From Hydrogenophaga taeniospiralis (lineage in GTDB: Bacteria > Pseudomonadota > Gammaproteobacteria > Burkholderiales > Burkholderiaceae_C), in assembly GCF_020510445.1 (NCBI RefSeq), contig NZ_JAHBAG010000001.1:88501-152500 (forward strand): 64,000 nucleotides of DNA, read 5' to 3'. A program made the translations under genes and the position numbers. The notes below the pieces were generated by a model. That model ran no database searches and was not told the origin of the DNA. It worked only from the letters and a program-made list of their open reading frames with translations. Shown here piece after piece: positions 1 through 64,000 of this stretch. Each line of letters begins with the position of its first letter. Within the stretch, counting starts at the first letter, position 1.

Positions 1-3000
1 AGCAGGTCGCGTGCGATGTCGGCTTCGCGTGCCGAGAGCGTGAAAATCCGTTCGCCCTGAGTCTGTCGAAGGGCGTCGACCGAGCCTGTCCTGAGCTTGT
101 CGAAGGGCTCAGCCCGAACGGAGGTGTTGGGTGTCATCCCCATCAGGGTCCGGACCCATTTCCGGACCTCGTTCACCGACAACCGCGCCACGTCGGTGAT
201 GCCCACGCCGCCAAACTTCACCGCGCGGGCCTGGGCGTTCAGGCGGGTGCCTTCGCAGCTCGGGCAAGGCCGGTCCGCCAGGTCTTCCACGTCGGGTTCG
301 GCAAAGCTCTGCTCGCGTCCGCGCTCCCCGTCGTCGCGCACCGAGTCGTCGAGCGCCTTGCGCTGTTCGCGCGACAGCGCCAGACCCGTGCCCACGCAGT
401 CCGGGCACCAGCCGTGTTTGCTGTTGTACGAAAACAGGCGCGGGTCCAGTTCGGGGTAGCTGGTGGCGCAGACCGGGCAGGCGCGGGTGGTGGAAAACAC
501 CTCCAGCCGGCCCAGGCCCACGGTGGACGTGCCCTCGGCCAGCGCCTGGCTCAAGCCGTCGAGCGGGTGCAGCACATGCACCTGGCCTTTGCCGATCTCC
601 AGCGCCTTCGCGAGCTGGCGGCGCCACCATGTCTCTTCGTCGGGGCTGACCACGCCATCGGCCACCGGCAGTTCGATGGTGTGTTCCTTGAAGCGGTCAA
701 TGCGCGGGAAGCCGGTGGTGGGCAGAAACTCGCCGTCCACCCGCAGGTGCGTGTGGCCGCGCGGGCGCGCCCAGTCGGCCAGCTCGGTGTAGACGCCCTT
801 GCGGTTGACCACCAGCGGCGCGAGCAGGCCGATGTGCCGGCCCGCGTAGCGCGTGAGGATGGCGGCGGCGATGCTCTCGGGGCTTTGCGGCATCACGGCC
901 GCGCCGTCGTGCACGCAGTGCTGCGTGCCCAGCTTCACGTAGAGCAGGCGCAGGAAGTGCCAGACCTCGGTGGTCGTGCCCACCGTCGATTTGCGTCCAC
1001 CACGCGAGAGCCGCTGCTCGATGGCCACCGTGGGCGGGATGCCGTAGACCGCGTCCACCTCGGGCCGGCCCGCGGGCTGCACGATGCTGCGCGCGTAGGC
1101 GTTGAGCGATTCGAGGTAGCGCCGCTGGCCCTCGTTGAACAGGATGTCGAAGGCCAGCGTGGACTTGCCCGAGCCGCTCACGCCCGAGATCACGTTGAAC
1201 CGCCCGCGCGGAATGTCCACGCTGAGGTTCTTGAGGTTGTGCTCCTTGGCGTTGACGATGCGGATGGTGTTGGGCTGCGGCGCGGCCACGTGCGCGGTCT
1301 TCGCCGCACCCGGTCCGCGGGCGGGCGCCAGGTAATCCGCCACCCGGCCCTCGTGCGCTTCGTGCACCTCGCCCATGGACAACGCGTACTCGCGCAGCGA
1401 CAGCGCGGTGTGGCTCGTGGGGTGCTTGCGCACATCCTCGGGCGTGCCTTCGGCCACCACCAGGCCACCGCCCTCCCCGCCTTCGGGGCCGAGGTCGATC
1501 AGCCAGTCGGCGGCGCGGATCACGTCCAGGTTGTGCTCGATGATCACCAGCGAGTGCCCGGCCTCCAGCAGCTTGCGCAGGGAGCGCATGAGCTTGGCGA
1601 TGTCGTCGAAATGCAGGCCGGTGGTGGGTTCGTCGAACAGGAACAGCGTGCCCTTGCGCGAAATCGGCTGGCGGCTGGCGCTCGCCGTCTTGGCGGCTTC
1701 GGCCAGGAAGCCCGCGAGCTTCAGGCGCTGCGCCTCGCCACCCGAGAGCGTGGGCACCGGCTGGCCGAGCTTCACGTATTCGAGGCCCACGTCCACGATG
1801 GGTTGCAGGGCGCGGATGACTTCGCGGTCGCCCGCGAACAGCGCCGCGGCCTCGCTCACGGTGAGGTCGAGCACGTCGGCCACGTTGAACGTGCGGCCGC
1901 CCCGTTCGATGCGCACCTCCAGAATCTCGGGCCGGTAGCGCTTGCCGTCGCAGTCCGGGCAGCGCAGGTACACGTCGCTCAGGAACTGCATTTCGACGTG
2001 CTCGAAACCCGAGCCGCCGCAGGTGGGGCAGCGGCCGTCGCCGCCGTTGAAACTGAACTTGCTCGCGGTGTAGCTGCGCTGGCGCGACAGCGGCGCGTCG
2101 GCGAACAGGGCGCGGATGGCGTCCCAGGCCCCGACGTAGCTCACCGGGTTGGAGCGCGCGGTCTTGCCGATGGGCGACTGGTCGACGAACACCACCTCGG
2201 ACAGGAAGTCCGCGCCGAGCAGGCGGTCGTGCGCGCCGGGGGTGTCGGTGGTCTTGCCGAAATGGCGCAGCAGCGCGGGCGCGAGCACGTCCTGGATCAG
2301 GCTGGACTTGCCCGAACCCGAGACGCCGGTGACCACCACCAGGCGCTGCAGCGGGAAGTCCACGGTGACGTTTTTCAGATTGTGTTCGCGCGCGCCTTCC
2401 AGGATGAGGCGCGGCGTGTTGTCGGTCACCATGCGCTTGAAGCCCATGCCGACCTGCTTGCGCGCGCCCAGGTAGGCGCCGGTGAGCGTGTCGGCATCGC
2501 GGATGGCTTCGGGCGTGCCGTCGAACACGATCTGCCCGCCGCGCTCGCCCGGGCCCGGGCCCATGTCGATCAGCCGGTCGGCCGCGAGCATCACCGCCGG
2601 GTCGTGCTCCACCACCACCAGGGTGTTGCCCGCGTCGCGCAGGCGCAGCATGGCCTTGTTGATGCGCGCCATGTCGCGCGGGTGCAGGCCGATGCTGGGC
2701 TCGTCGAGCACGAACAGCGTGTTCACCAGCGAGGTACCGAGCGCCGTGGTGAGGTTGATGCGCTGCACCTCGCCACCGCTGAGGGTGCGGCTCTGGCGGT
2801 CCAGCGTGAGGTAGCCGATGCCGACCTCGCAAAGGTAGCGCAGGCGGGTGTTGATTTCGTCGAGCAGGAGCTTGAGGGCCTGCGCCTGGCCGGTGTGCGA
2901 CTCCTTCCCCCCCTGGGGGAAGGCGGGGATGGGGGCCTGCAGGCCAACAGGCCCCCACCCCTGCCCTCCCCCAGCGGGGGAGGGAGAAAGCGATGCAAAG

Positions 3001-4598
3001 AACACCCTCAACTTGTCCAGCGGCAGCAGCATCAAATCGTGCAGGCACAGGCCGGGCAAGGCTTCGAGCTGCGCGCGCGACCACTTCACGCCCTGCAGCA
3101 AATAGCGCTTCTCGGGCGGCAGCACCGCGTCGGCCTGCTGTTTCGTGCCGATGCGCCAGAGCAGGCTGTCGGTCTTCAGGCGGGCGCCGCCACAGCTCGG
3201 GCATTCGGTGTAGCTGCGGTACTTGGACAGCAGCACCCGGATGTGCATCTTGTAGGCCTTGCTCTCCAGGTACTCGAAGAAGCGCGCCACGCCGTACCAC
3301 TGCTTGCTCCACTGGCCCTCCTTGTAGGTGGGCGTGCCGCCGATCACCCACTGCCGCTGCTCGGGCGTGAGCTTGCTCCAGGGCGTGTCGCGCGGGATGC
3401 CGGCGGTCTCGGCGTGGCGCATCAGGTCGTCCTGGCACTCCTTCCAGGCCGGCGTCTGGAACACCTTGATCGCGCCGTTGCGCAGCGTGAGCTTCTCGTT
3501 GGGAATGACCAGGCCGTAGTCCACCCCGATCACCCGGCCAAAGCCCCGGCAGGCCTCGCAGGCGCCCACGGCCGAGTTGAACGAGAACATGGACGGCGTG
3601 GGGTCGGTGTAGCGGATGTCGCTCTCGGGGCAGTGCAGGCCCGTCGAGAACCGCCAGATCTGTTCAGCACCGTCTTCGGGCAACACATAAACCATCAGCT
3701 TGCCACTGCCACGCTTGAGACCGGCTTCGATGGCCTCCATCACGCGCGCCTGCTCGGCCGTGCCGATGCGGAAGCGGTCGGCCACCACGTCGAGCACCTT
3801 CACCGACGCGCTGGCCGGGGCGGTCCTGGACACTTTGGCCTTCGTGGTCTTGGCGGCCTTGGCATCGGGCACGGGCGTGGCGCGCTGCACCACGCGCTCG
3901 GCCTGCACGCGCGTGTAGCCGCTGGCCGAGAGCCATTGTTCGATTTCTTCGGGCGTGGTGCTGGCGGGCAGCTCCACGGGAAAGGTCACCACCAGACGGG
4001 GATCAAAACCGTGTGCCCCCACGCTCCCCAAGGGGGCTGATTCACCTTGGGGCGGCCCGGCGGTGAATCCCGCCGCGCGCTTCTGCAGCTCGGCGTAGAT
4101 CGACTCCGGCGAGTCGTGCCGCACCGGCAGCGCGGTCTCGCGGTCGAACAGCTCGGCGCCGCGTGCGAACAGGAGCTTCAGGTGGTCGTTCAGCTCGGTC
4201 ATCGTGCCCACGGTCGAACGCGAGGACCGCACCGGGTTGGTCTGGTCGATCGCGATCGCGGGTGGCACACCTTCCACCCGGTCCACCGCCGGCTTGTCCA
4301 TGCGGTCGAGGAACTGGCGCGCGTAGGCGCTGAAGGTTTCGACGTAGCGGCGCTGGCCCTCGGCGAACAGGGTGTCGAACACCAGGCTGGACTTGCCCGA
4401 GCCGCTGGGCCCGGTGACCACCGTGAGTTCGCCGGTGCGGATGTCGAGGTCGATGTTCTTCAGGTTGTGCTGGCGCGCGCCGCGGATGCGGATCAGCCCG
4501 GTGCCGCCCTCGGCCGTGCGACCCGCCTCCCCGGCGACGGCTGGAGAAACGGGCGTATCGGCCGACAAGAGTTCGGCGGGCAGGAAGGCGTCGGACAT
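1..4598 (-). CDS. uvrA: Double-length (tandem) excinuclease ABC subunit UvrA, C-terminus off the window
   Basis: DNA-damage recognition ATPase of nucleotide excision repair. The frame opens at ATG 4598 and stays open for 1532 codons to the left edge. It reads as one whole UvrA followed by the start of a second. Unit one has Walker A GPSGSGKSS (K69), signature LSGGE (about 606), Walker B LDEPSIGLHP, a second Walker A GVSGSGKSS (K764), the CxxC zinc module RCPTCGGSGFEH and a second LSGGE (about 951). A new UvrA N-terminus begins near residue 1110 with Walker A K1145 and its own CxxC zinc pair. Ordinary UvrA is about 950 residues, so this belongs to the double-length paralogues of Burkholderiales. 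Whether a single-length UvrA exists elsewhere is unknown. Three GC-rich repeats are translated in frame (near residues 178-193, 536-565 and 1492-1517). Confidence 0.93.
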   Translation of the reverse strand, partial: MSDAFLPAELLSADTPVSPAVAGEAGRTAEGGTGLIRIRGARQHNLKNIDLDIRTGELTVVTGPSGSGKSSLVFDTLFAEGQRRYVETFSAYARQFLDRMDKPAVDRVEGVPPAIAIDQTNPVRSSRSTVGTMTELNDHLKLLFARGAELFDRETALPVRHDSPESIYAELQKRAAGFTAGPPQGESAPLGSVGAHGFDPRLVVTFPVELPASTTPEEIEQWLSASGYTRVQAERVVQRATPVPDAKAAKTTKAKVSRTAPASASVKVLDVVADRFRIGTAEQARVMEAIEAGLKRGSGKLMVYVLPEDGAEQIWRFSTGLHCPESDIRYTDPTPSMFSFNSAVGACEACRGFGRVIGVDYGLVIPNEKLTLRNGAIKVFQTPAWKECQDDLMRHAETAGIPRDTPWSKLTPEQRQWVIGGTPTYKEGQWSKQWYGVARFFEYLESKAYKMHIRVLLSKYRSYTECPSCGGARLKTDSLLWRIGTKQQADAVLPPEKRYLLQGVKWSRAQLEALPGLCLHDLMLLPLDKLRVFFASLSPSPAGGGQGWGPVGLQAPIPAFPQGGKESHTGQAQALKLLLDEINTRLRYLCEVGIGYLTLDRQSRTLSGGEVQRINLTTALGTSLVNTLFVLDEPSIGLHPRDMARINKAMLRLRDAGNTLVVVEHDPAVMLAADRLIDMGPGPGERGGQIVFDGTPEAIRDADTLTGAYLGARKQVGMGFKRMVTDNTPRLILEGAREHNLKNVTVDFPLQRLVVVTGVSGSGKSSLIQDVLAPALLRHFGKTTDTPGAHDRLLGADFLSEVVFVDQSPIGKTARSNPVSYVGAWDAIRALFADAPLSRQRSYTASKFSFNGGDGRCPTCGGSGFEHVEMQFLSDVYLRCPDCDGKRYRPEILEVRIERGGRTFNVADVLDLTVSEAAALFAGDREVIRALQPIVDVGLEYVKLGQPVPTLSGGEAQRLKLAGFLAEAAKTASASRQPISRKGTLFLFDEPTTGLHFDDIAKLMRSLRKLLEAGHSLVIIEHNLDVIRAADWLIDLGPEGGEGGGLVVAEGTPEDVRKHPTSHTALSLREYALSMGEVHEAHEGRVADYLAPARGPGAAKTAHVAAPQPNTIRIVNAKEHNLKNLSVDIPRGRFNVISGVSGSGKSTLAFDILFNEGQRRYLESLNAYARSIVQPAGRPEVDAVYGIPPTVAIEQRLSRGGRKSTVGTTTEVWHFLRLLYVKLGTQHCVHDGAAVMPQSPESIAAAILTRYAGRHIGLLAPLVVNRKGVYTELADWARPRGHTHLRVDGEFLPTTGFPRIDRFKEHTIELPVADGVVSPDEETWWRRQLAKALEIGKGQVHVLHPLDGLSQALAEGTSTVGLGRLEVFSTTRACPVCATSYPELDPRLFSYNSKHGWCPDCVGTGLALSREQRKALDDSVRDDGERGREQSFAEPDVEDLADRPCPSCEGTRLNAQARAVKFGGVGITDVARLSVNEVRKWVRTLMGMTPNTSVRAEPFDKLRTGSVDALRQTQGERIFTLSAREADIARDL
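47..122 (+). repeat. GC-rich repeat family D, copy 1, inside uvrA
   Basis: TTCGCCCTGAGTCTGTCGAA then CCTGTCCTGAGCTTGTCGAA and GGGCTCAGCCCGAACGG, a well-known type of bacterial interspersed repeat. It is read in frame in uvrA as SVRAEPFDKLRTGSVDALRQ. Confidence 0.7.
2903..2990 (+). repeat. GC-rich repeat family C, copy 1, inside uvrA
   Basis: Stem made of TTCCCCCCCTGGGGGAAGG and CCCTCCCCCAGCGGGGGAG with GGGGGCCTGCAGGCC between. It is in frame within uvrA as roughly residues 536-565. Confidence 0.65.
4015..4064 (+). repeat. GC-rich repeat family A, copy 1, inside uvrA
   Basis: GCCCCCACGCTCCCCAAGGG then CACCTTGGGGCGGCCCGGCG. In uvrA it is read as GPPQGESAPLGSVG, residues about 179-194. Confidence 0.65.
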
Positions 4599-4640
4599 GC
4601 GGGGGGCTCCAGTGGGGGAGGCAAACATTCTACGGAGGGG

Positions 4641-4670
4641 TGACGGGGGTCACGGTCGCGTAGGTAATAT
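4641..4670 (+). promoter_or_regulatory. Possible sigma70 promoter of the LivK-type gene
   Basis: TGACGG (4641-4646) and TAATAT (4665-4670) are 18 bases apart, about 70 bases before the start of the binding-protein gene. The -10 is good and the -35 only fair. This rests on sequence match alone. Confidence 0.3.
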
Positions 4671-4738
4671 CCACAATGCGGCACCCGGGCGAACTCACCA
4701 GACTCCCCCATGCGACAGATACAACCGGAGACAAACCC

Positions 4739-5872
4739 ATGCAAACGACCACCTCGGGCACGCGCCGCGCGCTGACCCTCTGGGGCCTCGCCGCCCTGCT
4801 CGCCCTGAGCGCACCCGCCTGGGCCCAGTTGCGCATCGGCCAGCCTTCGGGCTTCACCGGCTCGGTGGCCGCTGGCGTGAAAGAGAACACCGAGGGCGCC
4901 AAGCTGTACCTGGACGCGGTGAACGCGCGCGGTGGTGTCAACGGACAGAAGATCGAGCTGATTTCGGTGGACGACAAGTTCGACCCGAAAGTCACGGTGG
5001 AGGCCGCGCGCGAGCTGGTCACCCGGCAAAACGTGCTGGCCCTGTTCCTGAACCGCGGCACACCACACGCGCAGGCCCTGCTGCCGCTGCTGAGCGAGCT
5101 CAAGGTGCCGCTGGTAGGCCCGAGCACCGGCGCCATGGCGCTGCACGATCCGGTCCACCCCTGGTTGTTCAACGTGCGCGCCACCTACCAGCGCGAGGCG
5201 GCCAAGGCCATCGAGCACCTGGCCAGCATCGGCATCGCACGCATCGCCGTGCTGGAAACCGACGACTCCTTCGGCGCCGATTCGGCCAAGGGCGCACTCG
5301 CCGGTTTCGCCAAAGCGGGCATCAAGCCGGTGCTGCAGGACAAGTTTCCGCGCGACAAACCCGACTTCGCCGAACTGGCCCCCAAGGTGCACCAGAGCAA
5401 CGCCCAGGCGGTCATGATCATCGGCTCGGCCGGCAACACGGCGAACGCGGTGAAAGCGATCCGCGCCGCGGGTTCGCGCGCGCAGATCGTCACGCTCTCC
5501 AACAACGCCTCGGAAGGTTTCATCAAGCTGCTGGGCGAACACGCGCGCGGCGTGATCGTGACCCAGGTGTTTCCCAACGAGCGCTCGGTGGCGTTTCCGC
5601 TGATCAAGGAAGCCCTGGATCTGGCCAAGGCCAAGGGGCTGGACGGGGTGTCGCCCGCCATGATGGAAGGCTTTGCCGCGGCCAAGGTGCTGGTGGAAGG
5701 CCTGCGGCGCGCGGGCCCCAACCCGACGCCGGCGTCGCTGCGCGACGCGCTCGAAGGCATCCGCAACTTCAACCTGGGAGGTCTGTCGGTCAGCTACAGC
5801 CCCACCAACCACACTGGGCTGGACTTCGCCGATCTGTCCATCGTGGACGCCACCGGCAAGTTCAGACGGTGA
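4739..5872 (+). CDS. ABC transporter substrate-binding protein, LivK/branched-chain amino acid type
   Basis: Periplasmic ligand-binding protein of 377 residues in the type 1 periplasmic-binding fold (Leu/Ile/Val-binding family). It starts with a signal peptide: RR at 9-10, a hydrophobic stretch to about 28, and a likely cut after AWA (about residue 29). The mature part opens RIGQPSGFTGSVAAGVKENT, typical of the family. The start at 4739 is chosen because it follows GGAG and gives a proper signal peptide; an in-frame ATG 63 bases upstream does not. No permease or ATPase gene is next to it, so it is an orphan binding protein, as is common in Comamonadaceae. The ligand cannot be told; amino acids, amides or aromatic acids are all possible. 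It is divergent from uvrA. Confidence 0.88.
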   Translation: MQTTTSGTRRALTLWGLAALLALSAPAWAQLRIGQPSGFTGSVAAGVKENTEGAKLYLDAVNARGGVNGQKIELISVDDKFDPKVTVEAARELVTRQNVLALFLNRGTPHAQALLPLLSELKVPLVGPSTGAMALHDPVHPWLFNVRATYQREAAKAIEHLASIGIARIAVLETDDSFGADSAKGALAGFAKAGIKPVLQDKFPRDKPDFAELAPKVHQSNAQAVMIIGSAGNTANAVKAIRAAGSRAQIVTLSNNASEGFIKLLGEHARGVIVTQVFPNERSVAFPLIKEALDLAKAKGLDGVSPAMMEGFAAAKVLVEGLRRAGPNPTPASLRDALEGIRNFNLGGLSVSYSPTNHTGLDFADLSIVDATGKFRR

Positions 5873-5896
5873 CGCCCTCAGGTCGCCAGGACGTTC

Positions 5897-6334
5897 TCAG
5901 GACTTGGCGATCAGCACCGGCACCTTGGCGTGCGTGAGCACCTTCTGCGCCACGCTGCCCAGGATCAGCGCCTTGATGCCCTGGCGGCCGTGCGAGCCCA
6001 TCACCACGAGGTCGCAGCCTTCCGCCTCAGCGGTTTCCAGGATGCCCTCGTACACCACATTGCGCTCGATGGTGTCGCCCACGAAAGGCACGCCTTCGTC
6101 GGCGCAGACCTTGCCCAGCGCGTCCAGCGCCTGGCCGGCGGCCGACTTGGCCTCGGTCAGGTAGGCCTGCAGGCCGACCGCGGACGCGTCGCCAATGCCA
6201 ATGTAGGGAAACGGGTCGAGCACATACACACCGACCACCTGGGCGCCCTGGCTCTTGGCGAGCCGCGCGGCGATGGTCGAGGCGTGGGCCGCCTGCTGGG
6301 AACCGTCGGTGGGAACGAGGATTTTCTTGAACAT
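5897..6334 (-). CDS. Universal stress protein, UspA family
   Basis: Single-domain cytoplasmic Usp protein of 145 residues. It begins MFKKILVPTDGSQQA, the usual first strand with the nucleotide-binding Asp, and ends with the ATP-binding motif GSHGRQGIKALILGSVAQ followed by VPVLIAKS. The G-x2-G-x9-GS pattern suggests an ATP-binding member. The start at 6334 has a strong ribosome site (AGGAGG). It lies downstream of fdsA on the same strand with a 137-base gap, so co-transcription is possible. It converges with the LivK-type gene, whose stop is 24 bases away. The stress it answers to is not evident from the sequence. Confidence 0.9.
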   Translation of the reverse strand: MFKKILVPTDGSQQAAHASTIAARLAKSQGAQVVGVYVLDPFPYIGIGDASAVGLQAYLTEAKSAAGQALDALGKVCADEGVPFVGDTIERNVVYEGILETAEAEGCDLVVMGSHGRQGIKALILGSVAQKVLTHAKVPVLIAKS

Positions 6335-6471
6335 GGCATGCCTCCTGATGGGGGAAGTTGTTGCAGAAAGAACGCCACGGGTTTGCCGCAACGTCCGCGA
6401 AACCCATCTTAGCGGTCTGGCACGGTGCTGCGCTTGAGACGCGTCAAGCTGAACGCCGCGTTCATGCCGTA

Positions 6472-9381
6472 TCAGTTTGTCTTCATCGGCCGTACGTCCA
6501 CCGCGCAGTACTTGAGTTCGGCGATCTTGCCCACCGGATCGAGCGCGGGGTTGGTCAGCAGGTTGGCCGCGGCTTCGGCGTAGGCGAACGGGATGAAAGC
6601 GGTGTCGCGCGGCATGCCGGCGTCGAACCGCACCGCCAGCGCCACGCCGCCGCGCCGCGAACGCACCTGCGCCGCCTCGCCCGCCACCAGGCCGAGCCGC
6701 GCCGCGGTCTCGGGGTGCAGGCTGACCACCGGGCCGGGCTCCACCGCGTCCAGCACCTGGCTGCGCCGCGTCATGCTGCCGGTGTGCCAGTGTTCGAGCT
6801 GGCGCCCGGTGATGAGCACCAGCGGGTAGTCGGCGTCGGGCGTCTCGGCCGGTGGCGTGAGCGCGGCGGGCACCAGGGTGGCGCGGCCGGTGGGCGTGGG
6901 AAAGCGGTCGGTGAACACCACCGGGCGGCCGGGGTCGCTCTCGTTGTCCACCGGGTAGGTGACGGCGCCTTCGCGCTGCAGCCGCGCCCACGACAGGCCG
7001 GCGATGCTGGGCATGAGCGCGCGCATTTCCTCGAACACGGCGCCGATGCCGTGGCCCGCATCCGCGCCGGCCGTGCCATCGGGCGCCACGTCGTAGGCCC
7101 AGCCCAGGCCGAGGCGGCGCGCGAGCTGCTCGGTGATCCAGGCGTCGGCCCGCGCCTCGCCCGGGGCCGGCACCGCCTTGCGGCCGAGCTGCACGCAGCG
7201 GTCGGTGTTGGTCACGCTGCCGGTCTTCTCAGGCCAGGCGGTGGCGGGCAGCACCACGTCGGCCAGGCTGGCGGTCTCGGTCAGGAAGATGTCCTGCACC
7301 ACCAGGTGGTCCAGCCGCGCCAGGGCCTCGCGGGCGTGGTGGGCGTCGGGGTCGCTCATGGCGGGGTTTTCGCCCTGGATCAGCATGGCGCGGATCTGGC
7401 CGTCATAAGCCGCGTTGACGATCTCCACCACGGTCAGGCCGGGCTCGCTGCCCAGCGTGCCGGCGGGCACGCCCCAGAGCCGCTCGGCTTTCTCGCGCGC
7501 GGCGGGTTCGGAGACGCGGTGGTAGTCGGGCAGCACCATGGGGATCAGGCCGGCGTCGCTCGCGCCCTGCACGTTGTTCTGCCCGCGCAGGGGGTGCAGG
7601 CCGGTGCCGGGGCGGCCGATCTGGCCGGTGATGAGCGAGAGCGCGATCAGGCAGCGCGCGTTGTCGGTGCCGTGGGTGTGCTGGCTGATGCCCATGCCCC
7701 AGAGGATCATGGCGCTCTGGGCCGTGGCGTAGGCGCGCGCCACCTCGCGCAGCGTGGCCGCATCGATGCCGCACACCGGGGCCATGGCTTCGGGGCTGAA
7801 GTCGGCCACATGGGCCTTGAGCAGCGCGAAGTCCAGCGTGTGCTGCTCAACATAGGCGGTGTTGGCCAGACCCTCGAAGATGATGGTGTGCAGCAGCGCG
7901 TTGAGCAGGGCCACGTCGGTGCCCGCCTTGAAGCCCAGGTGTTTCCAGGCCTGGCGCGCCAGCTCGGTGCGGCGCGGGTCGATCAGCACCAGCTTCATGC
8001 CGCGTTGCCTGATCGCGTTCTTGATCCAGGTCGCGCCCACCGGGTGGTTCTGCGCCGGGTTGGCGCCGATGATGAGCACCAGGTCGGCGTGCACCACGTC
8101 GCGCAGCGGGTTGGTGACCACCGCCGAGCCCAGGCCTTCCATCAGCGCGGCCACGCTGGAGGCGTGGCACAGGCGGGTGCAGTGGTCCACGTTGTGCGTG
8201 CCAAACGCGCTGCGGATCAGCTTCTGGAACAGGTAGGCCTCTTCGTTCGTGCCCTTGGCCGAACCGAAACCCGCTACCGGCCCCAGACGGCCACGCGCGG
8301 GAGTGCTGGCCATGGCCCGGCGCAGGCCGGTGGCGGCGGCGTCCAGCGCCTCGTCCCAGGTGGCTTCGCGGAACAGTTCGCGCCAGTCGCGCTGCATCAC
8401 GCTGGCCGGGTCCTTGGGCACGTCGGCGCGGCGGATCAGCGGGCGCGTGAGGCGCTCGGGGCTGTGCGCGTAGTCAAAGCCGAAGCGCCCTTTCACGCAG
8501 AGCCGCCCTTCGTTGGCCGGACCCGCCTTGCCCTCCACGTGTTCGATCTTGCCGTTGCTCACGTGGTAGGTCATCTGGCAGCCGACGCCGCAGAACGGGC
8601 AGACCGAATCCACCCGCTGTTGCGAGGCTTTGGCGTAGGCGCCGTTGGCGGGGGCGATGGCGCCCGTGGGGCAGGCCTGCACACATTCACCGCAGGCCAC
8701 GCAGGTGCTCGCACCCATGGGGTCGTTCTGGTCGAACACGATCTGCGCGTGGCCGCCCCGGAAAGCCAACCCCAGCACGTCATTGCCCTGTGTCTCGCGG
8801 CAGGCGCGGATGCAGCGCGTGCACTGGATGCAGGCGTCGAGGTTCACCGTCATGGCCGGGTGAGAAGTGTCCCTGCCCCCACGCTCCACCGCTGGAAGCG
8901 GGTCGCTGCCCCCCGAGGGGGCTGCCCCGCCTTGGGGCGGCCCGGCGGCGGGGCCGTTGTACCCGACAAAGGGCTGGGACCGGGCCGGGAAGCGCTCCGG
9001 CCGCGCGCTGGCCACGCCGGCCCAGTGCGCCAGCTCGCTGTCGTGCTTGAGCGCCGTGGTGTCGGGCGCGTCGGCCAGCAGCAGTTCCAGCACCGTTTTC
9101 TGCGCCGCGGCGGCGCGCGGGCTGTCGGTGTTGACCGCCATGCCGGGCTGCGGCGCGCGGCAGCACGAGGGCGCGAGCACGCGTTCGCCCGCCACCTCGA
9201 CCACGCAGGCGCGGCAGTTGCCGGGGCTGCGCAGGCCGTCCTTGTGGCACAGGTGCGGGATCGCGATGCCCACGCGCTGCGCCACTTTCAGAATGCTCTC
9301 GCCCGGCGCGGCCTCCACCGGCCGGCCGTTGAGCGTGAAGGCGACGGGCGCCATGCCCTGTGGCAGATCGCGGGCGTTCAT
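6472..9381 (-). CDS. fdsA: NAD-dependent formate dehydrogenase, molybdenum alpha subunit
   Basis: Catalytic subunit (969 residues) oxidising formate to CO2 at a bis-molybdopterin guanine dinucleotide centre. Order: N-terminal [2Fe-2S] ferredoxin domain (C45, C56, C59 and C73/C74); two [4Fe-4S] ferredoxin motifs (CIQCTRCIRAC, CVACGECVQACP); the [4Fe-4S] motif CPFCGVGC opening the molybdopterin domain; the CTRLCH motif containing the molybdenum-ligand Cys and the adjacent His; and a molydopterin dinucleotide-binding C-terminal domain ending near VDVRPMKTN. The ATG at 9381 overlaps the stop of the fused diaphorase gene (ATGA), so the two are translationally coupled. Between the [2Fe-2S] domain and the ferredoxin motifs, about residues 142-170 are encoded by a GC-rich interspersed repeat. 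No fdsC/fdhD-type sulfur-transfer gene or fdsD is next to it. Confidence 0.93.
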   Translation of the reverse strand: MNARDLPQGMAPVAFTLNGRPVEAAPGESILKVAQRVGIAIPHLCHKDGLRSPGNCRACVVEVAGERVLAPSCCRAPQPGMAVNTDSPRAAAAQKTVLELLLADAPDTTALKHDSELAHWAGVASARPERFPARSQPFVGYNGPAAGPPQGGAAPSGGSDPLPAVERGGRDTSHPAMTVNLDACIQCTRCIRACRETQGNDVLGLAFRGGHAQIVFDQNDPMGASTCVACGECVQACPTGAIAPANGAYAKASQQRVDSVCPFCGVGCQMTYHVSNGKIEHVEGKAGPANEGRLCVKGRFGFDYAHSPERLTRPLIRRADVPKDPASVMQRDWRELFREATWDEALDAAATGLRRAMASTPARGRLGPVAGFGSAKGTNEEAYLFQKLIRSAFGTHNVDHCTRLCHASSVAALMEGLGSAVVTNPLRDVVHADLVLIIGANPAQNHPVGATWIKNAIRQRGMKLVLIDPRRTELARQAWKHLGFKAGTDVALLNALLHTIIFEGLANTAYVEQHTLDFALLKAHVADFSPEAMAPVCGIDAATLREVARAYATAQSAMILWGMGISQHTHGTDNARCLIALSLITGQIGRPGTGLHPLRGQNNVQGASDAGLIPMVLPDYHRVSEPAAREKAERLWGVPAGTLGSEPGLTVVEIVNAAYDGQIRAMLIQGENPAMSDPDAHHAREALARLDHLVVQDIFLTETASLADVVLPATAWPEKTGSVTNTDRCVQLGRKAVPAPGEARADAWITEQLARRLGLGWAYDVAPDGTAGADAGHGIGAVFEEMRALMPSIAGLSWARLQREGAVTYPVDNESDPGRPVVFTDRFPTPTGRATLVPAALTPPAETPDADYPLVLITGRQLEHWHTGSMTRRSQVLDAVEPGPVVSLHPETAARLGLVAGEAAQVRSRRGGVALAVRFDAGMPRDTAFIPFAYAEAAANLLTNPALDPVGKIAELKYCAVDVRPMKTN
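8874..8956 (+). repeat. GC-rich repeat family A, copy 2, inside fdsA
   Basis: CCCCCACGCTCCACCGCTGG then GCTGCCCCCCGAGGGGG and CCTTGGGGCGGCCCGGCGGC. In fdsA it is read as AAGPPQGGAAPSGGSDPLPA and the following VERGGR. Confidence 0.7.
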
Positions 9382-11153
9382 GCGTTCACCCCGTCGCGCT
9401 GGGCGCCATTCACCTCGTGCGCGAAAAACCGCAGCACCGAGTCCATCGGGTTGGGCGCCGCCTGCCCGAGGCCGCAGATGGACGCGTCGCGCATCACCTG
9501 CGACAGCTCGCCGAGCAGCGGCGCGTCCCACACCGGCGCCCGCATCAGCGCCACCGCCTGGGTGGTGCCGGCGCGGCAGGGCGTGCACTGGCCGCAGGAC
9601 TCGTGTTCGAAGAATTGCATGAGGTTGAGCGCGGCGTCGCGCGCGCTGTCGTACTGGCTCAGCACCACCACCGCCATGGAGCCGATGAAGGCGCCGTGGT
9701 CGGCCAGGGTGTCGAAGTCCAGCGGGACGTCGGCCAGCGCCGCGGGCAGGATGCCGCCCGACGCGCCGCCGGGCAGGTAGGCGTAGAGCGTGTGGCCCTC
9801 GGCCATGCCGCCGGCGTGTTCGTCGATCAGTTCGCGCAGCGTGATGCCGGCGGGCGCGAGGTAGACGCCGGGCCGGCGCACGCGGCCCGACACCGAGAAG
9901 CGGCGCAGCCCGCTGCGCCCGCGCCGGCCCTGCGCGGCCAGCCAGGCCCCGCCCCGGGCCAGGATCTCGGGCAGCCACCAGAGCGTCTCCAGGTTGTGCG
10001 CGAGCGTGGGCCGGCCGAACACGCCGTGCGTGGCCACGATGGGCGGGCGCAGGCGCGGCATGCCGCGTTTGCCTTCCAGCGATTCGATCAGCGCCGACTC
10101 TTCGCCGCAGATGTAGGCCCCCGCGCCGCGCCGCAGCTCGATCTGCGGCGGCGTGTAGCCGGGGTATTGCGCGGCCAGGCCCTGCAGCCGGGTGCGCAGG
10201 GCGTCGAGCTCGCGCGCCAGCAAGCCGCGCGCGTCGTGGTATTCGTCGCGCAGGTAGAGCCAGATGCGCTCGGCGCCCACCACCTGCGCAGCGATCAGCA
10301 TGCCTTCGAGCACCTGGGGCGCGCCGCCGTGCAGGCTGGTGAGCAGGTGGCCGTCCTTGAAGGTGCCGACCTCGCCCTCGTCGATGTTCACCACCATGTG
10401 GCGCGGCCCGGGCTGCGCGCGCACGGTTTCCCATTTGCGCCAGGCCGGGAAACCCGCGCCGCCCAGACCGCGCAGGTTCGAGGTCTTGAGCTCGGCCAGC
10501 ACCTGCTCGGGCGTGAGCGCGCCCGACAACAGGCGCTGCAGCTGCGGCAGGGCCGACGCGGTGGGCGCCGGCAGCTCGCGCGGCCCGGTCTCGCCCCGCG
10601 CCAGCAGGGTCTGCACCGCGTCCACGCTGGCGCGCGGCAACTGGCGCTGGCCCACGCAGGCGGCGGGCGCCTGGTGGCACTGGCCGATGCACGGCGCCGC
10701 CTGCACCCGCACTGAGGCGTCACCGGCCAGCCGCGTCTGCAGATCGCTCAGCAGCGAGGCACTGCCCGCCAGCGAGCACGACAGGCTGGTGCAGACCCGC
10801 ACCACGGTGGCCGGCACGGGCGCGTCGTCGGCCACGATCTCGAAGTGGTGGTAGAAGCTCGCGACCTCGAACACCTCCACCTGGCTCAGGCGCAGCCGCT
10901 CGGCCAGCGCCGCCAGGTGGCCGTGGCGCAGCGCGCCCTCGGCGTCCTGCAGGCGGTGCAGGTGCTCGATCAGCAGATCGGCGCGCGGCGCCAGCCCCTC
11001 GCACAGCGCGGCCACGCGCGCGCTGGCCGCTGATTGGACCTGCCGGCCCTTCGGCGTGAAGCGCGGCCGGGCACGGCCGGGCGCCCCGACGGGGCGGATG
11101 GGGATCACCGGCGTGGCCAGCGTGGCGCGCGATTCGTGGGGGCTGTTCGTCAT
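9378..11153 (-). CDS. fdsB: Fused formate dehydrogenase gamma-beta subunit (NuoE-NuoF like diaphorase)
   Basis: Electron-transfer and NAD-reducing part of formate dehydrogenase, 591 residues. The first 180 or so are a NuoE/FdsG thioredoxin-like [2Fe-2S] domain with CTSLSC and CIGQC. The rest is NuoF/FdsB: the NADH site GLGGAGFPAWRKW, the FMN motif GAGAYICGEESALIESLEG, a SLBB segment and the [4Fe-4S] motif CGQCTPCR with a later Cys in ICGLGQ. In Cupriavidus and Rhodobacter these are two genes, fdsG and fdsB; here they are one polypeptide. Start 11153 gives the expected N-terminus. The stop overlaps the fdsA start. The divergent gene at 11242 is probably its regulator. Confidence 0.9.
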   Translation of the reverse strand: MTNSPHESRATLATPVIPIRPVGAPGRARPRFTPKGRQVQSAASARVAALCEGLAPRADLLIEHLHRLQDAEGALRHGHLAALAERLRLSQVEVFEVASFYHHFEIVADDAPVPATVVRVCTSLSCSLAGSASLLSDLQTRLAGDASVRVQAAPCIGQCHQAPAACVGQRQLPRASVDAVQTLLARGETGPRELPAPTASALPQLQRLLSGALTPEQVLAELKTSNLRGLGGAGFPAWRKWETVRAQPGPRHMVVNIDEGEVGTFKDGHLLTSLHGGAPQVLEGMLIAAQVVGAERIWLYLRDEYHDARGLLARELDALRTRLQGLAAQYPGYTPPQIELRRGAGAYICGEESALIESLEGKRGMPRLRPPIVATHGVFGRPTLAHNLETLWWLPEILARGGAWLAAQGRRGRSGLRRFSVSGRVRRPGVYLAPAGITLRELIDEHAGGMAEGHTLYAYLPGGASGGILPAALADVPLDFDTLADHGAFIGSMAVVVLSQYDSARDAALNLMQFFEHESCGQCTPCRAGTTQAVALMRAPVWDAPLLGELSQVMRDASICGLGQAAPNPMDSVLRFFAHEVNGAQRDGVNA

Positions 11154-11191
11154 GGATTCAGCGTAGCACCGGAGGTGGGATTTAATATGTT

Positions 11192-11201
11192 TGAAATTTC
11201 A
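11192..11201. promoter_or_regulatory. AT-rich palindrome between the divergent fds operon and its regulator
   Basis: TGAAATTTCA is a perfect 10-base palindrome inside an AT-rich stretch (11181-11206) in otherwise very GC-rich DNA, midway between the two divergent starts. It may be an operator or part of the fds promoter. Inference from position only. Confidence 0.35.
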
Positions 11202-11241
11202 TAAAGTCGGTCATTCCCCGCCCCACGAAACCCCTGCCCGC

Positions 11242-12312
11242 ATGCTGCGCATCACCCTCCAGCCCCAGTGGCGCATCGGCCACGAAGACGCCGCGGCGCT
11301 CGACGCCAACACCCTGCTGCGCCTGCTCGCCGCCGTGCAGGACTCGGGCAGCATCTCGCAGGCCGGGCGCGACCTGGGGCTGTCGTACCGGCACGCCTGG
11401 GGCCTGGTGCGGCAGGCCGAGCAGCTGTTCGGCCAGGCGCTGCTCACCCGCGGGCGGGGCCGCGGCTCGCTGCTCACCGCGCTGGGCCAGCAGCTCATCT
11501 GGGCCGACGCCCGCATCGGCGCGCGGCTGCAACCGCTGCTGGAATCGCTGGCCTCGGAGCTGGAGGGCGAGCTCGGGCGCGTGCAGCGCCGCGAGCGCGC
11601 GGTCCCGCGCTTGCACGCGAGCCACGGTTTTGCGGTGGCGGCGCTGCGCGAGCAACTGGCGGCGCGCCAGGTGGCGGTGGAGCTGCGCTACCGCAACAGC
11701 CTGGAAGCCGTGGCGGCGCTGGCCCAGGGCGACTGCGATCTGGCCGGTTTCCACGTGCCACTGGGCACATTCCAGGCCGCGGCGGCGCAGCGCTACCTGC
11801 ACTGGCTCCGGCCCGAGACCCACCGGCTGGTGCAACTGGCCGTGCGCACCCAGGGCCTGTTCGTGGCGCCCGGCAACCCGCTGGGCCTGCGCGGTCTGGA
11901 CGACCTCACCCGCCCGGGCCTGCGTTTCGTGAACCGGCCCGAAGGCTCGGGCACGCGGGTGCTGACCGAGCTGCTGCTGCAGCGCCAGGGCATCGCGCCG
12001 CGACAGATCGCCGGCTACGACAACACCGAACTCACGCACGCCGCCGTCGCCGCCTTCGTGGCCAGCGGCATGGCCGACGTGGGCATCGGCGTGCAGACCG
12101 CCGCGCACCGCTTCGGCCTGCATTTCATCCCTTTGCTCAAGGAACGCTACTTTTTCGCGCTCACGGCCGGCGCGCTGGAGCGCGACGAACTCCGACCGGT
12201 GCTGGCGGTGTTGCAGTCGCCCGCGTTCCGCGCGCGGGTCGCGGCACTCAAGGGCTACGAAGCCGCCGACACCGGCCGGGTGCTGACGCTGGAAGACGCC
12301 TTCCCTGCCTGA
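11242..12312 (+). CDS. ModE-like winged-helix regulator with PBP-like ligand domain, probable fds regulator
   Basis: Transcription regulator of 356 residues. The N-terminal 100 residues are a ModE/LysR-type winged helix (LLRLLAAVQDSGSISQAGRD, then SYRHAWGLVRQAEQLFG). The C-terminal 200 or so form a type 2 periplasmic-binding domain (NRPEGSGTRVLTELLL, GYDNTELTHAAVAAFVASG), as in one-component regulators with molybdate- or oxyanion-like ligands. The ATG at 11242 is preferred; a TTG 51 bases upstream is in frame but lies in the AT-rich promoter region. Divergence from the formate dehydrogenase genes suggests control of that operon by a ligand such as molybdate or formate. The ligand is unproven. 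Confidence 0.82.
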   Translation: MLRITLQPQWRIGHEDAAALDANTLLRLLAAVQDSGSISQAGRDLGLSYRHAWGLVRQAEQLFGQALLTRGRGRGSLLTALGQQLIWADARIGARLQPLLESLASELEGELGRVQRRERAVPRLHASHGFAVAALREQLAARQVAVELRYRNSLEAVAALAQGDCDLAGFHVPLGTFQAAAAQRYLHWLRPETHRLVQLAVRTQGLFVAPGNPLGLRGLDDLTRPGLRFVNRPEGSGTRVLTELLLQRQGIAPRQIAGYDNTELTHAAVAAFVASGMADVGIGVQTAAHRFGLHFIPLLKERYFFALTAGALERDELRPVLAVLQSPAFRARVAALKGYEAADTGRVLTLEDAFPA

Positions 12313-12333
12313 GAGACCGAACCGACAACCCGC

Positions 12334-13026
12334 TCAGGTGGGGTTTCGCTGCACACCCGCCGGCAGGCGGGCCGCCGCCTCCCAGGCGCCGGAGCGGAAC
12401 CAGGCGTCGCCGTCGAGGTAGGCCCGCAGCATGGGCAGGGCGTCGTGGCCCCAGAACACGCGGCCGTCCACCACCAGCGCGGGCACGCCGAACAGGCCGA
12501 GCGCGAGCGCTGCGTCGGTGTTGTCGCGCAGGCGCTGCTTCATGGGCACGCTGTCCGGCGCGGCCCAGGGCTTCTGGCGCTGGGCCATGTGGTCCTGCAG
12601 CAGGGTCTGCAGCGCGGCCAGACGCACCGGGTCGGTGGCGTTCTGCCCGCCGCGCCAGACGTGGTGGAACAGCAAACCGGTCACGTAGCGGTTGGTCTCG
12701 CCCGGGGCGTCGTCGGTGGCGGTGCACAGGCCCAGGCGCAGCAGCGCCAGCGGGTTGAACGGGTGCGCGGCCGGCAGGTCCAGCGGCACGCCGTGCTGCT
12801 GCGCGAGCCAGCCCACCTGGCGGTAGGTCCAGTCGCGCTTGGCCGGAATTTCGGCCGGCCCGAGCTGGCCGTGGGCCTGCAGCAGCGCGGCAAACAGCAC
12901 CGGCCTGTAGCGCACCCGCACGCTCAGGCCCATGAGCGCTTCGGGCAGGCGCTCGAAAGCGAGGTAAGCATAGGGCGAGATCGGGTCGTACCAGAAGCCG
13001 ATGTCGTGCAGGGTGTCGGTGCTCAT
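12334..13026 (-). CDS. 2-hydroxychromene-2-carboxylate isomerase-like protein (DsbA fold, GST kappa-like)
   Basis: Protein of 230 residues with the DsbA/GST-kappa fold. The N-terminus FWYDPISPYAYLAFERL matches the glutathione-dependent isomerase family (NahD-like), with the active-site Ser in the SPYAY segment where DsbA has Cys. The C-terminal GLFGVPALVVDGRVFWGHD is the cis-Pro region of the fold plus the WGxD motif of the family. In naphthalene degraders such enzymes isomerise 2-hydroxychromene-2-carboxylate; in organisms without that pathway the substrate is unknown. It is the last gene of the minus-strand run and converges with the fds regulator 21 bases away. Confidence 0.8.
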   Translation of the reverse strand: MSTDTLHDIGFWYDPISPYAYLAFERLPEALMGLSVRVRYRPVLFAALLQAHGQLGPAEIPAKRDWTYRQVGWLAQQHGVPLDLPAAHPFNPLALLRLGLCTATDDAPGETNRYVTGLLFHHVWRGGQNATDPVRLAALQTLLQDHMAQRQKPWAAPDSVPMKQRLRDNTDAALALGLFGVPALVVDGRVFWGHDALPMLRAYLDGDAWFRSGAWEAAARLPAGVQRNPT

Positions 13027-13091
13027 GGTTTGGTCTCCACGATCAGTGTGTCACGGTGGCGGAGCGCCACCCGCCGCGCGGCGGGGGTGCT

Positions 13092-13361
13092 TCATCGTGG
13101 GGTCTGGCGCGCCTCGATGCGCTCCCAGACCACCAGGCGCTGCGGGTCGTCCAGTGTGCTCCAGTCCGCGATTTCTTCCAGCGTGCGGTAGCAGCCGCTG
13201 CACAGCTGGGTGGCCGGGTCCATCTGGCAGACCGAGATGCACGGCGAGGGCACCTCGGGGTCCACGTGGCGGGCGCGCGCGTCGTCGAGGTTGATCAGCG
13301 GCCTCGGCTTGGGCGCGGGCGCGGGCGCCGCGCGGCGCGAAAACAGTTTCTTGAGCAGCAT
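13092..13361 (-). CDS. DUF1289 domain small protein
   Basis: An 89-residue protein with the DUF1289 motif PSPCISVCQMD followed by CSGCYRTLEEI, i.e. four cysteines in a CxxxC...CxxC layout that suggests metal binding. The N-terminal 30 residues are Ala/Pro/Arg rich. It begins 5 bases after the stop of the YbaK-like gene, so the two are probably co-transcribed. DUF1289 proteins have no established function. Confidence 0.85.
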   Translation of the reverse strand: MLLKKLFSRRAAPAPAPKPRPLINLDDARARHVDPEVPSPCISVCQMDPATQLCSGCYRTLEEIADWSTLDDPQRLVVWERIEARQTPR

Positions 13362-13366
13362 GGCGG

Positions 13367-13891
13367 TCAGGGCGTGGGCGGCGGCGCGGTCACGTCGTGC
13401 ACCGGCGCGCCGGTGAGCCGTTGGAGATCGTCCGGCGTGAGGCGGAACACGCCATGCGGATGGCCCGCCGCGGCCCAGATCACGTCGAAGCGGAACAGCT
13501 GGTCGTCGATCAGGGTGACGGGCGTGGTGGCGTGTGCCAGCGGGGACACGCCACCGATGGAAAACCCGGTGCGGGCCTTGACGAAATCGGCGTCGGCGCG
13601 GCCGAGCTTGCCGCCTTCGGCGCAGACGATGGCCTGCACCTTCTTTTCGTCCACGCGCAGGTCGCCCGAGGTGATGACCAGCACGGCGGCGTCATCGCTC
13701 TTGCGGCGGAAGATGATGCTCTTGGCGATCTGGCCCAGCGCCACGCCCAGCGCGTCGGCGGCCTGTTGGGCGGTGCGCGCGGCGTCGTTGAGCATCACCG
13801 GGGCATGGGCATGGCCCAGCGCGGCCAGCGCTTCGGTGACGCGCAGCACGCCGGCGGGCAGATCGAGGGTGTTCGGGGATTCTTCACTCAT
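13367..13891 (-). CDS. YbaK/ProXp-type aminoacyl-tRNA deacylase
   Basis: Protein of 174 residues of the YbaK/EbsC family, which clears mischarged tRNA (for example Ala- or Cys-tRNA(Pro)). Family signs: TAQQAADALGVALGQIAKSI with the conserved Lys after GQIAK, the strand AAVLVITSGDLRVD, and the glycine motif FSIGGVSPLAH. Length fits the family. Start 13891 gives MSEESPNTLDLP; an upstream extension in the frame has no family match. It precedes the DUF1289 gene by 5 bases and follows the LysE gene. Which tRNA it edits cannot be read from sequence. Confidence 0.87.
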   Translation of the reverse strand: MSEESPNTLDLPAGVLRVTEALAALGHAHAPVMLNDAARTAQQAADALGVALGQIAKSIIFRRKSDDAAVLVITSGDLRVDEKKVQAIVCAEGGKLGRADADFVKARTGFSIGGVSPLAHATTPVTLIDDQLFRFDVIWAAAGHPHGVFRLTPDDLQRLTGAPVHDVTAPPPTP

Positions 13892-13920
13892 GGTCGGCAA
13901 TGGTAGCGGCCCGGGCGGGC

Positions 13921-14583
13921 TCAGTTGGCCGCGCGCTTGACCACCAGCAGGCTCGCCCCCATGGCCATGAGCACGCCGCCAAACACCCGGTTCTGCGCGC
14001 GGCGGGCCCGGGCCGTGGCCAGCCAGGCCTTGGCGCGCGAGGCCAGGAAGGCGTAGCCGTGCATCACCAGCACGTCCACCCCCACCGAGGTCAGCAGCAG
14101 GATCAGCAATTGCAGCCACAGGGCGCGGGTCGGGTCGATGAACTGCGGCAGCACGGCCACCATGAAGACGATGCCCTTGGGGTTGGTGACGTTGGTCATG
14201 AAGCCGATCAGCAGCCGCTCGCGGACCGAGGGCAGGCCGTTCGCATCACCCGCCGGTGCGCCGTCGGCCGCATCGGGGCCGGGCAGCTTCGCGGCACCGC
14301 TGGGCGCGCGCCACTGCTTCCAGCCCAGCCAGATCAGGTAGGCCGCGCCCAACACCTTGACGACCAGGAACGCGGTGCTGGAGGCCAGCAGCAGCGCGCC
14401 CACACCGACGCCCGCGATCAGCAGGATCACCGCCAGGCCCAACTCCAGCCCCACGATGGTCGCGCCCGCGCGGCGCACGCCGTAGGCCAGGCCGTGGCTC
14501 ATGGACAGCACCGCGCCCGAACCGGGCGACACCGCGATCACCCAGGACGCGGCAAAAAAAGCCAGCCAGACATTCAAATCCAT
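13921..14583 (-). CDS. LysE/RhtB family amino-acid exporter
   Basis: Inner-membrane exporter of 220 residues with six predicted membrane spans. The N-terminus MDLNVWLAFFAASWVIAVSP, the GxG...SMSHGLAYGVR region and the motif NPKGIVFMVAVLPQFI are characteristic of the LysE/RhtB family. A GTG at 14592 would add three residues and overlap the HMG-CoA lyase stop; the ATG at 14583 matches the family N-terminus. It is adjacent to and probably co-transcribed with HMG-CoA lyase. Substrate unknown; a hydrophobic amino acid such as leucine would suit the neighbourhood but is speculation. Confidence 0.88.
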   Translation of the reverse strand: MDLNVWLAFFAASWVIAVSPGSGAVLSMSHGLAYGVRRAGATIVGLELGLAVILLIAGVGVGALLLASSTAFLVVKVLGAAYLIWLGWKQWRAPSGAAKLPGPDAADGAPAGDANGLPSVRERLLIGFMTNVTNPKGIVFMVAVLPQFIDPTRALWLQLLILLLTSVGVDVLVMHGYAFLASRAKAWLATARARRAQNRVFGGVLMAMGASLLVVKRAAN

Positions 14584-14588
14584 GGTGC

Positions 14589-15521
14589 TCACCCCGCCCG
14601 CTTCGCCAGCAAGGCGCGCGCCACGCGCGAGCCGCTCGGCCGGCCCAGCTGTTCGCTGATGTACTGGCCGGCGTCCACCAGGGCGTCGAGGTCGATGCCG
14701 GTTTCGATGCCCATGCCGTGCAGCAGGTAGACCACGTCTTCCGTGGCCACGTTGCCGGTAGCGCCTTTGGCGTAGGGGCAGCCGCCCAGGCCGGCCACCG
14801 AGGCATCGAACTGCCAGATCCCCATTTCCAGCGCCGCCAGGGTGTTGGCCAGCGCCTGGCCGTAGGTGTCGTGGAAATGGCCGGAGATCTCGTCCACCGA
14901 ATACACCGACAGGGCCGCGTCCAGCGCGCGCTGCACCTTCAGCGGCGTGCCCACGCCGATGGTGTCGGCCACCCCGATGTGCTGCACGCCGATGCCGCTC
15001 ATCAGCGTGGCCACGTATTTCACGCTCTCCGGCGGCACGAAGCCCTGGTAGGGGCAGCCCACCGAACAGGAGATGGCGCCGCGCACGAAGATGCCGGCGG
15101 CGCGGGCCGCGTCCACCACCGGGGCGAAGCGTTCGATGCTCTCGGCGATGGAGCAGTTGATGTTCTTCTGGCTGAAGGCTTCACTGGCCGCGCCGAACAC
15201 CACGATCTCGTCGGGCTGGTCGCGCAGCGCCGCCTCGAAGCCCTTGAGGTTGGGCGTGAGCACCGAGTAGCGCACCCCGGGCAGGCGCTGGATGCCGGAC
15301 ATGACCTCGTGGTTGTCGGCCATCTGCGGCACCCACTTCGGGCTCACGTAGCTGGTAACCTCGATCTCTTTGAGGCCCGCAGCCTGCAGGCGGTGCACCA
15401 GCTCGATCTTGACCGCCGCCGGCACCGGCTGCTTTTCGTTCTGCAGACCGTCGCGCGGCCCCACGTCCACGAGCTTGACCCGCGAGGGCATGATGGAAGG
15501 GGAGTGGATCGGGGTCTGCAT
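14589..15521 (-). CDS. mvaB: Hydroxymethylglutaryl-CoA lyase
   Basis: Last step of leucine breakdown: HMG-CoA to acetyl-CoA and acetoacetate (LiuE). The 310-residue protein has the DRE-TIM barrel start KLVDVGPRDGLQNE with the catalytic Arg-Asp pair, the metal-binding motif HFHDTYGQALAN, and the signature loop GGCPYAKGATGNVATED with the catalytic Cys. Length and motifs are full. Either the first ATG (15521) or the internal one ten codons on could be the start. It lies near MCC, hydratase and MCC alpha on the same strand, consistent with the liu pathway. Confidence 0.93.
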   Translation of the reverse strand: MQTPIHSPSIMPSRVKLVDVGPRDGLQNEKQPVPAAVKIELVHRLQAAGLKEIEVTSYVSPKWVPQMADNHEVMSGIQRLPGVRYSVLTPNLKGFEAALRDQPDEIVVFGAASEAFSQKNINCSIAESIERFAPVVDAARAAGIFVRGAISCSVGCPYQGFVPPESVKYVATLMSGIGVQHIGVADTIGVGTPLKVQRALDAALSVYSVDEISGHFHDTYGQALANTLAALEMGIWQFDASVAGLGGCPYAKGATGNVATEDVVYLLHGMGIETGIDLDALVDAGQYISEQLGRPSGSRVARALLAKRAG

Positions 15522-15566
15522 GGTGGTCTGAATCCGGGTGGTGTGTTGGTGGGTGGCCGGCGCCGG

Positions 15567-15980
15567 TCAGCCCGGCGCCACACTGGCGCGCAGGTCGGCC
15601 GTGTCGGGTGGGAGTGTTCTGAGGTCAAAAAATCCGATCAGTTCCGGATGCCCCTCGCCCCGGCACCGGAGCAGCAGGGCTTTTCTGTCCCTCGCCCTGG
15701 CGGCAGCGACGCCATCGCCGGCGGCGTTGGCCGCCAGCAGCTCGGTCTGGGCGCGGGCCACGAAGGTTTCCAGCCGGCCCTCCAGAGACAGGGTGGCCCG
15801 CTCGAACAGATCAAAGCGCTGTCGCTTGTTCATGGTCGGCGCGAGTTCGATCGCGTTCAGGGCCTGCTGCAACTCCGCGATGAGCGAAGGATGGTCCTTC
15901 AGTGCGTCCCGCAGCACCTGGGGCACGGGCGGGCGGCGCACGGCGGGCGGGCACACCCCGCCCAAGGGTTCTTTGAACAT
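15567..15980 (-). CDS. Hypothetical protein, 137 residues
   Basis: Not recognised. Start 15980 has a strong ribosome site (AGGAGGA seven bases upstream), which supports it as real. The protein is soluble-looking and mostly helical, with LRDALKDHPSLIAELQQALN and MNKRQRFDLFERATLSLEGR as likely amphipathic helices. No cysteine pair, signal peptide or membrane span marks a function. It lies between GhrA and HMG-CoA lyase on the same strand, with gaps of 45-76 bases on each side. Confidence 0.65.
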   Translation of the reverse strand: MFKEPLGGVCPPAVRRPPVPQVLRDALKDHPSLIAELQQALNAIELAPTMNKRQRFDLFERATLSLEGRLETFVARAQTELLAANAAGDGVAAARARDRKALLLRCRGEGHPELIGFFDLRTLPPDTADLRASVAPG

Positions 15981-16056
15981 GTTGTCCTCCTGAGACTTCT
16001 TGTACGAACACGAATGCAAAGCCTTGCTATTGTGCAGTCTCGGTCTCAGGGCGGAC

Positions 16057-16977
16057 TCAATATCCCCGCGCCGTGTCCACCACCCCGGCCACCGGCTCAC
16101 CGCGCTCCAGCGCCGCGATCTTGCGGGCGATCTGCGCGATGCTCTCGTCGCGCAGGGTGCGCGCCGAGGTGTGTGGCGTGACGGTGATCTTCGGGTGGGT
16201 CCAGAACGGATGCGCCGCCGGCAGGGGCTCGGTGCGGAACACGTCGAGCGTGGCGCCGGCCATGTGGCCGCTCTCCAGCAGGGCGAGCAGGTCGGCCTCG
16301 ACCAGGTGCGCGCCGCGCGCCACGTTGATCAGGTAGGCATCGGGTTGAAGGCGTCCGAGCGTGTCGCGGTTCAGGATGTCCTGCGTCTCGTGCGTGAGCG
16401 GCAGCAGGTTCACCAGCACGCGGCAGGACGACAGGAAGGTCTGGAACCCAACCTCGCCGCTGTGCGTGAGCACACCCTCGACGGCCTTGGGCGTGCGGCT
16501 CCAGCCGTGCACCGGGAACTCGAACACCCGCAGCGCCTTGGCCACGCGCTCACCGAGCACACCCAGGCCCATCACGCCGACCGGGAAGTCCTGGCGATGG
16601 CGCGGCTTGCGGTACGACCACTGGCCCGCTTTCACGTCGGCCTCGTAGGCGTCGAACTCGCGGAAGTGGCGGATCACCGCGTGGCACACGTATTCGGCCA
16701 TCTGCACCGACATGCCGGCGTCGTCCAGCCGAACCACCTTCACGCCCGGTGGCAACCGCAGCTTGAGCAGCGCGTCCACGCCGGCGCCGATGTTGAACAG
16801 GCCCTTGAGCGCCTGCTGTTCGTCCAGGAATTGCTGCGGCGGCGCCCAGACCACGGCGTGGTCGGCCTGCGGTGCGCCGGGTTGCCAGACCTCGACGGTG
16901 GCGCCCGGCAGCGCCGCGCGCAGGCCGTCGAGCCAGGGTTCGGCCTTGGTGTCGGTGCAGCAGAAAGTGATGTTCAT
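16057..16977 (-). CDS. ghrA: Glyoxylate/hydroxypyruvate reductase A
   Basis: D-2-hydroxyacid dehydrogenase of 306 residues that reduces glyoxylate and hydroxypyruvate with NAD(P)H. The Rossmann motif is VGVMGLGVLGERVAKAL. The catalytic residues are the Arg in NVARGAHLVE, the Glu in FRTEPLP, and the His in ITVTPHTSA. The N-terminus MNITFCCTDTKAEPWLDGL is GhrA-like. It fits a role in handling glyoxylate, which AceK (37.3 kb) also bears on. It stands between the unknown 137-residue gene and MCC alpha. Confidence 0.9.
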   Translation of the reverse strand: MNITFCCTDTKAEPWLDGLRAALPGATVEVWQPGAPQADHAVVWAPPQQFLDEQQALKGLFNIGAGVDALLKLRLPPGVKVVRLDDAGMSVQMAEYVCHAVIRHFREFDAYEADVKAGQWSYRKPRHRQDFPVGVMGLGVLGERVAKALRVFEFPVHGWSRTPKAVEGVLTHSGEVGFQTFLSSCRVLVNLLPLTHETQDILNRDTLGRLQPDAYLINVARGAHLVEADLLALLESGHMAGATLDVFRTEPLPAAHPFWTHPKITVTPHTSARTLRDESIAQIARKIAALERGEPVAGVVDTARGY

Positions 16978-17032
16978 GCGGCGAGCTTATGGCAAGACGA
17001 ATAGCCCGTGGACGGAGAGGCCCGTTGGCGCC

Positions 17033-17066
17033 GAGGGCTTCGACAGGCTCAGCCCCAACGGAGGTT
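17033..17066 (+). repeat. GC-rich repeat family D, copy 2
   Basis: GAGGGCTTCGACAGGCTCAG followed by CCCCAACGGAGGT. Same family as copy 1 at the left edge of the window. It lies between the ghrA start and the MCC alpha stop. Confidence 0.65.
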
Positions 17067-17106
17067 GGAGATCCCCGCGGACGGGACATCCCGGCCAGAG
17101 GAGCCG

Positions 17107-19113
<2,007 letters not shown>

Positions 19114-19121
19114 TCGGGGCC

Positions 19122-19856
19122 TCAGGCGTTGGCAGAAGAAAACAGGGATTGCGCCCGGCGGAACACCGCGCGCAGGAACTTGAACAGCATCCAGGTGACG
19201 ATCCACATCAGCACCACGGTGATGACGAGCAGCACGCCAAACACCAGCGGGTGGTTGGTGGCCAGCCAGACCGCGCCGACCACCAGGCCGTCTTCGACCA
19301 GGCTCATGGCGATGTTGGAGAACGGCTCGGGCGAGCTGTTGATGGCCGCGCGCGTGGTGGTCTTGGCGGCCTGGCTGCTGGCCGCGAGCGTGCCGCCGAG
19401 CAGCGCGCCCACCAGGGCCATGGTGCTGCCGTCGGCGCCCAGCGCGCCCGCCGCCAGCGCAGCACCGGCGGGGATGCGGATCACGCTGTTGACCATGTCC
19501 CACAGCGAGTCGAGGCCGGGGATCTTGTCGGCGAAAAACTCCACGAACAGCAGCGCACCGCTGGTGACCAGCAGCGCCGGGTGCTGCAGCACCTGAAGGC
19601 CCTCAGGCAGCGGAATCCAGCCCAGTGCCCCGGACGCGCCGACCACAAACACCACCGCGTAGAGCCGGAAGCCACTGACCCAGCCGAGCGCAGCGGCCAG
19701 CGCCAGCAGGCCGGGCATGTCGAGCTGGCTGGCGGCGGCGCTCACGCCGTCGATCACCTGGCCCCCCATCTGCACGCCCACGTCGGCCGCGCCGTCGCCC
19801 ACCTGGGCGCCCCAGGACCGGAGCCACGCCACGAACGAAGTCCAGATCGATGCCAT
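19122..19856 (-). CDS. DUF4126 family membrane protein
   Basis: Integral membrane protein of 244 residues with several glycine-rich spans: GLLALAAALGWVSGFRLYAV, the region from ALLVTSGALLFVEFFADKIP, AALAAGALG, and a C-terminal pair around PLVFGVLLVITVVLMWIV. The motif GFRLYAVVFVVG followed by E-FxADKIPGLDSLWD matches DUF4126. It ends 8 bases before MCC alpha starts, so it is in the operon between liuC and liuD. No function is established; a small-molecule transport or tethering role would be guesswork. Confidence 0.85.
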   Translation of the reverse strand: MASIWTSFVAWLRSWGAQVGDGAADVGVQMGGQVIDGVSAAASQLDMPGLLALAAALGWVSGFRLYAVVFVVGASGALGWIPLPEGLQVLQHPALLVTSGALLFVEFFADKIPGLDSLWDMVNSVIRIPAGAALAAGALGADGSTMALVGALLGGTLAASSQAAKTTTRAAINSSPEPFSNIAMSLVEDGLVVGAVWLATNHPLVFGVLLVITVVLMWIVTWMLFKFLRAVFRRAQSLFSSANA

Positions 19857-19886
19857 GCCGGGTGCTGTGGGTGTGGAAGGGGCCGC

Positions 19887-20672
19887 TCAGCCCGCCAGCC
19901 AGGCCGGCTTGCGTTTCTGCAGAAAGGACTGCACGCCTTCGCGACCTTGTTCGCTCGCGCGGATGTCGGCAATGCCCTGCACCGTGGCGGCGATCAAGCC
20001 GGCGTCGATGGCGCGTTCGGCCACGTCCTGCACCAGCTTCTTGCAGGCGCGCACGGCGGCCGGGCTGGCGCTCACCAGGGCCTGGGCCAGTTCGTTGACC
20101 TTGGCGTCCAGCGCGTCCGCGCCCACCAGCTCGTGCACGAAGCCGATGCGGTGTGCCTCCTGCGCGCTGAAGCGCTCGGCCGTGAGGAAGTAGCGGTGCG
20201 ACGCGCGCGCGCCCATGGCGCGGATCACGTAGGGGCTGATGGTGGCCGGGATCAGGCCCAGCTTCACTTCGCTCAGGCAGTAGGTGGCGCTGTCCACGCT
20301 CACCGCCATGTCACACGCCGCCACCAGGCCCATGCCACCGGCGAACACGTCGCCCTGCACGGCCGCGATGGTGGGCTTGGGGCATGCATAGATGGCCTGC
20401 AGCATCGCGGCGAGCTGGCCCGCATCGGCCACGTTCTCTTCGCGCGTGTAGTCGGCCATGCGGCGCATCCAGTTCAGATCGGCCCCGGCGCAGAAGGCCG
20501 GGCCCACGGCCGCCAGCACCACGGCGCGCACGTCGTCGCGCGTGCCCACGTCTTCAAACGCGGCCTTGAGTTCCTGGATCACGGCGTCGTTGAAGGCGTT
20601 GCGCACATCGGGGCGGGTCAGCGTGATGCGGGCAATGCGGTCCTGGACCGCCAGGGTCAGAGCTGGGCTCAT
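19887..20672 (-). CDS. liuC: Enoyl-CoA hydratase family, probable methylglutaconyl-CoA hydratase
   Basis: Crotonase-fold enzyme of 261 residues. It carries the oxyanion-hole segments AAVGPAFCAGADLNWMRRM and GDVFAGGMGLVAACDMAVS, and the catalytic-side segment FCLSEVKLGLIPATISPYV-like (here CLSEVKLGLIPATISPYVI). The context with MCC and HMG-CoA lyase points to hydration of 3-methylglutaconyl-CoA to HMG-CoA. The ATG at 20672 overlaps the DinB gene stop (ATGA); upstream sequence in the same frame overlaps the DinB gene and is not used. It is the fourth member of a chain of overlapping genes that begins with the VapB antitoxin. Confidence 0.9.
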   Translation of the reverse strand: MSPALTLAVQDRIARITLTRPDVRNAFNDAVIQELKAAFEDVGTRDDVRAVVLAAVGPAFCAGADLNWMRRMADYTREENVADAGQLAAMLQAIYACPKPTIAAVQGDVFAGGMGLVAACDMAVSVDSATYCLSEVKLGLIPATISPYVIRAMGARASHRYFLTAERFSAQEAHRIGFVHELVGADALDAKVNELAQALVSASPAAVRACKKLVQDVAERAIDAGLIAATVQGIADIRASEQGREGVQSFLQKRKPAWLAG

Positions 20673-21202
20673 GCGGCTTTCTCCCGAGCGGCTTCTTCGT
20701 GCAGGCAGTAAGCGAAATCCAGCTCCGGGCAGGGCTGGCCGAGCGCGGTAAGCGCGGCCGTGATCTGGCCGCGGTGGTGCGTGCCGTGGTTGAACACGTG
20801 CGCCAGCGTGGCGGCGAACGGTAGCGAGACGGGCACGCCCTTGGTGGTGGTGTAGTCCAGGGTGGCGTCGAAGCGCTCCGCTGGCCAACTGGCGATCAGC
20901 GGCGCCCAGCGAGCCGCGCCGTCGCGCAGGGCCTGGGTCAGGCGTGCGCGGTCGGGCTCCACCTCGGCGTCCAGTTGGACCACGGGGGAGGCGCCGTGGG
21001 CAAAACGCTGGAACCACAGCGCGTGTTCACCCACCAGCAGGTGGTTGAGCGTGCCGTGGATGCTTTTGAAGAACAGGCCCACGTCCTTGCGGTAGTCGGC
21101 GTCGGACAGCGGCGCCACCGCGTCGAGCAGGCGCGCGGTGGCCCAGACGTTGTAACGGGCCAGTCGGGCAAAGTGGGTGTGCCACGGATTCAGTTCGGCC
21201 AT
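20669..21202 (-). CDS. DinB family protein
   Basis: Four-helix-bundle protein of 177 residues. It shows the DinB metal-site histidines: SIHGTLNHLLVGEHALW near residue 48 and HVFNHGTHHRGQI near residue 140. The motif YNVWATARLLDAV at the N-terminus is also typical. Members bind a divalent metal; some are thiol-dependent S-transferases, and most have no known job. Its start overlaps the VapC end by 13 bases and its stop overlaps the hydratase start, so it is translationally linked on both sides. Confidence 0.88.
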   Translation of the reverse strand: MAELNPWHTHFARLARYNVWATARLLDAVAPLSDADYRKDVGLFFKSIHGTLNHLLVGEHALWFQRFAHGASPVVQLDAEVEPDRARLTQALRDGAARWAPLIASWPAERFDATLDYTTTKGVPVSLPFAATLAHVFNHGTHHRGQITAALTALGQPCPELDFAYCLHEEAAREKAA

Positions 21203-21597
21203 GTCTCAAGTCCTCCCAGCGTTTTGAGCGATTCAAAATCGGCGTCGCGGTGCAGCAGCATGTGACCGTGGGTGATGCAGTAGCTGGCGAGCAGCACGTC
21301 GATGGGGCTGCGCACGGTGCGGCCTGATTTGCGCAGTCGCTGGTACAGCGTGGCGGCCTGCAGGGCGTTGTCCAATCCGCCGATCTCCACCACCTCCAGC
21401 GCCAGCAACAGATCGCGCGCCCGGGCCTGCGCGGCGGCGGTGGAGAAACCGCGCACCACCTCAAACACCACCAGATCGGCCACGCCAATGTCTGGCGGGC
21501 CGTCCTTGCCCGACAGCCATCGCCTGAGCTGTTCGGTCTGTGGGTTGTTGGTGCCTCGAAAGTGATCGATGAGCACGCTGGAGTCCACCAGGATCAT
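21190..21597 (-). CDS. vapC: VapC-type PIN-domain toxin
   Basis: PIN-domain RNase of 135 residues, the toxin of a type II pair. The acidic active-site residues are present: D5 in VDSSVLID, E46 in VVFEVVRG, D100 in SPIDVLLASYC, and D118/D120 in LLHRDADFE. Its ATG overlaps the antitoxin stop by four bases, the usual tight arrangement. Its 3' end overlaps the DinB start by 13 bases. VapC toxins generally cut initiator tRNA or rRNA; the target here is unknown. The pair sits inside the leucine-degradation operon, between liuB and liuC. Confidence 0.93.
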   Translation of the reverse strand: MILVDSSVLIDHFRGTNNPQTEQLRRWLSGKDGPPDIGVADLVVFEVVRGFSTAAAQARARDLLLALEVVEIGGLDNALQAATLYQRLRKSGRTVRSPIDVLLASYCITHGHMLLHRDADFESLKTLGGLETWPN

Positions 21598-21920
21598 GCT
21601 GCCTTGCTCCGTTTGCCGGGCTTGGCGCGCGTCTCGGTGGCTCGGGCTTGTCTGGCCTTGGCTGCGGGCTTGACCACGTAGCTCGCAGCAGGCTCCTGCA
21701 CGGTGGCCTCAAGCAGTTCCTCTTCTTCACGCGCTTTCGCCCAGGCTTCGTCGGAATCGTCCCAGAACAGGGTGCCGCGTGCTGCCAGCAAAGCCGCGTA
21801 AGCCTTTTTCCGTTTGAGCAGACGCAAGCCCTCTTCGACCGCTTCTTTCTTGGTCTTGAAATCACCGCTGGCCATGACATCCGCCATGAGTTTGTCGTCA
21901 ATCACGATGTTGGTCCGCAC
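21594..21920 (-). CDS. vapB: VapB-type antitoxin with basic C-terminal tail
   Basis: Antitoxin of 108 residues. The N-terminus MRTNIVIDDKLMADVMASGD then KTKKEAVEEGLRLLKRKK is the VapB (PF09957-like) ribbon-helix-helix DNA-binding segment. The middle (AKAREEEELLEATVQEP) would be the VapC-neutralising part. The last 30 residues are rich in Lys, Arg and Ala, which is longer and more basic than usual for the family. It probably represses its own promoter through the inverted repeat 16 bases upstream of its start. Confidence 0.9.
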   Translation of the reverse strand: MRTNIVIDDKLMADVMASGDFKTKKEAVEEGLRLLKRKKAYAALLAARGTLFWDDSDEAWAKAREEEELLEATVQEPAASYVVKPAAKARQARATETRAKPGKRSKAA

Positions 21921-21935
21921 GGGAAACCTCCTTCA

Positions 21936-21964
21936 ATGTGTATGAAATACAAAAATCATACACA

Positions 21965-21965
<1 letters not shown>
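21936..21965. promoter_or_regulatory. Perfect 10-base inverted repeat upstream of vapB, probable operator
   Basis: ATGTGTATGA (21936-21945) and its exact reverse complement TCATACACAT (21956-21965) flank a 10-base AT-rich spacer. It lies 16 bases before the vapB start and touches the liuB stop codon (21965-21967). An autoregulatory VapBC site is the simplest reading. Lack of a T-run argues against a terminator. Confidence 0.6.
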
Positions 21966-23587
<1,622 letters not shown>

Positions 23588-23600
23588 GGGGTTCTCTCGG

Positions 23601-25328
<1,728 letters not shown>

Positions 25329-25430
25329 GGGTGTGTCTCCTCCGAAGGCGGTCGCCCGGATCGGGCCGGGCCTGAAAGCGCAAGCATAGAAGCTCGGGCC
25401 GTGCACCGGTTGCCAGAATGGTTGCAAATC

Positions 25431-25448
25431 GTGCCTAAACTGAGGCAC
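25431..25448. promoter_or_regulatory. Short inverted repeat between acyl-CoA synthetase and AraC gene
   Basis: GTGCCT (25431-25436) and AGGCAC (25443-25448) are perfect 6-base arms separated by 6 bases, 10 bases before the AraC-gene ATG. It may be an autoregulatory site; evidence is symmetry and place only. Confidence 0.25.
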
Positions 25449-25458
25449 ACTGACCGCC

Positions 25459-26526
25459 ATGCCAAGCCCCAACCCGACACCCCTGGCCCCACGCAGTGAG
25501 CTGCGCACGGCACGCGCCGCAACGCCCATGGCCTTTGTGCGGGCCATCGTGCGGGCGTACCGGCTCCGCGGCATGGACCCGGCGCCCGCGCTGGCGCAGG
25601 CACAGATCGCGCCAGCCCTTTTGCAGCAACGGGTGGGCCACATCACCGCCGCGCAAATGGAGGCCGTGTCGGGCGCGGCCATGCGCGAACTGAACGACGA
25701 AGCCCTGGGCTGGTTTGCCCGGCCCTTGCCCTGGGGCAGCTACGGCATGCTCGCGCGCGCCTCGCTCTCGGCCCCCACGCTGGGCGCCGCGCTCAAGCGC
25801 TGGTGCCGCCACCACGGCCTGCTCACCCCCGACGTCACGCTCGCCGTGACCACCAGCGGCGACGTGGCCAGCATCGGCCTCACCGAACACCGCCCGCCCG
25901 GTGGCGATGGCAGCCTGCGCGAGTTCTGTTTCGTCTCGGTGCTGCGCAACAGCCTGGGCCTGGCCTGCTGGTTCGTGGACTCGCGCATCCCGCTGCTGGG
26001 CGCGAGCTTTCCATTTGCCGCGCCACCGCACGCCGAGGCCTACCGCGTGCTGTTCGACGGCCCGACGGTGTTTGACGCACCCGAGGCCGCCATCCGCTTC
26101 GACGCGCGCTACCTCGCCCTGCCCATCAAACGCGACGAAGCCGCGATGAACCAGATGCTGCAGCGCGCCCTGCCAATCCAGGTGCGCCCCTACCGACGCG
26201 ACCGCCTGCTGGTGCAGCGCGTGCGCCAAGTGCTGATGACCCAGCCGCTGGACGCGCACAACGCCAACGACCTCGCGGCCCTGCTCAACACCTCGGCGCG
26301 CACCCTGCACCGGCAGCTGAAAGACGAGGGCGCCACGCTGCAGGCGTTGAAAGACGAGGTGCGCCGCGACCGCGCGCTCGACCTGCTGCAGCGCACCACC
26401 CGCCCCATCAAACAGGTGGCCGAAGCGGCCGGGTTTCAGAACGAGAAGAGCTTCATCCGCGCGTTCAAGGGCTGGACGGGGGTGGCGCCGGGGGATTTTC
26501 GGAGCCGGACCCCACCCTTGGCCTGA
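25459..26526 (+). CDS. AraC-family transcriptional regulator
   Basis: Regulator of 355 residues. The N-terminal part is the arabinose-binding-like domain of AraC proteins (PF12625 type: [20 protein letters not shown]...). The C-terminal 100 residues carry two helix-turn-helices: [20 protein letters not shown] and [20 protein letters not shown] with [13 protein letters not shown]. It is divergent from the acyl-CoA synthetase/liuB operon and is followed after 52 bases by a CaiC-like ligase, so it may control either. The ligand is unknown. A degenerate copy of its last HTH codons lies at 28.97 kb. Confidence 0.9.
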
Positions 26527-26578
26527 TCTGCAACCCCGATGGCGCAGCCATGACCACCACCCTGTCTAGACTGCCCAC

Positions 26579-28210
26579 ATGATCGCCATCGACGACGACA
26601 CCACCATCGGCCAGGCCTTCTTCGAGGCCTGCGACCGCTACGCCGGCCACAGCCTGCTGGCCGTGCCCGCCAACGCCGCCCGCAGCTACGACCCCGCCGG
26701 CCGCGACATCAGCTACAGCGACGCGGCCACCGTGGTGCGCACGCTGATGGCCGCGTACCGCTCGGCTGGCTACGGCTTGGGCCACCGCGTGGGCCTGTTC
26801 CTGGAAAGCCGGCCCGAGCACCTGCTGCACAAGCTCGCGCTCAACGCGCTGGGCGTGTGCATCGTGCCGATCAACCCGGACCACCGGCCGCGCGAACTGG
26901 CCTATGTGGTGGACCACGCGCGGCTGGACCTGATGGTGGCGCTGACCGCGCGGGCCGACGCGGTGCGGGAGGCGCTGGCCCTGACCCGCCACCGGCCCGC
27001 CGTGGCGTGGCTGGAGGAACTGGACACCCAGACCCTGACACCGCCGCCCACCGCGGCCCAGCCCGGTGAACCGGTTGGCGACACGCCCGCCAGCATCCTC
27101 TACACCTCGGGCACCACGGGCCAGCCCAAGGGCTGCGTGCTCTCGCACACCTACGAGCTGGCCGCCGGCCACTGGTATGCCACCCAGGGCGGCCTGGGGG
27201 CGGTGCGCGAAGGCGTTGAGCGCCTCTACAACCCGCTGCCGCTGTTCCATGTGAACGCGTCCATCCTGTCGTTCTACTGCATGCTGCTCAGCGGAGGCTG
27301 CCAGGTGCAGACCGACCGTTTCCAGCCCGGCCGCTGGTGGACCGAGGTGGTCGAGAGCCGCGCCACCATCGTGCACTACCTCGGCGTGGTGGTGCCCATG
27401 CTGCTCAACCAGCCGGTGAGCGATCTGGAGCGCGCGCACCCAGTGCGCTTTGGCTACGGCGCCGGCGTCGAGCCCCAGCTGCACGCGACATTCGAGGCGC
27501 GCTATGGCTTCCCGCTGCTCGAACTCTGGGGCATGACCGAGATGGTGCGGCCCCTGTGCGACTGCCACGAACCGCGCCAGGTCGGCACGCGGGCCTTCGG
27601 CCGCGCACGCCCGGGCCTGGACGCCTGCGTGATGGACGAGGCCGGCCAGGTGCTGCCCGACGGCACGCCGGGCGAGCTGGTGGTCCGCCACTCCGAAGCC
27701 ACGCCCCGGCGGCACTTCTTCAGCGGCTACCTCGACAACCCGCAGGCCACGGCCGAGGCCTGGCGCGGCGGCTGGTTCCACACCGGCGACATCGTGAGCC
27801 GGGGCGCCGATGGCATGTTCCATTTCGTGGACCGCCGCAAGAACATCATCCGCCGCTCGGGCGAAAACATCGCCGCCGCCGAGGTCGAGGCCCTGCTGCT
27901 CACCCACCCCTGGGTCGCCAACGCGGCGGTGATGGCCCTGCCCGACGAGGTGCGCGAAGAAGAGGTGCTGGCCTGCGTGGTGCTGAAAGACCGCGCCGGC
28001 CACGAAACGGCGGAGACGGCGCGCGCGCTCTTTGACTTCTGCCACCAGCAACTGGCCTACTACAAGGCGCCCGGCTGGCTCTGGTTTGCGGCCGAGATCC
28101 CCACCACCGGCACCCAGAAGATCCAGAAACACCGCATCTTTCCCGAGGGCACCGACCCCCGCACCCTGCCCGGCATGCACGACCTGCGGCCGTTCAAGAA
28201 ACGCCACTGA
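26579..28210 (+). CDS. AMP-binding acyl-CoA ligase, CaiC-like
   Basis: Adenylate-forming ligase of 543 residues, closest in style to crotonobetaine/carnitine-CoA ligases and related ATP-dependent acyl-CoA ligases. Motifs: ILYTSGTTGQPKGCVLSH, the motif LWGMTEMVRPLC, HTGDIVSRGADGMFHFVDR followed by RKNIIRRSGENI, and the C-terminal lysine in TGTQKIQKHRIF. It lies between an AraC regulator and a GST gene, 20 bases before the latter. The true substrate is not evident; no carnitine transport or CaiB-type gene is near. Confidence 0.87.
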   Translation: MIAIDDDTTIGQAFFEACDRYAGHSLLAVPANAARSYDPAGRDISYSDAATVVRTLMAAYRSAGYGLGHRVGLFLESRPEHLLHKLALNALGVCIVPINPDHRPRELAYVVDHARLDLMVALTARADAVREALALTRHRPAVAWLEELDTQTLTPPPTAAQPGEPVGDTPASILYTSGTTGQPKGCVLSHTYELAAGHWYATQGGLGAVREGVERLYNPLPLFHVNASILSFYCMLLSGGCQVQTDRFQPGRWWTEVVESRATIVHYLGVVVPMLLNQPVSDLERAHPVRFGYGAGVEPQLHATFEARYGFPLLELWGMTEMVRPLCDCHEPRQVGTRAFGRARPGLDACVMDEAGQVLPDGTPGELVVRHSEATPRRHFFSGYLDNPQATAEAWRGGWFHTGDIVSRGADGMFHFVDRRKNIIRRSGENIAAAEVEALLLTHPWVANAAVMALPDEVREEEVLACVVLKDRAGHETAETARALFDFCHQQLAYYKAPGWLWFAAEIPTTGTQKIQKHRIFPEGTDPRTLPGMHDLRPFKKRH

Positions 28211-28230
28211 ACCCGGAACCCGCCAACCCC

Positions 28231-28899
28231 ATGATCGTTTTGCACCACTGCGTCAGCGCCCGGTCTTTGCGTCCCCTGTGGATGCTGGAAGAGCTGGGCC
28301 TGCCCTACGAACTGCGCATGCTGCCCTTTCCGCCGCGCGTGCACGCCCGGCCCTACCTGGACCTGAACCCGCTGGGCACCGTGCCCCTGCTGGAAGACGG
28401 CGCCACCCGCATGACCGAGTCGGCCGCGATGTGCCACTACCTCGCCGCGCGCCACAGCCCGCGCGTGCTGGACGTGCCCGTCGACGATCCAGCCTATGGC
28501 AGCTACCTGAACTGGCTGCACATGAGCGACGCCACGCTCACCTTCCCGCAGACGCTGGTGCTGCGCTACACCCACTTCGAACCGCCCGAGCGCCTGCAGC
28601 CCCAGGTGGCCGCCGACTACGCCCGCTGGTTCCTGGCCCGTCTGCGCGCGGTGGACGCCGCCCTGCAGCACAACGAGCACCTGTGCGCCGGCCGCTTCAC
28701 GGCCGCCGACGTGACCGTGGGCTACGCGCTGGTGCTCGCCCGCCACCTGGACCTGGATGCCCAGTTCACGCCGGCGGTGGCGGCCTACTGGCAGCGCCTG
28801 CAGGACCGCCCAGCGTTCCAGCGCGCCCTGCGCGTGGAACGCGATGCGGCCCTGGCCCAGCGGGTGGACCCCACGCCTTCTCCTGACTTGCGGGTCTGA
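28231..28899 (+). CDS. Glutathione S-transferase family protein
   Basis: GST of 222 residues. The thioredoxin-like N-terminal domain has MIVLHHCVSARSLRPLWMLE (Ser as likely glutathione-activating residue), the cis-Pro TVPLLED and the glutathione gamma-Glu contact ES in RMTESAAMC. The C-terminal helical domain includes the Asp in RFTAADVTVGYAL, the hydrophobic-staple N-capping box. It is 20 bases after the CaiC-like ligase and probably co-expressed. Substrate unknown. Confidence 0.88.
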   Translation: MIVLHHCVSARSLRPLWMLEELGLPYELRMLPFPPRVHARPYLDLNPLGTVPLLEDGATRMTESAAMCHYLAARHSPRVLDVPVDDPAYGSYLNWLHMSDATLTFPQTLVLRYTHFEPPERLQPQVAADYARWFLARLRAVDAALQHNEHLCAGRFTAADVTVGYALVLARHLDLDAQFTPAVAAYWQRLQDRPAFQRALRVERDAALAQRVDPTPSPDLRV

Positions 28900-28965
28900 T
28901 GGTTCGGGGCACCGGGATCGACCCAGTCGAAGGCCCACAGGACGGTCGGGGGTCAGGTCATCAGG

Positions 28966-29022
28966 ATCAGAAGAGCTTCATCCGCGCGTCCAAAGGCTGA
29001 ACGGGTAACGCCGGGGGGGGGG
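28966..29022 (+). pseudogene. Degenerate scrap of an AraC-family gene 3' end
   Basis: The bases from about 28966 closely match the last helix-turn-helix codons of the AraC gene at 26.4-26.5 kb. They read DQKSFIRASKG then a TGA, against [12 protein letters not shown] in the intact gene, and then run into a ten-G tract. Only about 55 bases align. It sits at the left edge of the low-GC island. It may be a scar of duplication or of a lost regulator. The rest of 28900-29118 shows nothing else recognisable. Confidence 0.65.
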
Positions 29023-29118
29023 TGACGGGGCAGGGTAAGTCGGGAGATCGAAGTGATTTGGCACGTTGTAGTTCCTTTGCCGGGGGCAGCGAAGGTCGCA
29101 GAGCAAGATCGACCAAGA

Positions 29119-30534
29119 TCAGATCGATTGGTCTGGCTTAGACCGCATTGGGTGCCACTGGCCCCACTCGTACCACCCCATTCCACCCGTTCGCAACATA
29201 TTCGAGCCTGGAGATATTCCATCTGGCGTGCTCATGCCAAGAAGCACGAAGATCAACCGCTCCAACAAAATCGCCAGGTGCCACTCAGCAACCGCCACGA
29301 CATCGAGCGAGACGAAAGTGCTTCGCCCGTGTGCAAGCGCATGACGGACATCTCTCAATCCCCGCTCTTTTCCTGCACCCAGAATGGGCCAAAGGTCCGC
29401 ACAGCTCATCGCCGGATATACCCGAAAAAATGCACTGACCTTGTCCCGAACACTCGCACCACTGTTCACGGTCTTGATGAATCCTTCCAGGCGAGCTGAA
29501 ATCTCTGAGGCGTATTCGCCGTTTTCAGCGACCACAGTCGCGTTCAACTGCCCGAGAAGTTCCGCGATGGCGTTGTCTGTAACTGCAGGGCTTCGCAGCG
29601 TTTGGTCCCGTTTCCAAGCGGATTCGATCACCCGTTCCAGTGCGGAGAACATGAACAGAAAGCGATCACCGATCCTCGACTTGGTATGGGGATTGACTGC
29701 GACCAACACGTGGCGCACCAGCGAGCGAGTTTCCTCGCTGGTCTTCCCATACGCGTGTGCCAAGCCTGTAGCGCATTCCACGAAGACTTGGGGTTTAACA
29801 ACATATTTGCCGCGGTCCTCGCGCGCAGATGGCGTCACATTCGGATCAAGGGGATTAATCCACGTAGAAACAGTAGCTCCGTCTGTGTACGTCCAGCCGT
29901 GTAGGGTCACGGCTTGACGAAACAGAACCGACAGGACCTCAAGCGATCTCCTGAACTTTGCAACCACCAGGTCGATGTCGCTTGAAGCATCCGGCGGCAA
30001 AGCTGCTACCGCACAAAAACCAGCGACCACCGTCGCTCCTGGAATCTCCGCGTCTCGGTGGTAAACGGTCATCCAGTCCGACACGAATTTCGTCTCACCG
30101 AAATCCGGCAGATCCATCGAAAACAGCTCCGTCGATTGTGATCTGTCGCCAAAGTGAACAAAGTTGGACTCTGACCGCAGGTAGGAAATGGGGGCCAGAT
30201 GGAAGCGAATCTCCCTATTGGCATCCTGAGAGCGGCACTGCAGCGTCAGTCTCGAAACGTGGGATATATCAATAGCAGCCAGACCGATCAGGCCTTTCGG
30301 GGAAACTGGAAATTGGCGCCAGTGCACTCCATTCATGCTGATGGAAAAGGCGCCACTTTTCCCCATCAACGTGCACGGATTGCTTGGGGGTTCTCCAGTA
30401 AGGTGCCGTGAGGGCACCGCCAAGTAGATCGACGCTTTTTGGCCACCTACGTGCGGCAGTTGGACTTCGCAGTAGGCGGGAAGCGTGACCCCGTCGGAAC
30501 CTATCAACTCAGCATCGAAATCGAACTTCATCAT
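29119..30534 (-). CDS. HEPN-domain protein, ApeA-like, candidate phage-defence RNase
   Basis: A 471-residue protein not assigned with certainty. The C-terminal third looks like a HEPN domain: helix RFLFMFSALERVIESAWKRD (about 291-310) and the Rx4H motif RHALAH (R397, H402), followed by a long helix AVAEWHLAILLERLIFVLLG. This pairing is that of the ApeA-like HEPN group, whose founder is an abortive phage-defence protein. The N-terminal 250 residues are beta-rich and may be a sensor. Base composition is visibly lower in GC than all neighbours and codon use differs, suggesting transfer. It stands alone, with no methylase, antitoxin or partner gene. ATGATG gives two possible starts (30534 or 30531). 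Function is inference. Confidence 0.72.
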   Translation of the reverse strand: MMKFDFDAELIGSDGVTLPAYCEVQLPHVGGQKASIYLAVPSRHLTGEPPSNPCTLMGKSGAFSISMNGVHWRQFPVSPKGLIGLAAIDISHVSRLTLQCRSQDANREIRFHLAPISYLRSESNFVHFGDRSQSTELFSMDLPDFGETKFVSDWMTVYHRDAEIPGATVVAGFCAVAALPPDASSDIDLVVAKFRRSLEVLSVLFRQAVTLHGWTYTDGATVSTWINPLDPNVTPSAREDRGKYVVKPQVFVECATGLAHAYGKTSEETRSLVRHVLVAVNPHTKSRIGDRFLFMFSALERVIESAWKRDQTLRSPAVTDNAIAELLGQLNATVVAENGEYASEISARLEGFIKTVNSGASVRDKVSAFFRVYPAMSCADLWPILGAGKERGLRDVRHALAHGRSTFVSLDVVAVAEWHLAILLERLIFVLLGMSTPDGISPGSNMLRTGGMGWYEWGQWHPMRSKPDQSI

Positions 30535-30624
30535 TCCTGGCCTTAGCTTAGAACTGGTACTGCCTCGTATGTCGCGTGCTAGCCAACCGGCGCTCTCAGA
30601 TAGATGACAGCAGAGACAGTCTCC

Positions 30625-31533
30625 TCAACGCCCCGCAGGCAGAACGTCCACCCCGCTGCCCGAAGGCCCCGGAATCCCCCGCCCCTCCACATTCGGTGAC
30701 GTCACCGGCGAGCCATTGACCCACGGTCTCTCTGGCGCCGCTGCGGGCGCAGCCGCTGGCTTCGGTGCGGCGGGCGGTGTCATCGGCGCAGGCGCGGGAG
30801 CGGGCGCCGCTTTCCCAAGCCCCAGCTGGTTCACCAGGCTCTGCACCGCCGCATCCACCTGCACTTTCAGCGACTCGCGCGCAGCAGCGGCGTTGTCGTC
30901 GTTCAGGCGCGGGCCGATCAGCAGCGCGGGCGCGGGCACGCGCTGGGCCGTGGAGACGGTGGCCTCGCCGAGCACGGCGCCGAAGGTGCTGGGCACCAGC
31001 AGGTCGACGCGCAGCGAGGCGTGGGCTACCGACTCGGTGCCCAGGCGCACGATGCTGCGCTGCGCGATGCCCAGACCGAAGAAGCCTTCGCGGGTGGCCC
31101 AGATGCTGTCGGCCGACGGCGCGCCCGAGATGAGCAGCACATGGTCGGTCGGCGTCTTGAGTTCCTTCAGTTCCTTGAGCGCTTCCTCGCGGCGGGTGGC
31201 GGTGATGGTGGCACGCTGCACGCTGGAGAAACGCCCGGAAGCCTTGAGCAGTTCGACGGTGCGGTTTTCGAGCTGCTCCTTGTAGCCCCAGTCGGGCACG
31301 AAGGCTTCGCCCAGCTCGTTGTTGAACAAGGTGGTGCCGCGCCAGGAGAGGCGCAGCGTAGTGCCGATGGTGCTGATGACGGTGATCGACTTGCCCCGCA
31401 GGCGCGCCTGCACGCTGGTGGTTTCGACGGTGGAACAGGCGGTGAGGCCGAGGCCGGCGAGCGGCAGGATGGGCCAGAGTGGCAGGGCGGCGCTGAGGCC
31501 CAGGAGTTGGCGGCGGGTGAAGTGGATAGGCAT
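30625..31533 (-). CDS. Hypothetical lipoprotein with Pro/Ala-rich tail
   Basis: A 302-residue exported protein. The N-terminus MPIHFTRRQLLGLSAALPLW has a twin-arginine-like RRQLLG, then a hydrophobic stretch ending in the lipobox LTAC (Cys about residue 33), so it should be an anchored lipoprotein. The middle 180 residues (STVETTSVQARLRGKSITVI onward) match no family I can name; a short TATRREEALKELKEL helix is visible. From about residue 240 it becomes a low-complexity tail of Ala and Pro. It is downstream of the low-GC island and converges with nothing. Function unknown. Confidence 0.75.
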   Translation of the reverse strand: MPIHFTRRQLLGLSAALPLWPILPLAGLGLTACSTVETTSVQARLRGKSITVISTIGTTLRLSWRGTTLFNNELGEAFVPDWGYKEQLENRTVELLKASGRFSSVQRATITATRREEALKELKELKTPTDHVLLISGAPSADSIWATREGFFGLGIAQRSIVRLGTESVAHASLRVDLLVPSTFGAVLGEATVSTAQRVPAPALLIGPRLNDDNAAAARESLKVQVDAAVQSLVNQLGLGKAAPAPAPAPMTPPAAPKPAAAPAAAPERPWVNGSPVTSPNVEGRGIPGPSGSGVDVLPAGR

Positions 31534-31542
31534 GGGGCGTTT

Positions 31543-32199
31543 TTACCGCAGTGCGGGCAAGGCCCGCGCCAGCTCGTCCATGTGGCGAAACACCCGCGCC
31601 ACGGGCAGGCCGTCGAACGCGCGGCCGTGGCCGTGCTGGCAGTAGCCCCAGACGGTGGCGCCGGCGGCCAGGCCGGCCTGGGCGCCGGTGGCGGTGTCTT
31701 CGATCACCAGGCATCGCGACGGGTCGGCGCCCAGGTGGGCGGCGGCGGCCAGGTAGACATCGGGCGCGGGCTTGGAGCGTGGCATGTCGTGGCCGCTGAA
31801 GATGCGGTCTTCGAAGTACGGCGCCATGCCGGCCATGCCGATCTGCATCACGACCTTGGGCCGGTCGGCGCCGGAGGCGCAGGCGATGCGGCCTTTGGCG
31901 TGCGCATGCGCGGCGATGACCGCGTCGAGCGCACCGGCCACGGTCTGCAGCTCGGCGCGCAGGCGCTGATCGCGCCGCGCATAGAAGGCGCGCATCCAGT
32001 CGTCGGTGAGCGGTCGGCCGGTCTCAGCCTCGATGCGCTCGCGCTCGTCGCGCACGGCCTTGCCGATGAAGATGCGTTCGCACTCCGGCTGGCTGAGCGC
32101 CCAGCCGGCCTCGTTGAGCATCTGGCGCAACACGCCGTTGGTGATGGGCTCGCTGTCCACCAACACGCCGTCGCAATCGAAAAGAACCGCTTCGAACAT
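31543..32199 (-). CDS. HAD superfamily hydrolase, subfamily IA
   Basis: Phosphatase of 218 residues of the beta-phosphoglucomutase/GmhB-like HAD IA group. Motif I is FDCDGVLVDSEP with the nucleophile and acid/base Asp, motif II is IACASGAD, motif III Lys is in RSKPAPDVYL, and motif IV is CLVIEDTATGAQAG. The cap insertion between motif I and II is helical, as in sugar-phosphate phosphatases. Start 32199 follows the YchJ-like gene stop by 6 bases. Substrate unknown. Confidence 0.9.
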   Translation of the reverse strand: MFEAVLFDCDGVLVDSEPITNGVLRQMLNEAGWALSQPECERIFIGKAVRDERERIEAETGRPLTDDWMRAFYARRDQRLRAELQTVAGALDAVIAAHAHAKGRIACASGADRPKVVMQIGMAGMAPYFEDRIFSGHDMPRSKPAPDVYLAAAAHLGADPSRCLVIEDTATGAQAGLAAGATVWGYCQHGHGRAFDGLPVARVFRHMDELARALPALR

Positions 32200-32204
32200 C
32201 GCAC

Positions 32205-32609
32205 TCACTTCAGATCTCCATCCACATAAAACCAGCGCCCAGCCTCGCGCACGAAGCGGCTGCGCTCGTGCAGGCGCTGCCCACGGCCTGCCACGCGCGA
32301 GCGGGCGACGAACTCGACCTCGGCGTGGTCGGCGTCGATCACGCGGTGCGATCGCACGTCCAGCCCCAGCCATTTCACGCCCTCTTCCAGCGTCAGGTCG
32401 GCCGGGCGGGTGCTGGCGTGCCAACTGGCGGCGAGGTGGTCCACACGCCCCAGCACGAAGGCGCTGTAGCGCGAGCGCATGAGGCTTTCGGCGTCGGGCG
32501 CCGGGGTGTCGTGGTCGATGTAGCGCCCGCAGCAGGCGTCGAACGCGCAGGCTTTGCCCCGCGCGTCGGTCCGGCCACAGGGGCAGGCGCTCACAGGCAC
32601 TCTGCTCAT
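32205..32609 (-). CDS. YchJ-like family protein (SEC-C type cysteine motif)
   Basis: A 134-residue protein with the N-terminal zinc-binding cysteines CPCGR...CCGRYID and the YchJ core LMRSRYSAFVLGRVDHLAAS and VKWLGLDVRSHRVIDADHAE. YchJ/UPF0225 proteins are of unknown function with a cystatin-like fold. Its start overlaps the stop of the rhodanese gene (ATGA), and its stop precedes the HAD gene by 6 bases, so the three form an operon. Confidence 0.88.
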   Translation of the reverse strand: MSRVPVSACPCGRTDARGKACAFDACCGRYIDHDTPAPDAESLMRSRYSAFVLGRVDHLAASWHASTRPADLTLEEGVKWLGLDVRSHRVIDADHAEVEFVARSRVAGRGQRLHERSRFVREAGRWFYVDGDLK

Positions 32610-33040
32610 GCGGGCTTGCGCGCCGCGTGCCGGGCCTTGTGGGCTTCGAGCGTTTCGGTGGGGGCGCCCTGCTTCACCCACTCGGTGAAGCCGCCGTCGA
32701 TGTGGGCCACGTTGTCCATGCCCATGTCTTTCAGCGCCTTGGTGGCCAGCGCGCTGCGCCAGCCCGCGCCGCAGAACAGCACAAATTCTTTGCTTTCATC
32801 GCCGAACACGGGCTTGAAATACGGCGACGCCGGGTCCACCCAGAACTCCAGCATGCCGCGCGGCGCGTGCACCGCGCCCGGTGCCGTGCCTTCGCGCTCG
32901 AGCTCGCGCACGTCGCGGATGTCCACCAGCTGCAGCGTCGGGTCGCGCTCCAGCCGTTCGCGCACCTGGGCCACGCTGTAGGTGGTGATCTGCGCCGTGG
33001 CTTCGTCCACGAGCGCGCGGAATCCTTTGGTGATGGGCAT
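32606..33040 (-). CDS. Rhodanese-like domain protein
   Basis: Single rhodanese domain, 144 residues. It has LQLVDIRDVRELEREG, the loop VLFCGAGWRSALA with the active-site Cys, and the C-terminal DNVAHIDGGFTEWVKQG. The Cys loop GAGWR has the six-residue size of sulfurtransferase rhodaneses. Start 33040 follows GGAG. The stop overlaps the YchJ-like start. It probably carries out sulfur transfer, partner unknown. Confidence 0.9.
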   Translation of the reverse strand: MPITKGFRALVDEATAQITTYSVAQVRERLERDPTLQLVDIRDVRELEREGTAPGAVHAPRGMLEFWVDPASPYFKPVFGDESKEFVLFCGAGWRSALATKALKDMGMDNVAHIDGGFTEWVKQGAPTETLEAHKARHAARKPA

Positions 33041-33211
33041 GGGTGTGGTCTCCTGTGTCTTCCGTCTGGCGGCCATTATCCGTGCGCCACCGGCCCGGCC
33101 CGCCGCCCCATACGCCAGATTCCATGAGCGCGCACGGGCAGGGCTTTTGCGCGGCGGTGTTCAATAGCGGCTCTGTCACCCACCCTGCCCCGCCACCCAC
33201 AAGGACCTGCC

Positions 33212-33916
33212 GTGAACGCTCTGTCTGCCTTCCCCATCACCCAGAAATGGCCCGCGCAATTCCCCGATCGCCTGCAACTGTATTCACTGCCCACGCCCAA
33301 CGGCGTGAAGGTGTCCATCATGCTGGAGGAAACCGGCCTGCCTTATGAGCCACACCTGGTGAGCTTCGACACCAACGACCAGATGTCGCCGGCCTTCCTC
33401 TCGCTCAACCCCAACAACAAGATCCCCGCGATCCTCGACCCCAAGGGACCGGGCGGCCGGCCGCTGGCGCTGTTCGAATCGGGCGCGATCCTGATCTACC
33501 TGGCCGAGAAGACCGACCGGTTCCTGCCGCAGGACCCCGCCGCGCGCTACGAGACCCTGCAGTGGCTGATGTTCCAGATGGGCGGGGTGGGGCCCATGTT
33601 TGGCCAGCTCGGCTTCTTCCACAAGTTTGCCGGCGCCGCCTACGAAGACAAGCGTCCCCGCGACCGCTACGTGGCCGAAAGCCGGCGCCTGCTCGGCGTG
33701 CTGAACCAGCGCATGGCCGGGCGCCACTGGATCATGGGCGATGCCTACACCATCGCCGACATCGCCATCTGGCCCTGGGTGCGCAACCTGGTCGGCTACT
33801 ACGGCGCGGGCGAGCTGGTGGGTTTCAAGGACTTCCCGGAACTCGCGCGCGTGCTCGCGGCCTTCGAAGCCCGCCCGGCGGTGCAACGCGGACTCACCAT
33901 CCCCGCACGGGGCTGA
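33212..33916 (+). CDS. Glutathione S-transferase, Ure2/YfcG-like
   Basis: A 234-residue GST with the nu-class N-terminus LYSLPTPNGVKVSIMLEETG (Thr-Pro-Asn activating region as in YfcG), the cis-Pro NNKIPAILDP, and the ES contact FESGAILIYLAEK. The C-terminal IADIAIWPWVRNL matches YfcG, a disulfide reductase. It is divergent from the rhodanese operon. Its 3' end overlaps the reading frame of a trkH remnant on the other strand. Confidence 0.9.
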   Translation: MNALSAFPITQKWPAQFPDRLQLYSLPTPNGVKVSIMLEETGLPYEPHLVSFDTNDQMSPAFLSLNPNNKIPAILDPKGPGGRPLALFESGAILIYLAEKTDRFLPQDPAARYETLQWLMFQMGGVGPMFGQLGFFHKFAGAAYEDKRPRDRYVAESRRLLGVLNQRMAGRHWIMGDAYTIADIAIWPWVRNLVGYYGAGELVGFKDFPELARVLAAFEARPAVQRGLTIPARG

Positions 33917-34070
33917 GGCAAGGCCGCGTCTGCTTCCGCCAGAAACCGGGCGTGAACAGGACCAGGAAAGACAACATCTCCAGCCGGCCCAGCAGCATGG
34001 CCAGGGCGCACACCCAGGTCTGGAAATCGCTCAGGCCGATGGTGGTGCCGGCAGGCGGCGCGGGGGGCGC
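33894..34070 (-). pseudogene. trkH: 3' remnant of a trkH potassium-transporter gene
   Basis: The minus strand reads 58 codons ending at a TGA (33894-33896). The part GLSDFQTWVCALAMLLGRLE and then VLFTPGFWRK is the last membrane helix and C-terminus of TrkH/KtrB-type potassium channels. Nothing of the first 400 or so residues is present; it starts directly after the acyl-CoA dehydrogenase stop and stays in the same frame as that gene. It is a gene scrap left by deletion or rearrangement, not an active transporter. Confidence 0.7.
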
Positions 34071-35198
34071 TCAGAGCGCTCGCTGAATGATGATCTTTTG
34101 AACGTCCGAGGTGCCTTCGTAGATCTGGCACACGCGCACGTCGCGCCAGATGCGCTCCAGCGGAAAGTCGTTCACGTAGCCGTAGCCGCCCAGGGTCTGG
34201 ATGGCGGCGGAGCAGACCTGCTCTGCCGTCTCGCTGGCGAAGAGCTTGGCCATGGCGGCTTCCTTCAGGCAGGGCTGGCCGGCATCGCGCAGGGCGGCGG
34301 CGTGCCAGATCAGTTGGCGCGCGGCTTCGAGCTTCGTGGCGCAGTCGGCCAGGCGGAAACCCACGGCCTGGTGGTTGAAGATGGCGGTGCCAAAGCTCTG
34401 GCGCTCCTTGGCGTAGGCGATCGCCACCTCCAGCGCGCTGCGCGCCATGCCCACGCTCTGCGCCGCGATGCCGATGCGCCCGCCCTCGAGCGCGGAGAGC
34501 GCGATCTTGTAGCCCTCGCCTTCCTGGCCGATCAGGTTCTCGGCCGGGATGCGGCAGTTGTCGAAGTTGATCTGCGCGGTGTCGCTGCTGTGCTGGCCCA
34601 CCTTGTCTTCCAGCCGCGCGACCACGTAGCCCGGGTTGTCGGTGGGCACCATGAAGGCGCTCATGCCCTTCTTGCCCGCGCCCTTGTCGGTCACGGCGAT
34701 CACCACCGCGGCCTGTCCGTTCTTGCCCGAGGTGATGAACTGCTTGACGCCGTTGATGACGTACTCGTCGCCCTCGCGCACCGCCGTGGTCCGCAGGCCG
34801 GAGGCGTCGGAGCCCACGTGCGGCTCGGTCAGACAGAAGGCGCCCAGGATATCGCCGCGCGCCGCCGGCACCAGCCACTGCCGCTGCTGCGCCGGTGTTC
34901 CGTACTTCATGAGGATGGCGTTGTAGGGGCAGTTGGTCACGCTGATGGCGGTGCTGGTGCCGCCGTCGCCGGCCGCGATCTCTTCCAGCACCAGCGCCAG
35001 CGTCAGGTAGTCCAGCCCCGCGCCGCCCAGTTCTTCGGGCACGCAGATGCCATACGCCCCCAGCTCGGCCAGGCCCCGGTGCGCCGCTGCGGGAAACAGG
35101 TGCTCCTTGTCCCACTGCGCGGCGTTGGGCCAGAGCTGTTCCTGGGCAAAGGCGCGCACGGCGTCGCGGATCATCACGTGGTCTTGGGTCAGCAGCAT
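34071..35198 (-). CDS. Acyl-CoA dehydrogenase (short/branched-chain type)
   Basis: FAD enzyme of 375 residues. Segments: FCLTEPHVGSDASGLRTTA and FITSGKNGQAAVV around the flavin, and the C-terminal catalytic-base motif CQIYEGTSDVQKIIIQRAL with Glu in the usual YEGT position of short- and short/branched-chain enzymes. It is therefore distinct from the isovaleryl-CoA dehydrogenase in the same run. It probably acts on butyryl- or 2-methylbutyryl-CoA. It is the last gene of the run, 35 bases after the SDR gene. Confidence 0.9.
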   Translation of the reverse strand: MLLTQDHVMIRDAVRAFAQEQLWPNAAQWDKEHLFPAAAHRGLAELGAYGICVPEELGGAGLDYLTLALVLEEIAAGDGGTSTAISVTNCPYNAILMKYGTPAQQRQWLVPAARGDILGAFCLTEPHVGSDASGLRTTAVREGDEYVINGVKQFITSGKNGQAAVVIAVTDKGAGKKGMSAFMVPTDNPGYVVARLEDKVGQHSSDTAQINFDNCRIPAENLIGQEGEGYKIALSALEGGRIGIAAQSVGMARSALEVAIAYAKERQSFGTAIFNHQAVGFRLADCATKLEAARQLIWHAAALRDAGQPCLKEAAMAKLFASETAEQVCSAAIQTLGGYGYVNDFPLERIWRDVRVCQIYEGTSDVQKIIIQRAL

Positions 35199-35233
35199 CG
35201 GGTTTCTTTCGTTGTGAATCGGGTCCGGCCGGC

Positions 35234-35902
35234 TCACCAGTGGTCGGCGCGCCGGCCATCGTGGTGGATCAGGCGGCCGTTGTCTTCGGGGCCCACGCTG
35301 GCCAGCACCGCGCGCAGGCCGCGCACGCTGGCCTCCACGCTCAGCGGCGCACCGCCGCCGCCCATGTCGGTCTGCACCCAGCCCGGGTCCAGCGCCACCA
35401 GGCGGGCCTGCGGGTAATCGAATCGCGCGCTGCTCACGGCCATGTTCAGCGCCGCCTTGCTCACGCGGTACAGCCACGAGCCGCTGCCCGGTACGCTGCC
35501 GATCTGGCTCATGGCACTCGACAGGGCGCCGAACACCCCCCGAGCGTCTTCCACCATGGGCAGCACCTGCGGGATCACCTGCATGGCGCCCAGCACGTTG
35601 GTGTGCATCACCTCGTCGAAAGCCTGCTGCGTGGGCGGCGAGGTGGCGCCGGCGCGGTGGATGATGCCGGCCACATACAGCGCCACATCCAGCTTCTCGC
35701 CATCGAGTTGCCAGGACAACGCGCTCACGCTCGCGGGCTGCGCCACGTCCAGCCGCAGCGCCTCGGCATCGAGTGCCCGCAGTTGCTCCAGCCCAGCGTC
35801 GTCGCGCGCGGTGGCGATGACGCGGTCGCCCGCCTCGATGTACTGCCGCACGAACTCAAGGCCGATGCCACGCGAGGCGCCGATGACGAGAACTGTGCTC
35901 AT
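35234..35902 (-). CDS. Short-chain dehydrogenase/reductase
   Basis: A 222-residue SDR with the NAD(P) motif VLVIGASRGIGLEF, an NxxG-like LYVAGIIHRAG, the catalytic Ser region FGALSSAMSQIGSV and the YRVSKAALN motif (Tyr-x3-Lys). The C-terminus is short. The family resembles the C-factor-like SDRs. It lies between the acyl-CoA dehydrogenase and the thiolase, so it may serve beta-oxidation or branched-chain catabolism; the substrate is unknown. Confidence 0.88.
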   Translation of the reverse strand: MSTVLVIGASRGIGLEFVRQYIEAGDRVIATARDDAGLEQLRALDAEALRLDVAQPASVSALSWQLDGEKLDVALYVAGIIHRAGATSPPTQQAFDEVMHTNVLGAMQVIPQVLPMVEDARGVFGALSSAMSQIGSVPGSGSWLYRVSKAALNMAVSSARFDYPQARLVALDPGWVQTDMGGGGAPLSVEASVRGLRAVLASVGPEDNGRLIHHDGRRADHW

Positions 35903-35957
35903 GACGTTCAGGCGTTCCTACAAAAAATCGACGAAGCGCGCGGTGCCGACCCAGGCC

Positions 35958-36028
35958 ACCGCGGAACCGGCTCTGCCGGGCCGCCAGCGGCGCTCCCTTG
36001 AGGGGGACGCGCGCAGCGCGACGGGGTG
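35958..36028 (+). repeat. GC-rich interspersed repeat, family B, copy 1
   Basis: Shares ACCGCGGAACCGGCTCTGCC with the copies at 45.8, 49.7 and 53.7 kb, then a CCCTTGAGGGGG stem and a GCGCGCAGCGC-type stem. It lies between the SDR start and the thiolase stop (36060). Confidence 0.75.
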
Positions 36029-36059
36029 ATCACGGACTGCGGCGCGGGGGTGTTTCATG

Positions 36060-37253
36060 TCACACAAGCTCTATCGCCATCGCCGTCGCCTCACCGCCGC
36101 CGATGCACAAGGTGGCCACGCCCTTCTTGCCGCCGTGCGCCTTCAGCGCGTGCAGCAGCGTAACCACGATGCGGGCGCCGGAGGCGCCGATGGGGTGGCC
36201 CAGGGCGCAGGCGCCGCCGTTGACGTTGACCTTCTCGTGCGGGATGGACAGCTCGGTCATCAGCGCCATGGGCACGACGGCAAAGGCTTCGTTGATCTCC
36301 CACAGGTCCACCTCGCCCACGGCCCAGCCGGTCTTGGCCAGCAGTTTCTGCGTGGCGCCCACAGGGGCGGTGGCGAACCAGTTGGGTTCTTGCGCGTGGG
36401 TGGCGTGCGCCACGATGCGCGCCAGCGGCTTGCAGCCCAGCCGGGTGGCGGTGGACTGGCGCATCAGCACCAGCGCGGCCGCGCCGTCGTTGATGGACGA
36501 GCTGCTGGCGGCGGTGATGGTGCCGTCTTTCTTGAACGCGGGTTTGAGGCTGGTGAGCTTGTCGAGCTTGACCCGGCCCGGGCCTTCGTCGATGCCGACC
36601 ACGCGCTCGCCGCTGCGGTCTTTCACCGTGACGGCCGCGATCTCGGTGGCGAAGGCGCCGTTCTCGATCGCGGCCTTGGCGCGCGTGACCGAGGCAATGG
36701 CGAACGCATCCTGCTGCTCGCGCGTGAAGCTGTATTTGGCGGCGCAGTCTTCGCCGAAGGTGCCCATGGAACGGCCGGGTTCGTAGGCGTCTTCCAGGCC
36801 GTCGAGCATCATGTGGTCGTAGATCTTGTCGTGGCCCATGCGGTAGCCGCCGCGGCCCTTGAGCATGAGGTAGGGCGCGTTGGTCATGCTCTCCATGCCG
36901 CCCGAGACCATCACGGTGGCGCTGCCGGCCAGCAGCATGTCGTGCGCGAGCATGGTGGCCTTCATGCCCGAGCCGCACATCTTGGACAGCGTCACCGCGC
37001 CGGCCGAGAGTGGCAGCCCGCCCTTGAGCGCGGCCTGGCGCGCGGGCGCCTGGCCCTGGCCGGCCATCAGGCAGTTGCCGAACAGCACCTCGTCGACCAG
37101 CGCGGCGTCCACCCCGGCGCGCGCCACGGCGGCCTTGATGGCCACGCCGCCGAGGTCGTGCGCGGCGAGGCTGGCGAAATCGCTCTGGAAGCTGCCCATG
37201 GGGGTGCGGGCGGCGCCGACGATGACGACGGGATCGGGGTTGGTAGTGGTCAT
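36060..37253 (-). CDS. Acetyl-CoA C-acyltransferase (thiolase)
   Basis: A 397-residue thiolase. The acyl-accepting Cys is in LSKMCGSGMKATM, the His in EINEAFAVVPMAL region (NEAF), and the C-terminal motif GGACALGHPIGASGARI with its catalytic GHP, followed by CIGGGEATAM. Biosynthetic/acetoacetyl-type thiolase is favoured by length and by GGGEA, but it may also work on branched products such as 2-methylacetoacetyl-CoA. It is followed by the SDR and preceded by AceK in the catabolic run. Confidence 0.92.
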   Translation of the reverse strand: MTTTNPDPVVIVGAARTPMGSFQSDFASLAAHDLGGVAIKAAVARAGVDAALVDEVLFGNCLMAGQGQAPARQAALKGGLPLSAGAVTLSKMCGSGMKATMLAHDMLLAGSATVMVSGGMESMTNAPYLMLKGRGGYRMGHDKIYDHMMLDGLEDAYEPGRSMGTFGEDCAAKYSFTREQQDAFAIASVTRAKAAIENGAFATEIAAVTVKDRSGERVVGIDEGPGRVKLDKLTSLKPAFKKDGTITAASSSSINDGAAALVLMRQSTATRLGCKPLARIVAHATHAQEPNWFATAPVGATQKLLAKTGWAVGEVDLWEINEAFAVVPMALMTELSIPHEKVNVNGGACALGHPIGASGARIVVTLLHALKAHGGKKGVATLCIGGGEATAMAIELV

Positions 37254-37272
37254 GAGAATCTCCTTTGAAAAG

Positions 37273-39096
37273 TCAATCGAGAAGTGCTTTGTCGGCCTGG
37301 ATGTGAAAGCGCCGGTCGCGCTCGTAGGGGAACACGTCGTACACGTGGCCGGCGGCGATGCGTTCCTTGTGCGACTGCCAGAACGCCGCGTCGAGCAGGT
37401 CGGCGTGGTGTTTCATGAACACCTCGCGCACCTTCGGGTTGCCCAACAGGAAGGGGCCGAAGGTTTCGGGGAACACGTCGTGCCGGCCCACCGAGTACCA
37501 GATCTCGCCCGACATCTCGTCTTCCTCGTGGCGCGGCGCGGGCACGCGGCGGAAGTTGCAGTCGGTGATGTATTCGATCTCGTCGTAGTCGTAGAACACC
37601 ACCTTGCCGTGGCGCGTGATGCCAAAGTTCTTCCACAGCATGTCGCCGGGGAAGATGTTGGCGGCCACCAGGTCCTTGATGGCGTTGCCGTACTCCACCA
37701 CCGCGCGCTCCAGCTGGGCGTGCGCGAACGGATCGTCGGCCCGGGCCTGCAGCGCATCGAACGCCTCCTGCAGATAGATGTTGAGCGGAATCATGCGGCG
37801 CTCGATGTAGACGTGCTTGACGACCACCTCGATGTCCCCGTCCCCGTTGCGGTCGCTGATCTCCAGCTGGCTGGGCGCGAACTTCTGGATCTCGGCGATC
37901 AGTTCGTCGGTGAAACGCTCGCGCGGGAAACCCACCTCGGAGAACTCCAGCGTGTCGGCCATGCGGCCCACGCGGTCGTGCTGCTTGACCAGCAGGTACT
38001 TGTCGCGGATCTGCTCGCGCGTGGTGTCCTTCTGCGGCGGGTAAAAGTCCTTGATGACCTTGAACACGAACGGAAAACTCGGCAGATCGAACACCAGCAT
38101 CACCATGCCCTTGATGCCAGGCGCGATGCGGAACTTGTCGGTGGAATGCCGCATGTGGAACAGGAAGTCGCGGTAGAACAGCGTCTTGCCCTGCTTGGCC
38201 AGGCCGAGCGCGTTGTAGAACTCGGCGCGCGGCTTGCGCGGCATCATGCTGCGCAGGAACTGCACGTAGGCGCTGGGGATTTCCATGTCCACCATGAAAT
38301 ACGCCCGAGCGAAGCTGAAGAGGATCAGCAGGTCGTCTTCACCGAACAGCGCCGCGTCCACCACCAGCTGGCCCTGCTCGTTGTGCAGGATGGGCAGGGC
38401 GAACGGCACTTCCTGGAAGCCGTTGATGATCTTGCCGACCACGTAGGCGCCCTTGTTGCGGAAGAACAGGCCCGAGAGCACCTGGAACTGGAAATTGGCG
38501 CGCAGCTTCACGTGGTCGAAGTGCGGCTTCATGGCTTCGAGCACCAGATGGGCGTCGCGCGCGAGGTCTTCGAACGGCACGCGCAGGTCGAAGTCCGCGA
38601 TCATGCGCAGCACCTCGGCCTCCATGTTGTCGGCGGTCGGGTAATAGCAGCGGTAGGTGGGCAGGGCCCGCGGTTCGTCGTTCTCGATGTACTCGGTGGA
38701 CACGGCCGGGCGCACGAAGATGAAGTCGTTCTGGAAATACGCGCGCTGCAGGATCTTGGTGCAGACCGAGTTGAAAAAAGTCTCGGCCAGCTCGGGCTGG
38801 TGGTGGTTCACCAGCAGGCCGATGTAGTGCAGCTTGACCTGTTCCCACACGTCCATGGTCCGTTCGTCGGCCTTGAACTCCTTGTGCAGCCGCATCACGC
38901 ATTCGTTCACGCGCAGGTCGTAGAACTCGATGCGCTCGCGCTGCGCGCGCTGCTGACCGCGCCAGTCGCGCGTCTCGAAGCGGTGTTTGGCGCGGGCCGA
39001 CTCGGTGCGGAACAGCCGGTAGTGCCGATTGAAGCCATCCATCATCGCCTTGGCGATGTCGTAGGCCACCGTGGAATCGAGTCGCTGGGGGAACAT
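37273..39096 (-). CDS. aceK: Isocitrate dehydrogenase kinase/phosphatase
   Basis: A 607-residue bifunctional enzyme that switches isocitrate dehydrogenase off by phosphorylation, sending isocitrate to the glyoxylate shunt when acetyl-CoA-producing carbon sources are used. The protein is full length (family about 580-610). Family-characteristic stretches include [20 protein letters not shown], the kinase nucleotide region [20 protein letters not shown], the catalytic area [20 protein letters not shown] and [17 protein letters not shown]. It is 20 bases before the thiolase, inside the leucine/acyl-CoA operon rather than near aceA or aceB. Confidence 0.96.
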
Positions 39097-39118
39097 GCCG
39101 GTCCTTGTGTCGGCAAGC

Positions 39119-39787
39119 TCAGGCGGCCGTGTCCCGGCGCTTGGCGGCCACGCCCGCCAGGGCGGCCTGGTAGATGGATTCCAGCCCCCCGGCGCCGTCC
39201 ACCGTCATCAGCATGTCGCGCAGCAGGCCGTCGCTCAGGGCGTAGACCCAGGCGTGCAGCGTGAGCGCCTGGCCGCGCGCCCAGGCGTCCTGCACCACGG
39301 TGGTCTGGGCCACGTTCATCACCTGCTCGATGGCGTTGAGCTCGCACAGCACCTCGACCCGGAAGTCCTCGGGCGTGGCCGCGATGAGCGCGGCGTGGCG
39401 GTCGCGCACGTCCTTGATGTGGCGCAGCCAGTTGTCGGCCAGGCCCACGCGGGTGTCGTTCAGCGCGGCCTTCACGCCGCCGCAACCGTAGTGGCCCACC
39501 ACCATCAGGTGTTTCACCTGCAACTGGTCCACCGCGAACTGGATGGTGGACAGACAGTTCAGATCGGTGGGCACCACCACGTTGGCCACATTGCGGTGCA
39601 CGAACACCTCGCCCGGGGCCAGGCCGGTGATCTGGTTGGCCGGCACGCGGCTGTCGGAACAGCCGATCCACATGTACTGTGGGCTTTGCTGGGCCAGCAG
39701 ATCGGTGAAGAAGGTGGGCTTCTCGCGAACCATGGCCGCAGCCCATTCGCGGTTGTGGTCAAACAGGTCTTGCAGCGTTGAACTCAT
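39119..39787 (-). CDS. can: Beta-class carbonic anhydrase
   Basis: A 222-residue zinc enzyme interconverting CO2 and bicarbonate. The zinc ligands and the Asp-Arg dyad are present: C43, D45 and R47 in [11 protein letters not shown]99 and C102 in [14 protein letters not shown]. It is 22 bases upstream of aceK and between it and isovaleryl-CoA dehydrogenase. In a pathway with the bicarbonate-using MCC, this is a fitting place, though the enzyme also serves general carboxylations. Confidence 0.95.
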
Positions 39788-39850
39788 GGGGCATCCGGTG
39801 GGGGTGGAACAGCGTGGCCATTGTCGGGCAAGGCCGTTTCACCCGGTGTT

Positions 39851-41032
39851 TCAGCAGGTCTCGGCAAACAGCTCGCGCCCGATCAGCATGCGACGGATTT
39901 CACTGGTGCCGGCGCCGATCTCGTACAGCTTGGCGTCCCGCCACAAACGGCCCAGCGGGTACTCGTTGATGTAGCCGTTGCCGCCGTAGATCTGCACGCC
40001 CTCGCCCGCCATCCAGGTCGCCTTCTCGGCCGTCCAGAGGATGACCGAGGCGCAGTCCTTGCGCACCTGGCGCACGTGGTCGGTGCCCAGCAGGTCGAGG
40101 TTCTTGGCCACGGTGTAGGCGAAGCTGCGCGCAGCCTGCAGCACGGTGTACATGTCGGCCACCTTGCCCTGGATCAGCTGGAACTCGCCGATGCTCTGGC
40201 CGAATTGCTTGCGGTCGTGGATGTAGGGGATCACGTTGTCCATGACCGACTGCATGATGCCCAGCGGACCACCGGTGAGCACGGCGCGCTCGTAGTCCAG
40301 CCCGCTCATCAGCACCTTGGCGCCCATGTTGAGGCCGCCCAGGATGTTCTGTGCCGGCACCTCGACGTTCTGGAACACCAGCTCGCCGGTGTGGCTGCCG
40401 CGCATGCCCAGCTTGTCGAGCTTCTGTGCGATGGAGAAACCGGACATGCCCTTCTCGATCAGGAACGCCGTCACGCCGCGCGCGCCCATCTCGGGCTCGC
40501 TCTTGGCGTAGACCACCAGGGTGTCGGCGTCGGGGCCGTTGGTGATCCACATCTTGTTGCCGTTGAGCAGGTAATAACCGCCCTTGTCTTCAGCCTTCAG
40601 CTTCATGCTGATCACGTCGGAACCGGCACCGGGTTCGCTCATGGCGAGCGCGCCCACGTGTTCGCCGCTGATCAGCTTGGGCAGGTATTTGGCCTTCTGC
40701 TCGGGCGTGCCGTTGCGGTTGATCTGGTTCACGCACAGGTTGCTGTGCGCGCCGTAAGAGAGGCCCACCGAAGCGCTGGCGCGGCTGATCTCTTCCATCG
40801 CCACCATGTGGGCGAGGTAGCCCATGTTGGCGCCGCCGTACTGCTCGGGCACGGTGATGCCGAGCACGCCCAGCTCGCCCATCTTGCGCCAGCAGTCCAT
40901 GGGGAACTGGTCGCTCTTGTCGATCTCGGCCGCACGGGGCGCGATCTCGGCCTGCGCGAATTCGCGCACCGCGTCGCGCAGGGCGTCGATGTCTTCACCG
41001 AGTTGGAAATTGAGGCCGGGCAGGTTGTTCAT
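39851..41032 (-). CDS. liuA: Isovaleryl-CoA dehydrogenase
   Basis: FAD-dependent first committed step of leucine catabolism, isovaleryl-CoA to 3-methylcrotonyl-CoA; 393 residues. The usual C-terminal catalytic YEGT is here [11 protein letters not shown], and the base is instead the Glu in [17 protein letters not shown], the switch known in isovaleryl-CoA dehydrogenase. Other markers: [20 protein letters not shown] and [15 protein letters not shown]. The predicted route continues with MCC at 17-23 kb. It follows the PaaI-type thioesterase gene and shares the LiuR operator ahead of it. Confidence 0.95.
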
Positions 41033-41063
41033 GGAGGGTCTCCTGAGGGGGTTTGGGGGTTCA

Positions 41064-41104
41064 CGCCCTCTCCCTCTGGGAGAGGGTTGGGGTGAGGGCT
41101 TGGG
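41064..41104 (+). repeat. GC-rich repeat, family C, copy 2
   Basis: CCCTCTCCCTCTGGGAGAGG followed by GTTGGGGTGAGGG. The same kind of stem occurs inside uvrA at 2.9 kb. It lies between the isovaleryl-CoA dehydrogenase start and the thioesterase stop. Confidence 0.6.
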
Positions 41105-41116
41105 AGGTCACGAATA

Positions 41117-41563
41117 TCAGTAGGTCTTGGGCACCGGCACCAGTGTCTGCTGCATCACCGCGCAGTCCGAGCGCCGGCCGTCCGCCGCCACGTGCACCAC
41201 CTCGGCGGCGGTCACGATGATGCGTTTGCCGGCCTTGGTGACGCGGCCCGTGGCCTGCAGCTCACCGCCCTGGAAGGCCGCGAGGAAGTTGATCTTGTAT
41301 TCCACCGTCGTGACCTCCATGCCCTCGGGTGCCACGGTCAGGGCCGCGTAGCCCCCGGCGATGTCGGCCAGCGCGCCCATGGCGCCGCCGTGAAAGCCGC
41401 CCTGCTGCTGCGTCACACGGTCCGAATACGGCAGCCCCAGCGTGACCGTGCCCGGCGCAACGACCAGCAGGCGCACGCCCAGTTGCACCATCATGCCCTG
41501 GCGCTCCAGGCTGGCCTGCACGCGCTGGCGCAGGGCCTCGTGATCGGGGGTGGGGGGTGTCAT
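41117..41563 (-). CDS. PaaI-type thioesterase (hot-dog fold)
   Basis: A 148-residue hot-dog-fold protein of the PaaI/YigI group. The catalytic-type segment is QQGGFHGGAMGALADIAGGY (the HGG region with Asp), followed by VTTVEYKINFLAAF and VTAAEVVHVAADGR. Such enzymes hydrolyse acyl-CoA esters. It is first gene after the LiuR operator and probably the first gene of the isovaleryl-CoA dehydrogenase operon. Only 85 bases separate it from the isovaleryl-CoA dehydrogenase start. Confidence 0.87.
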   Translation of the reverse strand: MTPPTPDHEALRQRVQASLERQGMMVQLGVRLLVVAPGTVTLGLPYSDRVTQQQGGFHGGAMGALADIAGGYAALTVAPEGMEVTTVEYKINFLAAFQGGELQATGRVTKAGKRIIVTAAEVVHVAADGRRSDCAVMQQTLVPVPKTY

Positions 41564-41581
41564 GTCGGGTTGGCTTTTTGA

Positions 41582-41603
41582 TTTACGTTTACGTAAACGT
41601 CAA
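41582..41603. promoter_or_regulatory. LiuR-type operator 1, ahead of thioesterase/liuA operon
   Basis: It contains the perfect 16-base palindrome ACGTTTACGTAAACGT (41585-41600) with partly matching flanks (TTT and CAA). It lies 19 bases before the thioesterase ATG. The same core recurs in front of the MerR-type LiuR gene at 43668-43689 with 19 of 22 bases shared. LiuR motifs described for proteobacteria are of this TTTACG/CGTAAA type. Confidence 0.8.
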
Positions 41604-41628
41604 TTATGACCGAATGTCGATCCCACCG

Positions 41629-41645
41629 AAAAGCCCCCGAGGGGC
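41629..41645 (-). terminator. Intrinsic terminator after the TetR gene
   Basis: On the minus strand a GCCCC-TCG-GGGGC hairpin is followed by TTTT, five bases beyond the TetR stop. It would separate tetR from the LiuR-controlled operon. Confidence 0.55.
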
Positions 41646-41649
41646 AACC

Positions 41650-42228
41650 TCAGGCCGCGACCAGCCTTGAGAGCAGCAGGCGCGTGGCCTTCTCATACGG
41701 CGCGACAGCCTCGCCCCGGGCCATGGCCAGCGCCGCGCGGTCGAACATGGCCGACAGCAATACCGCCAGTTCACGCAACGGCAGCCCAGCGCCCGCCGCC
41801 GGCAGCGCCTGCCGCAGACCTTCCTGCAGGGCCTGGAAACCGGCCAGATCGCTCAGCGCCATCACCCGATCGGCCGTGAGCACGGCGGGCACCTCCAGCA
41901 GCAGCAGGCGGGCCCGGCCACGGCCAGCCATGGCCGCGAAATAGGCCTGAGCGCCGGCCATCAAGGCCTCCACCGGGTCGGTGTGCCCGGCGGTCTGGCG
42001 GGCGATCTCGTCCGCCACCTCCTGCGCCACCTGCCGCGCCACGGCCTCGAACAGCTCGGCCTTGTCGGTGAAGTGGTGGTAGAGCGCGCCGCGCGTCAGC
42101 TTCGCCGTCGCCACGATCTCGGGCGTGCCGGTGCCGGCGTAGCCGCGCTCCTCGAACAGCCCCCGCGCGGCCAACATCAGCGCGGCCCGCGTGGTTTCGG
42201 TGCGTTCTTCTTGCGATCGACGGTTCAT
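41650..42228 (-). CDS. TetR/AcrR-family regulator
   Basis: A repressor of 192 residues. The N-terminal HTH is [20 protein letters not shown] with [20 protein letters not shown], the standard TetR DNA-binding segment (recognition helix [10 protein letters not shown]). The helical C-terminal domain should bind a ligand. Start 42228 is chosen ([11 protein letters not shown]); three more codons upstream are possible. It is divergent from a VOC protein gene, and two tandem TetR-type palindromes fill the gap, so it likely represses itself and that gene. Confidence 0.92.
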
Positions 42229-42242
42229 GGCGGTCATTTCAT

Positions 42243-42288
42243 ACGTGCAGTCTGTATGTTATATTGAAATTACATACAGACTGTATGT
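42243..42288. promoter_or_regulatory. Two tandem TetR-type operators between tetR and VOC gene
   Basis: ACATACAGACTGTATGT (42272-42288) is a 17-base palindrome with 8-base arms. A second, imperfect copy ends with CAGTCTGTATGT (42248-42259). Together they also form a larger inverted repeat with 12-base arms around 42260-42271. This placement fits a repressor controlling both divergent genes. Confidence 0.75.
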
Positions 42289-42311
42289 CACTTTCACACC
42301 GGAGCCCTGCC

Positions 42312-42749
42312 ATGAAATCGACGCAGTACTACCCCGTTCTCATGACCGACCGCGTGGCCGAGACCGCCCGCTTCTACGAAACGCATTTCCGCTTCATCCG
42401 CCAGTTCGACAGCAACTGGTACGTCCACCTGCAGTCCGCCGAAGACGCATCGGTCAACCTGGCCGTCCTCGACCGCGACCACGCCACCATCCCCGTGGTG
42501 GCGCGCGGCCAGCAGGCCAGCGGCCTGCTGCTCAACTTCGAGGTGGATGATGTGGACGCCGAATACCAGCGCGCCGTCGCGCAGGGCCTGCCCATGCTGC
42601 TGGCGCTGCGCGACGAGGACTTCGGCCAGCGCCACTTCATCGTGCAGGACCCGAATGGCGTGATGATCGACGTCATCCAGCCGATCCCGCCGAGCGAAGA
42701 CTTCCTGCGCCAGTACGCCGAAGGGGCGGCCACAGGCGGCGCCGCTTGA
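42312..42749 (+). CDS. VOC-family protein (glyoxalase/bleomycin-resistance fold)
   Basis: A 145-residue vicinal-oxygen-chelate protein with the paired beta-alpha-beta modules: [20 protein letters not shown] at the start, and [18 protein letters not shown] at the end with the metal-side DPNG motif. The start follows GGAG. Small VOC proteins include dioxygenases, antibiotic-binding proteins and isomerases; nothing narrows this one. The strong TetR-operator pattern upstream suggests it answers to a small toxic molecule. Confidence 0.87.
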
Positions 42750-42762
42750 GGCGGCCGCCCCT

Positions 42763-43128
42763 TCAGGCAGCGCGCGCGAGATACACCAGCACCAGGCCCA
42801 CCGCCGCCGGCAAGGCCTGCACAAAGAGAATCTTGCGGCTGGCGGTGACCGCGCCGTACAGGCCGGCCACCAGCACGCAGCCCAGGAAGAACACCTTCAC
42901 CCCGAAACCATCGGGACCCAGCAGCAGCCCCCAGACCAGGCCCGCGGCCAGGAAGCCGTTGTACAGCCCCTGGTTGGCCGCCAGCACCTTGGTGAGCGCG
43001 GCCTTCTCCGGCGTGTTGCCGAAGGCCTTCAGACCGGCCGGCTTGTCCCACAGGAACATTTCCAGCACCAGGAAGTAGATGTGCAAGAGCGCGACAAGAC
43101 CGATGACGATGCTGGCAATGAGTGACAT
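42763..43128 (-). CDS. DUF1304 family membrane protein
   Basis: A 121-residue membrane protein with four predicted spans; the segment ALLHIYFLVLEMFLWDKPAG is the DUF1304 signature, then NTPEKAALTKVLAANQGLYN. No function is known. Start 43128 gives the family N-terminus MSLIASIVIGLVALLH; ten further codons upstream are open. It converges with the VOC gene, 13 bases apart. Confidence 0.87.
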   Translation of the reverse strand: MSLIASIVIGLVALLHIYFLVLEMFLWDKPAGLKAFGNTPEKAALTKVLAANQGLYNGFLAAGLVWGLLLGPDGFGVKVFFLGCVLVAGLYGAVTASRKILFVQALPAAVGLVLVYLARAA

Positions 43129-43179
43129 GGAAAGTCCTGCAAAAAGGGGGGCCGCCATCGTAGCAGCGCTGCCCGCGCG

Positions 43180-43599
43180 TCAGACCGGCTGGCCGGGCTT
43201 GAGCGTCTTTTCCACCTTCGCCAGCAGCGCCCGCGCCTCTTTTTCGTGCACCTTCACCTCGTCGAGGTTGGCCACCAGATCGGCCATCTGCTCTTCGAGC
43301 TGGCGCTTGTGGTCGGCCAGCACGGTGAGGAACTTGCGCAGCTGCGGCCCGGTGTCGCGCGGGCTGTCGTACATGTCGATGATCTCTTTGGCCTCGGTCA
43401 ACGACAGCCCCAGGCGCTTGGCGCGCAGTGTGAGCTTCAGGCGGGTGCGGTCGCGCGCGCTGTAGACGCGGTTGCGCCCGCCCGGGCCTTCGCGCTGCGG
43501 TTGCAGCAGGCCCATGTCTTCGTAAAAGCGGATCGCGCGCGTGGTCAGGTCGAACTCGCGGGCCAGATCGCTGATGGTGTAGGTCGGGTTGCTCGCCAT
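43180..43599 (-). CDS. liuR: MerR-family regulator, LiuR
   Basis: A 139-residue MerR-type regulator. The winged helix is YTISDLAREFDLTTRAIRFY followed by EDMGLLQPQREGPGGRNRVY; a helical dimerisation part follows (LTLRAKRLGLSLTEAKEIID) and a coiled-coil C-terminus. It lacks the cysteines of metal-sensing MerR proteins. The match to LiuR, regulator of branched-chain amino acid and leucine catabolism in Proteobacteria, rests on sequence style plus two palindromic operators, one by its own start and one by the isovaleryl-CoA dehydrogenase operon. Confidence 0.88.
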   Translation of the reverse strand: MASNPTYTISDLAREFDLTTRAIRFYEDMGLLQPQREGPGGRNRVYSARDRTRLKLTLRAKRLGLSLTEAKEIIDMYDSPRDTGPQLRKFLTVLADHKRQLEEQMADLVANLDEVKVHEKEARALLAKVEKTLKPGQPV

Positions 43600-43667
43600 G
43601 GAAGGGTGGGGTCTTGTCGACTGGCGGACACCGGATCGGGACCCCGCTCCGTAGAATGCCCAGCATA

Positions 43668-43689
43668 TTGACGTTTACGTCAACGTCAG
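43668..43689. promoter_or_regulatory. LiuR-type operator 2, between liuR and divergent metallo-hydrolase
   Basis: Contains ACGTTTACGTCAACGTCA with the same core as the operator at 41582-41603 (19 of 22 bases alike). It is 69 bases before the liuR start and 31 bases before the metallo-hydrolase start. On the minus strand TTGACG and CATTCT are 19 bases apart across the site, the long spacing typical of MerR-controlled promoters. Confidence 0.78.
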
Positions 43690-43719
43690 TCGACGGCATC
43701 TTAACGGAATCCACACCGC

Positions 43720-44790
43720 ATGAATCCCCCCACCCGAGAGCAGCTCGAAGCCCGCCTGCACTACCCGCTGGGCGACGTGCTGCCCGAAGCCGGCCACACG
43801 CTCTCCGTGGCGCCCGGCGTGAAGTGGATCCGCATGGCGCTGCCGTTTGCGCTGGACCACATCAACCTCTGGCTGCTGCGCGACGCGCTGGACGGCCGCG
43901 AGGGCTGGACGGTGGTGGACTGCTGCATCACGCACGAGCGCTCGAAAGCGCAGTGGGAGCAGATCTTCGCGAACGAGCTCGACGGCCTGCCCATCCTGCG
44001 CGTGATCGTCACCCACATGCACCCGGACCACATCGGGCTGGCGCACTGGCTGTGTGAAAAATGGTCGTGCATGTTGTGGATCAGTGCCACCGACTACAAC
44101 TCGGCGCGCATCGGCTCGCAGAGCACCACCGGTTTCGGCGGCGCGAGCGCGGCGGACTTTTTCGCGTCGCACGGTCTGACCGACCCCGACAGCCTGGAGA
44201 AAATCCGGGGCCGGGCGAGCTACTACCCCAGCATGGTGCCGGCCGTTCCCCCGAGCCACCGCCGCCTGATGGACGGACAGACCGTGTCCATCGGCGGGCG
44301 CGCCTGGCGCTGCATCAGCGGCCACGGCCACGCGCCGGAGCACATCGCGCTGTATGGCGACGAGCTGCGGCTGCTCATCAGCGGCGACATGGTGCTGCCG
44401 CGCATCAGCACCAACGTGAGCGTGTACGACGTGGAACCCGAGAGCGACCCGCTGCTGCTGTTTCTCGAGTCGCTCGACAAATACCTGCCACTGCCCGAGG
44501 CCACGCTGGTGCTGCCCTCGCACGGCAAGCCCTTCACCGGGCTGCACGAACGCATCCAGCAGCTGAAAGACCACCACGCCGAACGCCTGGCCGAGCTGCT
44601 CGACGCCTGCCGCGCCGGCCCCATCAGCGGCGCGGACGCGATTCCCGTGCTGTTCCAGCGCGAGCTGGACCTGCACCAGACCACCTTCGCCATGGGCGAA
44701 GCGGTGGCGCATCTGCACCGGCTGTGGTTTGCCGGACAGGTGCGGCGGGAGCGCGATGCGGAAGGGATATACCGCTTCAGAGCGGTCTGA
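43720..44790 (+). CDS. MBL-fold metallo-hydrolase in the LiuR regulon
   Basis: A 356-residue metallo-beta-lactamase-fold hydrolase. The zinc motif HMHPDH is present (H99, H101, D103, H104), followed by GHGHAPEHIALYG (third His), the bridging Asp in LLISGDMVL and SHGKPFTG (His). The C-terminal 100 residues are a helical extension typical of the glyoxalase-II-like group with LACTB2-type tail. Its promoter region carries the LiuR operator, so it probably acts on an intermediate of leucine or acyl-CoA breakdown; the substrate is unknown. Confidence 0.88.
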   Translation: MNPPTREQLEARLHYPLGDVLPEAGHTLSVAPGVKWIRMALPFALDHINLWLLRDALDGREGWTVVDCCITHERSKAQWEQIFANELDGLPILRVIVTHMHPDHIGLAHWLCEKWSCMLWISATDYNSARIGSQSTTGFGGASAADFFASHGLTDPDSLEKIRGRASYYPSMVPAVPPSHRRLMDGQTVSIGGRAWRCISGHGHAPEHIALYGDELRLLISGDMVLPRISTNVSVYDVEPESDPLLLFLESLDKYLPLPEATLVLPSHGKPFTGLHERIQQLKDHHAERLAELLDACRAGPISGADAIPVLFQRELDLHQTTFAMGEAVAHLHRLWFAGQVRRERDAEGIYRFRAV

Positions 44791-44799
44791 AAAAAGGGG

Positions 44800-44905
44800 T
44801 TTCGCCGGGCCGTCCCAAGGCGAAACGCACCCCCGCGGGGGGCAGCGACCCGCGCAGCGGCGGAGCCTCGGGTTCCCGCCAACGGCGGGAGCACGCTCGG
44901 GGGCC
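44800..44905 (+). repeat. GC-rich interspersed repeat, family A, copy 3
   Basis: Contains GGGGGGCAGCGACCCGCGCA then GCGGCGGAGC, and a CCCGCCAACGGCGGGA stem. It fills the gap between the metallo-hydrolase stop and the protease stop (44906) and reaches right up to the latter. Confidence 0.75.
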
Positions 44906-45799
44906 TTATTCCCCGAGCGGCACCGCCGCCCGCTTGAGCGCTTTCCGGCGCTCGATGTGGTCGGGCATAACGCTGGCCACCACGTCCCAGAACTGCGGGC
45001 TGTGGTCCATGTGGCGCAGGTGGCTGAGCTCGTGCACCACCACGTAGTCCACCATGTCCATGCGCAGGTGGATCAAGCGCCAGTTCAGGCGGATGGTGCC
45101 GTCGGCGCTGGCGCTGCCCCAGCGCGTGCCGGCGCTGGACAGGCGCAGCTTCTCGTAGCGCACACCGAGCTGCGGCGCGAACAGGTCGAGCCGCTCGGCG
45201 AACACGCGCTTGGCCTGGCGCATCAGCCAGGCCTGGGCCGCATCGCGGATCTGCGCTTCGCTGGCGTTGCCCGCCAGCCCCAGGCGCAGCGTGCCCGGCC
45301 CATCGGCGGCGGGCTCCAACACCGCCCCCACCTGCGCGAAGCCGTGCGCGGGATCCAGCATCAACCGCAAGCGCTGGCCCAGAAAGTCCAGCTCGGCGCC
45401 ATCGGCCCAGACCGTGCGCGAGCGCTCCAGCTCACCCGCGCGCTCGCGGGCCCGGCGCAGTTTTTCCAGCACCCAGCCGGCCTTGTCGTGCAGCAGCGCC
45501 TCGACCTCGCCCACCGGCGTCCAGCGCGGCGCGCTCACGCTCAGGCCGTCGGGCCCCACCGACAGCCCGATGGTGCGGCGCTTGCCGCGCTTGAATTCGT
45601 AGGCCACCTCGCAGCTGTCCAGCCGCAGCAGCCGGTTGGCGCGCGGGTGGTGCCAGGTGCCGGGCTGGAACACCTGGTTCAGCGGCTCGGCGGGGGGCGC
45701 ATCGGGCCGAGGCCTCGCCACGGGCGCGGGTGGCCTGGGCTGCGGCACGGGCTCAGGCCCGGTCAGAAAATCCAGCGCCAGCTGAACAAAGCGCTGCAT
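44906..45799 (-). CDS. YgjP-type zinc metalloprotease (DUF45/M48-like)
   Basis: A 297-residue predicted metallopeptidase. The HExxH motif is VVHELSHLRHMDHSPQFWD (zinc His-Glu-x2-His, and third ligand in the HSPQFW region), typical of the YgjP/DUF45 family. RWGSASADGTIRLNWRLIHL precedes it, as in the family. The N-terminal 50 residues are Pro-rich. Its target is unknown. It ends the cell-envelope run that starts with corC. Start 45799. Confidence 0.9.
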   Translation of the reverse strand: MQRFVQLALDFLTGPEPVPQPRPPAPVARPRPDAPPAEPLNQVFQPGTWHHPRANRLLRLDSCEVAYEFKRGKRRTIGLSVGPDGLSVSAPRWTPVGEVEALLHDKAGWVLEKLRRARERAGELERSRTVWADGAELDFLGQRLRLMLDPAHGFAQVGAVLEPAADGPGTLRLGLAGNASEAQIRDAAQAWLMRQAKRVFAERLDLFAPQLGVRYEKLRLSSAGTRWGSASADGTIRLNWRLIHLRMDMVDYVVVHELSHLRHMDHSPQFWDVVASVMPDHIERRKALKRAAVPLGE

Positions 45800-45840
45800 G
45801 GACTCAGACCCACCCCGAGCGAAGCGCCCCAACCCAGAAC

Positions 45841-45920
45841 ACCGCGAAACCGGCTTTGCCGGGCCACTCGCATCGCCCCCTTGAGGGGGTGACGCGCTGC
45901 AAGCGCGGCGCGGGTGTGGG
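45841..45920 (+). repeat. GC-rich interspersed repeat, family B, copy 2
   Basis: ACCGCGAAACCGGCTTTGCC then GCCCCCTTGAGGGGG and GCGCTGCAAGCGC stems. Lies between the protease start and the plsC stop (45944). Confidence 0.75.
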
Positions 45921-45943
45921 CTCGTCCAGCGCGGAGGGGGTGG

Positions 45944-46687
45944 TCACGTATACGCCTCCGGGTCAAGGCGCCGCATTTCGGCCTCGATCCAGTTCTCCAC
46001 CTCCAGCATCAGCTCGTCGGGCTTTCGGCCCTGGCTGGGAATCGGTTTTCCGATGGAGAACTCCACCACGCCGGGCTTCTTGATGAAGGCCTTGCGCGGC
46101 CAGCATTTGGCCGAGGTCACGGCCACCGGGATCACCGGCGCCCCGGTGCGGATCGCGAGCCGGGTGCCGCCGCTCTTGTACGTGCCCTTCTGCCCGCGTT
46201 CAATCCGCGTGCCCTCGGGAAACATGATCACCCAGGTGCCCTGGTCCAGCAAACGCTGCCCCTGCTGCACCACCTTGGCGAAAGCGCGCGCGCCGTCGGC
46301 GCGGTCGATGTGGATCATGTCCATGCGCGCCATGGCCCAGCCGAAAAACGGCACCTTCAGCAGTTCCTTCTTGAAGACAAAGGCCAGCGGGTGCGGCATC
46401 AGCGCGGCCATGCTGAAGGTCTCCCAGAGCGACTGGTGCTTGACCAGCAGCACCGCGGGCGCCGTGGCGCCCACCGGCAGGTTCTCGAACCCGATCACCC
46501 GGTTGTGGATGCCCAGGATCACCGTGCCGCCGTCCACCGCCAGCTTGAGCCAGCGCGCGCACATCCAGTAGATGCGCTCGGGCTTCATGAACGGCGCGGC
46601 CACCACCACCGCCAGCGCCCACGGGATCACGGTCACCACCATGAACAACAGGTGCAGAACGGCGCGCAGGAAGTTGATGACGATCAT
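45944..46687 (-). CDS. plsC: 1-acyl-sn-glycerol-3-phosphate acyltransferase
   Basis: Inner-membrane enzyme (247 residues) making phosphatidic acid. An N-terminal span is followed by the catalytic motif VKHQSLWETFS (the HxxxxD-like H-x4-E form seen in this group), the FPEGTRIERGQKGTYKSGG motif, and VTSAKCWPRKAF. It is upstream of the protease and downstream of gmhB, in an order known from other Burkholderiales. Confidence 0.9.
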   Translation of the reverse strand: MIVINFLRAVLHLLFMVVTVIPWALAVVVAAPFMKPERIYWMCARWLKLAVDGGTVILGIHNRVIGFENLPVGATAPAVLLVKHQSLWETFSMAALMPHPLAFVFKKELLKVPFFGWAMARMDMIHIDRADGARAFAKVVQQGQRLLDQGTWVIMFPEGTRIERGQKGTYKSGGTRLAIRTGAPVIPVAVTSAKCWPRKAFIKKPGVVEFSIGKPIPSQGRKPDELMLEVENWIEAEMRRLDPEAYT

Positions 46688-46762
46688 GGAGGGCAGTATG
46701 GGTCAGAAGCTGGGGTGTGGTGTTGATGGGGCGTGCGGGCCTGGTGAATGGCGCCCGGTCGC

Positions 46763-47356
46763 TCAGTCGGGTGCCACGGCATCCTGCGCCAGCAGCCAGT
46801 CGGCGAAGGCCGGCAGGTCGTCGTGCAGGTGGGTGCCGGGCGGCAGATCGGGGACCAGCACGGCCAGGTCGGCGTCGGCCCCCAGGCCGGTGCGTCCGCG
46901 CAGGTGCTCGGACTTGCCGGTCAGCAGCAGGTGGGTCGGGCAGCCGGCCGCCGCGGCCGCCTGCACATGGCGCACCGCGTTGCCCGCCGCCGGCACCTCG
47001 TGCAAGGGCACGCCAAAGCGGTCCCCAATCTGATCGAACAGGCCCGGCTCGGGTTTGCGGCAGTGGCAGGCGTCTTCCGGGGCGTGCGGGCAGAAGAACA
47101 CCGCTTCCACGCGCGCGCCCACCGCCGCCAGCTGGCGGTGCATCTTGGCGTGGATGGCGTTGAGCGACGCCATGTCGAACAGGCCGCGGCCGATGCCCGA
47201 CTGGTTGGTGGCCAGCACCACCCGCCAGCCCCCGTGGTTGAGCCGCGCCACGGCTTCGAGCGCGCCGGGCAGCGCCTCCCACTCCTCGGGCGACGCGACG
47301 TGGTCGTCGCGGCTGCGGTTGAGGGTGCCATCGCGGTCGAGGATGAGCAGTTTCAT
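46763..47356 (-). CDS. gmhB: D-glycero-beta-D-manno-heptose-1,7-bisphosphate 7-phosphatase
   Basis: HAD-type phosphatase (197 residues) of the LPS inner-core heptose pathway. It opens LLILDRDGTLNRSRDDHV, has VLATNQSGIGRGLFD, the cysteine zinc-site CPHAPEDACHCRKP, and AAGNAVRHVQAAAAAG. The zinc-binding CxHx-CxC layout is characteristic of GmhB. Start 47356. It lies between glyS and plsC, as in related genomes. Confidence 0.93.
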   Translation of the reverse strand: MKLLILDRDGTLNRSRDDHVASPEEWEALPGALEAVARLNHGGWRVVLATNQSGIGRGLFDMASLNAIHAKMHRQLAAVGARVEAVFFCPHAPEDACHCRKPEPGLFDQIGDRFGVPLHEVPAAGNAVRHVQAAAAAGCPTHLLLTGKSEHLRGRTGLGADADLAVLVPDLPPGTHLHDDLPAFADWLLAQDAVAPD

Positions 47357-47382
47357 GCGGTGCTCCACACAGGTCAGGGCCG

Positions 47383-47459
47383 CCGCGCCGGGCCGCCCCA
47401 AGCAAGGCCGCGCACCCTCGGGGGGCAGCGACCCGCGCAGCGGTGGAGCGTGGGGGCCA
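47383..47459 (+). repeat. GC-rich interspersed repeat, family A, copy 4
   Basis: GCCGGGCCGCCCCAAGCAAG then CGGGGGGCAGCGACCCGCGC and GGTGGAGCGTGGGGGCC, the same as copy 3. It fills the gap between the gmhB start and the glyS stop (47460). Confidence 0.75.
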
Positions 47460-49676
47460 TCATGTTGCCAGGCGTGACAGATCGGCCACGCGGTTCATGG
47501 CCTCGTGCAGGCTTTTGAGCAGGCCCAGGCGGTTGGCCTTGAGCGCCGGGTCGTCGGCGTTGACCATCACGCCATCGAAGAAGGCGTCCACCGGCGCGCG
47601 CAACGCGGCCAGTGTCATCAGCGAGGCGGTGTAGTCGCCGTTGGCGAACTCGGCGTCGGCCGCCGGCACGGTGGCCTGCATGGCGGCGAACAAGTCCTTT
47701 TCGGCGGGCTCCACCAAGCGGGACGCCTGCACCGCCGCGCCCTCGCCTTCGGATTTCTTGAGGATGTTGCCGATGCGCTTGTTGGCCGCGGCCAGCGCGG
47801 CGGCAGCGGGCAGCGCGGCGAAGGCGCGCACGGCCTGCAGACGCTGGGCCACTTCGGCCAAGCGCTGCGGGCGCAGGGCCAACACGGCGTCGACTTCCTG
47901 GGCGCTGTAGCCTTGCTCGCGCAGGCTACCGGCGAGGCGGTCGTAGATGAAGTCGGAGAGAGCCTTTGAAGTGTCTGCAGGGAGCTCGAACATCTGACTC
48001 ACTGAGGAATGCATCCTCGGAGACGAGCCCGCAGGCGAGCTGCTCTGGCTGATGACTACCCCTCTACCACTAAACAGCTTGTTGCTGATCACTCTCGCCT
48101 GTTCAACTAGCGAGTTCAACTCCAACAGCAAGTCCTTCTCGACCAGCATGCGGATCACCCCCAGCGCATGCCGCCGCAACGCAAACGGGTCCTTGTCGCC
48201 GGTCGGCAGGTTGCCGATGCCGAACATGCCGACCAGCGTCTCCAGCTTGTCGGCCAGCGCCACCACCACACCGGTCTGGGTGCGTGGCAGCTCGTCGCCG
48301 GCAAAGCGCGGCTTGTAGTGGTCTTCGATCGCGAAAGCGATGTCTTCGGAGAGGCCGTCGTGGCGCGCGTAGTAGCCGCCCATGATGCCCTGCAGCTCGG
48401 GGAACTCGCCCACCATGTCGGTCAGCAGGTCGGTCTTGGCCAATTGCGCGGCGGTGTCGGCGCTGGCGGCCAGCGTGGCGCCGCCCAGCTGCTCACCGAT
48501 GGCGCGGGCGATCGCGCGCACGCGCTCCACGCGCTCGCCCTGCGTGCCCAGCTTGTTGTGGTAGACCACTTTGCCCAGGCCTTCAACGCGATCCTTCAGT
48601 GTCTTCTTGCGGTCCTGGTCGAAGAAGAACTTGGCGTCGGCCAGGCGTGGGCGCACCACGCGCTCGTTGCCGCCGATCACCGCGCTCGCATCGTCCGGGC
48701 TGATGTTGCTCACCACGAGGAACCGGTTGGTCAGCTTGCCGTGGGTGTCGACCAGCGGGAAGTACTTCTGGTTGGCCTTCATCGTGAGGATCAGGCATTC
48801 CTGCGGCACTTCCAGGAACTGCTCCTCGAAGCCGCAGGTGAGCACATTCGGCCGCTCGACCAGGGCGGTCACTTCGTCCAGCAGGGCCTCGTCCATCAGC
48901 ACCTCGTAGCCCGGGCCCAGGCGTTCGGCCGCCTGCGCGAGCTGCTGCACGATGGCGAAGCGTCGGTCGTTGAAGCTGGCGATCACCGAGCCGTCGGTCA
49001 GCAGGGTCTGGGCGTAGCTGTCGGCATCGGCCAGCAGCACGGGCGACTTGGCCGCTTCGAAGCGGTGGCCCTGGGTGGCGTTGCCGGCCGTCAGGCCCAG
49101 CACCTTCACCGGTACCACGCTGCCGCCGTGCAGCGCCACCAGGCCGTGCGCCGGGCGCACGAAGTGCACGCTGCTCCAGCCGGGGAGTTCGCAATCGGTT
49201 TCGAGCTGGTAGCTCATGACCTTGGGGATGGGCAGCTTGGCAATGGCCTCGTCCAGCGCCTTCTGCAGGCCCACGGCCAGATCCACGCCGGGTTGCACGC
49301 TGTCAAAAAACAGCGCCTCGGCCTTGCCGTCGGGCGCGCGCTTCAAGCCGGCCACGGCCGAGGCGTCGGCGCCCAGCGCACCCAGGCGCTTGAGCAGCGC
49401 CGGCGTGGGCTGGCCGTTCGCGTCCAGGCCCACGCTCACCGGCATGAGCTTTTGCGACACGGCTTTGTCGGCGGCGCGCTCGGCCACGGCGGTCACGTGC
49501 GCGGCCAGGCGGCGCGGCGAGGCGAAGGGCGTCAAAGCCGAGTCGGCGGCGGTCAGGCCCTGGGCCTTGAGTTGTTCAAACAGCACGCCGGCAAAGGCGT
49601 CACCCAGCTTCTTGAGCGCCTTGGGCGGCAGCTCTTCCACAAACAGTTCGACGAGGAGGTTTTTTTGTTGACTCAT
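47460..49676 (-). CDS. glyS: Glycyl-tRNA synthetase beta subunit with in-frame insertion
   Basis: Beta subunit of the tetrameric glycyl-tRNA synthetase (738 residues), carrying tRNA-binding and editing-like domains. It opens MSQQKNLLVELFVEELPPKA, and the region PQECLILTMKANQKYFPLVD and ALRRHALGVIRMLVEKDL are GlyS hallmarks. About residues 523-557 (48003-48110) read ISNKLFSGRGVVISQSSS and so on, in AT-richer DNA, with no counterpart in GlyS as I know it. The protein is about 35 residues longer than the usual 690-700. The frame is unbroken, so the enzyme is probably functional. Confidence 0.93.
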   Translation of the reverse strand: MSQQKNLLVELFVEELPPKALKKLGDAFAGVLFEQLKAQGLTAADSALTPFASPRRLAAHVTAVAERAADKAVSQKLMPVSVGLDANGQPTPALLKRLGALGADASAVAGLKRAPDGKAEALFFDSVQPGVDLAVGLQKALDEAIAKLPIPKVMSYQLETDCELPGWSSVHFVRPAHGLVALHGGSVVPVKVLGLTAGNATQGHRFEAAKSPVLLADADSYAQTLLTDGSVIASFNDRRFAIVQQLAQAAERLGPGYEVLMDEALLDEVTALVERPNVLTCGFEEQFLEVPQECLILTMKANQKYFPLVDTHGKLTNRFLVVSNISPDDASAVIGGNERVVRPRLADAKFFFDQDRKKTLKDRVEGLGKVVYHNKLGTQGERVERVRAIARAIGEQLGGATLAASADTAAQLAKTDLLTDMVGEFPELQGIMGGYYARHDGLSEDIAFAIEDHYKPRFAGDELPRTQTGVVVALADKLETLVGMFGIGNLPTGDKDPFALRRHALGVIRMLVEKDLLLELNSLVEQARVISNKLFSGRGVVISQSSSPAGSSPRMHSSVSQMFELPADTSKALSDFIYDRLAGSLREQGYSAQEVDAVLALRPQRLAEVAQRLQAVRAFAALPAAAALAAANKRIGNILKKSEGEGAAVQASRLVEPAEKDLFAAMQATVPAADAEFANGDYTASLMTLAALRAPVDAFFDGVMVNADDPALKANRLGLLKSLHEAMNRVADLSRLAT
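48003..48110 (-). other. AT-richer in-frame insertion inside glyS
   Basis: About 108 bases whose composition is clearly lower in GC than the surrounding gene. They fall between the HALGVIRMLVEKDL region and the DFIYDRLAGSLREQGYSAQE region, which are normally separated by a short linker. Its origin is unknown; no terminal repeats are evident by eye. Confidence 0.5.
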
Positions 49677-49723
49677 GATGCTGATTCGTTGCGCATTCTG
49701 CGGGCACGCGGGCTCAGGCCTGG

Positions 49724-49804
49724 ACCACCGCGGAACCGGCTCTGCCGGGCCGCTGGTGGCGCCCCCTGGAGGGGGAGGCGCTGAAAGCGCTTCGGGGGTG
49801 GGCC
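49724..49804 (+). repeat. GC-rich interspersed repeat, family B, copy 3
   Basis: ACCACCGCGGAACCGGCTCT then GCCCCCTGGAGGGGG and GCGCTGAAAGCGC stems. Lies between the glyS start and the glyQ stop (49808). Confidence 0.75.
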
Positions 49805-49807
49805 ATG

Positions 49808-50728
<921 letters not shown>

Positions 50729-50867
50729 GGTCGGCATGCCCCGGCCTGGGGGCCGGGTCCGGAAAAGCGGGAACAAACGGGGCGGGATCGCCGGGCTGGC
50801 GGGCGGCCAACGGCCACGACCGGGCGCTCGCACAAGGGGCTGATTTTACGGGTGCGGGCGCGAACGC

Positions 50868-52700
50868 CTACGCCGCCCGGGCGCGGTGCCCGCGGGCGCC
50901 GGAGCGGCGCCGCAGCGCGGCCAGCGCCACCACGGCCAGACACAGCCCCCACAGCGGCCACAGCCCCCAGCGCGAGGCCCACTGGGCGTAGGGCGTGAGG
51001 CCGCTGCGGCCCTGCACCGTGGCCGCGAGGCGCCCGCGCGTCAGGCGTGGCAGCTGGTGCGTGACCACGCCGCGGTGATCGATCACGGCGGTGGCGCCGG
51101 TGTTGGTGGCGCGCAGCATGGGCCGCCCCAGTTCCAGCGCACGCAGGCGGGAGATCTGCAGGTGCTGGTCGATGGCGACCGTGTCGCCAAACCAGCCGAT
51201 GTTGCTCAGGTTGACCAGCACGGTGGGCGCGCGGGCGGGGTCGCCAAACGCGGCGGCCAGCTCTTCGCCAAACAGGTCTTCGTAGCAGATGTTCGCGGCG
51301 AGGCGCTGCCCGGCCCAGGCCCAGGGTGCCTGCGCGAGCCCGCCCCGGTCGAAATCGCCCAGCGGGATGCGCATCAGGTCGATGAACCAGCGGAACAGCG
51401 GGGGCACGAATTCGCCAAACGGCACCAGGTGGTGTTTGTCGTAGCGGTGAAAGCCGGGTTCGGCCGGCAAGGTCTTTTCGGTGGCGGCGAGCGCGCGCGC
51501 CGCTGACTCGGGCGAGATGCCCCAGGCGGAATTGGTATAGCCCTGCTCGTAGCTGCCCAGAGGCAGGCCCACCATCGCGCCGACCGGCTGAGCCCCCGAC
51601 TGCCGCGCCAGCCCCCCCAACAGCGGTTGCCAGAATTCCACGCCCAGTTGCCGGGGCAGCAGGGGAATGGCGGTCTCGGGCGCCACCACCAGTTGCGGGG
51701 CGTCGGCACCGGCGCGCATGGCCTCCGCTATCTGCTGCGGATACCAGTTCAGCGCCTGCGCCAGGCCGGTACCCGGCTCGAACTTCTGGTCCTGGGGAAT
51801 GTTGCCTTGTAGCAGCCACACACGCAGCTCCCCACTGGCTGCCGTGCCGCGTTGCCCCAGGTCGCGCCAGCGCTCGCCCGCGAACAGGCTGAGCAGCAGG
51901 GCGCCCAACAACAGCAGGCCGAGCCACGAACCCACCAGCCCGGGCTGCCCCGCCGACAGGCGCCGTCCCCCCGGGCGACGCCCCGGCGCGGGCTGGCGCG
52001 CCGGGCCGAGCAACCAGCGCTGGGCCTGGTTGCCCAGGCCGGTCAACAGCGAGGCCAGGGCATAGGCCAGCAGGGCGGCCAGCGCGCCCATGCCGTACAC
52101 GCCCACCCAGGGCGCCCAGGCGGCCATCAGGTCCACCTGCGCATAGCCCCCGGCGCCCCAGGGAAAACCGGTCAGCCAGCGCCCGCGCACCAGTTCGGCC
52201 AGGGTCCATACCGCGGCGAAAAGGACCGCCTGCGCGCTGCGCGAGCGCGGCGCGCAGGCCACCAGAAGCGCCGCCGCCAGCGCGTAGTACAGCGCCAGAA
52301 ACGCCGCCAGCGCCAGCACCGCCAGCGCGGCCAGCCAGGCCGCCAGCCCCCCGTAGGTGTGCATGGAAACAAACAGCCACCAGAAGGTGCCCACCAGCCA
52401 GGCGGTGGCAAACAGCCAGCCCCGCCAGGCGGCGGCGCGGGCGCCCCCCGCGTGCTGCAGCGCCAGCACCAGCAGGGCCAGGCTGGCGATCTGCAGCCAA
52501 CCACTGGGTTGCCCCGGCGTGAGGCCCGGCACGCTCCAACCCGCCAGGGGCCAGGTCAGCGACGCGGCCTGCAGCGCGCCGGCCAGCACGCAGACCAGCA
52601 ACCACCCCAGGCCGCTGCCGCGCGCCGGGCGGCCCGGCGGCTGGCCACTGAGGGGAGAAAAACTCGAAGGCGTGTGCAGGTTGCCGAACAGACTGCGCAT
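50868..52700 (-). CDS. lnt: Apolipoprotein N-acyltransferase
   Basis: Inner-membrane enzyme (610 residues) adding the third acyl chain to lipoproteins. Several spans in the first 250 residues are followed by a nitrilase-fold domain with the catalytic triad E342 (VVAPETAIP), K422 (YDKHHLVPFGEF) and C472 (ANICYEDLFGE). The N-terminal half is longer than usual, with a Pro/Arg-rich cytoplasmic loop (ARQPAPGRRPGGRRLSAGQP). Start 52700. It is 20 bases after the corC stop, the classic corC-lnt pair. Confidence 0.94.
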   Translation of the reverse strand: MRSLFGNLHTPSSFSPLSGQPPGRPARGSGLGWLLVCVLAGALQAASLTWPLAGWSVPGLTPGQPSGWLQIASLALLVLALQHAGGARAAAWRGWLFATAWLVGTFWWLFVSMHTYGGLAAWLAALAVLALAAFLALYYALAAALLVACAPRSRSAQAVLFAAVWTLAELVRGRWLTGFPWGAGGYAQVDLMAAWAPWVGVYGMGALAALLAYALASLLTGLGNQAQRWLLGPARQPAPGRRPGGRRLSAGQPGLVGSWLGLLLLGALLLSLFAGERWRDLGQRGTAASGELRVWLLQGNIPQDQKFEPGTGLAQALNWYPQQIAEAMRAGADAPQLVVAPETAIPLLPRQLGVEFWQPLLGGLARQSGAQPVGAMVGLPLGSYEQGYTNSAWGISPESAARALAATEKTLPAEPGFHRYDKHHLVPFGEFVPPLFRWFIDLMRIPLGDFDRGGLAQAPWAWAGQRLAANICYEDLFGEELAAAFGDPARAPTVLVNLSNIGWFGDTVAIDQHLQISRLRALELGRPMLRATNTGATAVIDHRGVVTHQLPRLTRGRLAATVQGRSGLTPYAQWASRWGLWPLWGLCLAVVALAALRRRSGARGHRARAA

Positions 52701-52720
52701 GGGATGTGAGTCCGGAGGGC

Positions 52721-53629
52721 TCACTCGCCCGAAGGGAGCGTCATCACTTTGAACCACTTGACCGCGCCACCCTTGGTGTGCAGCACGACAAAGCGCAGGT
52801 GCTCGATTTCGTGGAACTCGCCGCGTTTGGGCACGTGGCCCATGGTGTGCGCGATCAGGCCGCCGATGGTGTCGAAATCGACCTCGGGCAGCTTCAGGCC
52901 AAAGGACTCGTTGATGCGTTCGACCGGCGTGTCGCCACTCACGCGCCAGGTGCTGTCGGCCAGGGCGAAGATATCGCCCTCGTCTTCGGCCACGTCGAAT
53001 TCGTCTTCGATCTCGCCGACGATTTCTTCCAGCACGTCCTCGATGGTGATGAGGCCGGCCACACGGCCGAACTCGTCGATGACGATGGCGAGGTGGTTGC
53101 GGTTGCCGCGGAACTCGCGCAGCAGGTCGTTCAGGCCCTTGCTCTCGGGCACGAAGGTGGCCGGGCGCAGCAGGGCGCGGATATTGAGTTCGGGCGCGCG
53201 CTGCAGTTTGAGCAGGTCTTTGGCCAGCAGGATGCCGATGATGTTCTCGGTGTCACCCTCGTACACCGGAAAGCGCGAGTGCGCGGTGTCGATGACCTGG
53301 TGCAGCAGCTCGTCGTAGGGCGCATCGATGTTGAGCACATCCATGCGCGGGGCCGCCACCATCACGTCACCGGCGGACATGTCGGCGATGCGGATCACGC
53401 CTTCGAGCATCACGCGCGACTCGGCGTTGATGATGTCGTTGTCCTCGGCGTCGGCGAGCGTTTCGATCAGCTCGTCCTTGGAGTCCGGCCCGGGGTGAAT
53501 GAACTCCGCGAGCTTTTGCAGGAAACCGCGTTTGTCTTCGTGCCGCAGGCTGCGCTGCGGCCCACTACTGGGAGGGTTGTCGGCCACGGGGGAAAGGGTT
53601 GGTTGAGACAGCGGCAAAGGATACCGCAT
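52721..53629 (-). CDS. corC: CorC/HlyC-type CBS-domain protein
   Basis: A 302-residue protein with two CBS domains (SAGDVMVAAPRMDVLNIDAP; LLREFRGNRNHLAIVIDEFG) and a C-terminal transporter-associated domain (FDTIGGLIAHTMGHVPKRGE). It lacks the DUF21 membrane part and so is the soluble CorC type, thought to work in magnesium/cobalt export or lipoprotein-linked ion control. The start is uncertain: ATG 53629 is used; a GTG 45 bases further in is possible. It heads the corC-lnt-glyQ-glyS-gmhB-plsC series. Confidence 0.9.
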   Translation of the reverse strand: MRYPLPLSQPTLSPVADNPPSSGPQRSLRHEDKRGFLQKLAEFIHPGPDSKDELIETLADAEDNDIINAESRVMLEGVIRIADMSAGDVMVAAPRMDVLNIDAPYDELLHQVIDTAHSRFPVYEGDTENIIGILLAKDLLKLQRAPELNIRALLRPATFVPESKGLNDLLREFRGNRNHLAIVIDEFGRVAGLITIEDVLEEIVGEIEDEFDVAEDEGDIFALADSTWRVSGDTPVERINESFGLKLPEVDFDTIGGLIAHTMGHVPKRGEFHEIEHLRFVVLHTKGGAVKWFKVMTLPSGE

Positions 53630-53682
53630 GCGCATGACGTGGGCCACAGCCTGCGAAATCAGGGATGGCCCAGGCCAGCACA

Positions 53683-53760
53683 CGCGGCGGAACCGGCTTC
53701 GCCGGGCCGCTCGCGTGGTCCCCCTTCCAAGGGGGAAGCCGAGTCAGCGGCGCTGGGGCT
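53683..53760 (+). repeat. GC-rich interspersed repeat, family B, copy 4
   Basis: GCGGCGGAACCGGCTTCGCC then CCCCCTTCCAAGGGGG and a GAGTCAGCGGCGCTGGGGCT end. Lies between the corC start and the GNAT stop (53760). Confidence 0.75.
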
Positions 53761-54497
53761 TATCGCACCCGTTCTCGCGCTTCCCGAACGCCCTGGCGGA
53801 TTTCCTGCAGCAGGCCCAGCACGCTCCAGAACTGTTTGGCCTGGGCCTTGAGGTGGTAATCGGTGATGGCGACCTGCTGGTTGACCAGTTCGGTCACACG
53901 CGAATCAAAGTCGGCCGGCGGCAGGCGCAAGTGGGCTTCGCTTTCCGGGCCATCGCGCTCGATGAGCGCGCCGGCACGCCGGGCGATCTTGAGCATGGCG
54001 GTGTTTTCCGTCAGGGCATGGACAAACAGCTGGCTCACGCCTTCGTTGCGGGCGTGCATGACCGCGCGCTCGAACAGGCGGCGGCCGTACCCCCGGCCAC
54101 GCGCCGCCCGGGCCACCGAAACACCAAACTCGGCGCAGCTGGTGCAGCTCGGGTCCACCGAAAAGGCCAGGTGCGCCATGGCGATCAGTTTCAGCTTGCG
54201 GTTGAAGATGCCAACCAGCTCGTCGCGCTCGAAGTTCAGCTGGTGCACGTAGCGGCGGATCTGCTCGTCGTTCGCGGCGTAGCCGAAACGCAGGTAGCGG
54301 TCGTGCGGCTCCAGCGCCAGCAGATGGGCGGCAATGTGCTCGATCTGCCCGGGGCCGATGGAGCGGATGGGCACCACCACCGAACCCGTGCCCGGCGCGG
54401 AGGTGGCTTTGGGTTCGTCGCGCGTCGGCGCGGGCGCGGCCAGCGGCGCCCGCGCAGCGGGCGGGGCCGACTTGAACCAGGAAGCGGGGTTGAGCAT
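53760..54497 (-). CDS. GNAT-family N-acetyltransferase
   Basis: A 245-residue protein with a Pro/Ala-rich N-terminal 45 residues and then a GNAT domain: IGPGQIEHIAAHLLALEPHD, DRYLRFGYAANDEQIRRYVH, acetyl-CoA motif A VARAARGRGYGRRLFERAV, and LTENTAMLKIARRAGALIER. The pattern LxFGYxANDExIxxYV is like acetyltransferases found near transport and stress genes. Substrate unknown. Start 54497 sits next to a possible stem-containing promoter region. Confidence 0.85.
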   Translation of the reverse strand: MLNPASWFKSAPPAARAPLAAPAPTRDEPKATSAPGTGSVVVPIRSIGPGQIEHIAAHLLALEPHDRYLRFGYAANDEQIRRYVHQLNFERDELVGIFNRKLKLIAMAHLAFSVDPSCTSCAEFGVSVARAARGRGYGRRLFERAVMHARNEGVSQLFVHALTENTAMLKIARRAGALIERDGPESEAHLRLPPADFDSRVTELVNQQVAITDYHLKAQAKQFWSVLGLLQEIRQGVREARERVR

Positions 54498-54504
54498 GCG
54501 GGGA

Positions 54505-54525
54505 ATATAAGGGTTTTCCCTATAT
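54505..54525. promoter_or_regulatory. AT-rich inverted repeat before the GNAT gene
   Basis: ATATAAGGG, a TTTT spacer, and CCCTATAT form near-perfect arms (one bulged A) within 30 bases upstream of the GNAT start. An operator or a promoter element is possible. Confidence 0.3.
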
Positions 54526-54595
54526 CGACAAGGACATGGCTCACGAATGACCCCACAACCCGACGGAAGGGTGAGAGGCCTTTGCCAGGGGGCCT

Positions 54596-55069
54596 TTACA
54601 GCGGCAAGGCGGTGGTGCTCTTCACGCGGTCCATCACGAAACTGGTCTTGCAGTCCTGCACGCTGGGGTGTTTGAGCAAGGTGTCCATCATGAAGCGCGA
54701 ATACGCGGCCATGTCGGCCACCACCAGCCGCAACTGAAAGTCCATCTCGCCGGTGAGCGCCGCGCATTCCACCACCTCGGGCCAGCCCAGCACGCTGGCG
54801 CGGAACTGGTCCATCGGGTTGCGCTTGGCGCTCTCGGCGTGTTTTTCCAGCCGCACGTTCACATAGGCGGTGAGCCCCAGGCCCACGGCCTCGGGTTTCA
54901 CCAGGGCCACGTAGCGATCGATCACGCCCGCGTCTTCCAGCCGCTTCACCCGGCGCAACACCGCGCTGGGCGACAGGCCCACGGCCTCGGCGATGAGTTC
55001 GTAGGTGACCCGGCCATCGGCCTGGAGACTGCGCAAGATGTGGCGGTCGAGCTTGTCAAGTGCTTGCAT
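54596..55069 (-). CDS. Lrp/AsnC-family regulator
   Basis: A 157-residue one-component regulator. The HTH is [20 protein letters not shown] followed by [20 protein letters not shown]. The RAM ligand domain is at [20 protein letters not shown]. It is divergent from hpd, with a palindrome in the gap, and probably responds to tyrosine/phenylalanine or a related amino acid to control hpd. The effector is inferred from position. Confidence 0.93.
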
Positions 55070-55081
55070 ATTCTGAATTTA

Positions 55082-55094
55082 GCAGGATTCCTGC
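55082..55094. promoter_or_regulatory. Palindrome between lrp-type gene and hpd
   Basis: GCAGGATTCCTGC is a perfect 13-base palindrome (one central base), 12 bases before the regulator start. It is a good candidate Lrp/AsnC site shared by the divergent genes. Confidence 0.5.
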
Positions 55095-55188
55095 GAAAAG
55101 GACAAACGGTACGCCCCAAAACGCTGGAATCGTGACAACCTGCGCCGATACAGTGGCGGATCACCTTCTTCCCCACACGGAGACAACC

Positions 55189-56310
55189 ATGAACGCTGCC
55201 TTGCCCCTTTCCGCGACCGCCGATGCCACCGAATGGGCCAACCCCATGGGCACCGACGGCTTCGAGTTCATCGAATACGCCGCACCCGACCCCGTCGCGA
55301 TGGGCGCCCTGTTCGAACGCATGGGCTTCAAGCCGGTCGCGAAGCACCGCCACAAGGCCGTCACGCTGTACCGCCAGGGCGAGATCAACTTCATCATCAA
55401 CGCCGAGCCCGACAGCTTCGCCCAGCGTTTTGCCCGCCTGCACGGCCCCAGCGTCTGCGCCATCGCGTTCCGCGTGCAGGACGCCAAGGCCGCGTACGAG
55501 CGCGCCATTTCGCTCGGCGCCTGGGGCTACGCGCACACCGCGGGTCCGGGCGAGTTGAACATCCCGGCCATCAAGGGCATCGGCGACTCGATCATCTATT
55601 TCATCGACCGCTGGCGCGGCAAGAACGGCGCGAAGGAAGGCGAGATCGGCAACATCGGCTTCTACGACGTCGACTTCTACCCCCTGCCCGGCGCCGAGCT
55701 GAACCCGGTCGGCCATGGCCTGACCGTCATCGACCACCTGACGCACAACGTGCACCGCGGTCGCATGGCCGAGTGGGCCGGCTTCTACGAGCGCATCTTC
55801 AATTTCCGCGAAGTGCGTTACTTCGACCTGGAAGGCCAGCAGACCGGCATCAAAAGCAAGGCCATGACCAGCCCCTGCGGCAAGATCCGCATCCCGATCA
55901 ACGAAGAAGGCAACGACAAGGCCGGCCAGATCCAGGAGTACCTGGACCGCTACCACGGCGAGGGCATCCAGCACATCGCCCTGGGCTCAACCGACCTGCC
56001 GGCCACGGTGGACGCGCTGGAACTCAGCGGCGTGAAGCTGCTGACGACGGGTGACACCTACTACGAGTTGCTGGACAAGCGCATCCCCGGCCATGGAGAG
56101 AATGTGGCCGAACTCCAGCAGCGCAACATTCTGGTGGACGGCCATCCTGGCGAGCTGCTGCTGCAGATCTTCAGTGAGAACCAGTTGGGCCCGATCTTCT
56201 TCGAGTTCATCCAGCGCAAAGGCAACCAGGGCTTTGGCGAGGGGAATTTCAAGGCGCTGTTCGAGAGCATGGAGCTCGACCAGATGCGCCGCGGCGTGCT
56301 GAAGGCCTGA
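55189..56310 (+). CDS. hpd: 4-hydroxyphenylpyruvate dioxygenase
   Basis: Tyrosine-degradation enzyme (373 residues) making homogentisate. Two VOC modules; the iron ligands are H183 ([13 protein letters not shown]), H262 ([12 protein letters not shown]) and E339 ([11 protein letters not shown]). The C-terminal tail [20 protein letters not shown] is the substrate-shielding segment. Start 55189 follows GGAG. Divergent from an Lrp/AsnC regulator. No homogentisate dioxygenase gene is in the window. Confidence 0.96.
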
Positions 56311-56361
56311 CCGCCACCGGCGGTGTGGCCGGCCCGATCGTTCGCGGGCCACCCTGAGCAG

Positions 56362-56394
56362 CGGGATCACCGGGCTTCAGCGCCGGCGATCCCG
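56362..56394. terminator. GC-rich hairpin between converging hpd and lipase genes
   Basis: CGGGATCACCGGGC and GCCGGCGATCCCG form near-complementary arms around TTCAGC, between hpd (stop 56310) and the lipase (stop 56439). There is no T-run; it may be a bidirectional stop or just a stable 3' stem. Confidence 0.35.
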
Positions 56395-56438
56395 TACAAG
56401 ATCGCGGCGCTGCCGGACCTGTCGCTCTGACCCATGGA

Positions 56439-57443
56439 CTAGGAAACCGCGCGCTCGCCCGATGGGTTCGCGGTCGATGTGCGCAACGCCAGCGACCCGC
56501 GCACCACCTCGGGGTGGAACGCCATCGCCACGTGCGCCGCGCCGATGACCAGGCGGTTGTCGGCCCCGGGCAGCGTGGCGGTGGACGCCGGGAAGACGAT
56601 GTTGTCGGTGTTCGAGTACCAGCAGGTGAACCCGGCGTAGGTGGCTTGCGGCGCCTTCTGGGCTTCGCGTTGCTGCAGGCCCCGCAACCACCCGTTGTCC
56701 CGCCGCATCTGGCGCCCGTTGGTCACCCGGCTGAATTGCGCGAGCCAGGTGCCGGTGTGTGGACTGCCGATGGTCACCACATGACGGACCCGCGCGCCCG
56801 CATCGGGCATGGCGGCCAGCCAGGCGCGTGCCGCCAGGCCACCCATGCTGTGACAGACCAGCAGCGGCGGCTGTCCGGTCAGGGCCTGGGCGCGGCACAC
56901 GGCGTCTTCGATGAGCGGCACGTAGTCGTCGATGGAGCCGAACACCGGCTCCAGATTGACCGAGGTGTAGGGCACGCCCAGGGCGCGCAGTTCGCGCATC
57001 CACGGCAACCACAGACCGCGGTTGCACACGAAGCCGTGAACAAACACCACCGCAGGCCCCGTATCGCCGACCGCCTGAGTCGCCTCGTCATCCGGCAGGC
57101 AGCGCCAGCGAAACGGCTGGCGCCAAGAAAACACCTGCGGCGCCACCCGCACCTCCTGCCACCAGGCCCCCACCAGCTCTGCGGCGCTCGCGCGCGGCGC
57201 CGGGTCCCCCTGGTTGACACCGGCCACGGCAAGGAACTCCACCGCGAGCACGATCGCATAGCCGAACACCAGCACCGCCGCCCCTGCAAGCGCCAAAAAC
57301 GGCGACCGTTCCCACGTCAGCCAGCCCCAAACCACCACCAAGGCCACGGTGGTGAGCACAATGGTCTGCTGCATCCGCGCCAGACGTGAAGGAGCGCGCC
57401 CAAGGGCGGACCGGTCGTGCAGGGGTTGGGGGTTCTGAGTCAT
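56439..57443 (-). CDS. Membrane-anchored alpha/beta-hydrolase (lipase-like)
   Basis: A 334-residue protein with two N-terminal spans (TIVLTTVALVVVWGWL, FLALAGAAVLVFGYAIVLAV) and then an alpha/beta-hydrolase domain. It has the oxyanion segment VVFVHGFVCNRGLWLPW, the nucleophile elbow LLVCHSMGGLAARA (Ser), the Gly-Ser-Pro-His segment TIGSPHTGTWLA, a later Asp in YSNTDNIVFP and the His in GAAHVAMAFHP. It is likely a triacylglycerol or ester lipase held at the inner membrane. It is divergent from the unknown 244-residue gene. Confidence 0.88.
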   Translation of the reverse strand: MTQNPQPLHDRSALGRAPSRLARMQQTIVLTTVALVVVWGWLTWERSPFLALAGAAVLVFGYAIVLAVEFLAVAGVNQGDPAPRASAAELVGAWWQEVRVAPQVFSWRQPFRWRCLPDDEATQAVGDTGPAVVFVHGFVCNRGLWLPWMRELRALGVPYTSVNLEPVFGSIDDYVPLIEDAVCRAQALTGQPPLLVCHSMGGLAARAWLAAMPDAGARVRHVVTIGSPHTGTWLAQFSRVTNGRQMRRDNGWLRGLQQREAQKAPQATYAGFTCWYSNTDNIVFPASTATLPGADNRLVIGAAHVAMAFHPEVVRGSLALRTSTANPSGERAVS

Positions 57444-57541
57444 TTTTGGACTATCGCACGTGCAGCGACGTGGCGCACGGTCCTGGCTAGAGCCATGTCT
57501 CTATGCCTCCAGTGCCCTCGCACGGCTAGACTGGTCGAGCC

Positions 57542-58276
57542 ATGAGCCACACCCACCCCGCCGCAGAACAGATCCGGGCCCATCTGGCCAGGGTCACGCA
57601 CCTGCGTGAACAAGCCCACACCGCCGGCCTGGCCCAGGCGGTGCACGAGGTCAAGCAGCTGCAGGCACGACGCTTTCGGGGGACTTATGCCGACTGGCTG
57701 TCCCACCCCATCTATGGCGCAGCGACCCGCTTCTTTCTGGAAGAGCTGTACGGCGAGCACGACTTCACCCAACGCGACGAACAGTTCGGCCGCATCGCCG
57801 GAGCCATCGAACGGCTGTTTCCCGAAGCGGTGGCCCAGCTGGCGGTGGACATGGCAGAAACCCATGCCCTCACAGAGACGCTGGACCAGCAGTTGGCGCA
57901 CCACTGGCTGGCCCTGGATCCCGGAATGCCCGCGGCCGAGCGCTACATCCTCAGTTGGCGGCGCACGGGGGAACGCCCCCAACGCGAGCGGCAACTGGCG
58001 GTGGTGCAACACATGGGCCGGGAGCTGCAACGCCTGACCCGCATGAAGTCCCTGTTGATCGCGCTCAAGCTGATGCGCCGCCCCGCCCAGGCCGCCGGTC
58101 TTTCGGCACTGCAACAGTTTCTGGAAGACGGGTTCGAGGCCTTTGGCGTTCTGGGCGACGCCACACCGTTTCTGGCCACCATTGCTCAACGGGAGAGCCT
58201 TTGGATCGAGCGGCTGTTCGAGGAAGACCTCGCGGTTTGCCAGCGGGGATTGAGCAGCGAGCTCGCCCGAGCCTGA
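57542..58276 (+). CDS. Conserved hypothetical protein with FFLEELYG motif
   Basis: Not assigned to a named family. A 244-residue, largely helical, soluble protein. Notable stretches: LQARRFRGTYADWLSHPIYG then AATRFFLEELYGEHDFTQRD, an acidic mid-region, and LSALQQFLEDGFEAFGVLG near the end. It has no signal peptide or metal motif. It precedes a long-chain acyl-CoA ligase gene by 117 bases on the same strand. A role in lipid metabolism is only suggested by its neighbours. Confidence 0.7.
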   Translation: MSHTHPAAEQIRAHLARVTHLREQAHTAGLAQAVHEVKQLQARRFRGTYADWLSHPIYGAATRFFLEELYGEHDFTQRDEQFGRIAGAIERLFPEAVAQLAVDMAETHALTETLDQQLAHHWLALDPGMPAAERYILSWRRTGERPQRERQLAVVQHMGRELQRLTRMKSLLIALKLMRRPAQAAGLSALQQFLEDGFEAFGVLGDATPFLATIAQRESLWIERLFEEDLAVCQRGLSSELARA

Positions 58277-58393
58277 GTCGTGCGACGATCTGGCCTGAGC
58301 TTTGGGCGACAGCACCCTAGGGCTGGCCCTGTGTGCCGCGAAAAGGGGGTCCGCCAGAATGGCGCGATCCACAACGATTCCGCCCCGGCTCTC

Positions 58394-60088
58394 ATGAACG
58401 CACCCTGGCTGTCCCACTACCCTCCCGGTGTTCCGCACGACGTCGAGCCCGAACAGGTCCGCTCGTTGGCCGTGCTGCTCGAAGAATCGCTGCGCAAGAA
58501 CGCGCGCCGCCCCGTATCGGTCTGCATGGAACGCTGGATGTCCTATGGCGAACTGGACCACCACAGCGCCGCCCTGGGCGCCTGGCTGCAGGCGCGCGGA
58601 CTGCCTGCGGGCGCACGGGTTGCCGTCATGCTGCCCAACGTGCCGCAGTTTCTGGTGGCGATGGCGGCCATCGTGCGGGCGGGCTACACCGTCGTCAACG
58701 TGAACCCGCTGTACACCGCCCGCGAGCTTGAACACCAGCTCAAAGACAGCGGTGCAGAAGCCATCGTCATTCTGGAGAACTTCGCCACCACGCTGGAAGC
58801 CGTCATCGACCACACCGCCGTCCGGCATGTGGTGGTGGCCAGCCTGGGCGACCTGCTGGGCTTCTGGTATGGCCGCTGGCTCAGCTTCGCGGTGCGCCAC
58901 CTGGCGAAGATGGTACCCGCCTACAAGCTGGCGAAGAGCGGTCCGCTGGGCCCCCGCACCATTGTCAGCTTTCGCCATGCGCTGGCAGAGGGAGCCACAC
59001 TCACGCTCAAACCCAGTACGGCAACCCTCGATTCGGTGGCTTTCCTGCAATACACCGGTGGCACCACCGGCTTGTCGAAGGGCGCAGTGCTGACGCATCG
59101 CAACATCGTTGCCGCCGTCCTGCAAGCCGATGCCTGGTTCCAACCAGCCCTGGCGCGCGTGGGAGAAATACACAACACCAACGCCGTCGCGGCCCTACCG
59201 CTGTATCACATCTTCGCACTCACCTTGAGCCTGTTGACCATGCGCTGGGGCGCCCATATGACGCTGATCCCGAACCCACGCGACGTCGCTCAGTTCGTGG
59301 GGACACTCAAGCGCCGTCCGTTCCACCTCCTGCCCGCCGTCAACACCCTGTTCAACGCACTGTTGCAGAACCCACAGTTTCGCCAGCTCGACTTTTCCAG
59401 TCTGGCGTTGTCCCAGGCCGGTGGCATGGCAGCGTCCGAGGCCACGGCCAGAGACTGGCTGGCGATCACGGGCTGCCCCATGATCGAAGGCTGGGGCATG
59501 AGCGAGACCTGTGCCATCGGCACCAACAACCCTGTGACCAACTGCGAGTTCAGTGGCACCATCGGCCTGCCGCTACCGGGCATCACCATCGCCATCAAGG
59601 ACGACGAAGGAAACGACCTCCCCCAAGGCACAGCCGGTGAGATCTGCATTCGGGGACCCAACGTGATGACCGGTTACCACAACCAACCCGAAGAATCCGC
59701 CCGTGCGTTCACACCCGATGGCTTCATGCGCACCGGCGACGTGGGCATCATGGACCCGCGCGGATACACCCGCATCGTGGATCGCAAGAAGGACATGATT
59801 CTGGTTTCGGGCTTCAACGTCTTCCCCAACGAACTGGAAAACGTCATTGCCTTGTGCCCGGGCGTGCTGGAATGCGCCGCCATCGGCGTCGAAGACGCCA
59901 AACAAGGGGAGGCGATCAAGGTTTTCGTGGTCCGAAGCGACGCCAGCTTGCGTGAGGAAGACGTGGCCCGCTACTGCCACGACAACCTCACCGGCTACAA
60001 GCGGCCCAAATACATCGAGTTCAGGGATGAATTGCCAAAAACAAACGTCGGCAAGATCCTGCGACGTGCCCTGCGGGCGGTGAACTGA
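58394..60088 (+). CDS. fadD: Long-chain fatty acid-CoA ligase, FadD-like
   Basis: A 564-residue adenylate-forming ligase. Markers: YTARELEHQLKDSGAEAIVI, the P-loop YTGGTTGLSKGAVLTHRNI, GWGMSETCAIGTNNPV, the MRTGDVGIMDPRGYTRIVDR motif and the C-terminal KTNVGKILRRALR. The pattern ENFATTLE with FVPFYKL-like MVPAYKLAKSG matches FadD. It activates long-chain fatty acids for beta-oxidation. Start 58394. The following metallo-hydrolase starts 20 bases after its stop. Confidence 0.92.
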   Translation: MNAPWLSHYPPGVPHDVEPEQVRSLAVLLEESLRKNARRPVSVCMERWMSYGELDHHSAALGAWLQARGLPAGARVAVMLPNVPQFLVAMAAIVRAGYTVVNVNPLYTARELEHQLKDSGAEAIVILENFATTLEAVIDHTAVRHVVVASLGDLLGFWYGRWLSFAVRHLAKMVPAYKLAKSGPLGPRTIVSFRHALAEGATLTLKPSTATLDSVAFLQYTGGTTGLSKGAVLTHRNIVAAVLQADAWFQPALARVGEIHNTNAVAALPLYHIFALTLSLLTMRWGAHMTLIPNPRDVAQFVGTLKRRPFHLLPAVNTLFNALLQNPQFRQLDFSSLALSQAGGMAASEATARDWLAITGCPMIEGWGMSETCAIGTNNPVTNCEFSGTIGLPLPGITIAIKDDEGNDLPQGTAGEICIRGPNVMTGYHNQPEESARAFTPDGFMRTGDVGIMDPRGYTRIVDRKKDMILVSGFNVFPNELENVIALCPGVLECAAIGVEDAKQGEAIKVFVVRSDASLREEDVARYCHDNLTGYKRPKYIEFRDELPKTNVGKILRRALRAVN

Positions 60089-60108
60089 ATGCTCGCCATG
60101 GCTTGCAC

Positions 60109-61050
60109 ATGAGCCGTCCGGCCATTTCCAATGTGTTCGCTGCTGCGGGTGTCACCGTTTTCGAGCGCGGCTGGCTGTCGGCGAACAACGTCCTGCTGCA
60201 GGGCGATGGACCCAGTGCCCTGATCGACTCCGGGTATGGCAGCCATGCCCAGCAGACCGTGGCACTCGTGAGCCAGTCCCTTGGGCACTCCACACTGGAT
60301 CTGCTGCTCAACACCCACTTGCACAGCGACCACTGTGGTGGCAACGCAGCGCTCCAGGAGCGCTACCCGGCCCTGCAGACCTGGATTCCCCCGGGGCAGG
60401 CCGATGCCGTCGATCGCTGGGACACCGTTGCGCTGACGTATGCCACCACAGGGCAAGAGTGCCCCAGGTTCACCCAGCAAGGCCTATTAAGGCCTGGATC
60501 CACGGTGCGACTTGGCTCCCTCGATTGGGAGATCCATGCGGCCAAAGGGCATGACCCTCATTCCATCATTCTGTTTCAACCTGCCATGAGATTGCTGATC
60601 TCCGCAGACGCTCTATGGAACAACGGATTTGGCGTGGTGTTTCCCGAACTGGAGGGCGTGGCCGCATTTGACGAAGTCGCTCAGACGCTGGACACGATTG
60701 AAATCCTCCAGCCAGAGACCGTCATTCCCGGTCATGGCCAGCCATTTCAGGACATTGAGGCAGCGCTTGCACGCGCACGAACCCGACTTCACCAATTTGT
60801 CAACGCACCAGCCAAACACCATCGACATGCAATCAAAGTGCTCATCAAGTTCAGATTGCTCGAGTGGCAATCCATTGAGCGGGAAGATTTGCTGGCCTGG
60901 GCAAGAAATACACCCTATCTGTGTGCATCCATGCCATCCGAGCGTCGCGACCATCTGGAAGAGCAGCAAGCGTGGCTGGACGATCTATTGGCCGAGCTGG
61001 AGCGCAGCAGAGCACTGCACATTCAAGGCACTCGGGTCATCAATGCTTAA
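60109..61050 (+). CDS. MBL-fold metallo-hydrolase downstream of fadD
   Basis: A 313-residue hydrolase of the metallo-beta-lactamase fold with the motif NTHLHSDHCGGN (H70, H72, D74, H75), the third His in AAKGHDPHSIILFQ, the Asp in LLISADALW and the His in VIPGHGQPF. The C-terminal part is helical. Base composition is lower in GC than most of the window. The ATG at 60109 is used; a TTG two codons upstream is open. It ends just before the rRNA operon terminator, pointing toward the leftward operon, so the two converge. Confidence 0.87.
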   Translation: MSRPAISNVFAAAGVTVFERGWLSANNVLLQGDGPSALIDSGYGSHAQQTVALVSQSLGHSTLDLLLNTHLHSDHCGGNAALQERYPALQTWIPPGQADAVDRWDTVALTYATTGQECPRFTQQGLLRPGSTVRLGSLDWEIHAAKGHDPHSIILFQPAMRLLISADALWNNGFGVVFPELEGVAAFDEVAQTLDTIEILQPETVIPGHGQPFQDIEAALARARTRLHQFVNAPAKHHRHAIKVLIKFRLLEWQSIEREDLLAWARNTPYLCASMPSERRDHLEEQQAWLDDLLAELERSRALHIQGTRVINA

Positions 61051-61101
61051 ACCCCATCTGACGCTTCGGCCGCTGGCAATGGGACAGAAATAACAAAACC
61101 C

Positions 61102-61152
61102 AAAAAGCCCAAACCCCCAGGTACACGAGGTACGAGGGGGTTTGGGGGGCTT
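61102..61152 (-). terminator. Intrinsic terminator of the rRNA operon
   Basis: On the minus strand AAGCCCCCCAAACCCCC and GGGGGTTTGGGCTT make a long GC-rich stem followed by TTTT and further T-rich sequence, just beyond the 5S gene. Confidence 0.88.
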
Positions 61153-61158
61153 GTAAGA

Positions 61159-61272
61159 GCCTGACGATGACCTACTTTCACACGGGAACCCGCACTATCA
61201 TCGGCGCAAAGGCGTTTCACTGTCCTGTTCGGGATGGGAAGGAGTGGTACCACCTCGCTATGGTCGTCAGGC
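61159..61272 (-). rRNA. rrf: 5S ribosomal RNA
   Basis: Minus-strand reading starts GCCTGACGACCATAGCGAGG and ends with GTAGGTCATCGTCAGGC, whose ends pair. The central CCATCCCGAACAGGACAGTG is the expected loop B/C region. It follows 23S by about 160 bases and is last in the operon. Confidence 0.95.
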
Positions 61273-61433
61273 ATAACTTGTTGTCCTGGCTGTGCACGCG
61301 CACAGCCTGAACGAATTCATAGAGTATCGAATCAGCTATTTTGATTGCTGCCAACGATCATGGTCAGATCGTTTGATCATGACCACAAGGGCATAAACAT
61401 GACATCCACTCTGACGACAAACGTCAAAGTTAT
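61273..61433 (-). other. 23S-5S spacer
   Basis: About 160 bases between the 3' end of 23S and 5S. It is AT-rich relative to the rest of the window. I see no tRNA in it. Confidence 0.7.

Positions 61434-64000
<2,567 letters not shown>

Follow-up and report, generated by a model that had tools for sequence, protein, structure and literature searches.

ApeA, which has a HEPN domain, is counted among the anti-phage systems (PMC7699616, PMC10952713), and in PMC10952713 it is placed, together with PD-T4-2, PD-T4-5 and PD-T7-3, under PF18735. ApeA-NTD1 is described as a domain of about 300 aa formed for the most part by beta strands, and HEPN RNases as proteins carrying an Rx4-6H motif in which the residue after R is polar, mostly N, D or H; many HEPN families also have a conserved acidic residue upstream of this motif, typically within Ex3[KR] (PMC3710099).

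Here we compare with these systems a gene of Hydrogenophaga taeniospiralis, found in a stretch of 64,000 nucleotides (contig NZ_JAHBAG010000001.1, positions 88,501 to 152,500) that is referred to throughout as the window. The gene is an open reading frame (ORF) of 471 aa with an ATG start, at 29119..30534 on the minus strand. We put at roughly 70% the probability that it encodes a horizontally acquired, stand-alone abortive-infection protein, a single gene built like ApeA from an N-terminal sensor and a C-terminal HEPN RNase.

Results

HEPN assignment of the C-terminal region

The original prediction had read the C-terminus of this protein as a HEPN domain with an R397-x4-H402 motif; its residue numbering is correct and the motif is present as stated. 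When the window protein was compared with Pfam, PADLOC and NCBIfam at E values up to 10, no family was matched, the curated HEPN, Abi and defence models included, and since no curated model matched, the HEPN relation was tested stepwise through the profiles of a sister family (A2) and of ApeA. The family profile used for this (A1) is an alignment of 40 of the 89 protein-database entries retrieved with the single-sequence query. Against Pfam, the 40 members gave weak matches only, to 15 families, of which the commonest was B_lactamase-like_C (8/40, best 0.035); HEPN_RiboL-PSP (1/40, 0.073) and HEPN_MAE_28990 (1/40, 0.19) were among the others. Against PADLOC the matches, to five families including RTasHEPN (5/40, 0.0063) and CARF_HEPN (2/40, 0.0078), were weak as well, and neither set was taken as proof.

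A1 and A2 align over 415 columns, nearly their full length, in the profile comparison, with 99.3% (E 1e-20). Of 10 A2 members, 4 match HEPN_RiboL-PSP (best 9.6e-9) and 4 match HEPN_Apea (best 0.011, under the cut-off in the one member shown), and one A2 entry carries the source name 'HEPN domain-containing protein'. Sequence searches of the PDB returned nothing credible for the window protein (best E 0.55) or A1 (0.17); with A2, A3 or one ApeA protein as query, nothing was matched up to an E of 1.

For the comparison with ApeA, 17 ApeA-type proteins were assembled: six from the 11 loci of the model search (one of these six, L043, lies below the Pfam cut-off), the protein of locus L009, and 10 of 69 plasmid records that are related to one ApeA protein and were included without a profile scan of their own. 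Left out were L035 (the same gene as L009), L038 (internal stop), L040 and L044 (pieces) and L042 (short). An enlarged query, made of A1, A2 and a distantly related Vibrio protein, matched the 17 proteins at 96.2% (E 2.6e-9, score 79.9) over residues 105-435, while 30 column-shuffled ApeA profiles reached at most 0.2% with scores of at most 17.5, and the reversed profile 0.1%. A1 alone gave 93.7% against the same 17 proteins, over about residues 175-437, and 71.6% (E 3.5e-5) against 7 ApeA proteins; A2 alone matched these 7 weakly, at 26.8%. With the C-terminal part, which comprises a HEPN region of about residues 271-440 (29215..29724, minus strand), the comparison with ApeA gave 95.4% (E 1.8e-8).

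The predicted RNase motif R397-x4-H402 lies at 29329..29346 on the minus strand. In the alignment of the enlarged query, R397 and H402 fall on the R and H of ApeA, which are aligned in all 17 ApeA-type sequences. Among the 95 listed family entries, position 397 is R in 93 and position 402 is H in 94, the remainder being gaps, and residue 398 is N in 43, H in 40 and D in 10, with two gaps; the family thus shows an Rx4-6H motif with a polar N, D or H after the arginine. Upstream of the motif, the acidic residue E300 (29635..29637, minus strand) is E in 94 of the 95 entries, with one gap, and aligns with acidic residues of ApeA; in the window protein an R directly follows E300, and the exact Ex3[KR] spacing was not seen. 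Profile comparisons and motif conservation, and not a direct model match, therefore support the window protein as a HEPN protein, and the HEPN claim of the original prediction stands on the comparison with the 17 ApeA-type proteins and its controls.

Relation to ApeA and the N-terminal region

In a midpoint-rooted tree of 65 sequences, restricted to those longer than 430 aa, 48 family-side and 17 ApeA-type sequences fall into separate groups with supports of 0.978 and 0.966. Neither HEPN_Apea (PF18739) nor ApeA_NTD1 (PF18862) has a match above the cut-off in the window protein or in its genome, so that formal ApeA membership fails. By the profile comparisons and the tree, the window protein is a divergent sister of ApeA and not a curated ApeA. 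The description 'ApeA-like' consequently holds as a statement of homology and not as an assignment to the curated ApeA models.

The N-terminal region, residues 1-265 (29740..30534, minus strand), is the proposed sensor. It has no Pfam match, in agreement with the earlier remark that this part resembles nothing nameable. Within it the motif R206-x6-G213-W214 (29893..29919, minus strand) stands out most; its R, G and W are each conserved in 93 of the 95 listed entries, the other two being gaps; the R-x6-GW pattern is present in most members of A2 too. A crude, alignment-averaged propensity profile of the region did not separate alpha from beta, and the beta-rich character first ascribed to it was thus not confirmed.

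Taken alone, residues 1-265 gave 1.3-1.8% against ApeA, with the register unchanged from the full-length alignment; residues 1-180 gave 0.1%. The second half of the region aligns with ApeA only as part of the full-length profile comparison. Given this alignment and the common register, the part adjoining the HEPN domain is probably related to the end of ApeA_NTD1. For the first part, of a hundred or more residues, no relative was detected beyond the family and A2. The earlier suggestion of a new sensor is accordingly borne out only in part: it may apply to this first part, and the second half, which aligns with ApeA in the full-length comparison, falls outside it.

Composition and coding signal

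The gene has a GC content of 0.555, and the 5-kb flanks of the insert that contains it have 0.698 (left) and 0.692 (right). With a codon adaptation index of 0.309 it falls below all of 39 other chosen ORFs of the window, which have a median of 0.694 and a lowest value of 0.513. Four nearby genes have a third-position GC (GC3) of 0.86-0.93; in this gene it is 0.617. These three measures bear out the first reading of a single 471-residue gene with a composition and codon use unlike those on both sides. A promoter scan found none, and the single terminator-like site falls within the gene.

The deepest GC dip of the window is at its right end, because 5S and 23S rRNA genes lie there (61159-64000, minus strand, continuing past the window edge). 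Clear of the rRNA, the lowest 1-kb window is at 29251 (0.558) and the next separate one is 60001-61000 (0.589). This second, milder low-GC coding stretch adjoins the rRNA genes and holds a 315-aa ORF that by eye resembles a metallo-beta-lactamase-fold hydrolase.

Compared with its relatives at loci L002 and L003, the gene differs mostly at third codon positions, with a dN/dS of about 0.23-0.26; by this comparison it is under purifying selection.

A variable site in the genus

Nine stretches from other genomes of the genus (L018-L026) were compared with the window; eight show the site, and in the ninth (genome G040) the contig stops before it. The flanking genes are common to the relatives, and what varies is the stretch between an AraC-type gene (25459-26526) and the gene at 30625-31533, which has no Pfam match and by eye encodes an exported protein. 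In G001 the flanks are 97 bp apart, and the HEPN gene is missing along with the AMP-binding and GST genes found ahead of it in the window. The flanks are 854 bp apart in G020. In G066 and G016 the GST gene is retained and is followed by 1.55 and 1.45 kb, respectively, in which lie a 172-aa ORF and a DUF2846 gene, identified in G066 by a profile match and recognised by eye as the same protein in G016. Both the AMP-binding and the GST gene are present in G047, ahead of 1.9 kb carrying other ORFs, and G007, G013 and G014 hold 2.9-5.2 kb of other DNA. Across the eight relatives, 26527-30624 is thus a variable site of the genus, which may be empty, hold lipoprotein genes or hold several other genes.

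The 3' end of the AraC-type gene recurs in decayed form at 28961..29017, plus strand, 83% identical to 26436-26494 (E 4e-13). A longer alignment reaches a score of 94.5, where 300 letter shuffles gave no more than 62, and this second copy was recovered in a search of its own genome too. It sits 2.5 kb from the intact AraC-type gene, and at its end lies a run of ten G (29013-29022), a possible slippage tract. The presence of this second 3' end suggests that the AMP-binding and GST genes came in, or the AraC gene was duplicated, through recombination at this site.

In relatives like G001 the AraC end adjoins the right-hand gene, from which we infer that the old left edge is at the remnant and that the foreign DNA spans about 29035..30605 (no strand assigned), some 1.57 kb of 55% GC between flanks of 69-70%. 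On the left the remnant extends to 29017-29034, and on the right homology with the relatives resumes at 30606-30660. The low-GC island, first placed at 28966..30600, is therefore real and slightly narrower, since 28961-29017 belongs to the AraC remnant. Between 28700 and 30800 only short or weak repeat pairs were found, none convincing as terminal repeats of the insert. Insertion at a tRNA was set aside, the two tRNA genes lying at 6609-6694 and 12573-12660, away from the edges.

Distribution of the family

Of 67 genomes of the genus, 44 of which have a completeness of at least 90% and a contamination of at most 5%, one carries a full-length copy, namely the genome of the window itself; G066 has a distant C-terminal match elsewhere in its genome (28% identity, residues 338-435). 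In genome samples at order, class and phylum level (399, 369 and 398 genomes), one, none and one distant matches, respectively, were found besides the own genome. A pattern-limited scan of one genome per species over 84,980 species gave five loci. In the protein database, the single-sequence query retrieved at least 89 entries including that of the window, i.e., at least 88 others, and the profile query at least 94; combined, there are at least 95 different entries, or at least 94 besides the window protein. Among the 95 matches listed, the family entries are 31-72% identical to it. A Vibrio alginolyticus plasmid carries one distant relative, with 23% identity over 92% of the query.

The family does not behave as a housekeeping gene at a fixed locus: besides its presence in one genus genome of 67, the site differs in the relatives and the homologous loci have different neighbours. 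Horizontal acquisition is the best explanation of this pattern as read from the genomes compared. A phage origin of the gene was set aside, as searches of phage records and IMG/VR contigs yielded no relative. In titles and the opening lines of abstracts no description of this family was recognised; it has no name to search by.

Neighbourhoods of the relatives and alternative functions

Ten loci were examined: the window, five of the close family (L002-L006) and four of distant relatives (L027, L029, L030 and L031). By profile, defence or toxin-antitoxin genes lie near four of them: a 1635-aa type ISP restriction-modification enzyme and a ParE toxin upstream in L002, a Phd/YefM-PIN pair about 2.3 kb off in L005, DndC (E 5e-94) in L030, and Abi_alpha and SLFN_AlbA_2 in L031, where the HEPN gene itself is a 103-aa remnant beside apparent transposases. 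The other six have no defence neighbour passing the cut-off. Among these, L003 has a PLD-like match below the cut-off, L029 shows no defence neighbour by eye (one neighbour was profile-scanned), and L027, which comes from a plasmid, contains IS elements and a NYN and OST-HTH gene. In this last locus, on the Vibrio alginolyticus plasmid (L027:10853-13350), the distant relative follows the NYN and OST-HTH (LOTUS) gene, possibly as a two-gene RNA-targeting pair; the surroundings are IS-rich and form a metal-resistance region. The window copy is likewise among the six. Its neighbours are metabolic, a local defence island was set aside on that account, and the original view of a stand-alone gene agrees with this arrangement. 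For the proposed check of whether homologues lie in defence islands, the outcome is thus defence or toxin-antitoxin genes near four of the ten loci; as a raw count with no background control, it makes the defence context of the relatives suggestive only.

One alternative, which we consider improbable, is a HEPN toxin held by an unseen partner, either a short antitoxin protein or an AbiF-type RNA antitoxin, and kept by addiction instead of phage sensing. HEPN domains are found in toxins as well as in abortive-infection proteins (PMC3710099), an RNA-regulated AbiF system is on record (PMC12373285), and the toxin-antitoxin genes near L002 and L005 would fit. The partner would, however, have little room, as the gene has 71 bp of insert upstream of it and 84 bp downstream; a partner conserved in the flanks was not seen in the loci compared. 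Neither the 400-bp upstream flanks (window, L002, L003 and L004/L006) nor the 400-bp downstream flanks (the same loci and L005) are common to independent loci, the exception being L004 with L006, which represent one site. With metabolic neighbours, unshared flanks and no Rfam match, i.e., no known RNA element, at 25000-35000, no adjacent conserved antitoxin gene or RNA was found, which leaves a short partner lacking conservation as a possibility. In addition, a conserved N-terminal region of about 265 residues exceeds the needs of a simple toxin.

We judge it just as improbable that this is a HEPN protein of RNA processing or stress, whose physiological role has nothing to do with phages and whose gene was transferred for some other reason. 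The purifying selection seen against L002 and L003 and the metabolic neighbours in the window would suit such a protein. So would L004 and L006, which come from two Nitrosomonas species and have one common site, with a SNF2-type gene downstream (profile in L004) and no defence neighbours recognised. Yet both Nitrosomonas copies are disrupted, split over two reading frames in L004:10001-11418 and over three in L006:10001-11524, so the gene is dispensable there; the very patchy presence, the homology to ApeA and the defence genes that adjoin several relatives argue in the same direction.

Least probable is that the gene is a passenger in decay, foreign DNA that has no function at present. The unameliorated composition, the patchwork site with its decayed gene end and the disrupted Nitrosomonas copies point to this; against it stands a window copy that is full-length and keeps the conserved residues that were checked.

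Discussion

Taking these alternatives into account, a defence function of the gene is likely as judged from its sequence relationships, and we favour the reading of a one-gene, ApeA-like sensor and HEPN RNase. It draws on the conservation of the motif, the profile links between A1 and A2 and to ApeA, the patchy presence, the empty site in G001, the atypical codons, the defence or toxin-antitoxin genes near four of the ten loci and the listing of ApeA as an anti-phage system. Counting against it are the lack of a direct model match, of a defence neighbour in the window and at five of the other loci, and of relatives among phage records and IMG/VR contigs, the values of 1.3-1.8% for the N-terminal region alone against ApeA and of 26.8% for A2 alone against the 7 ApeA proteins, and the remnant in L031. 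Of the one-gene defence module first proposed, the foreign, lone gene, the HEPN motif and the homology to ApeA are borne out by the comparisons, and the defence role is the part that is inferred.

In the uninfected cell, the HEPN domain would be kept inactive by the N-terminal region, probably as a homodimer as in other HEPN RNases. Upon infection, the N-terminal region might meet a signal, whose nature is a guess, and the pair would rearrange; R397 and H402 would then form the RNase site and RNA would be cut, and the infected cell would stop growing or die before phage release. RNase activity, dimerisation, autoinhibition, triggering by phage, the signal and the RNA target are all predicted here from homology.

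More tentatively, and at less than even odds, the family of 95 listed entries may be one-gene immune receptors of a class of their own, alongside ApeA. In such a class the first 100-180 residues would be a differently built sensor, with R206-x6-GW214 in its signal pocket, which would read another infection signal and drive the conserved HEPN RNase.

The Pfam, NCBIfam and PADLOC copies used hold no model for the window protein, and annotation built on them would therefore miss it. The relation described here would add a second, well conserved clade to defence of the ApeA kind, and what such sensors read becomes more testable, as there are two sister clades to compare.

Among known systems, AbiF-type and other Abi HEPN proteins are likewise HEPN proteins implicated in abortive infection (PMC3710099, PMC12373285); the window protein differs in having no Abi family match and no conserved flank as a possible RNA antitoxin. 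RiboL-PSP-type HEPN proteins (PF18735), under which ApeA itself is placed, are matched by 4 of 10 members of A2 and by 1 of 40 of A1, and the RiboL-PSP domain itself was not seen in this family. From ApeA (PF18862 and PF18739) the window family differs in matching neither Pfam model, in an N-terminal part that taken alone is not recognisable as ApeA_NTD1, and in forming a separate clade; the first hundred-plus residues are not recognisably common to the two clades, whereas the HEPN part is and the adjoining N-terminal half probably is. In both cases, single genes encode proteins of similar length and layout, with an N-terminal region of about 270 residues followed by a HEPN domain with its R...H motif, and the two families match collinearly over the HEPN domain and the N-terminal part that adjoins it.
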